Position numbers and translations under genes: made by a program. DNA of 64,000 nt from Rhytidiadelphus loreus. Its lineage: Eukaryota > Streptophyta > Bryopsida > Hypnales > Hylocomiaceae. The notes under the pieces are model-generated. The model did not search any database, was not told where the DNA came from, and was given only the letters and a program-made list of their open reading frames with translations. The stretch lies in the NCBI GenBank assembly GCA_947034895.1, contig OX344764.1:42947348-43011347 (forward strand), written 5' to 3'. Below, piece after piece: positions 1 to 64,000 of this stretch. Each line of letters starts with the position of its first letter. The first letter of the stretch is position 1.

Positions 1-189
1 CTACAAAATCTGATCTCATCAAGGTCCATTTATTTAGCTCACCTAACAAAGAAGGTCCACTATTACACCTAGCAAATTAAAACAAAAGTAATTGACTCTA
101 ATGAAGCTTTCAATTTCTACCATCAACACCCACAAAAAGCAATCGAACGCGTTCTTCAAGTGACTTTGAGTCTTCGGCGACCTCTCTTG

Positions 190-560
190 GAGGAGAACAC
201 GAGTCAGGGCGACCTCGGGTGGGGGGCGACTGTGGGTGGAGGCGGGAAGAATTGGCCTCCCTTTGCCCCCAAATTGGCAAATTTGGGCCTTTGGGAGGCT
301 TCTAGGGGCGACTTCGGGTGAGGGCGACCTCTTTGGGAGGAGAACGCGGGTGAGGGCGACCTCGGGTAGGGCGACCTCGGGTAGGGGGCGACTGCGGATG
401 GAGATGGTAAGAAATGGCCTCCCAAAGGCCCCAAATTGGCAAATTTGGGCCTTTGGGAGGCTTCTAGGGGTGACTTCGGGTCTTGGGGGACTTCTTAATT
501 GGAGAAGAATACGGGTGAAAGGGACCTCTTTTATTGTGCAACTGTGGATGGGGGTGGGAG
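190..560. repeat. G-rich tandem and duplicated repeat block
   Basis: The block is built of variants of GGGCGACCTCGGGTAG. It also holds a direct duplication of about 85 bp (about 250-335 and 411-493) sharing the CCAAATTGGCAAATTTGGGC core and the following GGGAGGCTTCTAGGGG. Open frames on both strands here translate to proline/arginine repeats and are by-products of the composition, so no gene is called. A C-rich block at 3,110-3,195 is built of the complementary units. Confidence 0.75.
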
Positions 561-599
561 CCATTGCTTAAAGGATGCCCTTTTCTTACAATTTCTTGC

Positions 600-1752
600 A
601 TAAATAAGAGATTTTAAACATCTTTTTTCTTTTTCTTTTTGATTTTGAAAGTTTTTTAATAATATTTTTTTTTCTTAGACCCTAGATATTTCATATCAAT
701 TTCAAAATATATATTTTTTAAATTAGTAAAAATCATTTATTGTTTATTTCCCCTCGATTTCTTTCATTACATTGGATTTGTTAATACATATATGACCTAA
801 TTTTTAGGAACTCCATTGGGAATGTTTATAGAATTTCTTCTTAATTCCTAGGGTCTTTTTAAATTTCCCTTGGTTTTTTTAATTTTCCCTAATTTTAATT
901 CAAAAATTCTTATTATGATTTGCAAGTTTTTTCTTTTAATTGTGCATTGCAAATAATCAATTTGGTAGTTCAATTGAAACGTTTGATGTCATTCAAGAAT
1001 GAGTGATTATCACTAAAAGGACATATTGGCTAACTATATGGATTACTGTTAAGTGCCTTGCTATTATTTTTTAGTCTCCTAAGATTTATTACAGATATTA
1101 ACCTATTAAGGAAAAGAAGTTGGAGGATATAAAGAATTGTTGGCGGGTGGCTCTAATGTATGTATATGGGCTGCAACATTCAGAGAGGACCATAGAGATC
1201 ATGCAAGAAAATCATAAATATACGATGAAATCCATCTTGTATTCTATTAGAAAAATTGGCCACTTAATGAATATGAATGATATGGAAAAATACAACAATG
1301 AAGTATTTGAAAATACATTGATAGTGAGATACTTTGTAAGGAAGTTAGGTGACCTTATTGAGCCTAATCTAAAGAAGCAATTAATATGTGGATAGGTGGC
1401 AAACTTGCTCATTGATAAACCATGGTTGATGATGCCCCTTAAAGTTGTTTTCCACACTAATATTTTTGTAATAGGACATGATATTACCAGATTAGTATAA
1501 ATAGAAACGTAGGTCACATTGCATGCATTTAACTTTTGAAGAGCAATGTAAATATATTAACGACTTTTATACAATGTGACATTTAAAAAAATGAATTGAA
1601 TATTCTAAGTGCAAAGTGCAAAAGTTATTGTATAGAATTTCAAATTTCAATTCTCTTGTACAAATATTTTGTAATTTTTGTCAAACAATTAATTATAGTT
1701 TATTTGCTTCTAAACTATTGTGTGAGAAATTTTACAAAAATGAAGTTGAATT
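600..1752. other. AT-rich spacer, no recognisable gene
   Basis: AT-rich sequence with long T runs. An open frame at about 1,120-1,395 (+) could encode 91 residues but begins without ATG, matches no family I recognise and has no gene context. I see no other structure. Confidence 0.5.
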
Positions 1753-3100
1753 TTAACCCATAGAAGACCAAGAGTTCTTAAGGAATTCTCATCTCGGTTC
1801 ACATAATGCTTAGAGTCTCAATTCTCATCGTGATTTTTTTGAAACTTTCTTTGTAGGAATATAGCATTTTTTCAATTAGTGTTTGAAAGAAAAAGTTATG
1901 CCACCCTAAAGCCAAAAATGGAGGTCAGTGGACACCTCAAATATTATATTTTTGTCTACATGTGAAGCTTTGATTCATTGTAATTGGACTAGTAATGCAA
2001 AAGTTATGGACAATCTTGTTTTTTGGACAAACTTAGCATTTTCTTGAAAACAAAACTTAGAAGGTTCATTTTTTAATGCAATTTTCACAATTTTTCTAAA
2101 AATTTATTTGACAAGGTTAAATTTGCTCATTAGAACAATCTCATCATTTGAATAATTGCATTTCAATTCCATCTTAGAACTCTTAACAATTTAATTTTTT
2201 TTTCAATCTTGGACCTACTTCTACTTTAAAAAATTTTAACCCCTAAAGGACCAAGGCCTTTTTCTTGCCAAAAAACATTCAAAATTGCCATTTCTATTGC
2301 AAAGAGTAAAAAATTTGGAAATTGTTTCTTTTGCACATCTAATCGTCTAACTATAGGATCTATACATAATTAGTATAAAAATGTGTGGAATAAATTTCAG
2401 AAATGAATCTTGCAAGTTATTTTTTGAAGAAGATTCTTAGATTGCTAGAAAAACAAGATTGTCTATAATTTTCACACCACTTATCCAAATGAAATGAATC
2501 AAAGCTTTCCGTTGAGAAAAAAATATAATATATGAGGAAAAAAAATTAAAATTTTTGAATGTTTTTTTGTTGCCTTTGTTTTGAACTTATTTGGGCACAA
2601 CTTTTGTTCCTAGGCACCACTTGAGAAAACATTATATTTCCACAAAGATAATTAGTTTTTCTATCTTTAAAAAAAGTTTCAAAAAATTATGACAAAAAAT
2701 GAGACTGTAGGTACATGCCCAAAATCCAATTTGTCAATCAAAGGGACGATGGTCCTTTAGGGATTAAAGAATGCAAATCAAGTGCTTTTATTAGTGAATA
2801 TTTTTCCCTAGACTTTCAACTTATTTATTCAACGTATGTGTCTTTTAATTCAAAGTATGTAGTGCAAAAAATTTCCACAAATGACAGTCAAAGTCAACTG
2901 AAATTGCAGGTCACAGTTCAGAATTTTTTTTTCCCAACTTTGATTGTTAATATCTTCCAATCTATACGGTCAAACTTCATGAAATTTTTACCACGTGATC
3001 TTAGACAAGTGAAGTACAAGATCTTACGGTTAGATTCTAAAAATAAAAATAAAAAATCTATTTTTTTGGATGAATGCAGCAAAAATGGCAGTTTTGAACT
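1753..3100 (+). mobile_element. MITE family A, outer copy, split and right-truncated
   Basis: The sequence aligns by eye, in direct orientation, to the complete family-A element at 37,643-38,572. It begins with a degenerate TIR (TTAACCCATAGAAGACCAAG). Its body is interrupted at 2,236-2,767 by a second, inverted copy of the same family and resumes at about 2,768. The right TIR is missing; homology stops near 3,100, where the C-rich repeat starts. There is no coding capacity, so it is a non-autonomous DNA transposon. Confidence 0.7.
2236..2767 (-). mobile_element. MITE family A, inner inverted copy nested in the outer copy
   Basis: It has TIRs TTAACCCCTAAAGGACC at the left and the complement of GGTCCTTTAGGGATTAA at the right. 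The body is the reverse complement of the ends of the 37.6-kb copy, with an internal deletion (about 530 bp versus 930 bp). It lies inside another member of its own family, so it inserted later. Confidence 0.75.
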
Positions 3101-3109
3101 GTAGTACAG

Positions 3110-3195
3110 AATTTGCCCCTACCCGCACTCGCCCCTACCCGCGGTCGCCCTCTACCCGTAGTCGCCCTCTACCCGTAGTCGCCCCCACCCGAAGT
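3110..3195. repeat. C-rich short tandem repeat
   Basis: About five units of the form GCCCYCTACCCGTAGTC. They are complementary to the G-rich units at 190-560, so the two blocks are inverted relative to each other across about 2.5 kb. Confidence 0.65.
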
Positions 3196-4570
3196 CACCC
3201 TAAATTTGTGACGTGGCTGCCACATGGCAGCCAAGTAAGCCTAGGTAAATGGGGGGTAAATTCTGAAAAAGTCAAAGGGTAAAGTTGACTCTATTAGACG
3301 GACGGGACCGTCTACTAGACGTCTTCGACGTCGAGTTTGTCGAGTTGTCGAGTTGTCCGGGTAGACAACCCTGATTGCAAATCTTGAGGCCATGGGTGCA
3401 ACTTTGGACAAAGATGCAGACAATGAGGGAGATGATTAGCTCTATGACTCTTTTCTATCCTATCGGCTGCCAGCCGATAGGACACTTTCAGCTCATGGAG
3501 GTCTTGCACCATCACTCCACAGCTCAGATCCAAGACTCCAGTGTAGCTGTTGGATGCAAGCCGATACGACGGACTTCGCTGCATACTAAATATTATATTC
3601 TATCAACAAGATAATCTTCTTTGGGGATGATTACACGGATGTACACATTGCTTTTTTCCGATTTTGGGCAAGAAGGGAATAGCTTCAATTTTGAAATCTA
3701 TTCAGTCTAGACATTTGCAATTTACAATATGTATCAACTGCCCACCGACACAATTAACTTTTGTCAATAAAGCAATTATGTAGACGATATTTTTAGTCAT
3801 TTGCCTTGAAAGTGCTCTTTTCATGTTAGAATTGCATTGGATATGTATGTTTCGGTTTTCAATTTATAATTTTATATGAAGCTCCTCTAGGGACGAATTT
3901 CTAACTCACTCTCTTTAGTGCGCTCAAGGATTCCTGAATTTTCTACCACAGATGTTTACTGTCGTGTTTACTTATGGTTGCGATCATTATCTGCCCTTTC
4001 TTATCGGCTGCCAGCCTATACATGTCATGGGAATCGGGATGGAATCATGGGAATCAGAATGGAATTTGCTGTAGGTTGGGTTGCATGGTTATAGGCGTTT
4101 CTTCCGCTATCACATTGTCTTGTTTGCAAATTCATTAATCCACTACTTTCTATTTATTTTCAAAGCAAATTATCCTTCATGAAAACATTTTGTTAGTATT
4201 TCAATTGTCTTGAACAATGTATGGGTGGGCAGCCGACACTTTTCCATCATTTCCATCATATTCTTCTATTTTTAAGGTGATTATGGACTATGAATTTGTC
4301 CATAATTTGTCAAATTGTCCATAAATAGTTAAATATGGGTTGAAAACTTGAAATATAGAATCATTATAATGAAATTTGAGGAACTTGCAAATGTATGTGG
4401 ATGATGTTTTAGGAGAGAATAAATTGTGATTATTGTCAGTAGGGTTTGAGATGTAAAAAATTCAAATTTAAATAACAAGTGTTTAAAATGTAGCCATAAA
4501 ACACTCATATCCAATCATAATAAAAATCCACACATAATAGTTCAACTCAAGAGATGTGAATCTCACAAGT
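3196..4570. other. Intergenic, with a perfect palindrome
   Basis: No gene is seen. At 3,459-3,481 there is a palindrome with arms CCTATCGGCTG and CAGCCGATAGG around one central base. Partial copies of TATCGGCTGCCAGCC recur near 3,991. This may be a trace of a foldback element, but no boundaries could be found. Confidence 0.45.
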
Positions 4571-4831
4571 CTAAGTGGCAGTGGATGCTATTGCAGAACC
4601 GTTAGTCGTAGATGATGATGATGACTTTGAAGTCTCTCTACCCTCATATGCACTACCATCTATAAAATCCAAAACATTCAAAGCATATGTATTGTTATGG
4701 CGTTTTGGTTTAGAACATCCAAACTCTGCAAATGTTGATGCCATCTGCACGGCATAGATGGGAAGATGAAAAGGCTTCTCTGGACTCAAGAGAAGACTTC
4801 GTCGTTTCATCAATCCATCTATTGACGTCAA
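4571..4831 (-). pseudogene. Probable terminal exon of the methyltransferase-like gene
   Basis: This open frame lies downstream, on the minus strand, of the exons of the methyltransferase-like gene. It ends in a Ser/Thr-rich tail just before the stop near 4,571. The coding look and position suggest the last exon, but I could not fix a splice acceptor that keeps phase with the exon ending at 4,931. A frameshift or a different junction is possible. No motif is recognised. Confidence 0.4.
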
Positions 4832-4930
4832 TCATTGAAGACTACAAGTAGAAGTAAAACAACCTTAGATTCGCAAATGTTCAACATGACATGGAAAAAG
4901 AAAATATAGAAAAATCACAAACTTATTTAC

Positions 4931-5090
4931 GTAATGGTGTCTTCCGTGCAAACTTGCGAGCTACAATGGGCATACCATCCAGATCTTTGGACTCCTGACT
5001 TGCGTTCAAGGATAGCTTTAAAAATATCCCCGTCCTCTTCTAGCGCCACAAAGTGACGCCCTGTGCCATGACAAGCGGTAATAGATGCAC
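4931..5090 (-). pseudogene. Methyltransferase-like gene: exon with end of motif I and motif II region
   Basis: Minus-strand exon with acceptor ...GGACAG at 5,091-5,092 and donor GTAAATAAG below 4,931. Phase matches the upstream exon (phase 1 in, phase 2 out). It encodes GASITACHGTGRHFVALEED and then a DIFKAIL helix. Beta-class N4/N6 methyltransferases have the same pattern: the glycine-rich SAM loop, an A-C helix, GRHFVxLExD with the acidic ribose-binding residue, then a helix. Homology is judged by eye. Confidence 0.6.
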
Positions 5091-5181
5091 CTGTCCAGAT
5101 TGAACAACACCAAATAAATAAGTTGAATGATGCATTTACAAATTACAAATCAAATCGATAGTTATTCAATTTAATTTTCAC

Positions 5182-5422
5182 CTGTAGTTGTAGTGCAATC
5201 TAACACTACATCTCCTTCGGCGGTTGTAGCTTCAAGAAGCAGTTGAAAAAATCAGGGGTATTTTTCTCGAGCCCCGTGCCATGGCTTAGGGCCATCCATC
5301 GCCAAGTCGCTTTCTTTGGTAAAGTTCATCAAGATATTGTCATGTCCAATGTCAAGTCCCACACTCTTCATCATCTGTGTGTATCTGAAAGAGAAGTTGG
5401 ATTTCCCTTTCGTACCCAAATC
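5182..5422 (-). pseudogene. Methyltransferase-like gene: exon with motif X/I and an in-frame TGA
   Basis: Acceptor ...TGTGAAG at 5,423-5,424 and donor GTGAAAATT below 5,182; phase 0 in, phase 1 out. The frame ends in FFQLLLEATT followed by GDVVLDCTTTTG, which resembles the helix and SAM-binding strand of beta-class methyltransferases (usually VLDPFxGxGT; here degenerate, with DCTTTTG). An in-frame TGA at 5,252-5,254 splits the exon just before this motif, so this copy cannot make a full product without readthrough. Confidence 0.6.
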
Positions 5423-5551
5423 CTTCACAAAAAAGGTGATTAAAAACTTTTGCGTCTGTAAGCATCATTCCCAACAAAAATATGTAAGAATTCAATTACA
5501 AAATGAATGATAAACTAACACCATTTTCCTAAGAATATGGCATACACTTAC

Positions 5552-5663
5552 CGTGGTTGTATTATCCAATGCCGATGTCAAATACAAGCGATTCATGCCC
5601 AACCACTCATTTTTCTTTAACATAATTGGATAAATCTCACACAATCCTTTAATTGAGCTTTTT
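5552..5663 (-). pseudogene. Methyltransferase-like gene: 3' part of the exon split by the CACTA element
   Basis: This open stretch begins at the CACTA boundary (5,664) and ends at a consensus donor GTAAGTG (5,550-5,551, minus strand). Counting the TTT/AAA target duplication once puts it in frame with 7,936-7,974. It encodes the segment EIYPIMLKKNEWLGMNRLYL. The next exon starts in phase 0 at 5,422. Confidence 0.65.
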
Positions 5664-6014
5664 CACTAGAAGAAAATGAGGGGTTTTGCAACTACAAAGA
5701 GCAACTAGTTTTTAGTTGCACCGGACATTTGCAATTGGTGAGAATTTAGAGGGCCCCAGTTGCTATGGACAAGTTTTCTAGTTGCACCGTAGTTACAAGG
5801 CAAAATGTTTTAGTCCCACATTCTGTAACTTACTTGGAATTTCATCGATGCATTTTATGACGTGGTTGCCTACGTGGTATTCAGTGTTGTTTGAGGTTGG
5901 TAACTAAGTTGCAACTTGTTTGTGACTTCATTGTAACTTTGATGCGATTGGTCTGTTACTTCATTTCAACTACTTTCAACTACTTTGCAACTGCTTTAGG
6001 TATATATTTGATTA

Positions 6015-6178
6015 TTGGACAATGATTATGGGACAATGTTTATGGGAGAATGATTATGGGACAATGATTATAGAACAATCATTATAGAACAATCATTATG
6101 GGACAATGTTTATGGGAGAATGATTATGGGACAATGATTATAGAACAATCATTATAGAACAATCATTATGGGACAATG
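6015..6178. repeat. Tandem repeat of ACAATGATTATGG-type units
   Basis: Units of about 13 bp (ACAATGATTATGG and its partial inverse ACAATCATTATAG) form a higher-order repeat of about 83 bp present roughly twice. It lies inside the CACTA element. Confidence 0.8.
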
Positions 6179-6736
6179 TAAGCAGTTTGCAACTCATTTG
6201 CAACATGTTTGCCACTTCTTACCAACTGATTTGCAACTAGGTTATGACTTTTTTATGACTACTGTGATTACTTTATAGGATATGTACAACTTTTTTGTAA
6301 CTTATTTGTGACTCATGAATCATGAGTACAACTTATTTGCAACTACTATGCATCTTGATGATACATTTGTGCAACTTGTAATCGACTGCATACAAGTGTT
6401 TTACAACTCATTTGCAATTGATGGTCAACTAATATACTCATAATACAATATACAACATATTATACACAATATATCGTACATAATACAACACATATAATAT
6501 ATCATACATAATACAATACATATAGTATACCATAATACAACACATATAGTATACCATACAATATACACCATATATCATACAATACTCACCATACTGAACA
6601 ATTATGTTAGATAGCTCCAAAGGCCACTTATTGTGATTTTAGGGTGTTAAAAAGACGAGTTATTTATACAAGTGGGGTGGCAGTAGGTATGACAAATGAT
6701 ATGGGATATATAAAATGCACGAATTATATTAAAGTA

Positions 6737-7838
6737 AACTTGTCTTCTTATAGTTGTTTTGTAGTTGTATTTTGGTTGTTCTGTAGTTGTTTTCTAGTTG
6801 TCTTTGAATTGATTTCTAGTTGCACTGTAGTTGTGGATTTCACATAGCGCAAAGTTGTCCACATCAACACTTCTAACGAATATAGGATGGAAAATATCCA
6901 CTCTGTTACGATTCCATTTTCCTATATTTTTTTTCTACAACTACTCTGCAACTACAACAATATACACATCAAAGTTGGTGCAAAAAATTTGTGTTCGATA
7001 GAGATTTGTAAACACATCAAATGTGTATGTCAACATCATTATTTAAGCTTCTAGTTTGACTATTCCAAAGGATGTGCCACCTCTTCCTCTTGTTCCATCT
7101 GGGGTTGAAGCCATAGAGTTATCTGAATAAGACAATCTCTTAACATTTGCAAGATTTTGAAACTTTTGCAATTCATTTTGTTATTCTCAAGTTTGAAACT
7201 ATCTTTGTATTGTTCTTTAGTTCAAAGAGACTTCATATACATATGTATTATATTTTGTGAAAGAAAGAGTCAACTAAAAATCCTTTGTTCTATGGAAGCC
7301 ATTGAGCCAATTTTATCATAAAGTTGTAGAAGCCATTATGAGGTATATTTTGACGTGTTGTTTTCAACCGATATGAGCTTTATGTAGGGCAATGATTCAT
7401 TTATAACTCATGTAAAAAAATAACAAATTGTGAACTTGAAGCAAGTTCCATAGCATTTCAAGTAACAAATTTGACTATAATTGTTTTGTAGTCTTCTGAT
7501 TGTCTATAGTTATTCTATATTAATCTTCCAATGATTTCTTAGTTGTTTTCTACTTGAAATGTAGTCATTTCCTAATTGCATAACTTGTCTTCTTGTAGTT
7601 GTTTTGTAGTTGTAAACTAGTTGTATTTTGGTTGTTCTATAGTTGTTTTCTAGTTGTCTTTGAATTGATTTCTAGTTGCACTCTAGTTGTGGATTCCTAG
7701 TAACGCAAAGTTGTCCACATCGACACTTCTAACGAATGTAGGATGTAAAATACCTACTCTATTACGATTTCATTTTCCTACATTTTTTTCTACGACTATT
7801 CTACAACTACAACAACATACACATCAAAGTTGGTGCAA
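6737..7838. repeat. Direct duplication of about 250 bp inside the CACTA element
   Basis: Positions 6,737-6,984 and 7,582-7,838 are near copies. Both run from AACTTGTCTTCTT, through TAGTTGT-rich sequence and CGCAAAGTTGTCCACATC, to CACATCAAAGTTGGTGCAA. An unrelated segment of about 600 bp separates them. Confidence 0.85.
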
Positions 7839-7935
7839 TTATAGAAAATTGCAGTTGCAAGATAGTTATATAGGACACTTAGTTGCATTTGAATTGCATA
7901 TGGCCGGTTGCAGCAAACACGTTTTTCTTCTAGTG

Positions 7936-7974
7936 TTTGAAGCCACAAAGAATGAGTGGATAATTATCAAACAT
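7936..7974 (-). pseudogene. Methyltransferase-like gene: exon sliver between two transposons
   Basis: Thirty-nine bases of the host exon survive between the CACTA element (ending 7,935) and the solo LTR (starting 7,975). The first five are the shared duplication AACAT. Counting each target duplication once, the reading frame runs without break from 29,527 through this sliver into 5,663. Its residues (III HSFFVAS-type strand) fit the hydrophobic strand after motif IV in beta-class methyltransferases. Confidence 0.65.
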
Positions 7975-10511
7975 TGTGAGAGTTTATTTACCTACCTACA
8001 GTAAACAACTTCACAACCAGATTCTTGGTAATTCCTAAATTTTTTCTACTATTGGGTGCCTAGGTGTTAGTCCATTGTGCCTTTCAAGCAATGGATCTTT
8101 TCTAAGTCTTAAATGCTCTCAAAGTATGCGAAAATCCTACCAAAACACACTTTGGTTTATAAGTTATTTGAACAAGTAACTATTCTAATTGAGCCGCTGT
8201 GTTTATTTTGCTAAAATCAATTCAGACTAAACTAACTACTTCATCTTATAGAGGATTAAGTCCCCTTTCCAAAACTATAAAAAACTTCCTAGCAAAAGTT
8301 ATAGGCGGATGAAGTTGGACCGCTAATCGGTTCATCCAAACTTCATCCTTTGATTTCTACTACAGTGTTAAGTCTTTCTTAGAGTTTGTGGCACTTGTGG
8401 TTCTAATTGTTGCACTCTATTAGCTTCTAAATCTAAGTTGTCATTCTAATCTACTTGTCTAAGTTCTACATTTGCTTTCTTTGTACTTTGGCTCTCGGTC
8501 TAACTTCTGCTAGTTTACTATTTTTGAAAAGTTTGTGTTTTTTTCTTGTAGATACTAATTCTAGATTTCTAGATTGGGTTTAAACTTTCTAATCGGACCT
8601 TCCTACTAAAAGTTATTGATGGATGAAGTTTGACCGCTAATCGGTTCTTCAAACTTCATCCATTAATTTCTCCTAATTTACAATTTGAAATTAAGTTTTT
8701 CTGTCGGTTATGGATTTTGGATAATATTTTCTTCTTAATTCTCTTAACTTGTTCCAAAGTTTTGTTCCTAACTAATTCTCATCCAATTTTGACTCTAAAC
8801 TTCATCCGTTCCTATCTTCCTTGTTTAAAGTCTGATTTCTTAGTGCAAAATGTTTTTGGAAACCTCTACTCTAGTTCTACAAGATTCTAACTCTAAAACT
8901 TGAAATTGAAATCTCTATGATACTTTGACTTAGACTTTTAGTTCGGCCACTATGTTTTAAAAGCTTAACTTTGAAAATTCATAGAAATCAAAGTATTTAG
9001 GATCTCACCTCGTGGTCTGGCTCATCTTGTACATTGTTGTAGTAGTTCCTTACTTCAACTTCGTTTGCCATGTTTCCCCCTTTCGAATTGTCGTGCTCAC
9101 CGCTTGAAAATGAGGTTTTAATACAAGTTGCAACTAATTTCTAAAAACTTCTTCTTCCTTTTCTTTCTTCTTCTCTCTTTTCCTTCTAAACTATTTAAAA
9201 CTCCATTATTTGATTCCCAAAAGTTGACTTGGCTTCTCAAATAATTGCTTCAAAATTCTAAACAATAATTGATTTTTGAAATCCTACAAGTCAATTATTA
9301 TTCTATCCAACTTCTAATGGTCTAAATCACTTCCCTAAGATTTTCTCACAATCTTATCAACTTCTAATTTTTGTATGACTACTCGTATTCTTCACTCCCA
9401 CTTCACACTTCAATCACTTTAGGAGTTTGGGAACTTAATGCTAGGCTAGAAGAGAGAAAGAGTGGTGAGCTAGTTTCTAAACCTTCCTCCTTAATCAACT
9501 TGTAATCTCCTTCTAATTCCTCCACTTCTTCTTCTAATTACTAAACTTCTATTTTTCCTTCCTAAGTACTTTAGCTCTCGGTTCGACTTTTGACAGCTTA
9601 CTATTTTTAGAAGTTTGTGATTTTTTATGGATAGAGCCTCTTAGTAGCTTTCCAAAACTATAAGACACTTGCAATTTGGACTTTCCTAGCAAAACTTATG
9701 CATGGATGAAGTTTACCTACTAATTAGTATTTCAAAACTTCATCCACTCATAACTCCCTCATTTCAATTCGGATTTCTACGTGCTTTATGTTTTTGGAAA
9801 ACTCTCAACTACTTTCAGATTCTAAAATCAAATTTATATTGTTACCCCTTTCTAAAGGTTTGACTCCACTCTTGGCTCGGTTCTAAACTAAACCTTATTA
9901 ATACTAACTTGGAATTGATATAAGAGGGAAGTTCAAAGCTTCGCCGTAAATTACAATTTCTTCTAAATTCTTAGGACAATTTCTAATCTATAGGATCAAA
10001 GCTTCGTTGTCCCGATGGGACAAAGGAAAACGGGACAAACCAAAAGTTAATGAATGGACTCCAAAGCTAGAACAAGTTAGTACAAAAAACCTACAACTAA
10101 ACACAAATTAGTACAACGGTGTTAGCAAAAGAAAATCTCACACACACTAAAGATTTCCCCTAAGCAGCATCGCCAATCACAAGGGGAAGGTCTCTAGGAT
10201 TAGTACAAAGGTTAGTGTATCCACTCAACAAAAGTTGCCCAAAGAAACAACTCACAAAGTTAGAGCAACAAAAACACAACTAATACTTGTCCAAAACTCC
10301 CAAAACATACACAAATCAAACACAAGGTTTGAAGGGACCCCCAAAGTCCTTCAAAGCTTGCAAAAACAACAACAAGATGAGCTTGAAGTGCTCAACAAAC
10401 ACACGTTGACAACATTGACTCAAAAATGGCCAAAAACTCCACGTTAATGAAGCATGTGTATAAATTTGCCAAAAAATGGCAAAAAGGGGTGAGAAGAGAG
10501 GAGAATGAGTA

Positions 10512-10521
10512 CCCTTTTATA
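10512..10521 (-). promoter_or_regulatory. LTR TATA box, family C copy 1
   Basis: TATAAAAGGG on the minus strand. It lies about 1.27 kb from the LTR start once the gypsy insertion is subtracted. The same element is at 41,397 in copy 2, and TATATAAGG is at the equivalent place in copy 3, so this is the likely LTR core promoter. Confidence 0.65.
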
Positions 10522-10702
10522 CATTTCAAAGGGCACTCAACTCCTCTCATTTTCCTACAGTAATCCTATCACTTAGGATTTTCATCCTAATTTTCCCTAT
10601 TTTCAATTCTACGCTGGACCTAAGTTTTAACTTTTGGAGTTTAACTCCAAATCACAAACGGATTGCGCCATTGGCTTCAAAAGGCCATTTTTAGTCCACA
10701 AG

Positions 10703-10707
10703 AATCC
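10703..10707. repeat. Target-site duplication of gypsy element 1 (AATCC)
   Basis: AATCC directly precedes the 5' LTR and recurs directly after the 3' LTR at 28,442-28,446. Confidence 0.95.
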
Positions 10708-13007
10708 TGTAGACCAACTCAATTTTTGTTTTTCAGTCAATTTGCCTTTATAGTGTAAAAGGAGATGAATTGTGAGGTTAGTTTCACATTGAACAAAGAA
10801 GACAGGCAAGTTGACATTATAAAGAGATTTTGAAGGTTTTAATAGGCAGGATACGAAGTGAGGCAAATTGACCGGTTGTGATTCGGAAGTAGTCTGTCAC
10901 TTGTTCGTGGCAGTATAGTATCGGACAATTTGACTTTCCTTCCCCCCACTCTCTCGGTTTTCAGAAGCACCTTGTTTTTGTCAAATTGTCTGTATGCACA
11001 GTGCACTTTCTTTTAATATAATTTGTCTTGAAGCATATTAATTGCTTGTATATTTTTGTACTGCCAGTGATTGGAGTACTGTTGTTGTTGTGAATTGGAG
11101 TTTGGGCAAATTGTTGTTTGTTTGTATATCCAATGATTGGATTTTTATCTTGTGAGCAATTTGTATGTTTGCATTGTGTAATCGTAAATTATTTCATCAA
11201 TCCAGTGATTGGATTTTTAGTGGGAGCTTGACCGAATTGATAAAGGCAAATTGTCTTAAGCATATCCAGTGATTGGATTGCTAATTCAGGCATTGTCAAT
11301 TTGATAAATTAATTGTATTCCAGTGATTGGAAAATTATTGTTGAAGTCAAATTGCCTTTGTGTTGTTGTGTGATTGTGTATTATTTTCTTAATCCAGTGA
11401 GTGGATTTTTGGTGTGTAATTTGATAAGTGAGATTAAGCAAGTTGACTTTGAATTATCCAGTGATTGGATTTGGGTATAAATTCCATGTTTTAGAGTCTG
11501 TTTGTAAAGCAAATTGTCTAAGTGATTCGAGGAACATATTCCGAGGAAGGGACATCAAAACACATCGGCCATTGACGGAATCAACAAGGCAAATTGCTGA
11601 GGAGCTGTGCTGGTTGAGAGACAACTGGACGATCAAGTAAAAGCTGCCGGACAATTTGCCTTACCTGTTTAAAAATCGGTGTAGTATCAATTGACATTTA
11701 TTATTTCTGTGTGTATTGCTGTGAATAAATTTATTTGAAATTCTAAGCTTTAGTAATAATTAGAAAATTGCAATTGTGTATCATACATAGACAAATTGCC
11801 GTGATAAATATATTTCATAGAATTAGGAAGTCTCTACAATGCAAGAGTTATTTTTCAATCAAACATTAATTAATTCTTGAAAAGGCAAATTGACGGTTTG
11901 CCAAAGTATGAATAGTTTATTAAATATATATTTCTATACTGGATAGAAGTTGTAAAAGGATAGGGCAAATTATCGGGAATAAATTCTTGAATGGTAGGAA
12001 AGGATTGATGGAAATTATAGAAATATGTAGTTTAGGCTAATTGACTGTGGTCTCAATTCTCTTCAGTTACACTTATAGACAAATTGCCCTGAAATAGATT
12101 TAGCAATAGCCGATATATACAGACCTTAGGTTATCCTGTGAACTGTCTGTAAAATCACGAGAGATGATAGAAGTATGGATACTGGACAATTTGCCTAATT
12201 CTGAATTTAATTAAAAATATTAATTAAATAAAAACTTTATTTAATCTTTTATATCTTTATTGATTGAGCAAGAATTTGATAATGATGTGATGAACAAATT
12301 GTCTTATGATTAGATAATAAATTAGAAGTGATAGACAGTATGTCTACAATTCTATTGGCATGGTCAATTTGACTTTAATTATGAAAATATATAAATGGGA
12401 TCTAAATATGTTTGTGAATTAACTGGATTCTTGTCCTTGGGTTTTTGACATATTGTTGATAATGTGCAGTGAAGTTTGGAGATCTCAAATTGCATAACAC
12501 ACTCATTCCCATTGCATTAGATAGAGAAAAATTGCCCTAGGACTGGGACCGATTTGATACTCATGATAATTTAGTCATTAGGCTATTTAAATAGTGACTG
12601 GACAAATTGCCCGTGTAATCAAAATCATGGTAATTAATGAATCTATATTACTATTATTATAAATGTGAATGTTGCATTTAAAAGTCTAGATCATGCATGC
12701 CAAATTGCTCAAAATCCTGACAAATTGCCGGAATATACCCCTAGAATACTAGGCAGAACTGGGACTACAATCATGCGTCCAATAGCATTATTAACGGACT
12801 GTCAACCAAATTATGGGAATAAGAGTGAAATTTATGTATCTGCCTGTTGTTTGTGTAATTGCGTAGTATTTGTTTGTAAATCCCACAACATTCTAGAAAA
12901 CAAGTGACCTCAGCCACAACACATTAGACTATTTGATCATTCCCTAGAAATAGAACCCCTATACTATGTTCCTGGGTTTTTGGGTTTAAGCTAAAACCTA
13001 GATTACA
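10708..13007 (+). repeat. 5' LTR of gypsy element 1
   Basis: 2,300 bp, starting TGTAGACC and ending CTAGATTACA. By eye it differs from the 3' LTR at one base (CAGTCAA here, CAATCAA at 26,168-26,174). I count about 22 exact CAAATTG/CAATTTG motifs and seven CCAGTGATTGG-type motifs. The short open frames inside (70, 66 and 80 codons, repeated in the 3' LTR) are not genes. Confidence 0.95.
11064..11468 (+). repeat. Composite array: CCAGTGATTGG alternating with CAAATTG, ~65-bp period
   Basis: CCAGTGATTGG or a one-base variant starts at 11,064, 11,130, 11,202, 11,266, 11,320, 11,394 and 11,458, so spacing is 54-74 bp. It is usually within the larger inverted repeat ATCCAGTGATTGGAT. Between each neighbouring pair lies a copy of, or variant of, CAAATTG (for example near 11,106, 11,157, 11,246, 11,296, 11,347 and 11,436). 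Sequence between the motifs is not conserved from unit to unit. Confidence 0.85.
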
Positions 13008-13009
13008 TT

Positions 13010-13027
13010 TGGCGCCGCTGCCGGGGA
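13010..13027 (+). promoter_or_regulatory. Primer binding site, tRNA-Asp type
   Basis: TGGCGCCGCTGCCGGGGA begins two bases after the 5' LTR. It is complementary to the 3' end of plant tRNA-Asp except for one base (C for T at the ninth position). This primes minus-strand DNA synthesis. Confidence 0.85.
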
Positions 13028-13307
13028 ATGATCCTGGCTAATGGTGGCTGAAATGTAAACTAGAAATTACAGAATAATAAATTTTTCAAATAGATAAATC
13101 CCAAAATTAAGAATTCATATAGAAGAAATAGAATATGTAACTTCTTTTGGAGAAGAACTCTCTAAAGAATGACATGTATTTCTTCTTGAAGAATCCTTAT
13201 AAAGAGTATCTAAATTTTTAAAATTTATTTTTAACCTAGTAAAGTGGAAATCATAGAAAAATAAAAAAATAAAAAAAAATTTAAAATAATATGTGGGTAG
13301 ACAGAAA

Positions 13308-13844
13308 ATGGGGTTAACTGAGAAAATAGGTGAAGAATTCATAGAGGAAATTTTAAAAGAAATATTTCCGAAATTTGAAAATACTGACACAATTAATCCT
13401 AAAGTTATTCCGAGACACCCATTTTCTCAAAACCCTAGACCATTTTGTAGAACTATACCAAACCCTTGTCCTAATACACACTTTAACAGTTTAAATCTTA
13501 GAAATTCACGCGCTTATACTAGAGGGAAAATTAAGGGTCTTAGAGAGGGAAATAATTGCCATTTTTGTGGGGAGACAGGACATATTAAACGAACTTGTTT
13601 CAAGAAACAAGCTTACGATAATACCAATAAAATACCTCCTCAACTAATAAATCATTTTGGTAATCCACACACCACCAATTTACTCCCTACCTTTGACCCA
13701 GAATTTTTAAATTCGGTTAGCCAACTAAATCGATTAAGTTTTAAAAGGCTATCTATAGAAGAATTAGTTAGTATAAGAACCATAATTAATACTCTAATTT
13801 ATTTTCATTCTTCCCAACAAATGGATAACCTAAAATTATATTGA
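13308..13844 (+). CDS. Leader ORF1 with zinc knuckle, gypsy element 1
   Basis: The open frame starts with an in-phase GTG at 13,293; the first ATG is at 13,308. It encodes about 178 residues. A single CCHC knuckle CHFCGETGHIKRTC (C-x2-C-x4-H-x4-C) sits near the middle, after an arginine-rich stretch. This suggests nucleic-acid binding, as in Gag nucleocapsid. It precedes the true gag by 1.3 kb and is not in frame with it. Extra ORFs before gag are known in Ogre/Tat-type elements, but I cannot assign this protein to a named family. The C-terminal half has no recognised motif. Confidence 0.6.
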   Translation: MGLTEKIGEEFIEEILKEIFPKFENTDTINPKVIPRHPFSQNPRPFCRTIPNPCPNTHFNSLNLRNSRAYTRGKIKGLREGNNCHFCGETGHIKRTCFKKQAYDNTNKIPPQLINHFGNPHTTNLLPTFDPEFLNSVSQLNRLSFKRLSIEELVSIRTIINTLIYFHSSQQMDNLKLY

Positions 13845-13902
13845 CAACTCAACAAATAAATAAATAAAAGTAAAATAAAAAGTTTAGTACGAATGATTCA
13901 AA

Positions 13903-14421
13903 ATGGGTTATTTGTTTCCTTGGGAAGTATCAAAAATAATGAAGGATTATTTTTCAGGACCATGCCTTTTTATGGCACTATATCGTTTATATAGGAACGC
14001 ATATTTTGGACAAAGTTTTCAATTAAGTGGAAAATATATCCAAGATAAAGAATTAAAACAAAGAATAGAAAAATTGCCTTTAGATGTTAAAAGAATTATA
14101 TTTACTAAACTCTGGAATAAATTTGAACCAAAGAAAGAATTCGTAGTAAAATCCGGAGAATTACTCCTTGATTTTGCTCTTCTTTATTTATTTAGTCAAT
14201 ACGGGAAATTAAAACAAATTACAGATAGTGAAATACCCCAAGCCTATGCTGCTTGGACTGGAAAGAAAATTTTAGAAAGAATTTACATATTTACTTATGG
14301 TCCTATGAACCCGAGAATAACACCACTTATACCAGATTTTATTTGTAGAGAAAAAGCACATCCATTGAGTCCATCCTTTAGTTTAATTTGTCCAACTACT
14401 TTCGATTACGTTCGACTGTGA
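13903..14421 (+). CDS. Leader ORF2, unknown, gypsy element 1
   Basis: This 172-codon frame starts at ATG 13,903. It is rich in aromatic and basic residues with no transmembrane run and no motif I recognise. It lies between the zinc-knuckle ORF and gag, in a different frame from both. It may be a separate protein or the remnant of a longer leader protein. A structured segment (14,492-14,569) separates it from gag. Confidence 0.45.
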   Translation: MGYLFPWEVSKIMKDYFSGPCLFMALYRLYRNAYFGQSFQLSGKYIQDKELKQRIEKLPLDVKRIIFTKLWNKFEPKKEFVVKSGELLLDFALLYLFSQYGKLKQITDSEIPQAYAAWTGKKILERIYIFTYGPMNPRITPLIPDFICREKAHPLSPSFSLICPTTFDYVRL

Positions 14422-14491
14422 ACATAATCCCATAACGAATGTCTTTAGGAAAAACGACTGCTATATGAGTCCATATGCAGACGAAACTGAC

Positions 14492-14569
14492 ATCTCACTG
14501 AGCATTGGGAACCTACTACCCCGAGTCTGAGATAGCTCGAGATAAGAGGTACCCAATGTGCAATGAGAT
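14492..14569 (+). other. Predicted RNA hairpin in the gag leader
   Basis: Arms 14,492-14,513 and 14,548-14,569 pair at 18 of 22 positions across a 34-base loop (ATCTCACTGAGCATTGGG with its partner CCCAATGTGCAATGAGAT). A second pair, GATAAGAG (14,541) with CTCTTATC (about 14,581), overlaps it. It sits just before the gag ATG at 14,604. Confidence 0.5.
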
Positions 14570-14603
14570 TTTTGTTGAAATCTCTTATCTATGGCATCTT
14601 TAA

Positions 14604-17600
14604 ATGTCTGGACCTACACATGCCCGGATATTAAAGGAAGCATTACAAAAAGTTCAAAGAGATGAAAGAGCAATAAATAGAGAAAATCGAAGACGAATAC
14701 CTGTTGTGGTACCTTCTTGTCTTTCACCTCCAAAACCTCCACCTAGTCCCTCTGATGAAAGTAGTGGGGAATCAAGTTCTAAACAAGAGTTAGATCAACC
14801 TTTGGATGATATCATATCGAGAGAAGTTAATCCACCAACCAGTCCAAAAATTTTACATGAATTAGCAAGAAAATTTAAAGAACAGGAAGAGTCTTCATTA
14901 GATCCTTCTCAGACTCAAATACCGGAGGAAGTTCATGCAGGGGAATCTTCTCGTAACCCTCTTTCTAGATACCCTTCTATTGACTATTTATTTTCCCAAC
15001 CTTCCGCATTTGACCATGATACTATTAATAGTTATCTAGCAGAAAAGTGGGGACCTCCAAGTTTAGGTATTAATGAAAGGATCGAAACTCTCTTTAATCC
15101 TGTAAATGAATCAACTGGTGATATATTTTCAGTTCCCATAATTGATCAAATAACTCAAAATATACCAAGAATACAAATTTCCACTGGACAAATTTCGTTT
15201 GAAACTAACGAAGAAATAAATTTGCCTGAAGAAGAAAATAAGTCAACCATTGATTCAAATTCACCAAAAGTTTTATCTGAAGAAGAATTTTTAGACCAAA
15301 CTACTTCAGAATCTGAGACATCAGAAAATTTTGAAACCTCTGATAACTCTGAGACTTCTGAAACCTCAGATATAATCACTATGGCTCAACCTAGACCACT
15401 TAATTTAGTAGATCTACCACAATACTATGGATTAGCAGGTTCAGATCCGGATCATCATCTGAACCGCTTCAACGTAGTCTGTGCAGCCAACTTCATCCCA
15501 GAGGCTAATTTTCTTATAACTTTTCCTGCAACCTTGTATGGGATTGCTCAAGAATGGCATCAAACACATGGTCCATTTGAAACATGGAACGCCTTAAGAA
15601 ATGCCTTCTTAGCTAGATTCCGACCATTAGCTTTTACAGAAAGCCTACAAGAAAGATTAAGAACCATTAGGATGGCTGTAGGGGAAAGTGTTAATAATTA
15701 TTATGGTAGGATGGAATATATTTTACAACGCTGGACCGATCATAGGATTCCAGATTCTTATTTAACTGGAATTTTTGTAGGAGGATTATATCCACCTGAA
15801 TTTAAAATAGCAATAAAAGAAAAGAATCCTAGAGATCTGGCCACAGCGGTTCAATATGCTAAGCAATATGAGGAGGCAAGGATAGATGATGACCAATTGA
15901 TGACCTTAGATTCTAATATCTATCCACCTAATTTGGTCTATCCACAACCTGGAACACGAACCTCTCAACAGTCTCCATCAAAATATTATGCTAACCGACC
16001 CATCCAACCTACTATAGTAGCTGAAGTAAAAGATCCTAAAACAGATCTTTTAAGTAAACTTGTAGAAGAAATGGCTGATTTGAGAGTTCAAATCACTAAT
16101 GCCCCAATTAAGCGATCTAAACCTACTAATACTAGAACCAATGTATGGTGTTCAAATTGCAAAGGACATGGTCATTTACCATTTGAATGTCCATCCCCTA
16201 TTCTCAACATTGAGGAAATTCTACGTTGTAATTTTTGTGGAGGAAAACATCCTACTAATAAATGTTGGAACTTATCAGTACAAAACGATCTGAGAGCTGT
16301 AAAACAAGTGCTCCAAATTGATGCTAAGAAGCCATGGGTAAATAGAAATAATGATAATAAACGTCCTTTTACTCGACCCAACACAGGACCACCTTATAGA
16401 CCCAACGATAATCGACCTCGTTGGAATGATACTTATAATGAACCTCCTGTGTGGAATGGACCACCATCCAACCCCAATACCCATCGCTACGGAACCCCAG
16501 AGAGAGGAAAGAAATTAGTTTGTTATAGATGTGGGGAATTAGGTCATTATGCTAATGAGTGTCCTAACCCGAGAAAACAAGTAGGATATTCACCTTTTTG
16601 TGGTAGATGCCGTCAACAAGGACATCTTCTAGAAGATTGTACTGCTCCACCTAGGACTTTTCCTCCTTCTGAGAGGGATTACCCTAGAAATAAACAGGTT
16701 CAATTTCAAGAACCAGATAATTCTAGACCATCTAACCATATTTCGCACACTATACCTGTGACCAGATTATATCCAAAAAATGTCTTTATAGCCACTAGAG
16801 CAGCTAAGGCAAAACAAGATCTGCAAAAAGATCTGATTATAAGTAACACGGAAAGTGATAATGTCATTTCAATTTTGGCAAGACCACCAGAGGTAATAAA
16901 GGCATCTTTAGAAAAAGAGATAGTCCAACCTAATGAAATAGTTCTTGATCCAATTCATCCTAATAAAGAGATGACTTGGAAAGAAAGACAGGAAAAATTA
17001 TCCAAACCAATTGCAGAGCCAATGCTTGAAATACCAAAAGATGATAAGCCTATGGACAAATCAATTCCATTACCTAACTTTTACCAAATACCTGCAAAGA
17101 GAATAAATTTAAAATCACACAATCCACCTTCCTCAAAACGAAAATCTCTACGATCTATGAAATTAACAGAAGGATTGGAACCTTATAATATTTTAACAAA
17201 TTTGGATAACATACAACCTCTAATTAGTATGAAACAACTTTTGGCCATCTCACCAAAGTGTAGGAGTGAATTAAGTTCGTCATTAGTACGCAAAAGAACC
17301 AAAATGGTTGAAATTCATGAAATTTCTAGAGACCTTGGAGCTCCTATTGTGGATGCAATGATAGATGGATCATTAATTCAGGGAGTACAAATTGATAGCG
17401 GGTCTAGTGTAAATCTCATGAATTTCGAAACAATGGAGGAATTAGGTCTAAAAACTATGACCTCCACTCCGATTATTTTGCGTATGGCTGATTAGAGTAG
17501 AGTGAAACCACTGGGAATACTTAATCAAGTTCTCACTACTATTGGTGGAATTGATTATAAGGTTGATTATATCGTCTTTAAACTTATAGAATCAGTATCT

Positions 17601-20600
17601 TCCTATCCTATCTTGTTAGGACGACCATGGTTGTATTTGGCAAAAACTAAAGATGATTGGGGAAGAGGAACCCTTACTATTGGAAAAGGAAATAATAAAA
17701 TCATTTTACCGCTTTATCCAACTTCATACCATGGTGAAACCCAACAAAAAGATAGTAATGTCACTTCGGAAAACCAAACCGAAAGTGAAAGTGAAATAGA
17801 ACTCACCCAGAAAGTCTCTAAAGAATTACCTTACCGAAGTTTAGGATTTGGAGAATACTTTACTCCATTAGCACAGATTGATGATTCAGATGATGCCATT
17901 TTGGCTTGGAAAAATTCTGAAGTGTTGAACATCAATGTAGATATATCTTCAGACCTTGAACCTGAAATTCATTCTGATACCCAAGAAATGGATGATTTAC
18001 TAGCCTATAGTGAACCTACCCCTTTGCAAAGGAAAGCTTTCAAAGAATCTTTAAACACCCCAATTCAAGATATGAATTTGGGAACAACTTTGAAACCAAA
18101 AATTATTAAAATTTATTCCAAAATCACTCAAAGTGAATTTCAATATTGGCATGATTTCTTTAAAAGACATAAGAGTTCTTTTGCATGGAACTATTCTGAT
18201 TTGAAAGGAGTTCTTCCTGATATATGTGAGCATAAAATTATTTTAGAGCCTGATGCTAAACCTGTTAGGCAAAGACAATATAGGATGAATCCCAAATATT
18301 CACTAATGGTCAAAGAAGAAATTGACAAACTTTTAGATTGTGGATTTATCTTTGAAGTACCTCATAGTGAATGGGTATCTCCCATCATGATAGTGCCTAA
18401 AAAGAATGGAAAAATTCGCATTTGTCAAGATTATAGAAAACTAAATAGTGTAACAAAGAAGGATTATTTTCCTTTACCTTTCACAGACACCCTTTTAGAT
18501 GGTGTTGCAGGTTATGAGTGCTATTCCTTTATGGATGGTTTCTCAGGTTATAACCAAATCCAAATTGCGGAAATGTATAGATTATTAACCGCTTTTACAA
18601 CTGATTGGGGAATTTTTGCTCATACAAAAATGCCCTTTGGATTGTGTAATGCTCCAGCCACATTCCAAAGACTTATGACCATTGCTTTTCAAATTTATTT
18701 ACGAAAATTTATAGAAATTTTTCTAGATGATTTTTGTGTATATAGTTCAAAAGAAAAACATGCAGAGTGTCTAGAAAAATGTTTCATTCAATGTGAGAAG
18801 TACGGAATTTCTATTAATGCAGCTAAATCACAATTCGCCGTACCTTTTGGAAAATTGGTAGGACATATTGTATCTAGTCAAGGTATTGCTACCGATCCAG
18901 ATAAAGTAGCAATAATTGTCCAATTACCTCAACCTAACACTGTTACAGAGGTTCGAGCCTTTTTGGGACATGTTGGCTACTATAGAAGATACATTTATAA
19001 GTATGCCAACATAGCTATCCCTTTAACCGAATTAACTAAAAAGTCTGACATAGCTCCTATTTGGACAGATTCATGTACCAAAGCATTTGAAATTTTAAAA
19101 CAAAAATTAACGAGTGCTCCAGTTTTAATTCCTCCAGACTGGAATAAGGACTTTGAAGTATATGTTGATGCTTCAAATGTCGCAATAGGGAGTGTGTTAA
19201 GCCAAAAAGATGAAAAAGGCCATGATAAACCAATTTATTTTGCAAGCAGGCAGTTAGCCACTGCAGAAAAGAATTATACTGTAACAGAAAGAGAGGCATT
19301 AGGAATGATATTCTCTGTACAAAAATATAGACACTATTTGCTAGGTTATAAATTTGTTTTTCATGTAGATCATGATGCTTTGAAATACATGATCAACAAA
19401 CCCCAATTAAGTGGGTGAATTGCTAGATGGGTATTGTTACTCCAAGAATTCAATTTTAGTATCCAAGTTAGACCAGGGAAGAGTCATGCGAATGCTGACC
19501 ATCTTTCCCGTATAAGTTCGGATTTGGGTAAAGAACCATTGGATGATAATTTCCCAGATGCAAACTTATTTCATATAGATATTATTCCATTAGAATATGC
19601 CGAAATTATAAATTTCTTGCAAACTGGACAATTTCCCTTGGATTACACCGAAAAACAAAAGACCAAATTAATGTATAAATCAAGTCCTTACACTCTCATT
19701 GAAGAAGTTTTATACAAGAAAGGAAATGATGGACTTTTGAGACGTTGTATTAATCCAAGTGAAGTATCATTAATTTTAGAAGATTGCCACAGTAATAGTT
19801 GTGGTGGTCATTTTGCTGGGAATGTAACTGCGCAAAAAGCATTACAATCAGGTTATTGGTGGCCCACTATGTTTGCTGATGCTATTGCATTTGCAAAGAA
19901 GTGTAATCCATGCCAAAGAGTTGGGAAACCTACTCCTACCACTTCTATGCCTTTAACACCTATTCTAGCACAAATACCCTTTGAAAAATGGGGCATAGAT
20001 TTTGTTGGACCAATAAACCCACCCAGTAGAAATGGTAGAAAACATTATATTTTAGTTGCCACAGAATATGTGACAAAGTGGGCTGAAGCTGTTGCCACTA
20101 AGACAGATGATGCAAATACAGTTGCCAAATTTTTATACGAAAATATTATTACTAGATTTGGTTGTCCTAAAGAATTAGTAAGCGATAGAGGCACTCATTT
20201 TATTAATGATACTATTGCCAAATTAACTGACAAATATCTTATTAAGCATCGAAAGACTAGTCCCTATCATCCCAGGGCAAATGGTCAAACAGAAAAGACT
20301 AACGGTATTTTATGCAAAATTATTACTAAAACGGTCCAAGGATCAAATACAGACTGGGATGCCAGAGTATTTGATGCTTTATGGGCATATAGAACAGCCT
20401 ATAAAGTTACTACCAAAAGTACACCTTTTCAATTAGTTTATGGCCAGGAAGCTATTTTGCCTATAGAATTAGAAGTTCAATCTTTACGAATTGCACTTGA
20501 AAACCGTCTAGGAGATGAAGAGTCTCTAAAAGAAAGATTTGTAATGTTAGAAAAATTAGATGAAACTCGAAGACAAGCTTTTCTTAATATGAAAGCTATT

Positions 20601-20843
20601 CAAAACAGAAGAAAATCCTACTATGATAGCAAATTAATTTCCAAGAAACTTCAACCAAATGACCTTGTACTTTTATATGATAGTCGTTTTCAAAAATTTC
20701 CGGGTAAATTTAAAATGCGTTGGTTTGGCCCTTATAAAGTCTTAAATTCTTACCCTAACGGTTCTTTTGAAATTCAAGATTTTGCCGGAAATAAACATGC
20801 AACACGTTATAACGGTTATCGTTTAAAACCCTACATAACTTGA
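14604..20843 (+). pseudogene. gag-pol polyprotein of gypsy element 1, two in-frame stops
   Basis: A single frame of 2,080 codons. Gag core is near residues 300-400. Zinc knuckles are near 515, 541 (one residue short), 640 and 665. Aspartic protease has IDSGSS near 930. RT has the FLDD active site near 1,372, and RNaseH starts near 1,519. Integrase has an HHCC finger near 1,726 and D-D-E near 1,798, 1,860 and 1,893. A WFGPY module lies near 2,040. TAG at 17,493-17,495 falls inside the protease, and TGA at 19,416-19,418 between RNaseH and integrase. Both sit where related elements usually have Q or R, so CAG-to-TAG and CGA-to-TGA are likely. No frameshift is seen. The product is the capsid, reverse-transcription and integration machinery. 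Confidence 0.9.
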
Positions 20844-20854
20844 GGACAAGTTAT
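20835..20854 (+). other. Perfect hairpin over the pol stop codon
   Basis: ATAACTTG-AGGA-CAAGTTAT is an 8-bp perfect stem with a 4-base purine loop. The pol TGA (20,841-20,843) is inside it. A polypurine tract follows three bases later. The same arrangement recurs after the accessory ORF. Confidence 0.7.
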
Positions 20855-20856
20855 GA

Positions 20857-20870
20857 ATTAAGTAGGGGGC
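20857..20870 (+). promoter_or_regulatory. Internal polypurine-tract-like sequence
   Basis: ATTAAGTAGGGGGC is identical over 14 bases to the 3' PPT at 26,126-26,139, but lies 5.3 kb upstream, directly after pol. It could be a second plus-strand initiation site (as the central PPT in Ty1 and lentiviruses) or a relic of an ancestral pol-LTR junction. Confidence 0.65.
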
Positions 20871-23191
20871 AGGCTATAAAACATAAAAACAAAAAACAAA
20901 AAAACAAAAACAAAAAAACATAATAATAAAGGTGTATAAATTATTCTCATTCTATTTGGTACCTAAATATACTACCATTAAAGTATTATATAATGGACTA
21001 CCATTTAAGTGTAAAAATAAAACAAAACAAAATAAAAACAAATAAAAACATTTTTTTAGGCCATATCATTATTACAAAGATGAATTGACATGAGCATTAA
21101 TTAAATCAAAAAGTATACAAATCTTATAAGTAAATAAATGCAGACATAAAGGCAAATTGACGGGGTATCAAATTTTGGATAAGGAATATTGTATTTAATA
21201 CCCTGTATTAAATGAAAAGGGCAATTTGAAATTTAATCATCACGAACGAGTCACTGGCTGTTCCGGTTACTCAATTTCCTCCCGAATTAGGATTAGAGCA
21301 AATTGTCTTAAGTAAGGATTAGGGCAAATTGACCACGCATTGCGGCTGCAAAACTTGTGTAAGCAAGTGGACAATTTGCCTTCTACATTACGAATCAGGT
21401 ACGTTCTCACCCTTTGAATGTCTGCGAAGTTGTAGATTGAGAAGTGAGAAAGGCAAATTGCTCAGTTGAAAAGATTCTTTAGAACAGTTGAACAAATTGA
21501 CGGAGGAAATTGTAGTTAGGTTTAAATTATGAGAATATTTCCCTAATCCGTGATTAAATCCCTAAACAGCAAATTGTCTAAGCGATTAGGCAAGTGAAGA
21601 TTGTGTAGTTTAGAGGTTACGGACAATTTGCCGAGAGGAGAGATAACTGGTTGTTAAACAGGAAAGCGTGTAGTTGTAATCGGGCAAATTGTCTGAGCGC
21701 GATCAGTATTGTAAAACTTGGACTGCCAATTTGCTGAAGTTCTTTAGTAAAATTTGTAGCAATTTGTGTGTTTATTATTTGTTGATTAACCAAGAATAAC
21801 CATTATCCCTTGAGCTGATTGGGCAAGTTGTCTTGTGAAGCAAATTGCGAGACGCAAAGTAAGCTGTTCTCATTTTCTAACATTTCTTTACTTGGTGTGG
21901 GGACAGTTGAGTGAAGAACTGCCCTAACGACAAATTGCCAAGAGAGAAGACGACTGGGAGAGACTGCGAGAACAGAAATCTACTGGTAAGCTTTACAGAC
22001 AATTTGCCGAGTGAATTAGGTTTTGTTTTCAGACTGTAACTCTACGGAAATCAAGTTGTCAAATTCAAAATTTTCTTAAACCTAATCGGTGTTTTGCCTT
22101 TATCTACAGACTGGTAGTATATACGGACAATTTGACGGTGATCTGTAGAAGAGTTTGTGACTGCTTGTGAGGTAATCTACTTAACACAGTCAAATTGCCA
22201 GTGGTTATTCAGAAAGGAAAATATAAGGAGAGAAAATAAAGCAAATTGAGTGTTTTTCTTTGGAAAACATGATAAAAATTGTAATAAGGCAAATTGACTA
22301 AGGGAAGAAGAAAAGAATGGCTGCAGCATTAAGATTAAGAAGCCAGAGGGAGCAATTTGAGAGTACAGTAAGAACATTAGCTAAAATACTACATTGTAAT
22401 CATTTGAATAAAATAAACCTAATTTGCCACATCAAACAGTGAGTGGAATAGATACAGCAAATTGACCAAGATTAACACAAGTGAGTGCCAATTTTATGAG
22501 GCTTAGGTGAGAATTAACACTGTTAAGATAATTTGCCGAGAGAATGTGTAACGACAATTTGCCTGAACTTAATTAGGAAACCACAGATTCTTCACAATTT
22601 TAAAGAGGAAGTTAATACTGGTGAAAATTTTTATTGAAGCATAAGGAAGCGATACAAATGTAGAGTTTGTGAAGAAATCCGAGCTGAATTAGGAAATTTT
22701 TTTGTAAGCAATTAGGCAAATTGCTGGAAAGTGAGGATTAAGTCTAATAGCAAAGAGAAAATGAGAGTTGAGAGAAAATGTGTGAAAATTATAAGTATGA
22801 GGGCCGTTCAAAATTAAAAAGAGTAAATGAGAATGAATAACAGTCAGTCCAATTGTTTTAATAATCAACTCCATTGTAACTGAAGCCTAAGAGCAAATTG
22901 TTGAAGTAATGTAGAAATTAAGAAGACAAATTGCCGTATTAGTGAATTCAGGTCTCTAAGAGGCTTAAGGGAAATTGCCGTGAGCTTCGTGAGTCAAATT
23001 GCCTGAAAGTAAGAATATTTATAAAACATGATAAAAAGAGAAAATGAGCGTGAGAGAAAATGAGAGAACAGGAAGATTGAGTGCAGAAAACATGAAGGTG
23101 AAGAAGCTTAGCCGAGTGATTTAGTTTGAATGCTAAGAGTGTCTTTCGAAATTCCAAACATCTAAGTAGTGAGATGCCGGCAAATTGTCAG
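20871..23191 (+). repeat. Noncoding block dense in CAAATTG motifs
   Basis: I count about 26 exact CAAATTG/CAATTTG copies in 2.3 kb, typically as GGCAAATTGAC, GACAATTTGCC or GGCAAATTGTC, with further variants such as GGCAAGTTGTC. I see no ORF of weight. The motif density matches the LTR and contrasts with about four copies in the 7.8 kb of gag-pol. Between motifs the sequence is AT-rich and unremarkable. Confidence 0.85.
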
Positions 23192-26110
23192 ATGGCACCA
23201 CCAGGAGGACTGAAGGTGTTTTCCATACCTTTCTTTGAAATCCCTCCCGATATTATGCAACAAATTGTCCAGGAGCGAAACGACCAGCTCCATTCTTCTG
23301 GTCTTTGGACGTATATCCATCGAGGATGGGAGCAGCCTACTTTGGAGCGAGTTTGACAATTTCTTAAAGTCAGCAGTTTTGGGCAAATTGTCGACAAACT
23401 GCGGATCGAGGGAGTGCCATGCCAATTTGACCCGTCCAGATTGGCTGAACTTCTGGGAATTTCTCCAGATGGCCAAGGACAAAGTATGATTCCGTCTCTA
23501 ACAAAGGAAGACAAGGAGCAACTTTTTGGGAAGAAATTTCAAGTTGCCAAAAAGACCGGGGGTTGGGATCTGCTACGTGTAACTTCTCCCCTTTGTCATT
23601 GGTTACAGTATATTAATAGTCGATTTTTCCTGGCAAGTCGCTCCGAGTTGGCAACGAATGATGCTTTAGCAGCAGGCTTGGCATCATGGCGTGGACAAAT
23701 GTTGGATTGGGGGCAAATTGTCTACTCGCAGATCAAAGTGGAAATGGCCCTTAAAAAGGCACGCAACCCTATTTCGTTAGTCTCGGCCGTGTATATTTCG
23801 GAGATGACCCGGTCAGTGGCGAAGTAGGATCTTCATGTACAGCCAATTGCCATGGGAGCATTGCCAGCTGCAAGTAGTCGGGAGCCAGAGTCAAATTGCC
23901 CAGAATCTACATCAAGGGGACTCATACCGACTCCTACACCAGCGAAATCAACACCAACCAACCCAACAAGAGCCGAATCGAAGAAAAGTCCGATGCTGAA
24001 GCAAGATTTGATCAAGCAATGTCAAGAGCTACAGACCAAGAATGACATTTTATTGCAGGAGCTCAAGGTGACTTTAGACAGCGAGACCAAATTGCATCAG
24101 CAGATGAAGATTGTTACTAAGGAAAGAGATGATAGTCGGGCAAGAGCGGGCGAATTGTTGAAGAATAATGAGGATCAAGCGAGCAATTTGACTGCGTTGC
24201 AAGCCACCATGAAGAGAGATCATGATGCTTGGGAGACGGTGAAGGCGCAGTTACTCGAAAAGATCCGACTACAGGAGCAGAGGCACGAAATTAAAGTAAA
24301 GGAGCTTGAGACTCGTTTGGCGAAGGAAGGACAAGTGGCTGAGTTGGAAGCCAAGCTTGTGAAGCAAACACGGGACATTAAAGCCTATCAGGAAAATATT
24401 AAAATCTTACGTGCTAATGCTCAGAAGGAGAAAGACAATTTAGAGCGCCGATTGAAGGCCGCAGAGGACAAATTGCCGATTGGGAAGAAAACTCGAGGAC
24501 CAGATGTGGAAGAAACGAGTAATCAGGACAATTTGTCTGAGGAATCGGAGGATGACATACAGTTCTTGATTAGCTCGAACGACGCGCTGCATACCAAGGT
24601 GGAAAACCTGGAAGCAAGACAGGAGAATTTATACGAGGCGTTGTGGATGAATCAACTGAAGTCGCCTCCATCTTTTTCACTTTTTCGTGCTTATGAACTG
24701 CAGCGAGACGTTTTCTTACAAATTGCCGAGGTGGAGAAAGGAGCTACTTTGCCATCAGAAATTTTTGAAAAGATTTGGTTGATGACCAAGGCACCTGAAA
24801 ATCAGCGCAATTTGTTCTGTGAAATTCTTGTACGGGGCGATTTGATTTTAGAAGATTGGTCCGTTTTATTTTTTCCTATTGTGGATATCGGAGCCAGGGC
24901 CTTACTCTATTACATTGAATTGGAGAAGCAACTTCACAGGCAACGGCAAATTGACTTTGCAGAAGAGGCCGAACGAAAGGTTCGTATTATTGATCACAGT
25001 TCGTCAATTTGTCCAACGACAGAAGATTTTTCAGGAGAAATTGTCTCTAACTGGATGAAGGAGTTAAGAGAGTTGAAGGACGCTATCAAGCTACTTGGGA
25101 AGGCTCACAAAATTCATGAGGTAATGACAAATTGCCTAGAACGTGAGCAAATTTTCCAGCGAGGAGAGCTGACCAATAGCCATTACGTGTATAACATGGA
25201 GCACACGTTTCATCGGTTAGAGAGAACTCTGGATCGAGTTTCCGAGTATGCCACAACGATTCCTAACACTAAGGACACAAGTCAAATTGCCTTAGCACCT
25301 TCAGATTACAAACCGGCCAAATGGCTGAAGGTTACTCCCCCGGTTCGAGGTTCAGTACTAACGGAGCAGTTTCTGGGGAAGTATTACCATTTATTCAATG
25401 ATATGCAGGAGGAGATGCCAATTCCTTCCTGGAAGACTCTTGAGTGGCTGGTCGAAGATTACGGGCAAACGGTGAAAGAAGATCAGCCATATGATCAAGT
25501 CTACCCAGTCATTTCGGGTAACTGGCAAGTGGACCCTCCAGCAGCTGTTTCGACAAATGGCCATTTCTGTAATTGTCCAAGGCGATACAAGTGGCACCCT
25601 AATTCTACTATAGATTCAATAGAGTACAATTGGCCCATTATCGAAGGCAGGTTCAACACCCCAGAGCAGTGTGCGGAATCCTATGAGTTGTTTTATGATT
25701 GTCACAATACTCATACGGATCCGGTGTGCTTTAGAGCTGCGGTATTCTGTAAATTTTTGGCTGAGATGTGCAGGCAACACCGAATTTTGGCCAACATCAA
25801 TCAATTTGACCGACAGCGCCCCGAATTTCATCTTATGTTGAAGATCCAGCACAATACAGCGCGCTGGCATCGACTTGTGGAGGTCATGGCCATTACACAT
25901 TTTTGGACAGGGGCACATTTGTGTTTTATTAATGAGTTTCCCTGTACCCGCTATTGGCCGTGGCAATATTGGTATGATTCTCAAGGGGACAACAATCCAG
26001 GACTACTTGCCCGAAATCCGCAAGTTGACAAGGTTGTGGCGCGATCCAAGCAGCAACGATTAAAGCGGCAGAACCAGATGCAGAATCAGAAGCGACCAAG
26101 AAAATATTGA
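23192..26110 (+). pseudogene. Accessory protein gene (env position) of gypsy element 1
   Basis: One frame of 973 codons with in-frame TGA at codon 55 (23,354) and TAG at codon 212 (23,825). The start ATG GCA at 23,192 is conserved in element 2 (61,527). An internal ATG at 23,852 opens the last 752 codons. Regions in order: N-terminal domain (codons 1-205), low-complexity linker, long coiled coil (about 267-430), a middle domain containing RDVFLQIAEVEKG, and a Cys/His-rich C-terminal domain (about 790-925) almost invariant between elements. A basic tail ends in QKRPRKY and resembles a nuclear localisation signal. No transmembrane segment, so it is not a classical Env. Function unknown; a nuclear DNA-binding dimer is my inference. 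Confidence 0.75.
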
Positions 26111-26123
26111 CGAGGGCGTCAAT
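26106..26123 (+). other. Perfect hairpin over the accessory stop codon
   Basis: ATTGACG-AGGG-CGTCAAT has a 7-bp stem and a 4-base purine loop and includes the TGA stop at 26,108-26,110. It is conserved in element 2 (58,053-58,070). It mirrors the hairpin after pol with a different stem sequence. Confidence 0.7.
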
Positions 26124-26125
26124 AG

Positions 26126-26141
26126 ATTAAGTAGGGGGCTA
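26126..26141 (+). promoter_or_regulatory. 3' polypurine tract
   Basis: ATTAAGTAGGGGGCTA ends directly at the 3' LTR and primes plus-strand synthesis. Confidence 0.85.
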
Positions 26142-28441
26142 TGTAGACCAACTCAATTTTTGTTTTTCAATCAATTTGCCTTTATAGTGTAAAAGGAGAT
26201 GAATTGTGAGGTTAGTTTCACATTGAACAAAGAAGACAGGCAAGTTGACATTATAAAGAGATTTTGAAGGTTTTAATAGGCAGGATACGAAGTGAGGCAA
26301 ATTGACCGGTTGTGATTCGGAAGTAGTCTGTCACTTGTTCGTGGCAGTATAGTATCGGACAATTTGACTTTCCTTCCCCCCACTCTCTCGGTTTTCAGAA
26401 GCACCTTGTTTTTGTCAAATTGTCTGTATGCACAGTGCACTTTCTTTTAATATAATTTGTCTTGAAGCATATTAATTGCTTGTATATTTTTGTACTGCCA
26501 GTGATTGGAGTACTGTTGTTGTTGTGAATTGGAGTTTGGGCAAATTGTTGTTTGTTTGTATATCCAATGATTGGATTTTTATCTTGTGAGCAATTTGTAT
26601 GTTTGCATTGTGTAATCGTAAATTATTTCATCAATCCAGTGATTGGATTTTTAGTGGGAGCTTGACCGAATTGATAAAGGCAAATTGTCTTAAGCATATC
26701 CAGTGATTGGATTGCTAATTCAGGCATTGTCAATTTGATAAATTAATTGTATTCCAGTGATTGGAAAATTATTGTTGAAGTCAAATTGCCTTTGTGTTGT
26801 TGTGTGATTGTGTATTATTTTCTTAATCCAGTGAGTGGATTTTTGGTGTGTAATTTGATAAGTGAGATTAAGCAAGTTGACTTTGAATTATCCAGTGATT
26901 GGATTTGGGTATAAATTCCATGTTTTAGAGTCTGTTTGTAAAGCAAATTGTCTAAGTGATTCGAGGAACATATTCCGAGGAAGGGACATCAAAACACATC
27001 GGCCATTGACGGAATCAACAAGGCAAATTGCTGAGGAGCTGTGCTGGTTGAGAGACAACTGGACGATCAAGTAAAAGCTGCCGGACAATTTGCCTTACCT
27101 GTTTAAAAATCGGTGTAGTATCAATTGACATTTATTATTTCTGTGTGTATTGCTGTGAATAAATTTATTTGAAATTCTAAGCTTTAGTAATAATTAGAAA
27201 ATTGCAATTGTGTATCATACATAGACAAATTGCCGTGATAAATATATTTCATAGAATTAGGAAGTCTCTACAATGCAAGAGTTATTTTTCAATCAAACAT
27301 TAATTAATTCTTGAAAAGGCAAATTGACGGTTTGCCAAAGTATGAATAGTTTATTAAATATATATTTCTATACTGGATAGAAGTTGTAAAAGGATAGGGC
27401 AAATTATCGGGAATAAATTCTTGAATGGTAGGAAAGGATTGATGGAAATTATAGAAATATGTAGTTTAGGCTAATTGACTGTGGTCTCAATTCTCTTCAG
27501 TTACACTTATAGACAAATTGCCCTGAAATAGATTTAGCAATAGCCGATATATACAGACCTTAGGTTATCCTGTGAACTGTCTGTAAAATCACGAGAGATG
27601 ATAGAAGTATGGATACTGGACAATTTGCCTAATTCTGAATTTAATTAAAAATATTAATTAAATAAAAACTTTATTTAATCTTTTATATCTTTATTGATTG
27701 AGCAAGAATTTGATAATGATGTGATGAACAAATTGTCTTATGATTAGATAATAAATTAGAAGTGATAGACAGTATGTCTACAATTCTATTGGCATGGTCA
27801 ATTTGACTTTAATTATGAAAATATATAAATGGGATCTAAATATGTTTGTGAATTAACTGGATTCTTGTCCTTGGGTTTTTGACATATTGTTGATAATGTG
27901 CAGTGAAGTTTGGAGATCTCAAATTGCATAACACACTCATTCCCATTGCATTAGATAGAGAAAAATTGCCCTAGGACTGGGACCGATTTGATACTCATGA
28001 TAATTTAGTCATTAGGCTATTTAAATAGTGACTGGACAAATTGCCCGTGTAATCAAAATCATGGTAATTAATGAATCTATATTACTATTATTATAAATGT
28101 GAATGTTGCATTTAAAAGTCTAGATCATGCATGCCAAATTGCTCAAAATCCTGACAAATTGCCGGAATATACCCCTAGAATACTAGGCAGAACTGGGACT
28201 ACAATCATGCGTCCAATAGCATTATTAACGGACTGTCAACCAAATTATGGGAATAAGAGTGAAATTTATGTATCTGCCTGTTGTTTGTGTAATTGCGTAG
28301 TATTTGTTTGTAAATCCCACAACATTCTAGAAAACAAGTGACCTCAGCCACAACACATTAGACTATTTGATCATTCCCTAGAAATAGAACCCCTATACTA
28401 TGTTCCTGGGTTTTTGGGTTTAAGCTAAAACCTAGATTACA
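26142..28441 (+). repeat. 3' LTR of gypsy element 1
   Basis: 2,300 bp, equal in length to the 5' LTR, with one difference seen by eye. That difference is G-to-A (C-to-T on the other strand) in a CTG context. It ends ...GATTACA and is followed by the TSD AATCC at 28,442-28,446. Confidence 0.95.
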
Positions 28442-28446
28442 AATCC

Positions 28447-29521
28447 CCTCCCCCTTTTCTATCACTAAAAACTCAACGAATCCTAACGCCAACTTAACAA
28501 CCAAAAAAGGGTAAAAACCCAACTTTTGGAGTTTGACTTTTCTATGAAAAATAAGTGGCCTAGGCTCTTTAGTAGGTGTAAGGAAGTAAGAAAAGACCTA
28601 ACTTCGACTTCATTCCGATTTCATATACTCCCGAAACACCGGTCAACTCCACGGTAATCTTTAAATTTGCCGGTCTTAGAGGAATCTTGCAAGTTCGGGT
28701 ATTTCTGGCTATTAAAATGTCTTAAAACTTTTTGGAGCATCTTATTAACATAAAAAAAGCTACCCTAATTTTTAGTGAGATTTTACCACAATCTGGGTAA
28801 TTTCTAGAAATTTCCCATCGTAGGTTTTGAGTGGTTGACTGCTCGGAAAAAGATCTTTGATGATAAAAAAAAACCGAGACTTTTTATGGAAACTCTCATG
28901 GAATTCCACAACCCATGTGCAAGCTCATATTCTTACTTTGCACCATGGTCATAGGAGATTCAAAAGATGCCATCTCCTAGAATTACCGGTGTCTAGGGAA
29001 TCTTCCACATAAAGAAGAATCTTGGTGAATCGACTTCGCCGTTGAGCTCCTAACATGGTATAGACCCCAAAACACTATCCCTTGGCCATAGATTCTCTCT
29101 ACTGGCCCGTCCTAAATTTGTAACACCTGTAGGCTAACAATTGGGGTTTCTACTAAATTGGATAAACAATTTGGAACTGAAACCTATCTTTGGGAATCGA
29201 CTTTAGGATTCTCACCTAGGTTCCCTCGGACCAAATTGGCCATAGTTTATCACAAGCAAGGTAGATTAGGCTATTATGGGCAATATCACTCAATATGTAC
29301 AGTTTGCCCTATTTCCCGGGTTTCAACCTATGTACAAGTGGGTTTATGAACTAACTAAGCCAAAACACTCAATTTATGCCCATATACCGTATTGGTATGT
29401 GACATACTCATTTTGGCTTTCCACTCTTTTGGGGGCTTTTTGTACCTAAAACTTAACTTAATTTTGCAAAAATTGAAAAAAAAAAAATCATGAGTCCCAA
29501 GTGACGAATTTGGAGCTCACA
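28447..29521 (-). mobile_element. Solo LTR family C, copy 1: U3 side
   Basis: This is the start of the minus-strand LTR, TGTGAGCTCC then AAATTCGTCACTTGGG, shared with copies 2 (40,128) and 3 (47,226). It is followed by TSD AACAT at 29,522-29,526. With the gypsy insertion and its TSD removed, the whole LTR is about 3.8 kb. No ORF is credible. Confidence 0.85.
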
Positions 29522-29526
29522 AACAT

Positions 29527-29732
29527 CCATGGTCTTGTAGATGCCTTTCTACAAAAGCAAATACCGACTGCATAGTCTTGTATCCAATGTCTTCGTTCCA
29601 TGCCAGAACCTCATTTTTGGTATTGGAAATCCTCGGAACACGTAGATTCTCTGAACAATCAAAGAAGATGAGATCCACCCTTGGCCTTTGATTAACTACA
29701 TCGTTGAAAAATCGAGACTTCTCCGGTGATAC
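29527..29732 (-). pseudogene. Methyltransferase-like gene: exon with motif IV region
   Basis: The acceptor is ...TTGTAG at 29,733-29,734. The frame runs in phase 0 from the previous exon and is cut at 29,527 by the solo LTR. It encodes RVDLIFFDCSENL. Its position and hydrophobic strand followed by an acidic residue match motif IV (DPPY) of beta-class N4/N6 methyltransferases, but the catalytic PPY is replaced by DCS. The order motif IV then motif I is that of the beta class. Confidence 0.6.
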
Positions 29733-29830
29733 CTACAATAAAATCGCATTCACAAAAATGAATTATGAATTCACATGAATCTCATGTCATTGAAGTCAAA
29801 ATACATATTTGCTATAAAAAAAAATTATAC

Positions 29831-30553
29831 TTTCTTCAAGAAATCCGTAACCTGTGAATACCAAGTCAACTTAGAAGACCACATGTCATCCACAAGGTCA
29901 TCAACAGAGATGTTTAGGATTAAATACTCTGTGTCATCCCCCTCATCTTCAAAAAGGACAAGAGTTTGGGTTCCATGAGTGATGACGTCCTCAATCAATT
30001 GCAAGAGGGCCTTCCTCTTCACTCCGACCTGAGATGTGCCTTGCATTTACGAGACTTGATTCATTGTAGAAGATGTTGGAATTGGGGCTTTAGGATCTAC
30101 CTTTTTTTTGCCTTTGGCCTTTACCTTCTCTTCCTTTTCCTTTTCCTTCTCTTGCTCCTTCTCTGCCAACTTTGCGACTCTGTCAACTTCTTTTTTCTCC
30201 TTCGTGCTGAAGATAAGTTTCTCCCGAGCTTCCTTCTTTCTGTCATTGTGCTCCCTTTTGTTGATGGCCCTCCTCTTTTGTCTCTCATTGAGGCCTACAA
30301 ACTCCTCAACGTCCAAGTCAATGGTACCAAGGCCCTCAAATGATTTCCTGTACCCTACTTTTGACGATGGCGTGAAGGTGATGTGGCATTCCAAATACCA
30401 CCCTCCTCCACTGAGATGAGCTGTTGTAAATGTCCGAAGTTGGTTTGTAGTATACATGCAATCCGCCGAACTAGGATCAAGCCATGTAGACAAAAAGGAG
30501 GAAGATCACTCTGGGAAATTGCACCTTTTGGTAGGAGCTCCAACTTGAAATAC
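29831..30553 (-). pseudogene. Methyltransferase-like gene: large exon, lysine/glutamate-rich
   Basis: Acceptor ...CCTTCAG at 30,554-30,555 and donor GTATAA at 29,829-29,830; the 98-bp intron that follows is phase 0. The middle is a highly charged KEKEKEEK-type helix after a basic KRRAINKREH stretch. There are two lesions: an in-frame TAA at 30,047-30,049, and an apparent frame change near 30,495 in a run of T. The gene is therefore probably not functional here. Confidence 0.55.
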
Positions 30554-30738
30554 CTGAAGGTCAATGAGAAAAATCAATTACATACAAGTTCCAACCTCTA
30601 CCAGAAATAAATTAGTGTATAAAATAATGCGTCCAAAAAAAAATGGAAATCAATTACAAAAATAAAAATTCAAAAAAGAATTTCAAATGACGATTTAAAA
30701 AAATATGGATATTGAGAAAGAAACATTAAAACTACATA

Positions 30739-30796
30739 GTGTACCAAAAGTTGGAGGTCCAAGTGGTACCTCCAAGACCCCCAACTTTTGGTACAC
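30739..30796. repeat. Short foldback repeat in intron
   Basis: GTGTACCAAAAGTTGG pairs with CCAACTTTTGGTACAC across about 26 bases. A weaker related pair lies near 30,938-31,022. Confidence 0.65.
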
Positions 30797-31210
30797 CTAT
30801 TTGTTTTTACTTATTTTAGAAGTGAACCCAAGGAAATAATACAATAAATAATTCATGTAGGGGATGCCCAATAACATAGAAAGGTAAGCCGGAATAAAGA
30901 AAAATGAAATGGAACCCCATTTGAAAACAAAAATTGGAGGTCTACTTGGCATCTCAAAGACCTTAGTCAGATCCAACTATGGTCTTGAAGGTACTACCTT
31001 GACCCCCATTTTTGGTATACCTCTCAATTTCAAGTCATTATTCTAATAGATTTTATACCAGTAGATCAAATTCATGAATTGAAACGTATAATCTTCATCC
31101 TTGATTAGGTAATTGACTCATGGAAAGTGGCTAGACTCTTCAAAATTCATGAAAGAATCACCCTTCTTGATATAGTTTGCTCCTTTTAAATGCGCCATGA
31201 AACCCTACTC

Positions 31211-31339
31211 TCAAATCTTCCTCCTCCATCCTTCCACGTAATCCACTAGGTGCTCTGGGCATTGTGGAACAGCCATGTTGATTGGGATGTTATCGTCTCT
31301 CACCACCCTTTCGAAGTACTCCACCGTTGCATCTTCAAT
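31211..31339 (-). pseudogene. Possible upstream exon of the methyltransferase-like gene
   Basis: An open stretch behind an acceptor-like ...TTTTGAAG, on the same strand. It encodes an acidic/hydrophobic segment including NIPINMAVPQCPEHL and then reaches TGA at 31,211-31,213. It is either an earlier exon whose donor I cannot fix or the end of another fragment. Not recognised. Confidence 0.35.
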
Positions 31340-31546
31340 CTTCAAAAAATAACCCATAAATTAGCTTTCATCATCTACAAAGTCATGTGCGTATAAACAA
31401 GGTAAATAATCTTTGGACTTCTAACAACTTCCAATAGTACAAATTAGGCAACTTCGTAAGGCAAACAAAGCAATCAATTGCTAATGTAGAAGCATTTACG
31501 TGTAGTTCCTTTAGTGTTTGCATAAACTTTCACTTGTAACATACTA

Positions 31547-33104
31547 AGGGTCGGTATATACTTGGGGCCAGATTGAAGGCCAACCAAAACTCTTCAAGTT
31601 TGAACCAATAGGATCACTCAATTTCCCCAAATCCGGCTCAAGAGCTTTATACTAGAGCTGGATTGATACCACCACTCATCCTACGTGTCAGCTTAGGTGG
31701 CATAGTTTTGACACCAAACCATCCAGCCCCAAGGGAGCAATCAGGCCAAGGTTTTTGGTGGCCCGATTTTCTATCTAGGGCCGGATTGGGTCTGGATTGG
31801 GCTCCTCCATTGGATCAGACAAATCTCCATCGTCTACCATGCAAGGGCTTTTCTTTTCTTTTTTATTACATTTTTTATTAATTGTGAGCTCAATCTCATC
31901 TGGTTGAGTCATGTTCTGATACAGATGCTGTGTTACAAGATGTTAATACTAAATTTTATTGTTAATACTAAATTTTATTGTTAATACTAAATTTTATTGT
32001 TAATACTGAATTTTATTGTTAATACTGAATTATATTGTTAATAATGAATTTTATTATTAATAATGAATTTTATTGTTAATAATGAATTTTATTATTACCA
32101 ACCATTGCAATTGTAACAATAATGTCTTTGCAATTGTTTTAGCATGAAATATTAATAATTAATTTTTTTGGTGTAGACACAAATTACATACTATGTTATA
32201 CTGTTATAGACACTAATTTTGGTAAATTACATGCTTAATAAGTAAATTTTTTATACGGACACAAATTTGTAAATGAAAGTCATTGTTGAAGTTATGCCAA
32301 AAACTTTGACATCTACAAGATAATGTATGTTTTTATTAATTTTGATGACAAATACTTGAAAAAAGAATATGGTAAGGAAATATTATGCTACTAGAAATAA
32401 CATGTATGGTAAAACCTCATTTACATTTATCATTGAATTCATTCAAGTTTTCATAATAAAAAATTTCATGCTTTTCTTTAAAATAAACTAAGAATATAAA
32501 AGAGATTAAAAAAAATTGCATGTTTTCTTGAGTTGTATGTTTATTAAATGACAACTATTATGGGGCTACAAATCTTTTTTCAATGTCAACTCTAGTTTTA
32601 GTGTCAAAAAAAAAAAGGTTCAAAAGAAGTCAAAGAACTTCTTTTTTTTCCAAATAGAAAAAATAGGAAGAGAGTGGAAAAGGTTTAAAAAAAGTGAAAA
32701 ACTCTCTCTTCCATTTTGAAATAGGTAAAGTAGGAATAAAAAGGAAAAGTCTAAAGAATTCTAAATTTTTTTTTCCTTATATTTGAAATAGAATAAATAG
32801 AAAAAAAAAACTTTCTTTTTTCTAAAGTATAAAAAATAATAAGAGAAAGGAAAAGATGCATGTCTTAGATTTTTTTATTTAAGCATTTCAAAAATCCGAG
32901 AGCACATCAATCAAGAATTCGGCCTTAGAATCGAGCCTCAACACTTTACATTACCTAGGGCCAAAGTGATGAACTGGAATTCGGCCCCAGAATTCAGCCT
33001 CAACCTTTTACATTATCTGGGGCCGGAGTGGTGATTTGTGACCGGATTGGAGGCAAATCAGGCCAGCCTTCCATCCGGCCCCAAGCCGTATATATACCAA
33101 CCCT
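31547..33104. mobile_element. Non-autonomous DNA transposon candidate, 1.56 kb
   Basis: The terminal inverted repeats AGGGTCGGTATATAC...CTTGGGGCC and their counterpart at 33,061-33,104 match over about 35-40 bp with a few gaps. AGGGT(C/T)GG ends resemble hAT elements, but I could not identify an 8-bp target duplication. The inside is noncoding, with a 19-bp tandem array at 31,941-32,095 and a repeated GGCCGGATTGG-type segment near both ends. Confidence 0.6.
31941..32095. repeat. 19-bp tandem repeat, about 8 copies
   Basis: The unit is TTAATACTAAATTTTATTG, with later copies changed to TTAATAATGAATTTTATTG. It lies inside the putative DNA transposon. Confidence 0.85.
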
Positions 33105-34095
33105 AATAGCCCTAATAGACTCTCAACAATAGGAAGTACTAGAGTGAGTTGAATAAACAAAAATATGATATAATAGTAGTACCCAAACAATTTCTGCCCG
33201 GGCCAAAAAATATTTCAATCTTCAAGTAGGTTCTGAAATTACGAAGGACCCCGCCATTTTTCAAAAAAGGATCTTAAAAACGAAAACGAAGGAGTACCGG
33301 GGAATATTCAAATTTACGAACTCGACCTCTTGAAGCTCCTCCGTCCCGCCCATCACGCTCGCACATCGAAGCTGCAGCGATTTGCACTCGACCTCCACGC
33401 TGGACTTCGTCGTGGAATGCCATGTCAGAAATTCAACAGAAATGTCCCATCCGCGTCCTCCACCTGTCACCGTGGGAATCCAAAGCAGTACACGAGACCG
33501 CCGAAGAAATTCCAGAAGAATCCGACGTCTGTAGCCACGGCGAAGCTTCTGGAGGAATCGATCATACATGAAAGCATGAGCGGCACAGGACATGTAATCT
33601 TTCGGTTCGTTCTCAAACAATCGTCCTAGCTCGCAGCACCGCGACGTAACGTACGTACAATTAAGCTGTCTTCATTTCAACAGCGACAGCCCATTTAATT
33701 TGCTTCTGCGTCCTTCGCTACACATATGTAAGTTAGCCTGATCGATCAAGAGTCAGGAGAATTCAATTAGCAAGGGTGACGCTGCACAAGAATTTCGCAT
33801 TTCGATCGAGCTGGGGGCAGTAGCTTAGTTGTCTGAGGTCCTAATTTCAATTGGAGTACAGTAAGTTTGGGGTGGGAACGAAGTAATTGCGGTGGCAGAG
33901 CTTGAATTGCGTTCATGCTTTAATTTGGGTTCTGGGTTTGGAGTGTACTTCAGGAGTGTGCAAGTTCGTTGCACGGAACTTTAGATTAATTGATAGCTTT
34001 TCTTTTAATTTTTCGGTACTTGGCATGTCCGTGACGCATGTGAATTGCGGGGGGTGATCGAGTTTTGGGTTGGACATGAATGCAGAGTTGGATTT
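33105..34095 (+). promoter_or_regulatory. Upstream region of the alpha/beta-hydrolase gene
   Basis: From about 33,300 the sequence becomes less AT-rich and CpG-containing, as expected for a promoter or 5' leader. Open frames of 99 and 119 codons on opposite strands (33,261-33,629) overlap each other and are probably compositional. A donor-like AGTAAGTTT near 33,858 could start a 5'-leader intron. No TATA box can be assigned with confidence. Confidence 0.4.
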
Positions 34096-36432
34096 ATGAT
34101 GGGGGAGAAGTGGCACGCGAATTTCCTACACCTTTCAGATGGGAGGCTGTTGGCTTATAGGGAGCAGGGGGTGGAGAGGGAGACGGCCACCAGGAGCTTG
34201 CTTGTTTTGCATGGTTTAGGCTCCTCTCGCCTCGCTGGTATGCCTGGTAAGTGCAGATAGTATATGTACTACTCTGTGCGTTTCCATTCTTGCAGATATT
34301 CTGCTGTAATTATGTGCCCGTTACTATTTCGCAGCCTGTATGGCTTATTTCTTAACGGGAAGTGAAGTTTAGGTAGGGTGTGTACACTCTTTCTGTCACT
34401 TGAAGCGCTTCATCGAACCAATGTGTGAAGGAGTGTGCTGTCATTGGGAGATCACTCAATATGGCTCACTGGAGAACTAAGAGTCAAACTCTGTTGAGAT
34501 GATATGTTTAAGAATTTCTCATGCTATCATTCGAAGAATCATGACTTCGCGAAAGGTCTTCGTCCGTGGACGAATCTTTCCATGGAGATCATCTATCTCT
34601 TCCACAGTGGTCTTAGGCACACTGTATCTTACCCGTGGAAGAGTGTCGATCCTTGCAGGTGTCTCTGAATCTTTGCTGCAGGAAATGGGAGTGAGGCTCG
34701 TTTCAATCGACCGACCTGGATACGGGTCAAGCTCGTTCAACAGGAATCAAACTTTTGAGACGGCTGCCAGAGACGTGGCTGAAGTTGCAGACCTTCTGGA
34801 GCTTGGGCAGAAGATATGGTTGCTGGGATACTCCTGCGGAGGCGCTTACTGCTGGGCAGCTGCTCGCTACATTCCTGAACGCATTGCTGGGATCGCAATG
34901 TGGGCTCCTGTTGGGAATTACTCTTGGCAGGTATGTGATATCCATCCATTTGCAGAGTAGGAAATGTCAAGTTCGAGCAAACTCTTTCCGTCACTTCCAT
35001 TCTTCGGGAGATCACTCCATAGAGTTCACTGGAGGTATCGGATTGGGTACAAGCGAGGGTACAAGAAGAGCCTAACGTTCTTGAAATCCAATACTTTTCA
35101 GGCTTGCAATGCATGATGATTTCTTATGTAATCTTTCAAGTAGGAGGGTGTAGACCACTAATGAAGGGGCACCCCCAGGACACAACCCCATTTCCAGTCC
35201 AATATCAGCAGCCATAGACATTTGGCTCGTGCTACTTTCCCACCTGCAAAGTGGAGCTCAACATAGTGTCTGAATAGATCAGTTGCTGTTTCATAACAGA
35301 GATCCAACTCGTACTAATATGGATGTGAGTTTGGCTATGGACAGGGCATATCAAAGAGCGAGAGGAAAAGGTTGATGGGGAGTAATTCAGCGAGGTTAAG
35401 AGTAATATACGGGCTACATGGGAAAGTGCCTCGCTGGGTACTCTATCCATATGTGCGCTTCTTTATGGTTCCTTCGTCGCCGAGAAACTGGTTGGAACGT
35501 GCGAAGAAGAGATTCTCTCCTCCCGATGTCCAGAGTTTGCAAGGGATTGCAGGACGCCTGATGGAGAGGTCAGCCAACTGAACATGGTCTCTGGTTCGAA
35601 TTGCGCTCTCTTGAATTTCGAATTACACTTTGAATATAATGCGTCTTTCACTGGTTGCACTGCAGAGATGCTAGGGTGTCAGGCGTGTTTCACATGGGCA
35701 AGGGCATGGCTCAAGATTTGCACCTCATCTCCAGTGCCTGGGGGTTCGAGCTTGCTGATGTGCAAGGCGCTTATCAAGGTCCACTCCATATTTTCCAGGG
35801 TGATCAAGATAATCTGGTGCCTGTGGGTCTACAAGTCTGTATCCAGAAACTGGTGAGTGCTTCACATCGATTTTATGTTTGGGGACACTGTTTGGCTTCT
35901 GTCCGTAACGTAAACCCTAAACCCTACAACTGGTAAGGGACCTGATCCCATCTCCGTTTCGGACCCCTGTTACCAACAGCTACTCATCCATTCAGACAAT
36001 TGGTTGCACTAATTGACAAGTGATGTACGGAATGTCTGGAGCCAGTTCTTCTTTGAATGGAGAGGACTGCCTCTTCTAGTGATCTAGAACCTCCCCCATT
36101 GCATACGGACTGATAGAAAATTCGATCTCAACAGATTTGACTCTTGCACCGAAAGTCATCTCTCCACAGCTCTGTTTTCATCTCCCCCAAATTGCACTCC
36201 TGGATATTGGATTAAACGCTTACAGTGACGCAAATCTCTGCATTCCAACATTGTGTGTCCAGCACGGGGACTCCATTTCAATACATGTGTTGGTTGTCCA
36301 ATGCAGGTTCCAGATCTTGTGCATCTCCATGTTTTAGAAGGAGAGGGGCATTTCTCAGCATTTTGTTACAATGATGAGATTCACCGAGAAACACTCGAGT
36401 GTCTCTTTGGAGATGTAGAGACGGCTATTTGA
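34096..36432 (+). CDS. Alpha/beta-hydrolase superfamily protein, 319 aa, five exons
   Basis: Exons 34,096-34,246, 34,659-34,930, 35,345-35,568, 35,666-35,852 and 36,307-36,432 all have GT-AG borders and sum to 960 nt with no stop. The oxyanion HG is at residues 39-40. The nucleophile elbow GYSCGG holds Ser109, Asp264 lies in GDQDNLVP, and His293 lies in EGEGHFS. The triad is complete. It should be a soluble serine hydrolase acting on an ester or similar bond; the substrate is unknown. There is no signal peptide or membrane helix. ATG 34,096 is the first in-frame ATG. Length is at the short end for plant members, which often carry an N-terminal hydrophobic extension. This is the only clearly intact host gene in the window. 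Confidence 0.9.
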
Positions 36433-36608
36433 GGGACTGGAAATGCAAATGAACTGAATATGATAACAGGAGTTCAGGATGGCAGTTCCTTTACCGACAC
36501 GGGCATTGGATGAACCCTACATCCATTGATGTTTCTTGAAAGGGTAAGTTGCGCAAAGTACGTCACCCGGCACAGTTTTGAAACACAGACTCGCTCCATT
36601 CCTCCTTT

Positions 36609-36890
36609 GGAAGAGACAGTGCCGTAGTGACGATATTACAATTTTCTGTAGACGATAGTTCTGCATGTAGCATTGGCTTCAATTTGAATTCACGTCCGTT
36701 TGTTTCCGAATTCTATCCTGTTACATGATTTTCGTGTAGCAAGGGAACTATAGAAATATTGGAAGAGATAGTGCCGTGGTAGCGATATTACAATTTTTGT
36801 AGACGATGGTTTTGTAGCATTTGAATTCGTTTGAATTCGTAACCGTTTGTTTCCCTGTTCTATCCAGTTACATGATTTTCGTGTATTAAG
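36609..36890. repeat. Tandem duplication of about 150 bp downstream of the hydrolase gene
   Basis: Two diverged copies share GAAGAGA(C/T)AGTGCCGT at the start, ATATTACAATTTT and GTAGACGAT in the middle, and TTACATGATTTTCGTGTA at the end. The first runs about 36,609-36,757 and the second about 36,762-36,890. Confidence 0.8.
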
Positions 36891-37642
36891 GGCATTGTGC
36901 AACTTGTACTGCTTCCCGGTGATGAGACCTTGGTGCTCAAGATACAGTGTAAGAACCCCAGGCGCACCTTGACATGAATTCTGCTGTAGAAGCTGTTTCG
37001 AAACTTAAATCCGTGAGCTCTCCCTTCGTGGCCAATGGCTTGAAATACTGGAGTAAGGTAAAGCACACTCATTATGGACCCTCTCCCAATGGCGTCTCCT
37101 TGGAACACCCCATCCAAGATTCAGTTGGGCTGAAATGGGAGACTGGTGTCCATTAGAGGTATGTGTACCTTCATGGTTCTGACCGCATGAAATGTTTTTC
37201 CCATGGTAGTTGCACACAACAAGTACTGCAAGGTTGATTCACAAATCAAACATTTAGAGATGCTTTAACAACTCAAGAAGAATTAATTGAACACTTACAT
37301 GCTAAACCACTACAGTAGGTGGATATTGATGAATCATTTGAAAGTGCACTTCATCCAAGTAGTATTCAAGAACAATTGTGTAATCTATCCATGGAAAGAA
37401 GAAAGAATGCTCTTTACAATCAATGATATATGGAAAGGCTATGATTCTTGTTATAACTTTAGAAAAGGCAGTTTACTATCTTTAGTTGTTAATTGCTGAG
37501 GAGTAATTGGAGGTGAGAATATCTTTTTCTAAAGTGTTGCATGCATCCAAATTTCAAAATAACATTTACAAGTTTTATGTTTCAACCAAGCCGCAATATT
37601 TTTAACATTATTATTATAATGAATCAGAAAGAAAAATAGACT
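36891..37642. other. Intergenic; possible orphan exon at about 36,974-37,055
   Basis: An ATG at 36,974 opens a coding-looking stretch (begins MNSAVEAVSKLKSV). It reaches a donor-like GTAAAG after 28 codons and stays open to 37,156. I do not recognise it, and no partner exon was found before the MITE at 37,643. It may be an exon fragment or chance. Confidence 0.25.
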
Positions 37643-38572
37643 TTAACCCCTAAAGGACCAAGTGTCCCCTCGGGGGACAAATGGATTTTGGGCAAGTACC
37701 TACGGGCTGAATTTTTCTCCTGATTTTTTTAAACTTTTTTTGAAGATAGAAAAATTAATTACCTTTGTGGGAATGTAATTATTTTTTCAATTGGTGCCCG
37801 GGAACAAAAGTTATGCCCATATAGCTCAAAACAGGGGAGACCAAGCAACAAAAAAAAATTCAAAAATTTGAATTTATTTTTCAAATTTATTTTCCCTCAT
37901 AGATTATATTTTTGTCTATTTGAAAAGCTTTGATTCATTTCATTTGGGTTTTTTATGAGAAAGTTATGGACAATCTTGTTTTTCGGGCAATTAAAGCATC
38001 TTCTTGAAAAAATAACTTGTTGGTTTCATTTCTGAATGCAATTTTGACAATTTTTCAAAAAAAGAAGTTCTATATCATTTAGTTTGCTTGCTAGAACAAT
38101 CTCACTGTGGAAATTAGTGCATTTCAATTCTATCTTAGATATATTAATAAAATAGATTTTCATTCAATCTCGTATCTACTTCTATTCTACAATTTTTTTA
38201 AGAATGAAAATTAAGTTTTTTTGAAAATATTTTTTTTTTCCTAGACGTTCAACTCAATTCTGCACTAAAATGATTTAAAGCTCCAAACTCTGTAGTGCAA
38301 AAAATTGAAGTTAAAAATGTTCAAAGTCAAATAATTTAGTCCCACAAGGTGCTGAAAAACTTGTTTTTTTCACTTTAAACGCAGATATCTTGCAATCTGT
38401 ACGGTGAAAAATTCTGAAATTTTTTCCACACATTCTTGTACTAGTAAGGTGTAAGATCCTATGGTTTGATGTAGGAAAAAAACAATTTTCAAACTTTTTT
38501 ACTTTTTGCTATAGAAATGGCAGTTTTGAGTGTTTTTTGATAGAAAAAAGGCCTTGGTCCTTTAGGGGTTTA
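37643..38572 (+). mobile_element. MITE family A, complete copy, 930 bp
   Basis: The 18-bp inverted repeats AACCCCTAAAGGACCAAG are at both ends, with TTAA/TTTA outside them. The body aligns to the copies at 1,753-3,100 and 2,236-2,767. No coding capacity. The superfamily is not certain: a TWA-like duplication would suggest PIF/Harbinger. Confidence 0.8.
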
Positions 38573-38581
38573 TCATTCATT

Positions 38582-38713
38582 AGAGCATCCCCACAGCAAC
38601 ACGGGGAAGCCACACTCTAAACATTTTGAGCCTTTGATTTTCTTTGTCAAAAGACAATCAAAGGCTCAAAATGTTTATAGAGTCGCTTCCCCATGTTGCT
38701 GTGGGGCTGCTCT
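38582..38713. mobile_element. Foldback MITE, 132 bp
   Basis: It is nearly a full hairpin. AGAGCATCCCCACAGCAAC at the left pairs with the complement at the right, and the arms continue through ACATTTTGAGCCTTTGATT. AGAGCATCYCCA-type ends are common in small plant MITEs. Confidence 0.8.
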
Positions 38714-39051
38714 TGGCCTTTAAACCTTGGAATATAAGTTAGACTATTTGTTTGTTGGATGTGTCCTTTGGACAAAGGCTATGGCATTGACTCCACATCA
38801 ACTTTGGTTTCTAAATCAAGAGTCCAAATTTTATTTAGTAACATATTCATACTTCACAATGTGGCCAAGGTTTGGGGATATGGGGTCCAATTGGTGTGCA
38901 CGTAACATAATTTTCTACATTAGTGTATTTATTGTTGTATTTGTTTTTTACTTTTGATTCTCTGAGAAACATTTTCACTTTAGGATTCTTCTCAACAATA
39001 TGTCAAGTGCATCCCCATTAAATACATAAATATGGATATCTACATTGTTCT

Positions 39052-39608
39052 CGGGGGGGTCACTTAGAGTGTCCATTGGAAACTACGTGTGAGCAAAACT
39101 TTAGACTCCCTATATACTTTTGAATTTGAAATAAATAGAAATTGAAAAAATAAAAATAGATTTTCCTACTTTGATATAGTTTATCTTTTAAATTACTGAT
39201 ATTTTATTTGTTAACAATAATTAGTTACAAATTTTTGAAGTAAAAATGATACACTGTAGAACTAAAAAATAACTTAAGTTTCACATTCCTATACTATGTA
39301 AAAAAAAATGAAAAAAAATGAAAAAAGAAATCCTAAAAGTAATTTTCTATTGAAAACTCATTTTGAGTTGGATATTGATTTGATGATCATCTAAATGTGT
39401 TCTCTATAATTATTTGAGTTGGAAAACATGCCATTTTAGTTCATTTTTAACATCTTCTAGAAATCATTTCATATTTTATTTGAATTGGAAATTTTGGCAA
39501 TAGAAACCTAGTCATTATTAAACAATGGTCAAAATTTTAAATTGAAATTATAGTTTATTAGAAACCACTTGTTCACATGTTGTAGTAGGACTAAGTGCAC
39601 CTCCCAAA
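39052..39608. mobile_element. MITE family D, older copy
   Basis: About 557 bp aligned by eye to the MITE at 58,215-58,795 throughout, for example ACATGCCATTTTAGTTCATT and AATTATAGTTTATT. The ends are CGGGGGGGTCACTTAG and the complement of CTAAGTGCACCTCCC. Flanks ACATTGTTCT and AAATTGTTAA may be a decayed 10-bp target duplication (7 of 10). Confidence 0.7.
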
Positions 39609-40127
39609 AAATTGTTAAAGCATTAATCCTTGGAACCCTACAACATTGTTGCCTTCATTATAGCATTATTTGTCTTTGTACAACGTCATTGCTATCATTA
39701 TAGCATTCTATCCCATCCTTATAGCTTTAGAGCTCTTACAAATAAGAAGAATGATCCAAGGATCACCATTTTACAAACGCTAGCATGCGTCTATTCGCCA
39801 ATCATGTCATTGGGAGGTCGTTGTAGGGCACTCTAAAAAACCTCGAACAAAAGTTCGACAATTGCAGGGTTGACCAATTCTAGTGATGCCTACGTGTTGG
39901 ATGGGGTATTGTTGAACTCGTTGCTTGTTTAGAGCAACAGTAGAAACAATTGCAGCCCACTTACAATTCCGTCTAGAGTATTTATAGAGGATGTCAACTT
40001 CCTTTTCAAATTACGCTAACACATGGTGCACAAAAATCTGGAACACACTACTCAATATAGTACTTTCAACATTCATCATGGAGCTTCCATAGGCCACGAC
40101 TCTGATGTTGGCATGAATGCATGCCTT
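39609..40127. other. Spacer, possible decayed coding trace on minus strand
   Basis: No gene is recognised. On the minus strand 39,850-40,127 stays mostly open (one stop) but matches no family I know. The last five bases, GCCTT (40,123-40,127), are the target duplication of the next element. Confidence 0.35.
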
Positions 40128-41396
40128 TGTGAGCCCCAAATTCGTCACTTGGGACTCATTGTTTTCTTTATTTTTCAGTTTATTACAAATTAAGGCATAA
40201 AGTACTACAAAAAGCCCAAAAAAGAGTGTAGAACCAAAATAGGTATGTCACGTACCAGTATAGCATTTGGTCATAAATAGCCTTTTATCCATAGATTACC
40301 CATAAAACCCACTTGTATATAGGTTAGAATCCGTGATTAGTGGGAAACAATAGGGCTACTGGGAACTTACCCAAAATAGCCCAAACCTAGTGCATGTGAC
40401 CATGGTAGGCTAAATTAAGTCTTAGGAAAGTGAGGGAGGTCCCCACGTAAATCTCCAAAGATAGGTTCTAGTTTCCCCATTCCACCGACGAAACATTAGG
40501 AATCCAAATTGTTAGCTTGCAGGTGTTACTTGCCCCAGACAGGCCGCATGGAGGAATCCACAACCGCCGGATAGTGTTCTTGGATCTAGAACATGTCGGG
40601 GTGTCCACGGCAAAACCCATTCGCCAAGATTCCCTCACATGTGAAAGATTCCCTGACTGCCGGTGATTCAACCGAAGTCAGTTTTCACCTCGCCACCAAC
40701 TGTGTGCCAGAATAGCCCAAGACTTGGCACGTGGCTTGGGGGACTCCATGAGAGGTTCCCCAAAAAGTCTCGGTTTTTTCTGATCTCCAAAGGATCTTTT
40801 TCTGAGCAGTCAAACCGCCAAAGGCCACATTGGGAAATTCATGGAAAATACCCAGGCCACGGTAAAATCTCACTAAAAATTAGACTAGCATCTTTTATGT
40901 TAATAACGCGCCCCAACAAATTTCATGGTGTTCCAATAGCGGGAAGCAGCCGAAACTGACAACATCCCCCCAATTAATAATTACGGCAGGATCTTTGCGG
41001 GGTTGACCGGCGTCCCAGGAGCGTACGAAGTCGGAACGAAGACATCAAGGAGCCTTTTCTTACTCCCTAGAGCCTCCCCAACAACCCTAGCTAGTTACCC
41101 AAGCCAAAAGAGGTAAACCCCAAAAGTTAGGTTTTTACCCTTTTAATTGGCTCTAGTTGGCACTAGTTTCCGATGGGTTTTTTGTGATATAAATAGGGGG
41201 TAGGGAGTCCCTTAGGCTAAAAATGGCATTCTGAAGCCATTGGCGCAATCCATTTGCAATTCCGAGCTAAACTCCAAAAGTTAGAGGATAGGACCAGCGT
41301 AAAACCCAAAATTAGGTGAAAATCTCAAATTTGGATGAAAATCCGGATGGATGAGGTTACTCGTCGAGGGGGGGGGGGAGTGGGCCCTTGGAAACC

Positions 41397-41406
41397 TATA
41401 AAAGGG
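41397..41406 (+). promoter_or_regulatory. LTR TATA box, family C copy 2
   Basis: TATAAAAGGG is at the position conserved with copies 1 and 3 and is followed by a pyrimidine-rich stretch suited to an initiator. Confidence 0.65.
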
Positions 41407-42229
41407 GGCCCTTCTCTCTCCCAAAACACCCCCAATACTTGTTTTGGGTCCGTGGGTCCAAGTTATCTTGGAATTTTTGGCGTTTCAAGCCAAAAAAACC
41501 TCTACGGTGTTTTCGGAGCACTTTTGGCTCCCATTGTCGTTTTATTTCAAGCTCTTTAAAGGTCCTTGAGGTCCTTCCACCTTACCTTGTACTTGTGCGA
41601 GTCAAGCGGTTTTCATCTACTTGCGTGTGTTTTCCGTGTATCTTTTGTGTGTCTTGTACTAATCCTAAAGTCACCCCCCACCATACCTTGGCGATGCCGC
41701 TTTGGGGGGCCTTTAGTATATGAGTATTGCCTTGTTTATGCTTACTTTGTGGATTCGGTTGCCTCTTGTGTAAGTCCTAACCATAGTCACCCTTGCCGTG
41801 TTGTTTGTGAGTGGACCCCACCGCCCTTGAGGCGGCGAAGCTTTGAACCTGTAACTTACCCTAGTTTTAGAGTGTGTGTCAAAAACAGGCCTTAGACAAC
41901 AGAGCTTTGGACCCGGGGGGCGTCACCAGTCTTAGAGTTGGTGTCAAAACCAATTCGATGGCGAAGCTTTGAACCCCCTATACTTTTGGTTCAAAAGTTT
42001 AGTTCCCAAGATCTTCTTGGAAAAAAACAAAGTTTAGCCCCCAAGAGTGCCCTAGGTGGTAGACAAGTATAGGGAGAAACCCCGCCACTAGGCCGTTGTT
42101 TTGCTAGTTGTTAAAACTTTTGTCTATTCTCCCTAGGCGGCGAAGCTTTGACCCTAACCTATCCAATTTTAAGTTGTGTAGTGGGTTCCCATACGGGAAC
42201 CCGGAGAGGAAGGATTGTAGTAAAAATAC

Positions 42230-42670
42230 TTGGGACCAGCCTAAGTCCAACCCAGGGAGGACAGCCCAAGGGGAGCCCGTAAGGGGACAGCCCGTAAGGG
42301 GAGGAGCAGTCAGCCAGCCCCAAGGGGAGGCCCGTAAGGGGAGCAGTCAGCCAGCCCCAAGGGAAGGCCCGTAAGGGGAGCAGTCAAGCAACCGTCGGGA
42401 CAGCCCGTCAGGGTCTGCCGTCGGGACAACCCGCCGGGTATCGGGGGGGGGCCGGGTATCGGGGAGCCAGGGGAAGGGGAAGCCCGTAAGGGAGCAGTCA
42501 GGCAGCCGTCGGAACAACCGTCAGGGTCTGCCGTCGGAACAGCCCGCACGAGTATCGGGGGGCCGGGTATCGGGGGGGGGCAGGTATCGGGGAGCCAGCG
42601 TTCGGGGAAGGCCAATTCGGGGAAGGCTAGGGAGTTGGAAGTTCAAGGGGGGGGCAGGGAGTTGGGGAGT
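42230..42670. repeat. GC-rich tandem array within the solo LTR
   Basis: It consists of interleaved units such as GCCCGTAAGGGG, AGCAGTCAGCCAGCCCCAAG, GTCAGGGTCTGCCGTCGG and CCGGGTATCGGGG. Base composition is far from that of the surrounding DNA. Long frames on the minus strand here (Pro/Ser/Arg-rich) are compositional. Confidence 0.85.
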
Positions 42671-43679
42671 CCGGAGGGGGGGGGTAGGAGAAATCCTTAC
42701 CTCAACTAAATTCAGCACTACGGGACGATGCCCTGCGGGGCCCCACCACACTTTCTTTTGGGGTTTTCATCACACTAAGGTTGAAAACCGGGAGTCTAGT
42801 TAAGGACTAACAAAAAACCAACTCAAGGCTAAAGGAAGAGGGGGGGGAAGAGAAGTCGCCATCCTACGCGTCCAAACCTGCACAACCTCTCAAGGTCCCT
42901 CACCCACAAGCCACCTCACACAATGATGACAAAATTAGGAAGGGGGTAGTTATAGGAGAGGAAGAAGGGAGAGACGATAAATAGTGTTGCGTCATAGGAT
43001 TAGGTAGGAAATCTCAAAAGCTTCTTACAACCATTAGGAAAGAGATTAGGATGACACCAAAATGACGACGTAAGAGAATAGGTGACTCTTCCATTAGATT
43101 AGCGTCATATGGTGTAAGGTCTCATTTAAGGGGTTGGTAGGAATAGTGTTGAAGTAAAAGAAAAAGAGACAAGGAGAAAGGAAGGGACCATTAAGGGTCT
43201 TTAGAATGTACTACTTCGCCGAGGACTAAGCCATAGGCATTTTACTACTTCAAAATACGTGTCGACTATGGAATACGAGCACGCGGCCGGAGGTATGGAG
43301 GAAAATGCCGCGCATGCCAGCGACGATCAGGTGAGTCAGTAAACCAATCCCCGGGGCTTTCTTTCTTTTAATTTACGCTAAACCCTGTTAGGTAGTGATT
43401 AATTTCGATTAGCAAATAGGAATTAGGGGGGGGACCTTGAGTTTAGACATAGAAGTTTATCGATAGGACTCGAAGTATCCAAACCCATTTCATACATAGA
43501 AGTTGACCATAAAAGCAACCAAATTAGACTAAGATAGGATAGGACTAGGAATCAGTAACCGTTAAGGTCAGAACTCAACCAAGAAGTAAACACTAGATTA
43601 AGACAAAATAATCCAATTAGGAGTTAGGGTTAAATTAGCAAATCAAAATTGCCTTAGGTAATGAAGACTTAGGGAAGGA

Positions 43680-44035
43680 AAAAAAATAAATTAAATTAGG
43701 AGATAAATTAAATTAGAAGATTAAATTAGGAAAAAAGATAAATTAAATTAGGAGATAAATTAGGAAAAAAGATAAATTAAATTAGGAGATAAATTAGAGA
43801 AAAGATAAATTAGATTAGAAGATTAAATTAGGAAAAAAGATAAATTAAATTAGAAGATTAAATTAGGAAAAAAGATAAATTAAATTAGGAGATAAATTAG
43901 AGAAAAGATAAATTAAATTAGAAGATTAAATTAGGAAAAAAAAAAAGATAAATTAAATCAGAAGATTAAATTAGGAAAAAAGATAAATTAAATTAAGAAA
44001 TTAAATTAGGGAAAAAGATAACTTAGATTAGGAAA
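43680..44035. repeat. AT-rich tandem array within the solo LTR
   Basis: Many copies of GATAAATTAAATTAGGAG and GATTAAATTAGGAAAAAA-type units in two alternating forms. Confidence 0.9.
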
Positions 44036-44461
44036 AAACCCAATCAACTTAGGAAACCATGGAAGGGACTTAGGTAATCCATCCTCAGTCTTAGGAAAGG
44101 TCAATTAGCCTCAGATTCCCATAGATTAGAATAGATTCGGTGATAGTTCGCATAGGCTGCCATTAGGGGACGGTTAGCCCGAACTATTCCCTCGCCAATT
44201 GGGGGCAACTCCATTGTCACCTGCGGAAACTAGGAACTTAGTAAAGAAGATCCATTGCTTGGAAGGCACAATGGACCTACGCTTAGTCACCCGTTAGGTT
44301 AGAATTTAGTTAACCCCTAGAACCCTGTTGTGTCCGATTAATTACCAAGGGTGGGTAATTAAGCGCCCACAGCCTTCTTCTAATATCTTCAATGGTACAT
44401 GATGGGAGCAACCGTCATCTAGCTTCTTTTTGTCACATCCTTGTGCTTTTGTGGACATGAT

Positions 44462-44719
44462 TGGAAACGGTCTACTATTGTTGGGATGGGGATTAGTGTG
44501 AAGAGTTTTATCACTTTGCACTTGTTAGCTACTGTCAAGTTGAAGTAGATCATTCATATCCAACTTTGCACATTCATTGCAAAAAGAGTGGTGGAATTTT
44601 AAAATGATTGTGCAAAGTTGGATACGAATAATCTACTTCAACTTGACAAGTGCTAACAAGGGCTAAGTGACAAAACTCTTCACACTAATCCCCATCCCAA
44701 CAATAGTAGACCGTTTCCA
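44462..44719. mobile_element. Foldback element, 258 bp
   Basis: Arms of about 110 bp pair with small mismatches, starting TGGAAACGGTCTACTATTG and its complement and reaching CCAACTTTGCACA in the middle. The central spacer is short. No clear target duplication was found. Confidence 0.8.
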
Positions 44720-45550
44720 TTTCTAGCTCGAGAAAATGCAAAGACATGGCAGAGACAAATGATGGCTCACGATTGCTCATATGGTGTATCATTGAACTAT
44801 TGGAAGAATGCATTCATGGCATCGCCTCCCCTTATTCCCCATAAAAACTCCATGAATGCTAGACTCACTCCAATGTGTGGTGGGTTTCTAGATTTTAGTG
44901 CCACGTAACAAATAGTCTAAGAGAAAGTTGACTTCCCTCGTGGACATCCCTAATGTGACCTTAGATGAACTATAATTTTTCTTGCTTTTGTTCTAAACAA
45001 GTACATGTCTAACAATACCTCATCTGGCAAAGAAACAACACCAACACTAGTTCACACTACAATTGACGAGCATTTGATTGACAACCTCAAAGTGCCCACA
45101 AAGACCTAGCATCAATGTGATTGGCAAACAGACCTTTTGCTTGCATTGATCAAGCTCAAGATTCCTTGTACTTGTCGGAATATGGTCTAGAAGGTGCAAC
45201 TTGAAAATGCATAGTGGAAATTTGCCAATCCTATTGGCTGGTGTATAGAAAACTATTGGTTTAAAACATGATTGAGGGTTCGGTATAAATTTTCATTTTT
45301 ACTGTCACCAAATAAGATTAAAAAAAAACTAGATTTTATAGACTACCCTCTAGTGGACACTAGTGGGATGTACTATTCATTGGAAAAGATTCTTTCATGA
45401 TTGTACCTTCTCTTCCATTTCTCTCTCTTCTTTCTTTTGTAGAGAAGAAGTTTCAATGCTAATTATTTGAAGGAATGATATAAACAGGGATGGATTCCTA
45501 GGAAAAATCCAAAGAATATTCAATAAAGTGTTCATTTTTCAAACAAAAAC
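44720..45550. other. Spacer without a recognised gene
   Basis: I see no long ORF, RNA gene or repeat here. The last five bases, AAACC (45,546-45,550), are the target duplication of solo LTR copy 3. Confidence 0.4.
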
Positions 45551-47226
45551 CTGTAAGCACTTACTTACACACACTTGGTAAATAATCAAGCACAACCAAG
45601 CTCTTAGTATTTTCGAGCTCTTATTCTATGTATAGGTATCTAGGACCTTGAGAGTTTTGTTCCAAACAAAACTTCTCTAAATGACACCTACAACTGCACT
45701 TTGAGAGTTTTGTTCCAACCAAAACTTCTCCAATGACAAAAACAAACAAACAACAGAGGAAACTCCAAGAAAGAACATAAAACATGGCCCCAGAAGGCCA
45801 AAGCTTAGTACACCATGAGTGCCATAAGAGAGAGGAAGAGGTGGTGAAGTGAGAGGAGGGGAGGCCTTATATACCCTCGCAGGTCCTTCCCTCCCCTCTT
45901 TTCCCCTAAGTAAACCTATCACTTTAAATTTTCATCCTTATCTTTTATGATTTTCATCTCTTTTAGAGTTTTTACGTTGGTCATAATTTCTAAATTTTGA
46001 ACGTTGGTCATAACTCCAAAATAGCATATAGATTGCATAATGGTCATAACTCCAAACTCCAAAATTTTGAACGTTGGTCATAATTTCAAAATTTTGGAGT
46101 TATGACCAAATAGCATATAGATTGCGCCATTGGCTTACAAGGCCATTTTTAATCTAGAAGACCCCTTACCCCATGTTTCCTTTGCAAAAACTCATCGACA
46201 ACTAGTTCCAACTGAGATGAGTAAAAGGTAAAAAATCTAACTTTCGGAGGTTACCTTTTATGACAAGGGTGACTAGCTAGGGTTGTCAAAAGGGCTCTAG
46301 AGAGTAAGAAAAGACTCCTTATTGACTTCGTTCCAACTTCGTGTGCTCTTGGGACACCAATCAACTCCACGTAAATCTCGTCGTTTTTTATATTTGGAGG
46401 AATGTTGATGATTTGGACACCTCCCACTATCAAAACTCTTTGAAACTTTTTAGGGCACGTTATTAACATAAAAAAAAATCTAACCTAATTTTCAATGAGA
46501 TTTTACTACACTCCAGGAATTTTTCATGAATTTCCCCCCGTGGGTTTAAATGGTTGACCGTTTGGAAAAGGTATCTTTGCAAGTTAGAAAATTCCAAAAC
46601 TTCTTAGGGAACCTCTCATAGAGTTTTCCAAGGAGTGCGCCAAGTCTTGTGTCAGTTTCACATATGATTGGCAGGAAGGTAAAATCGACTTTCCTTGATT
46701 TACCAGCAGTTAAGAAATCTTCCACATGCAAGGGAATCTTGGTGAATGGATTATGCTTTTGACTTCCTAGCATGCTTTTGATTCTAGATAACAATCCGGT
46801 CACCATAGATTCCTCTACTGGCTTGTCTTGAAAAAGTGACTCATGTATGCTAACAATTGGGGTTTCTTCAATGGGATGGGGAAACTGAAACCTATCTTTG
46901 GAGATTTATGTAAGGATCTTTCTATCTCTCGTGGAACCAATTTTGCCAAGCATGGTCACATGCACTAGATTTTAGACTATTCTGGATGAGTTTCCTATAA
47001 GTCTGTTGATTCCCACTACTTCATGGTTCTAACCTATATACAAGTGGGTTTGGAGGGTATTCTAGGGGTAAAAATTTATTTATGACCAAAGGCTATACTA
47101 GCATGTGATCTACCTATTTTGGTTCTACACTTTTAGGGGGACTTTTGTATAATATTAAGAATTAAATTGCAATAATTTAAAAAAAAAGAAAACTATGAGT
47201 CCCAAGTGACGAATTGGAAGCTCACA
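45551..47226 (-). mobile_element. Solo LTR family C, copy 3, 1.68 kb, TSD AAACC
   Basis: Read on the minus strand it starts TGTGAGCTTCC and ends AAGTAAGTGCTTACA. AAACC flanks it at 45,546-45,550 and 47,227-47,231. U3 (about 1.35 kb to TATATAAGG at 45,865-45,873) aligns to copies 1 and 2. The remainder is only about 320 bp, against 2.5-3 kb in the others. A GAGAGTTTTGTTCCAA-type segment is duplicated near 45,650 and 45,703. Confidence 0.85.
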
Positions 47227-47378
47227 AAACCTCTTTTTCATTTTCATCCTTTCTCTCCCTTATGCATACACACACATTTAATTTAATGCATTGTTTTTCT
47301 TTCCATTTTTTTATGGAGTGCTATAGTAGCAATATTAAATTTTATAGCGGTGCTCCAAATTTCAACGTTCATCCACAT

Positions 47379-47594
47379 CACTATAAGAAACCCATGTTTT
47401 AGGTGATGTTTTGTAATTTTTTAAAACAGATTTTAGGTGACGTTCATTGCAACAAGTTCATGTTTTTATGTCAACATTGATGTTATGTTAGACATATTGT
47501 TGACATAAAAACATGGGCTTGTTGCAATGGACATCACTAAAATCCGTTTAAAAAAATTACAAAACATCACCTAAAACGCAGGTTTCTTCTAGTG
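47379..47594. mobile_element. CACTA-type MITE, 216 bp, TSD CAT
   Basis: The ends CACTATAAGAAACC and the complement of GGTTTCTTCTAGTG continue into arms of about 95 bp (GTTTTAGGTGATGTTTTGTA). The 3-bp CAT duplication lies on both sides (47,376-47,378 and 47,595-47,597). Confidence 0.9.
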
Positions 47595-47597
47595 CAT

Positions 47598-48498
47598 ATT
47601 GGATACAAAATATCACATTAGCGCATATCAGTATATCACATATCCATAATTGTGTTTTTAGCCACAATTTGGCAATTTTATTGAATTTTTTAAAATTTGA
47701 ACTTCAATGATGATTTTCTGCCCTTTCAATACCATTTTGCTTTGAGAGTGTAGTGCTAAGCCCAACACTTTGGTGCAAATGAACAACAAATTGCCAAAAC
47801 TAACCTAGTTCAAGAGTCTCCACCACTTCCCTATAGTCTACAAGCAAAAATGTTGTACATACCTCGATTCTAGTCTTTCAGTCTTCCAGCTATAGAAAGA
47901 ACTCAACAATTTAATTGGAACTAATACTCCTAATATTTGATTGTTGAGCTTTACAACTTCTACTTATACAATAATATCCTAGGAAAGTCAAATTTCCACT
48001 AGAAACCATATGAAGGTCTCGTAGGACACTTACTGAGTTTATGCCATATCAAGGTCATATAAATGCTCAATTCTATCCCACACACTCCCAAATCATCGAT
48101 CATTTATGTATTCTCCCAATCCCCTCCCCACTTCCATCTTCTAATGGATTTCCTACCTTCTTTGGTCCCTTAAACCACCATTTTAATGGAATAGCATAAT
48201 TTTAACAAAATTGCCTATAATTACTCTTGAAATGCAATGAAAGACAAAATTTTAAGGTCAATATATCTAAAAAAAGAAGTCATCTTCTCCATGCTATAGT
48301 TGGTAATGATGCCTAGAAGAATGTGCAATTTCAAACCTAAATAAGATCATCATAGCAAAGCCAAAGCGAGAGCCAAAGTAGAAGAGAAGAACAATAATTC
48401 CCACAATTCAACTCATGGAGGTGTAAATGTTAGGATGAACTCACCTAAAGCCTTGACCATTGGTCTAATCTTTATTTTTCATCCATACACATCAATAC
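47598..48498. other. Spacer without a recognised gene
   Basis: AT-rich sequence with no credible ORF or repeat structure seen. Confidence 0.4.
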
Positions 48499-49100
48499 AC
48501 TAGAAGAAAATGAAGGGTTTTGCTACTATATATGAAGAACAACTGGTTTTCGGGTGGCATCAAACATTTGCAACTAGTGAGAATCTAGAGCATTAGAAGA
48601 ACTTTGAGCCCTCTAAAAGACAATGAGTTCCTTGCAATTTCCACAGTCTAGGAATGGGGCTGTAGTTGTAATCTAACATGGTAGAGAGATTGCTATGTCA
48701 AATGATATTAATTTATTTTAATACTTTGGCTGCCTTGCCATGGTTCATAGCATGAGGAACAACCCAAAACAAGCTTTTAAAGGGCTCAAAACTCCTCTAA
48801 TGACCCACAATTGTTGTGGACAAGTCGCATGTAGAATTGTAGTTGTAGGTGACGACAACCTAGTTGGAACTTTGTCTATAAACTTTTTTGACGCGGTTGC
48901 TTATGTGGTATTTGCTACCACGTGAGGTTGGTCACTCTATCAATGAGTTGTGTGACTTATTAGCAATTCATTTGCAAACTCATAAGTGATTTCATTGTAA
49001 CTCGTCTATGACTTCATTGCAACTCATTTGTAACTTCATTGTGACATGTTTGTGACTCATTTGCAACTTGTCTATGACTTGTAGACTTGTAGATTTTGAA
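48499..49100. mobile_element. CACTA element, left part, same family as 5,664
   Basis: CACTAGAAGAAAATGA and the following GGGTTTTGC, CATTTGCAA and GTGAGAAT stretches match the left end of the 5,664-7,935 element. The CATTGTAACTCGT/CATTTGCAACT-type subterminal repeats are also present. No right terminus was found, so the copy is truncated or disrupted. The right limit is approximate. Confidence 0.65.
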
Positions 49101-49385
49101 AATCTAATTTGAATAATTTGTAGATTTCAAAATTTCAGATGTAGCTTCTTTTTTAGATTTCAAAAATTTGAATATTGGTATTTAATAGTTTTCAGTAGTT
49201 TAGAAAACTTTACAATTTTGTAGGTTTTAAAAGTTTCTTGGATTTTTAATACTTTTAGATTTCCATAGAATGTAGAAATCTACAAATTGTAAAAAAACTA
49301 CGCATTATAGAAATCTAAAAATTGTAGAAATCTATGCACTATAGAAATCTAGAGATTATAGAAATCTTAGAATTCTATTAAAAAA
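49085..49385. repeat. Array of TAGATTTC / GAAATCTA units
   Basis: The left half carries TAGATTT(C)AAAA units and the right half their inverse AGAAATCTA(C/A)AAATTG, so the whole can fold back. It may belong to the preceding CACTA derivative. Confidence 0.6.
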
Positions 49386-49662
49386 ATTCATTACATTATA
49401 GTTCAACTTACAAGTCTTATAAGTCCAAACTAATGATACTCTTAACAATTGATATGGCACAATTGATATAAGACAATCAAAAAATGACTTTGAAAATGAC
49501 TAGGAAATGACTAAAAAACAACTAAAAAATGACTAAGATACAACCAACAGTGCTAGTATGTGAGCCCAAGAATGTGAGCTTGTAAGCATTGAGCCTACAA
49601 TATAGGTATTTATAATATAAATACCATACATTGTAGATGGTGTATATATCATAAACACCTAT

Positions 49663-49900
49663 CACTACAAGAAAAATTATGTCCTAATTGATAGAAATTT
49701 GATAAAATTTTGCCAACTATGGTGTCAATTAGGACTACTTGATTTGGATGCCTAGTTGACAAAAATCTATCAAATTCTATCAATTATCTATCATATTTGA
49801 CAATTTAGAGGAGTTGAATTGGATAACTATTTAACATAAATCTATCAATTTTCTAGCAAATTTGACAAAACTGTGTCATTTGTTTGTTTGTTAGGAGTTA
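49663..49900. mobile_element. Left end of another CACTA element
   Basis: CACTACAAGAAAAAT is a canonical plant CACTA terminus. It is followed by repeated AAATCTATCAA/TTGATAGAAATTTGATA-type subterminal units. I found no matching right end, so the extent is uncertain. Confidence 0.45.
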
Positions 49901-52900
49901 ATTCATTTCACCTTTGTTGGGTTCTATTTTTCCTAGTTCAAAATGGCAAGTATAATAATAGCAAATTATTTTCTTGAAAAGAATTTTAACTTGTGATAAT
50001 TGATAATAGACACATAAAAAAGTTCTACAACAAAAAAATGTATTAACAAGCAATTCAATTGAACTACTATGCAATGAAAACAATACATAAAAAGCATCTA
50101 GGTCAAGTGCCAAAAACTGTACAGTCCAACCCAACTCTCTTGTCACCTCAAAGACATAACCAAAGGACAAAAACTATCCTGTGAATGTTGTTGAAATATT
50201 CTTTCAATGTGTCAATCTTCACCAATGCTAATAAGAAGCCATTTCAACTTTTGAGGCTCACCTATGACCAATATGGGAAATAAATCAAGGTCGTCATGCT
50301 AGCCAAACAATTATAAACCTATTTCAATGTCACAAATCTAAAATGTCTTGATCCAATTGGTAGAATCTTTTGTTCTCAAATTCTCTACTCTAAGTTGCTT
50401 CAATAATATACTGTACATGCTTCACTCATGCTAAAACCCTATCAAATGATACATTCACTAAGTCAAAAACCTTAGGCTGTAGGAAATTCATCAACCAAAG
50501 AGACCTCACCTTGAAAAACTAGTTCAACAAACATGACATGAGTGATACATGAGGGTACATAGTAATTCAATCAAATTGCGTATGAAAGAAGCAAGATTTT
50601 CCAACAAGTAAAATGCAAATGCAACATTGGTGCTCACACGATTGAGGTTAGAGTTCTTGACAAGGATTCCCTTGATATACTCCACCTTCCCTTGGCGGTA
50701 CATCAACAAGCTCTTTAGTGCAAACCTGTAGTACAAGAAATTATCTCAAAGCTCATCCTCCAAAGAACTATGATGAAGAAAAGTTCAATGTTTCTAGTCT
50801 TTCAAAATCAAGATTGCCTCTATTAGCAATTAAAGCTTGACAAACATTGCACTCATCTAGGTTACCATATCACAAACACCCCCATCTACTTTGGTAGTAA
50901 CTTATTGGAGGAGGAGAAGAAACAACAGAGAGTTGAAGCCTACTTATGAGGGCTTGAACGGAGCCATTATGATGGCTCAAAGAGGATATACTCGCATATG
51001 TATGCACCATTACTAGGTGCACTAAAAAAATTGTTATAATCAAAACTATAAACTAGATGAATGATCATTCTATCGTACATTGGGTTATTACAACATATTG
51101 ACTCTATCTTTATTGTGGTTGTGGTGATAAAACTCAACCAAAAAGTCTTGAATGACAAGCCGCCACTTACAATAATGAATTAGGAGACAACCACTTTCTT
51201 CATGCAGTGCAAAACACCCTCCATACAACCTACACACACACCAACCCTCCCTTGGTCACTTGTGAAAGTACTATAGATAAAGCATGCAACAGAGTTGAGG
51301 AGCTAATTGGCATTCTATTTCAATCAATGCTTTTTTAAAAGAAGAGAAAATGTTTAGATTCTACTACTGTTGAGAAAAATGTTCTAGAGTTATAAGTCCT
51401 CATTAATCAAGTTAAACAAAATTCCTTTGCACTATAAATCATTATGTTGAAAGAGATAGAGACTCCAATTTCTTAAATTAAGGACTTCAGACGATTATGA
51501 ATCCAACAATTTGTAAAGATTGCCAAAACTCAAATTAAACATCAATGACCTAAGACCTATAGATGGGCATTATTGAAATGGAACATGTAAATCTCATCCT
51601 CTTGTTGTAGCCACAATTCTTCAACCTAGCGGTTGCTTCAGCTTCAACAATTGTTTGCCTAAATGTCTTTGCCATCTCATTAGCCTACACAACAATCATA
51701 AATTGAGAACCTCATAAACATGCCTCAAAGGAAATGTTTCATCATATTGCAATTCATTAATCCCAAAGTGACCAAATGGCCAAACATACTAGATTGAAAC
51801 AAATCATTTAGAAGCTTCAAAGAAGGTTTCAAATTGTCCCATATGAAAGAAAAAATCATATTCTATATTTTTAAAGAATAGAAATATGTATTGTAAGTTA
51901 ATATAATCGATTATTAGTTTTTAGTGGACTTTCCAATTTTAGTTAGACGCTTAGGGGTTAATTACAAAATCATAGAAGATATTTGTTGTAGTGGAAAGAA
52001 TTACCTTTTCATAGACTAATTGTAGGTTGCGCAACATGTCACTAGGTGTGGGATCAAGATTTTTGGTGGAAAAATTGATATGGTCTCTATCTTTATCCTA
52101 ACTCAAGATCATAACTTGAAAAAGCCTGGGGAGGGGCACTAGTTTAGAGGTTTAGTATATGCAAAATATTGGGGGATATTTTATGGGGGGCTATTTACCT
52201 AATATTTTGTAATTTAATATGCCCTATTGTTAAAAATAATTATAAATTTCCATTTATTATAGCACCCTATATTATTTATAATACGCTTTTGGATTCAATT
52301 TTTTGGCCCCTATATTAGATTTAAAAATTAGAACTAAATGTTTGTTGTATGATTTTTTTTCCTATTACTATCCCTTCTTTTCTTTCTTTTTTGTCCCTTC
52401 TCTTTCAAACCATTTTTTATATGGTTATTGAAAACTAAAGCACAATATATATGGACAAATGTACTATGGCCAAACAAATACATTCACAAACTATAAACAA
52501 TGCACTCTGACTAGTTGTGTCAAACAAATTACTGCTAATCATCTACAATACATTCTAATGAAGACAATGAGCACAATAAGAGTATATTAAAGCAAAATTC
52601 ATGATAGATTCTTCAAACTTTAAGTGGAGGACTTTATAAATAACTCTCGAGGCAACTGGAGCCCCTCATCCAAGGTTCATGGATAATTTGGGACAAATGA
52701 TGTGTCATTTTTTGTCCATCTAATCTTTTAGAACATGAAGTACCCACTCTAAAAAATTATTTCTCCCACATATTATTTCCCCCCTATATTTTTTCTACAT
52801 AAAATCTAATACATGGTATTAAACATAATCCTATATTAGTAATAATACCCTACATGTAATTCTACACACCCTATATTAGATATAATGTTTAAAAAAAAAT

Positions 52901-53535
52901 AGGTACAATAAACATATAGTACCCTTACTATTTTAGATCTCACGTGGTTTCTAATATGCACACTAAGTGACTCCTCCGTGGAAAAAGCCCATACAAGGAA
53001 AATTGAATTCTCCATTATGCCAATACAACTAACTAAAAGCATTGTGATACAAAGTACATGAAGAAAACGAAGACATTAATTAACACCCTTCTACTTATTA
53101 GGTTTTGGCGTACCTTCCACTTAACTCTAGGGGACATAATAGTCTCCGCAATGGTAGGCGGTCATGACTAATTTGGATGATATATATGCAAGAGACCACT
53201 AACTCCTCCAATATCGATGAAAACTCCGCTAAGGTTTCACAGTTTGTACCGTTCCCTCTACAACTGATCCAATTCAGAACACAAATTGATTCTCTGCGAG
53301 GGGCTTTAATTTCCTATTGCTACTTAAGCACCAAATGCGTGCACTCCTCGGCCACCTTCTAGAAAATTCAATGGAATCTCCTTATTCACAAGCTCGTTAA
53401 TTAGGGTTTTGCCTTTGGAGAGTAATAGAAAAAAAAATAGAGTAGAATACATCAATAAATGAGTCTCCACAATCCAAATTGGTTTAGATAGATGTCAGAA
53501 ATAAAGAAGGATTGATTCCTAGATTAGATTTAGGG
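49901..53535. other. Long spacer without a recognised gene
   Basis: Only short frames occur. On the minus strand 50,700-51,200 shows short coding-like runs broken by many stops, which could be a decayed transposase or gene, but nothing is identifiable. Base composition is AT-rich throughout. Confidence 0.4.
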
Positions 53536-53769
53536 TTAACCCTTAAAGGACAAAGGGGTGACCTTGGAAATCGTCCCTTTTCATTACCATATATGTGACT
53601 CACGGGCTTTAGAAATAGCTGAAAAGCACTCAGTGGAAGTCAAACTACCGTAGAAGACCTCCCCTTTTTCACAACAAGAATTGGAGGATGAATAGTTGTC
53701 CTACTAGAAGGATTGTTGTCCTAGTCATCCATCGGACGCCAAATGTCCTCCTCGAAGTTTAAGGGTTAA
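53536..53769. mobile_element. Small TIR element related to family A ends
   Basis: It starts TTAACCCTTAAAGGAC and ends with the complement of TTAACCCTTAAA (12 bp perfect). The first 20 bases resemble family-A TIRs (TTAACCCCTAAAGGACC), but the body does not align to family A. Confidence 0.55.
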
Positions 53770-53810
53770 AGCTAAACCAAAACTCCAAAAAAACACCAAA
53801 TCTACTCTAT

Positions 53811-54416
53811 AAGGTAGTATGCTCTAAAAGCGACCATTTAAGAGCTGGTCTGCCTTTTTCATAGGCTTATGTGGACAAAAATAATTTTTTTTCAATGCAT
53901 TCAATTGCTTGAGTGGTCCATTTAAGGATCAGCCCGTCTCCATTCTTCACCCCAAAATAGGGGCGATTTAAAGAAGGCTGGCGCTTTTAAGGTAGTATGC
54001 TCTAAAAGCGACCATTTAAGAGCTGGTCTGCCTTTTTCATAGGCTGAAGTGGACAGAATTATTTTTAGATCATTTTTCAGAGAAAGAGAAATGGATGTGG
54101 AAACTAACACAAGTGGTTTTGTATTTTTCCAAGTATTTTTGAATTACTTATAAATTTTCAAAGATTCTGGGTATAGGCACCTATTTGTGACCATAGGTCT
54201 CCCAAAATCTGTTCACTTGCAGTTTGTAAATAGATGTGCAGAAATCAAAGGCAGTGATTGACTCTTGCAATAGAAAAATATTTTTTTCTTGATGCATTCA
54301 ATTGTTACAATGGTCCATTTAAGGATCACTTGGTTTCCATTTTTCACCCCAAAATAGGAGCGGTTTGAAGAAGGGGAGCGCTTTTAGAGCATACTACCTT
54401 AGAGCATACTACCTTA
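53811..54416. mobile_element. MITE with doubled ends (copy within or beside a copy)
   Basis: AAGGTAGTATGCTCTAAAAG occurs at 53,811 and again at 53,989, each followed by CGACCATTTAAGAGCTGG. At the right, AGAGCATACTACCTT occurs twice in tandem (ending 54,400 and 54,415). Internal segments CACCCCAAAATAGG and GGTCCATTTAAGGATCA are also present twice. The structure fits one copy inserted in, or recombined with, another. Confidence 0.7.
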
Positions 54417-54867
54417 AGGACTACTATTTTTTGGCAAGTGATCTTTTCTCCAACATGGCATGCTAGGAGGATTGAAACATGACACAATAATGTAGGTCAT
54501 CATTAATTAGCTCTTGATCCTCATTAGCTTGTAATTAATTTCATGAATGCTAAGCTGGTATCCAATGTACACAATTAATGTTTCTCCAATTAAGTATTTG
54601 AAAAAAGCCTTCGCTAAGAGAAACACAATTGCTTCACAATGAGAATATCAGTTAGGGGGCATATTTTCATACCTGACTCCGATACTGTTTACCCAATTTG
54701 ACAACAATATTCACACAACTGTGATCTTTAAACTCCATTTTTGTATCATTGAAAATCTGCAACCACGAATTCATCACAATTATCACTGGTCAGAAGGAAA
54801 TAAAAATACTTGAGCTCGCTGATGCAATATGGAGATGATTTGCTTAAAGTATCAAGGTTGCTTTCTA
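54417..54867. other. Spacer without a recognised gene
   Basis: Nothing supported; no long ORF and no repeat found. Confidence 0.35.
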
Positions 54868-54964
54868 AGAGCATCTCCAGCGGTGACCTGGAAAAGGGGC
54901 GCGTCACAGACCATGTACCGTGATTGACTATCGTTTTTCCTTCCCGGCCGGCCAACGGTGCTCT
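54868..54964. mobile_element. Small MITE, about 97 bp
   Basis: The left end AGAGCATCTCCAGCGGTG and the complement of CAACGGTGCTCT at the right form imperfect inverted repeats. The GC-rich interior contrasts with its surroundings. AGAGCATCTCCAGC is a common plant MITE terminus. Confidence 0.55.
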
Positions 54965-55152
54965 GTAAACTAGGCACGTGAACATGCTTCCCGAGGAGCT
55001 GGTCTCGGGGAAAGTAAAAGATGTAAGTGCAGGCCGTCCATTAATTGTGATAGACAGAGGCGGGCAGTTATGAAAAAAGGATTTGAACTACAAGTTTACG
55101 ATCTTTATATAGAAACTAGATGTATTAGAGATCCAAACTTCTCTATTTTGGG

Positions 55153-55395
55153 CCCAAACTTTTAGAGTTTGGGACCGAAGCTTCTCCAACTTCGACCCAA
55201 ACTTTTAGAGTTTGGGGCCGAAGCTTCTCTAACTTGGACCCAAACTTTTAGAGTTTGGGGCCGAAACTTCTCCAATTTGGGCCCAAATTTCTTCAGTTTA
55301 GGGCCAAAGCTTCTTCAATTTGGACCCAAGTTTCTTGAGTTTGGGGCCCAAGCTTATTTACCTTGGGCCCAAACTTTCTTAAATTGGTGGCTTAA
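55153..55395. repeat. 43-bp tandem repeat, five to six copies
   Basis: The CCCAAA start recurs exactly every 43 bp (55,153, 55,196, 55,239, 55,282, 55,325, 55,368). Each unit holds CCCAAACTTTTAGAGTTTGG or a variant, itself nearly palindromic, followed by GGCCGAAGCTTCTC. Frames through it are compositional. Confidence 0.9.
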
Positions 55396-55659
55396 ATAGA
55401 AAACATTGGGGCTCAATTTTTTTGAGTTTGCCCTAAACTGCTTGGGATTGGATTAAAAAATTTCATAATGCGGAACCAGCTTGCAACCGAATTGCACAAG
55501 CTTGCTCTCCAAAATTGTAGAATGGTGGTTCCCCTGCTCCAGCCTGCGACAAGTTTTCTCACCTCTTGCCTGAACGTCCTCCACCTCTCGGCGCCATCGA
55601 AAACAATACCTAATTAATTGTGTTTGCCAGTAGCGTGGCACGAGTCAATCGTACGAGCC

Positions 55660-58034
55660 TGTAGTCTAGATTTTTGCTTCTTCACAAAACACCCAAGACT
55701 ATGGAATAAAGGTTCAAAATCTAGGGAATGGTCAAGTAGTCTAACGTATTGTGACTAGGGTCACTTGTTTTCAAGATTAAGATGGGATTCACTATAATAT
55801 TTCACAAACAACAAGAAACTACACATTCATTCTTATACCCATTTGTGTAATTTGGTTGCCAGTCCGTTAAATAATGCTATAGACGCATGAAATGCGGTCT
55901 CAGTCCTACCTAGTGTGCTATGGCCATTTATAGTCAATTTGTCAGGTCATTTGGCAATTTGTCATGCATGATCTAGTACTAGACAAATGCAAATATATAA
56001 TATATTTATATAATTGTACGCATGTTCCTTAATTATTAGTGATTTGCGGTACCAAAACAATTTGTCCAGTCACTAGTTAACTAGCCTGATTACTAGTTAG
56101 ATGAGTGGAAACCAGTCCCAGTCCTACAACAATTTGTCTCTATCTAATGCAGGGCATGATTGCAATGCATTCACCAGCTTAGAAACTCTGCACATTCAGA
56201 CAATTTGTCACATGCGTAATTCACTTCCACTCCGCCACTAGTTCACACATTCTCTGTACTAGTTGGTAAGGCAATTAGTCAATCTTAACATACACCCAAA
56301 CCAAGGTATAATTCTCACATTCCAGTTTGCTCACTAATATGAACTACTCACTAGTTCAAAATTGCCTTTTCATATTTAGTCCTTTGACAATTTGTCCAAT
56401 TATCCAAACTTATTATTAGAGATCAAAAGACAATTTGTTAAATTTCCCAACCCGAAAGGTATTTATTTAACAAAGTAGAAATCACAATAATTTATTCTAG
56501 ACTTACTCTCAGTCATGCATTTTAATTCACAAGCAAAACATACATTCCATTCACACACTTACACAAACACACAACTCCAATTTCACAATTTAATTCTAAG
56601 TCACAAGATAATTCGTCCGCATCCAGCTAGTCATTCTCTGTATACAACAGTTTCACGATAACTCACACGATACAAGCACGACAATTAGTCTTAATATAAT
56701 ACAAGTATTAAATTATTAAATCACTTAATTTATAAATTATTTTCAGCTTTTATCAACTCCAATTTAATTTGGAAAATCATTGGTACATGTTAAATATAAT
56801 GACAAATTGTCTACAACAACCAATAAGTATAATCCATCACTGGATCAATATCACAACTTACAATTTGTTTACTTCATCGTCAATTTGATTAAGTCCAATC
56901 ATACACTAAGATCCAATCACTTGATTCTTAGACAATTTGTATAATTTTTACACAATTCTAGGCAACCACTCATTGGTCCACAATTCTACTTGACAAATTG
57001 TCAAGCTAGCTGTTACAATAAATAACCATGCAAGACAATTTGTCCTACAATTTATATAATTAACAATTGCAATTAAGACAATTTGTTCAGTATCAACTTA
57101 CCAGATTCTATTTGATCTTCCGTTGGTACTCCACAGCTCCACAGACTTGCCCAATCTAGTTCATGCTTGCATCCCGCAGGCAAATTGTTCGTCCAATTCT
57201 TTAACCTCTCAATCGACAACTTGTCTCTAGCAGCGCTCAAGCACCCGCTCCATTGACAATTAGTTTAATCACAACACCATTTATGAACTCCAAGAATTCA
57301 TAATGAATTTCTCACAGGCAAACTCGCAACTTGACCGACCAGATTCAACTCAAGCCATCAAACAAAACAACTTGTCATAACAACATACACTTCACAACAT
57401 GTTCACTAATCCAGTTGTTGGATCAAGGGGAAGTCACTTATAAAATTCCACAATTAAATTCAAAGACAAAATGTTCAACTAGCTGGCCCAATCACTGGTA
57501 CACAGCCGGACAAATTGTTAATAATCACACTTCAGTTATTGTTCTACACAGTAAAATAACACGCACACACAATTCACCCAATCGCTGGGTTAGTACACAA
57601 TTTGCAAAATACAATTTGCCTCACACAGACAAAGGATCCAATCACTGGACCAAATAAACCACACAGAAAATACACATAAAAACAAACACAAGTATCCACA
57701 GACAATTTGTATATTTTTAATTAAGTTGTAATATGTTCATTTACAAAAGGTTCACGACAACTTGACAAGCTCAGACTCAAACAACTGGAGAGAGAGAAAA
57801 TTGAGAGAGAAGCCCCCAGCTATATGCATGAAAATGCCGAAAAGAAACTAGAACTCAAACGGCACTAAGTCAAATTGTCTCTTTTACTATTCCGACTATT
57901 TGCCTCTTTTAATATCTATTCATAATGACAAATTGCCTCTAATATGCATCCAATGTGAACTTAACCTTACAACCTATCTCTATTCACATTGTAAAGGCAA
58001 ATTGTCAAAAACTTGAAAAAATACGAAGCTCACA
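55660..58034 (-). repeat. 3' LTR of gypsy element 2, 2,375 bp
   Basis: Read on the minus strand it starts TGTGAGCTTCG directly after the PPT and ends ...AAATCTAGACTACA, alignable to the end of the element-1 LTR (CTAGATTACA). I count about 22 exact CAAATTG/CAATTTG copies, mostly GACAATTTGTC on the plus strand. CCAATCACTGG-type motifs occur near 56,830, 56,920, 57,485, 57,585 and 57,630. Density and motif types match element 1 although most of the sequence does not. Confidence 0.85.
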
Positions 58035-58050
58035 TAGCCCCCTACTTAAG
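58035..58050 (-). promoter_or_regulatory. Polypurine tract of gypsy element 2
   Basis: CTTAAGTAGGGGGCTA on the minus strand abuts the LTR and matches the element-1 PPT. Confidence 0.85.
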
Positions 58051-58052
58051 CC

Positions 58053-58070
58053 ATTGACGCCCTCGTCAAT
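58053..58070 (-). other. Conserved hairpin over the accessory stop codon, element 2
   Basis: ATTGACG-AGGG-CGTCAAT is identical to element 1, and the TGA stop (58,066-58,068) is inside it. Confidence 0.7.
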
Positions 58071-61000
58071 ACTTGCGCGGTCGTTTCTGATTTCGGTGCT
58101 AATCGAGGCGCCTCATTCACTGCTGTATTGATTTGTCCACGGCCCACTTGACCACAGGATCTCTAGCAAGTAGTTGTTGATTTCCCAGGTTTTGGGACTC
58201 ATACCAATTCTGCCCGGGGAGGACACTCCCTATGTTTTAGCAAACTACGTGCGGCGGAAAAAGTAAAACAAGTAATACACCTTAAAATTTAATTTCTTTT
58301 TCAAAAAAAAAATTATGGATAGATTTTACTACTTTAGAAGTTTATGTTTTGAATTATTGGTATTTTTTTGTGCTAATAGTAATTAGTTATAAATTTTTGA
58401 AGAAAAAAGATACACTGTAAAGCTGAAAATAACTTTCACACCTCTATATTATATAAGAAAAAAAATTTGAAAAATGAAAAAAAAATTATATAGAATAGCT
58501 TTCTATTGAAAGTTTATTTTGGTTGAATATTGATGCAATAGTCATCTTCATGTGAGCTCTATAAATATTTTAGTTGGAGAACATGCCATTTTAGTTCATT
58601 TTTCAACCCTTTCTAGACAATATATCTTATGTTATTTGGAATTGAAATTTTTGTCAATAGAAACCTTTAGTCATTGTTAAACAAAGCTCAAAATTTTAGA
58701 ATGAAATTATAGTTTATTCAAGGTGAATTACATGAATTACTTTTTCCACCGCCGCACGTAGGTACCCCAAATGTAGTGAGAGTGTCCTCCCCTAGCAATT
58801 CTGCCAGGCCCAAAAACGCGTGCACGGAAACTCATTCACAAAACAAAGATGAGCTCCTGCCCAAAAGTGTGTAATGGCCATAATCTCGACAATTCGATGC
58901 CATCGCGTGCTCTGGTGTTGAATCTTCAACATGAGGTGAAACTCGGGGCGTTGCCTGTCAAATTGATTAATGTCCACTATAATCTTATGCTGCCTGCACA
59001 TTACTGCTAAGAATTTGGAAAACACAGCGGCTCTAAAGCACACAGGGTCGGTATGGGTATTATGTTGGTTATAGAAGTCTGCACATGTCTCGGCACATTG
59101 CTCAGGTGTGGCAAATTGTCCTGTGATTACGGGCCAGTTATACTCCACAAAATCTATTGTGGATTCCGGTCTCCATTTGTGTTGCCTACTAGAGGGGCAA
59201 AAATGACCATTTGTCTGTACTGCAGCTAGCGGGTTCACTTGCCAATCCCCAGAAATCAAAGGGTAGATTTGATCATATGTGTTATCCTCCGATACGGATT
59301 GGCCGTAGTCTTCAACTAGCCACTCCAGGGCTGGCCACGAGGGGATAGGCACTTCAACTTGAAAATCTGAAAACATGTTTTGATATTGACCCAGAAATCT
59401 CTGAGTAAGCATCGTACCCCGCACTGGTGGTGTCACGCTAAGCCATGTAGCAGGAATATACTCAGGTGGAGGTAACTCAATTTGACTCAAAGCTCTCGTA
59501 TCAGGGATCAGTGAAGTTCCTTCATTTTCTTCATCTAGAATCTTCTCCAATCTCAAGTAAGTCTGCTGCAAATTGTACGCGTAATGGCTATTATTCAGCT
59601 CCCCTCTCTGAGCAGTAGTCTCTCGCTCCTGACAATTCGATAAAACCTCGTGAATAGTACGAGTATTCCCAGGTAACTTGATATAGTTCTTCAAATATCG
59701 TAATTCCTTTTTTCGAGGCTTTGTCAATTCGTCTGAAAGCATTTCGTCCGGGCAAATGGTCAATCGGTGGTCTCTAATTCTCACTTTGCGTTCCTCCTCC
59801 TCAGCATGATCCATTTGTCTCTGTGAATGGAGTTGTTTCTCCAATCCCACATAATACAAAAGCGCTCGCGCTCCAATGTCGACAATTGGATAAAAGAGAA
59901 CTGACCAATCGTCTAACGCCAAATCTCCACGTACCAACATCTCACACAACAAATTGCGTTGATGCTCCACGGGCTCCGTTAACGTCCATAATTGTGCAAA
60001 AACTTCAGGTGTCAGAACCACACACTTTCCCACATCCGCAATTTCTAAAAAGACATCACGTTGCAACTCGTAGGCATGGAACAGTGAGTAGGACGGAGGG
60101 GACTTCAGCTGTTGTTTCCAGAGCGCATCATGCAAACTCATAGCCATCTCCTTCAATTGCTCTACCTGTGTTTGCAATTTGTCGTTAGATGTAGCCAACA
60201 ATTTGATATCCGCCTGTAGCGCGCTCACTCTTGGCGATTTGTTGTGGGCTACCGATCTCTCTGGTATCTCTGGCACTTGTGGTACTAACAATTTGTCTCT
60301 TTCCTTTCTCAGTCTGTCCACCAACTCCGCCTTCTCCTTCGCTGCCTTTTGTCGAATTGCTTTGATGTTGTACGGGTGAGCCTTCATTTCCTTAGCCTGT
60401 CTCTCTATGGTGTTCTCCAATTCCTTGATCTTCTCTTCATAACGTTTGTCCCTCCCTGCATGTGATTGAATAGTCTGCACATGTTGGGCAGTGATGACAT
60501 CCCACTCTCGCTTCTCTCGAGCCATAGTGGCTTGTAACGCTGTAAAATTGCCATGCTGCTCCTCGTTACATCGCAAGTAGTCTGTGCATCGCTTCATCAA
60601 TTCGTCTTTCTCCATGGTCAGTTGCTTCATTTGAAGATGTAACTTGGACTCACATCCTACGCTTATTGCCAATTCCTCAGTGAGTACCTCCACACGCATT
60701 GGCAAGTCCTTGCTCCGTTTCGACATTGGACTACTGGCCAAGTCTACCCCCAAGGGTTGAACTTTAGTCAATTTGTCAGTTGTAGGAGGTTGGGTTGGCT
60801 TCGATTGATTATACACCTGCTGGTCCTCGACTGGCTCATTGCTTCCTTCTTCAGTCGGCTTTCTGGAAGCAACGGATCTCACTAAGATGTTCTGCTTGGC
60901 TGGCGAACGCGTCAACTCCGAAATATAACATGCACTTACCAGTGTTAAGGGATTTCACGTCTTCTTAAGGGCCAGTTCTATTTTGATATTTTGATAGACA

Positions 61001-61527
61001 ACTTGTCCCCAATCAAAACATTGACCCTTCCAAGCTGCTACTCCCACAGCCAGACTCTCTGCGGTGGCAATATCTAGACGACTTGCCATGAACAACCTGT
61101 TATTGAGGAACTGTAACCACTGAGAAAGAGGTGAAGACACCTTCAAAAGATCCCATCCTCCAGCTCTCCTTGCTGATTGATATTTTTCTCCGAACAGTTC
61201 GATCTTCACGATCTTGGTCAGGATTGGGGCTGTCTTAATTGAACGGCCTCCTTCAGGACACCCCAGCAACTCAGTCAGTCTTGGTCCGTCAAATTGACAT
61301 GGACGTCCCTCCACTCGGATCTTGTCCACAATTTGCCCAAACTTGGTTGCCAGTACAAATTGTCACACACGTTCTAGATCAGGCTCCTCCCACTGACGGT
61401 GCACAAAATCCCACAATCTTGATGACCGTAGCTGTATGTGCTGATCTTTGTCAAATTGTTGTAGAATCTGGAATGGTAGCTTGTATAAATCCCACGCATA
61501 TACTTTCAATTCGCCTTGGGTTGCCAT
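58066..61527 (-). pseudogene. Accessory protein gene of gypsy element 2, interrupted by a MITE
   Basis: Homologous to 23,192-26,110. ATG GCA at 61,527 matches the element-1 start. TGA at codon 55 (61,363-61,365) is at the same codon as in element 1; a further TGA is at 60,955-60,957. The long open part runs 60,915-58,792 and stops in the MITE at 58,215-58,795. Beyond the MITE the frame resumes (58,204 down) and carries TGA (58,117-58,119) and TAG (58,099-58,101), then the conserved QKRPRKY end. The coiled coil is conserved in pattern, and the Cys/His-rich C-terminal domain is nearly identical (VCFRAAVF, INQFDRQRPEFHLMLKIQ). Function unknown. Confidence 0.75.
58215..58795. mobile_element. MITE family D, 581 bp, 10-bp TSD CAATTCTGCC
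   Basis: Inverted repeats GGGGAGGACACTC, CTACGTGCGGCGG and GAAAAAGTAA are at each end, spread over about 55 bp. CAATTCTGCC flanks it at 58,205-58,214 and 58,796-58,805. Long TIRs and a 9-10-bp duplication fit Mutator-like MITEs. Removing it and one duplication would put the accessory frame back in register, so it entered an existing ORF. Confidence 0.85.
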
Positions 61528-61565
61528 CTGATAAACCAATTGACACGCTCCCACCGGTCACTCTC

Positions 61566-64000
61566 TCTTATTAGACAACTTGTCTTTCTATTCACTTGGA
61601 GTTCTAAGAAATCCTTTTGCAATTCTCAGGCTCATTTTCTACTCATCTTCTCTTCACTCATTTTCTCTCCTATCTGACTTATTGTCTTGCCTTCAGTCAA
61701 TTCGTCTTACTGCTCACAAGAATTCACTTCTGAATCCCCTCGGTAGCTTACTCTCTGGCAAATTGACTTCCTCAAGCTACAATGATTTCAAAATCAAGCT
61801 GCTTCTTCCTTTCATAAAAGAATCATTCTTAAGCAATTAGCTCTTTATCAATTAATCAGACTAATTGTCTTACTGGAAATTACTCTGGCAATTTACAAGC
61901 CTAATTGTTCCACTTATTAATTTCCACTCAGCAATTAGTCTACCTACTTAACAATCTACAGCTTATTTTCTAGGCAAATTGCTTGAATGGAATTTGATAA
62001 TTTAATTAACTCTATTATACTTAAGACAGTTTGTCCCAAAATAGGAAAGACTTAGATTCACTCATAGTTTTATCATGTTCTCTCCTTCTCAATATTAAGT
62101 AAAACAGCCTACATTTACTCAACAATTTGAAGTTTTCTCTTTAATTGATCACTCCACAAGTTGACAAATTGTCTGAGGTTTATACCTCTCACCAAAATGG
62201 TAATACTTGCTATTCTTTAAGCACTCAAGCAATTTGCTTATGCAGTATATTCCTCGACAAATTGTCTGTGATTGGAGCAGCTTTGTTCCGTTTAAGACTA
62301 CTTAAAATTTCCAATTCTTATATTAACTTTAAGTAATTTGCAATTAGTGAACTCTCATCATTCTAAGTCCGCTCGGCAATTTGACGATTTATCTGCCTGT
62401 TATTACGATCACTTAATAAAGTTAATTCTCTCTGTCACTCGGCAAATTGTCTTATCAAACTCACCAGAGATCTCTCCCTGATTCCTTCAAGATTCTAATT
62501 TTACTTTTCAACAATTTGCTTCCTCAAGGCTTCATTAATATTGCAACAATTTGTCCACCCCTTACTTGTATAATTTTGAAAAGATGTTCAATTCAAACCA
62601 ATCTTAACTTACTTACTTCTTTAATCTCAGCAAAACAATTTTTCAAGACTTAATTTCATTTTCTTATTCATTTACACTCGGCAGACCATTTGTCAATACC
62701 ACTCAATATTATCATGTTCTCTCAATCACCAAGCTATATTAACAAATTGTTTAAGAACTTATACTTTTATAATTCACTCAACAATTAGTCTGTAATCTCA
62801 TTCACTCATTTATAGTGAATAAATCTCACCTTTGTCTATCGACAATTTGTTTGTAAGTGACTGACCACTAGTCTAACCGCTCGGCAATTTGACGGCTTCT
62901 ACTTCTGTAATATAGAGCAACGATGTCTGGACAATTAGTCGTCAATCTTCTCAAGTTAACTCTTGACAATTGGTCTCACAATATAATTTCAACAAATTGT
63001 CAGATCTAAGGTTCAATTATTTCCAATTCCTTTATTTAGAAGCTAATTCATATGGAGCCTAATTGTTCTTTTCTTCTTAAACAAATTCTAGACATTCACT
63101 CGGTAATATGCTTCCTGGCTTCGTTCTTATTTTCATTAGCTGCCTTCTTTCTTATCTTCTTCCTTTCTCAGACAATTAGTCAGGCTATTTATCATGTTTT
63201 CATTAGGCCATTCTCTTTTACTTCAATAATTCTAATTTGCAAATAGTTTATAAAGCCATAGGAATTAGAATCTTAGCGATTACAAGTTTTCAGCAATAGG
63301 TTCAATTTTATTTATCATGTTTTAAGCTTTTATCTGCAATTTTCGTTCTTATTTTTCCCTCACAAGAATAGAAAATTTCAACAATTTGTCTGCAAGGAAG
63401 AGAATCGAGTGGACAAAAACTACAGACCTTTCTTCGAAGCAATCAATCTGACAAATTGTCTGTATCCAACTCTCGCTGTAATTGAAAACAAAAAGAACAA
63501 ATGGTTAGTATCTCGATCCTACTCTTATTATAAATGAGTTTCAACAATGACAATTTGTTAATTTTAAATTAACTTTCATAACTTCCAAGTTCCAACCAGT
63601 TGTTAACACTGTGTTTCGTTCGCTCAAAGTTCTGTCAATTTGTCAATCATGTTTATTTACTAGGGTTTTAATCAATTTTCTACACTTCTTTTTCACAAAT
63701 TGTCGCCACTGCTAAGGTTAAGGATAAGAAAGATTCAATAACTAAAATTGACTTCTACAATTTGTCTATCTGGTTCAAACAATGAACTCACCTCACTTAA
63801 CTGTCGTAGTCTTCCTTCAACAAATTGTCTGTAGCTATTTGAACCACTGGAGAAAACAACTTGTCAGTTCTAAGTTTCTCATTACAACATCTTTAGCAAA
63901 TTGTTTTCAACAAGTTAATTATACTTAAGAGTCCTTAATTTCCATTGGAGTGTCTTAATGCGGCCTAACAATTTGTCTGTGACTATTACTACGGCTTCCG
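61566..64000 (-). repeat. Noncoding motif block of gypsy element 2
   Basis: Equivalent to 20,871-23,191 of element 1. GACAATTTGTC, GACAAATTGTC and near variants (CAATTAGTC, CAATTCGTC) recur roughly every 100 bp or less up to the window end. The short open frames here are not conserved and are not called as genes. Confidence 0.75.

Follow-up and report, generated by a model that had tools for sequence, protein, structure and literature searches.

In Arabidopsis, VANC21 binds the motif YAGTATTAY and induces methylation loss (PMC5735166, PMC10398659). The VANC/VANDAL system, in the excerpts of these papers used here, combines many copies of a short motif within the element, a self-encoded accessory protein and motif variants between related families, and in these respects resembles the two elements described below, E1 and E2. 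VANDALs are Mutator-like DNA transposons, whereas E1 is an LTR element with gag, reverse transcriptase (RT), RNase H and integrase. VANC motifs belong to tandem repeats of non-coding DNA, whereas those of E1 and E2 are dispersed, non-tandem and found also in the accessory coding sequence. Binding and methylation loss have been demonstrated for the VANC system; E1 and E2 are likened to it from their sequence.

Three comparisons come from retroelements, again as the excerpted papers present them. The Retand elements of plants belong to the gypsy type and carry an accessory ORF with a TRP28 domain, for which DNA binding is predicted and a regulatory role has been suggested; as in E1, a long region separates pol from the 3' LTR and accommodates this additional ORF (PMC11963269). 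The TRP28 ORFs are antisense, bar two exceptions, whereas the long accessory ORF of E1 is sense, and the internal region of Retand contains arrays of tandem repeats whereas the motif array of E1 extends into the LTRs. The excerpts of that paper mention no dispersed motif. In Athila and Bagy2, as in E1, an additional sense ORF follows pol ahead of the 3' LTR, but these ORFs are called env-like and the excerpted text describes no array of binding sites (PMC7264820). The foamy-virus protein Tas, like the reader proposed for E1, is encoded by the element that it binds; it acts on the LTR promoter and an internal promoter, but at promoter sites, apparently with no array over the LTRs and 3' half, and both element and host are unrelated to E1 (PMC4929722). 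Among the open-licence PMC papers searched, none describes in its title, opening abstract or excerpts an LTR retrotransposon that encodes such an array of its own.

The additional ORFs found in plant LTR retrotransposons have long been puzzling (PMC7264820), and for Tork and Athila an influence of such proteins on the epigenetic state of the element is named as a question for future work (PMC12844716, in excerpt). In a 64-kb stretch of DNA, hereafter the window, two long-diverged elements are each dotted, at their ends and over their last third, with dozens of copies of a single short near-palindromic site, much as though they marked their own DNA for a protein, perhaps against silencing. That protein would probably be one that the elements encode. 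A selected site array gives one additional ORF a directly testable function.

Two related elements

E1 has LTRs and gag, and its pol runs in the order RT-RNase H-integrase, as is characteristic of Ty3/gypsy elements (Table 1); the 5-bp target duplication AATCC flanks it on both sides. Its LTRs, 2300 bp each, differ at one position, and judging by them E1 is young. In-frame stops affect both gag-pol and the accessory gene of this copy. The integrase end lacks a chromodomain, the ORF at 19434-20843 matching only rve and Integrase_H2C2 (Pfam, E≤1). E1 is inserted in another repeat (28444-29523), which contains 2 sites and is not motif-loaded. Scanning for Rfam families and tRNA genes returned nothing in the window.

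Table 1. Features of E1 and E2, with positions in the window and counts of exact CAAWTTG sites.
Feature	Position	Strand	Remarks
E1, full-length Ty3/gypsy LTR retrotransposon	10708..28441	+	Paired LTRs, target duplication, Pfam domains
E1 5' LTR	10708..13007	+	22 sites, even spacing
E1 leader, downstream of 5' LTR	13008..14603	+	Two small ORFs (13293-13844, 13903-14421); motif-free
E1 gag-protease, RT-RNase H and integrase ORFs	14604..20843	+	Single frame, stop-interrupted; Pfam; no motif enrichment
E1 spacer, pol to accessory ORF (2.6 kb)	20844..23413	+	29 sites
E1 accessory gene	23414..26110	+	Open parts 23414-23827 and 23852-26110; 14 sites
E1 3' LTR	26142..28441	+	22 sites
E2, diverged relative of E1, inverted	55660 to window end	-	58 sites
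E2 LTR	55660..58034	-	22 sites (counted in 55660-58012); inner boundary set by alignment to E1
E2 accessory gene	58792..61329	-	Open parts 60915-58792 and 61329-60955; 10 sites
E2 spacer, upstream of accessory gene	61330..64000	-	25 sites, plus one spanning 61329/61330

E2 probably continues past the end of the window; the stretch 61001-64000 gave no integrase match at E≤10. The E2 LTR aligns strongly to that of E1 at its two ends only, the main parts of the accessory proteins share 55% amino acid identity, and the accessory genes give a pS of 0.855, which is saturated, and a pN of 0.283. By these comparisons E1 and E2 are long-diverged elements. The motif comparison covers these two elements of one locus, the gag-pol of E2 lying outside the window.

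Distribution of the motif

E1 holds 91 CAAWTTG sites, four of them in gag-pol and none in the leader. An earlier note on this DNA had reported about 22 copies of CAAATTG or CAATTTG per LTR and about four in gag-pol, the numbers that we find (the latter in 13008-20843). It was right about enrichment in 20871-23191 and in the accessory ORF, and a little out in the counts, which are 27 rather than 26 and 14 (23414-26110) or 16 (counted from 23192) rather than 17. Its random expectation was roughly 0.5 per 2.3 kb; dinucleotide shuffles give means of 0.92-1.2 for the loaded segments of E1. The excess over shuffled sequence, a comparison it had named as able to refute its proposal, is overwhelming. 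The note does not mention the second, diverged element with its array, the differing flank rules, the heterotypic half-sites of E1 or the in-frame stops of this copy. The six loaded segments (LTR, spacer and accessory ORF of each element) hold 10-29 sites each against 0.68-1.1 expected from 300 dinucleotide shuffles per segment, and the highest single shuffle in the E1 loaded segments reached 5. The gag-pol region of E1 is not enriched (4 sites, 2.07 by shuffle) and the leader has 0 against 0.42. Counted non-redundantly outside gag-pol, the exact motif occurs 65 times in E1 and 58 times in E2, with 3.2 and 2.7 expected, respectively. The full GRCAAWTTGYC matches 27 times in E1 against a shuffle mean of 0.003-0.02 per segment.

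No other 7-mer scores higher than CAAWTTG by Markov-2 z in any of the six loaded segments. The z score alone does not single it out, because other words reach z of 10.7-19.7 among the 8 control windows listed of 27; the top two of these words overlap a tandem array and the others score highly from 7-8 copies. The remainder of the window holds 24 sites where 14.5 are expected in 37850 bases, a far weaker enrichment than in E1 and E2, and seven control stretches in other repeats have 0-2 sites each. When a matrix built from the E1 LTR alone is applied at a threshold of 10, the density of sites is 10.9/kb in the E1 spacer and 10.2/kb in the E2 LTR, compared with 0.32/kb in gag-pol and 0.15/kb in 28450-55600. 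Sites in the E1 5' LTR are evenly spaced, with a CV of 0.44 against 0.94 under random placement and none of 2000 simulations as low. Even spacing is seen in the E1 LTR and spacer, and is absent from the whole 3' half of E1 (fraction 0.107) and from E2.

Selection on the sites

In the main part of the accessory gene there are 12 sites in E1 and 9 in E2 against 2.56 and 2.32 under synonymous shuffling, values that none of 2000 shuffles reached. The short N-terminal open parts show no such excess (2 against 1.31 and 1 against 0.26). The same treatment of the gag-pol ORFs gives observed and expected counts of 3 and 1.12 for gag-protease (borderline, 0.054), 1 and 2.0 for RT-RNase H, and 0 and 0.11 for integrase. 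The dinucleotide and synonymous shuffles together rule out base composition or codon usage as the origin of the motif. In a codon alignment, 4 of the 12 E1 sites are identical in E2 against a 7-mer baseline of 4.8% (P=0.0019). The middles of the LTRs (E1 26269-27933, E2 56163-57907) can no longer be aligned, yet hold 18 and 16 sites, respectively, and the array is found in both elements although synonymous sites in their accessory genes have reached saturation. These comparisons give good support to selection on the exact motif at the DNA level.

Symmetry and flanking bases

The claim that the site is a palindrome, GRCAAWTTGYC, holds for the dyad-symmetric outer flanks, G at -5 and C at +5 having frequencies of 0.69 and 0.75 in E1. 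It does not hold as perfect symmetry in E1, where identical letters at ±4 are disfavoured (10 of 65 sites, 21.6 expected). The outer flanks favour a symmetric or nearly symmetric dimer as the reader, but a simple homodimer on a perfect palindrome misfits E1, because this element avoids identical ±4 halves. In its LTR and spacer the rule is one half of the form GGCAA together with another reading GACAA or GTCAA, whilst the corresponding sites of E2 read GACAAWTTGTC. Over all 65 E1 sites, G is paired with A or T at ±4 in 46. GWCAAWTTGCC thus describes the typical E1 site better than a perfect palindrome does, and GACAAWTTGTC fits E2. The centre base on the sense strand is A in 75 cases and T in 47 (p=0.014), which counts against a purely symmetric DNA site. 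The earlier statement that the variants CAAGTTG and CAACTTG retain the arms is borne out by an excess of CAASTTG in E1 (6 against about 1.5 expected); most other single-mismatch words are near expectation in both elements.

For the difference between the two elements at ±4, permuting the sites gives p=0.0002, the lowest value possible with 5000 permutations; the LTR alone and the spacer alone each give 0.0005, the lowest possible with 2000. No difference was detected between their accessory-ORF sites (p=0.38), and the ORF sites of E2 differ at ±4 from the E2 LTR (p=0.012) and the E2 spacer (p=0.037). A single flank rule across all segments is true for E1, in three segment pairs, and fails for the E2 accessory ORF. 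One rule per element is therefore limited to the non-coding parts. Deamination was rejected as the source of the E1/E2 difference. The core C should decay too, but TAAWTTG and CAAWTTA total 7 in E1 and 8 in E2: T for the first C occurs 1 time against 3.1 expected in E1 and 4 against 2.6 in E2, and A for the last G 6 against 3.1 and 4 against 2.6.

What might read the sites

We give a probability of roughly one half (0.48) to the reading that these are operator-like sites read by a dimeric, element-specific factor, most likely the accessory protein, acting as a VANC-like anti-silencer or a transactivator. The array, with CAAWTTG as its core, would extend over both LTRs, the spacer between pol and the accessory gene, and that gene itself. 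A dimeric protein would bind the sites as double-stranded DNA, the best candidate being the accessory protein with its coiled coil and conserved C-terminal domain. By binding along the LTRs and 3' half, the protein would label copies of its own element, which would stay or become transcribable through anti-silencing of the VANC kind or through transactivation, and specificity would drift as sites and protein co-diverge. We infer all three of protein binding, the accessory protein as binder and the anti-silencing effect. A more ambitious and more tentative version is that a whole lineage of LTR retrotransposons encodes a sequence-specific DNA-binding factor together with 60 or so sites in the LTRs, the spacer and the factor's own coding sequence. 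Flanks and factor would co-diverge into a private anti-silencing code for each subfamily, convergent with VANC and built without tandem repeats. If the main reading is right, sequence-specific self-recognition evolved independently in retrotransposons, and the paired specificities of E1 and E2 would make up a small code of protein-DNA recognition, with potential use in editing chromatin at chosen loci.

The sites might instead be read by a protein of the host, either a transcription factor or a component of chromatin, so that the element is expressed in a particular tissue or the host uses the sites to mark it for silencing or insulation, as happens with the host protein Su(Hw) on Drosophila gypsy. 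Borrowing of host factors is common among LTR retrotransposons, the accessory protein has no recognised DNA-binding domain, E1 and E2 sit in one host and, within the power of the test, their coding sites share one flank pattern. However, the non-redundant sites of E1 outside gag-pol, which include the coding region and spacer, exceed promoter needs by far; the remaining window is much less enriched; and the flank rules of LTR and spacer differ between two elements of one genome, as element-specific readers predict. We consider a host reader unlikely, though deserving of attention.

The motif could also work in RNA, in packaging or dimerisation of genomic RNA, splicing or stability. Its internal copies lie inside the presumed transcript and the weak sense-strand bias of the centre base would suit such a role, but dyad-symmetric flanks characterise double-stranded DNA sites and the avoidance of self-complementary ±4 pairs in E1 is contrary to pairing. 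Retroelement packaging signals usually lie in the leader and gag, where the motif is absent and nearly absent, respectively. This we judge improbable. We see an equally slim chance that the accessory protein uses the sites for integration targeting or chromosomal structure (centromere or nucleoprotein scaffold) rather than relief of silencing: dense, even spacing in the E1 LTR and spacer and a coiled-coil architecture are compatible with this, but the window has no obvious sign of self-targeted or centromeric insertion and the repeat that hosts E1 is not loaded.

A functionless by-product of tandem duplication or mutational bias is very improbable: an LTR duplication of 72% identity (11122-11279 and 11313-11471) does share one motif pair (11157/11348), but E1 sites resemble one another in their flanks just as much as random places do (median 0.30 for both; highest E1 pair 0.57), single-mismatch words are mostly near expectation, the array persists across saturated divergence and the control stretches in other repeats carry no load. 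Site flanks are unrelated past about 6 bp and one-off variants are mostly unenriched, so the array is no relic of the tandem expansion that the earlier note had named as refuting its proposal.

Accessory protein

The accessory protein comprises an N-terminal domain, a long coiled coil and a conserved C-terminal domain. It has 20 database relatives, in some of which the predicted ORF is uninterrupted, and a further search using the alignment gave 3 matches; this search and one other scored the approximately 8000 candidates with most words in common. No DNA of the relatives was confirmed in searches of viral and genome contigs. Pfam scans of the E1 and E2 open parts (E≤1) and of the 23 aligned members (E≤0.1) found no known DNA-binding domain, nor the VANC domains DUF1985 and DUF287, nor a match to Transposase_28, which we take to be the Pfam name for the TRP28-type domain. 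An NCBIfam search gave nothing useful. PDB sequence-profile matches, mostly within the coiled coil, were not accepted as homology, and the structure model has no fold match at E≤0.001 among PDB and viral folds. In this model, from 23 sequences and with a pLDDT of 74.6, a helix spans 51-205 and the C-terminal region is predicted with confidence; an earlier, poor model from 5 sequences (pLDDT 48.2) was set aside. Transposase_32 (PF20167), a family of plant transposon proteins, matches the N-terminal domain of 4 of the 23 members at E≤0.1, the best at 2.9e-05 and 24.5 bits against a curated cut-off of 45, and does not match the E1 and E2 parts. The accessory region of E1 also contains an antisense ORF of 122 amino acids, at 25616-25984.

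Features of E1, a Ty3/gypsy LTR retrotransposon, and E2, its diverged relative, with neighbouring arrays
Feature	Position	Description
E1	10708-28441 (+)	2300-bp LTRs differing at one base; AATCC on both flanks
E1 gag, RT, RNase H and integrase domains	within 14604-20843	recognised in ORFs
E1 spacer		2.6 kb, between integrase and accessory gene, 5' of the 3' LTR
E1 accessory gene	23414-23827 and 23852-26110	sense; open parts
AT-rich tandem array	43701-44031	contains TAAATTA
Tandem array, 43-bp unit	55133-55429	adjoins the E2 LTR
E2	55660 to window end (-)	inverted; LTR, accessory gene, upstream spacer; found by self-comparison

Motif enrichment

The window holds 173 copies of CAAWTTG, of which 91 are in E1 and 58 in E2, including one across the E2 ORF-spacer border. 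The counts made by eye in an earlier note, high in the LTRs, spacer and accessory ORF and low in gag-pol, are each within three of the recount. For the longer form GRCAAWTTGYC the shuffle expectation is 0.003-0.02 across the E1 segments.

Motif counts per segment; expected values are means of 300 dinucleotide shuffles
Segment	CAAWTTG observed	CAAWTTG expected	GRCAAWTTGYC observed
E1 5' LTR	22	1.1	7
E1 leader	0	0.42	0
E1 gag-pol	4	2.07	0
E1 spacer	29	0.92	9
E1 accessory ORF	14	1.05	4
E1 3' LTR	22	1.2	7
E2 LTR	22	1.0	
E2 accessory ORF	10	0.68	
E2 spacer	25	0.96	

The interval between LTR and ORF in E2 (58013-58791) has no sites against 0.29 expected; over half of it (58308-58718) is probably a nested repeat, 79% similar to 39145-39559, which also lacks sites.

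Under a Markov-2 expectation CAAATTG ranks first of all 7-mers in six of six loaded segments from the two elements, and it is absent from the six top 7-mers listed for gag-pol or for the rest. Its z-values (7.3-18.2) are not unique taken alone; the eight control windows listed of 27 have other words at 10.7-19.7, the top two overlying the TAAATTA array and the remainder resting on 7-8 copies. A matrix trained on the E1 LTR alone (threshold 10) finds, per kb, 10.89 sites in the E1 spacer and 4.82 in the E1 accessory ORF, and 10.2, 10.11 and 3.94 in the E2 LTR, spacer and accessory ORF; gag-pol yields 0.32 and the stretch 28450-55600 yields 0.15.

The symmetric flanks of the copies, their exactness, their spread across the LTRs and across the 3' half, coding DNA included, and the unenriched gag-pol together fit sites for a DNA-binding factor, and protein very probably occupies the predicted sites.

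Selection on the sites

Between the accessory genes of E1 and E2 synonymous sites are saturated (pS 0.855) and pN is 0.283; the protein has been conserved while neutral positions were randomised. The open part in E2 encodes 707 residues, 55% identical to E1. Four of the 12 E1 coding sites recur unchanged at the corresponding position of E2, against a baseline of 4.8% for any 7-mer (P=0.0019), and the remaining eight are not. With 2000 synonymous-codon shuffles the main coding part exceeds expectation in both elements (12 against a mean of 2.56 in E1, 9 against 2.32 in E2), no shuffle reaching the observed value. These sites occupy every reading frame in E1 and two of the three in E2. No excess over synonymous shuffles is seen in the small N-terminal parts (2/1.31 and 1/0.26), RT (1/2.0) or integrase (0/0.11); for gag-protease (3/1.12) the result is borderline (fraction 0.054).

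The LTRs align strongly at their two ends only, 28-185 (E 9e-25) and 1931-2433 (E 3e-69) of the E2 piece, other pieces being of 12-56 columns with E 0.005 or worse. The unalignable middles still hold 18 (E1) and 16 (E2) sites, so site density is maintained while positions move. Selection almost certainly acts on the motif.

Flank rules and the identity of the proposed reader

What reads the sites? At ±4 from the centre E1 has G 57, A 39, T 30 and C 4, and E2 has A 76, G 20, T 18 and C 0 (site-permutation p=0.0002, the test floor); the difference recurs in LTR and spacer taken separately (0.0005 each, the floor) and is absent from the accessory ORF (p 0.38). A difference is seen at ±6 as well (chi-square on half-sites, p=8.5e-5) but not at ±5, where G predominates (p 0.088). 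All three segment pairs within E1 agree at ±4 and ±5 (p 0.19-0.96), as do LTR and spacer of E2 (p 0.63, 0.18). That non-coding rules differ between two elements of one genome favours an element-specific reader over a host transcription factor or chromatin protein. The ten sites of the E2 accessory ORF depart at ±4 from both LTR (p 0.012) and spacer (0.037), possibly because the coding sequence constrains them or because the rule is weaker in the ORF. This lack of uniformity slightly strengthens the host-factor alternative, which we still consider unlikely, and slightly weakens the case for the accessory protein as reader, for the favoured explanation as a whole and for its lineage-wide extension.

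We favour operator-like sites read by an element-specific dimeric factor, most likely the accessory protein, with a rough probability of 0.48 for this explanation as a whole. That the accessory protein is the reader has, judged from sequence, somewhat better than even odds. Binding would then lead to anti-silencing or transactivation of the element, an effect to which we give an even chance by analogy with the Arabidopsis VANC proteins, where, in the portions available of PMC5735166 and PMC10398659, a short motif and an element-encoded binder, the arrangement proposed here, give loss of methylation. A lineage-wide self-encoded reader, co-diverging with the flanks of its sites so that each subfamily has a private anti-silencing code, is a more tentative extension. 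Some observations count against the favoured explanation. The E1 copy has in-frame stops, and the sense-strand centre base is A in 75 sites and T in 47 (p=0.014), which composition may explain in the A-rich E1 spacer, not in the T-rich LTRs.

The ±4 letters on the two sides of an E1 site are identical less often than expected (10 of 65 sites against 21.6, P=0.00085), G being paired with A or T in 46 of 65; the commonest forms are GACAATTTGCC, GACAAATTGCC, GGCAAATTGAC and GGCAATTTGAC. E2, where GACAAATTGTC is commonest, has slightly more identical pairs than expected (34 of 58 against 28.6, P=0.047). Sites are more evenly spaced than under random placement in the E1 LTR (matched by 0 of 2000 simulations) and E1 spacer (1 of 2000), and not in the whole E1 3' half (0.107) or E2 (0.55, 0.45).

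The accessory protein

This is the one conserved non-gag-pol protein found in both elements, the E2 leader and gag-pol lying beyond the window. A region search gave 20 relatives (34-50% identity); P0003 and P0022 came from two other searches, one each. Seven of 16 sequences examined are ORFs of 894-1142 residues whose coiled coil follows an N-terminal region; in that region four of 23 aligned members have a weak Pfam Transposase_32 match, below its cut-off. Searches recovered neither a known DNA-binding domain nor a matching fold among solved or viral structures. The model built from 23 sequences (mean pLDDT 74.6) shows a helix at 51-205; in its C-terminal region the ten-residue blocks from 501 to 690 score 72-97, save one of 61. 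In this region Cys573, Cys607, His618, His621 and Cys640 are invariant in members covering them, with Cys626 at 0.95, and may bind metal. The last 45 residues of E1, as in several relatives, are basic (11 Lys or Arg), a possible nuclear signal; the open part of E2 stops before this tail.

In the text available, PMC12844716 leaves open, for Tork and Athila, whether LTR-element ORFs act like VANC, PMC11963269 suggests regulatory DNA-binding ORFs in Retand, and PMC11728184 draws a parallel between the proteins of additional ORFs in sunflower and plant DRBM proteins, proposing a role in the modulation of RNA silencing. The literature searched, open-licence PMC papers seen in part, describes no LTR retrotransposon that carries a site array of its own.

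Exactness and origin of the array

Counting one LTR, E1 has 65 exact sites where a Markov-1 model predicts 3.2; E2 has 58 where it predicts 2.7. A repeat in decay would be expected to have many copies one base away from the motif; here most such words occur about as often as the model predicts. The exceptions are sites with S at the centre (6/1.5 in E1, 9/1.7 in E2) and two words enriched in E2 alone, CTAATTG (12/1.5) and CGAATTG (7/0.8). Nine of the 12 CTAATTG/CAATTAG copies lie at 61834-63173 in the spacer, perhaps a second site class. Flank conservation ends about 5-6 bp from the centre, and flanks of E1 site pairs are as alike as those of random places (medians 0.30), the highest similarity of any pair being 0.57 in each element. 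One pair, 11157/11348, lies within a 72% internal LTR duplication. Deamination was rejected as the cause of the flank shift, core C-to-T forms having no clear excess.

E1 carries a second short word, ATCCAGTG, four times within about 260 bp of its LTR (11200-11463 and the corresponding part of the 3' LTR; spacings 64, 128, 64).

Condition of the copies

The E1 stops, at 17493, 19416 and 23825, affect both gag-pol and the accessory gene; given only 1/2300 LTR differences, this copy may owe its movement to others, or homogenisation may have made its LTRs alike. Both accessory frames have, in their N-terminal part, an in-frame TGA that precedes CAATTT (23354 in E1, 61365 in E2), by eye at a seemingly homologous codon despite the saturation of synonymous sites between the genes; either parallel loss or tolerated recoding may account for it. 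By eye, P0001, P0002 and P0005 have an amino acid there. Between the E1 5' LTR and gag, 13293-14421 contains two small ORFs and no motif sites; one of the ORFs has a CCHC zinc-knuckle match, weak and under the cut-off.
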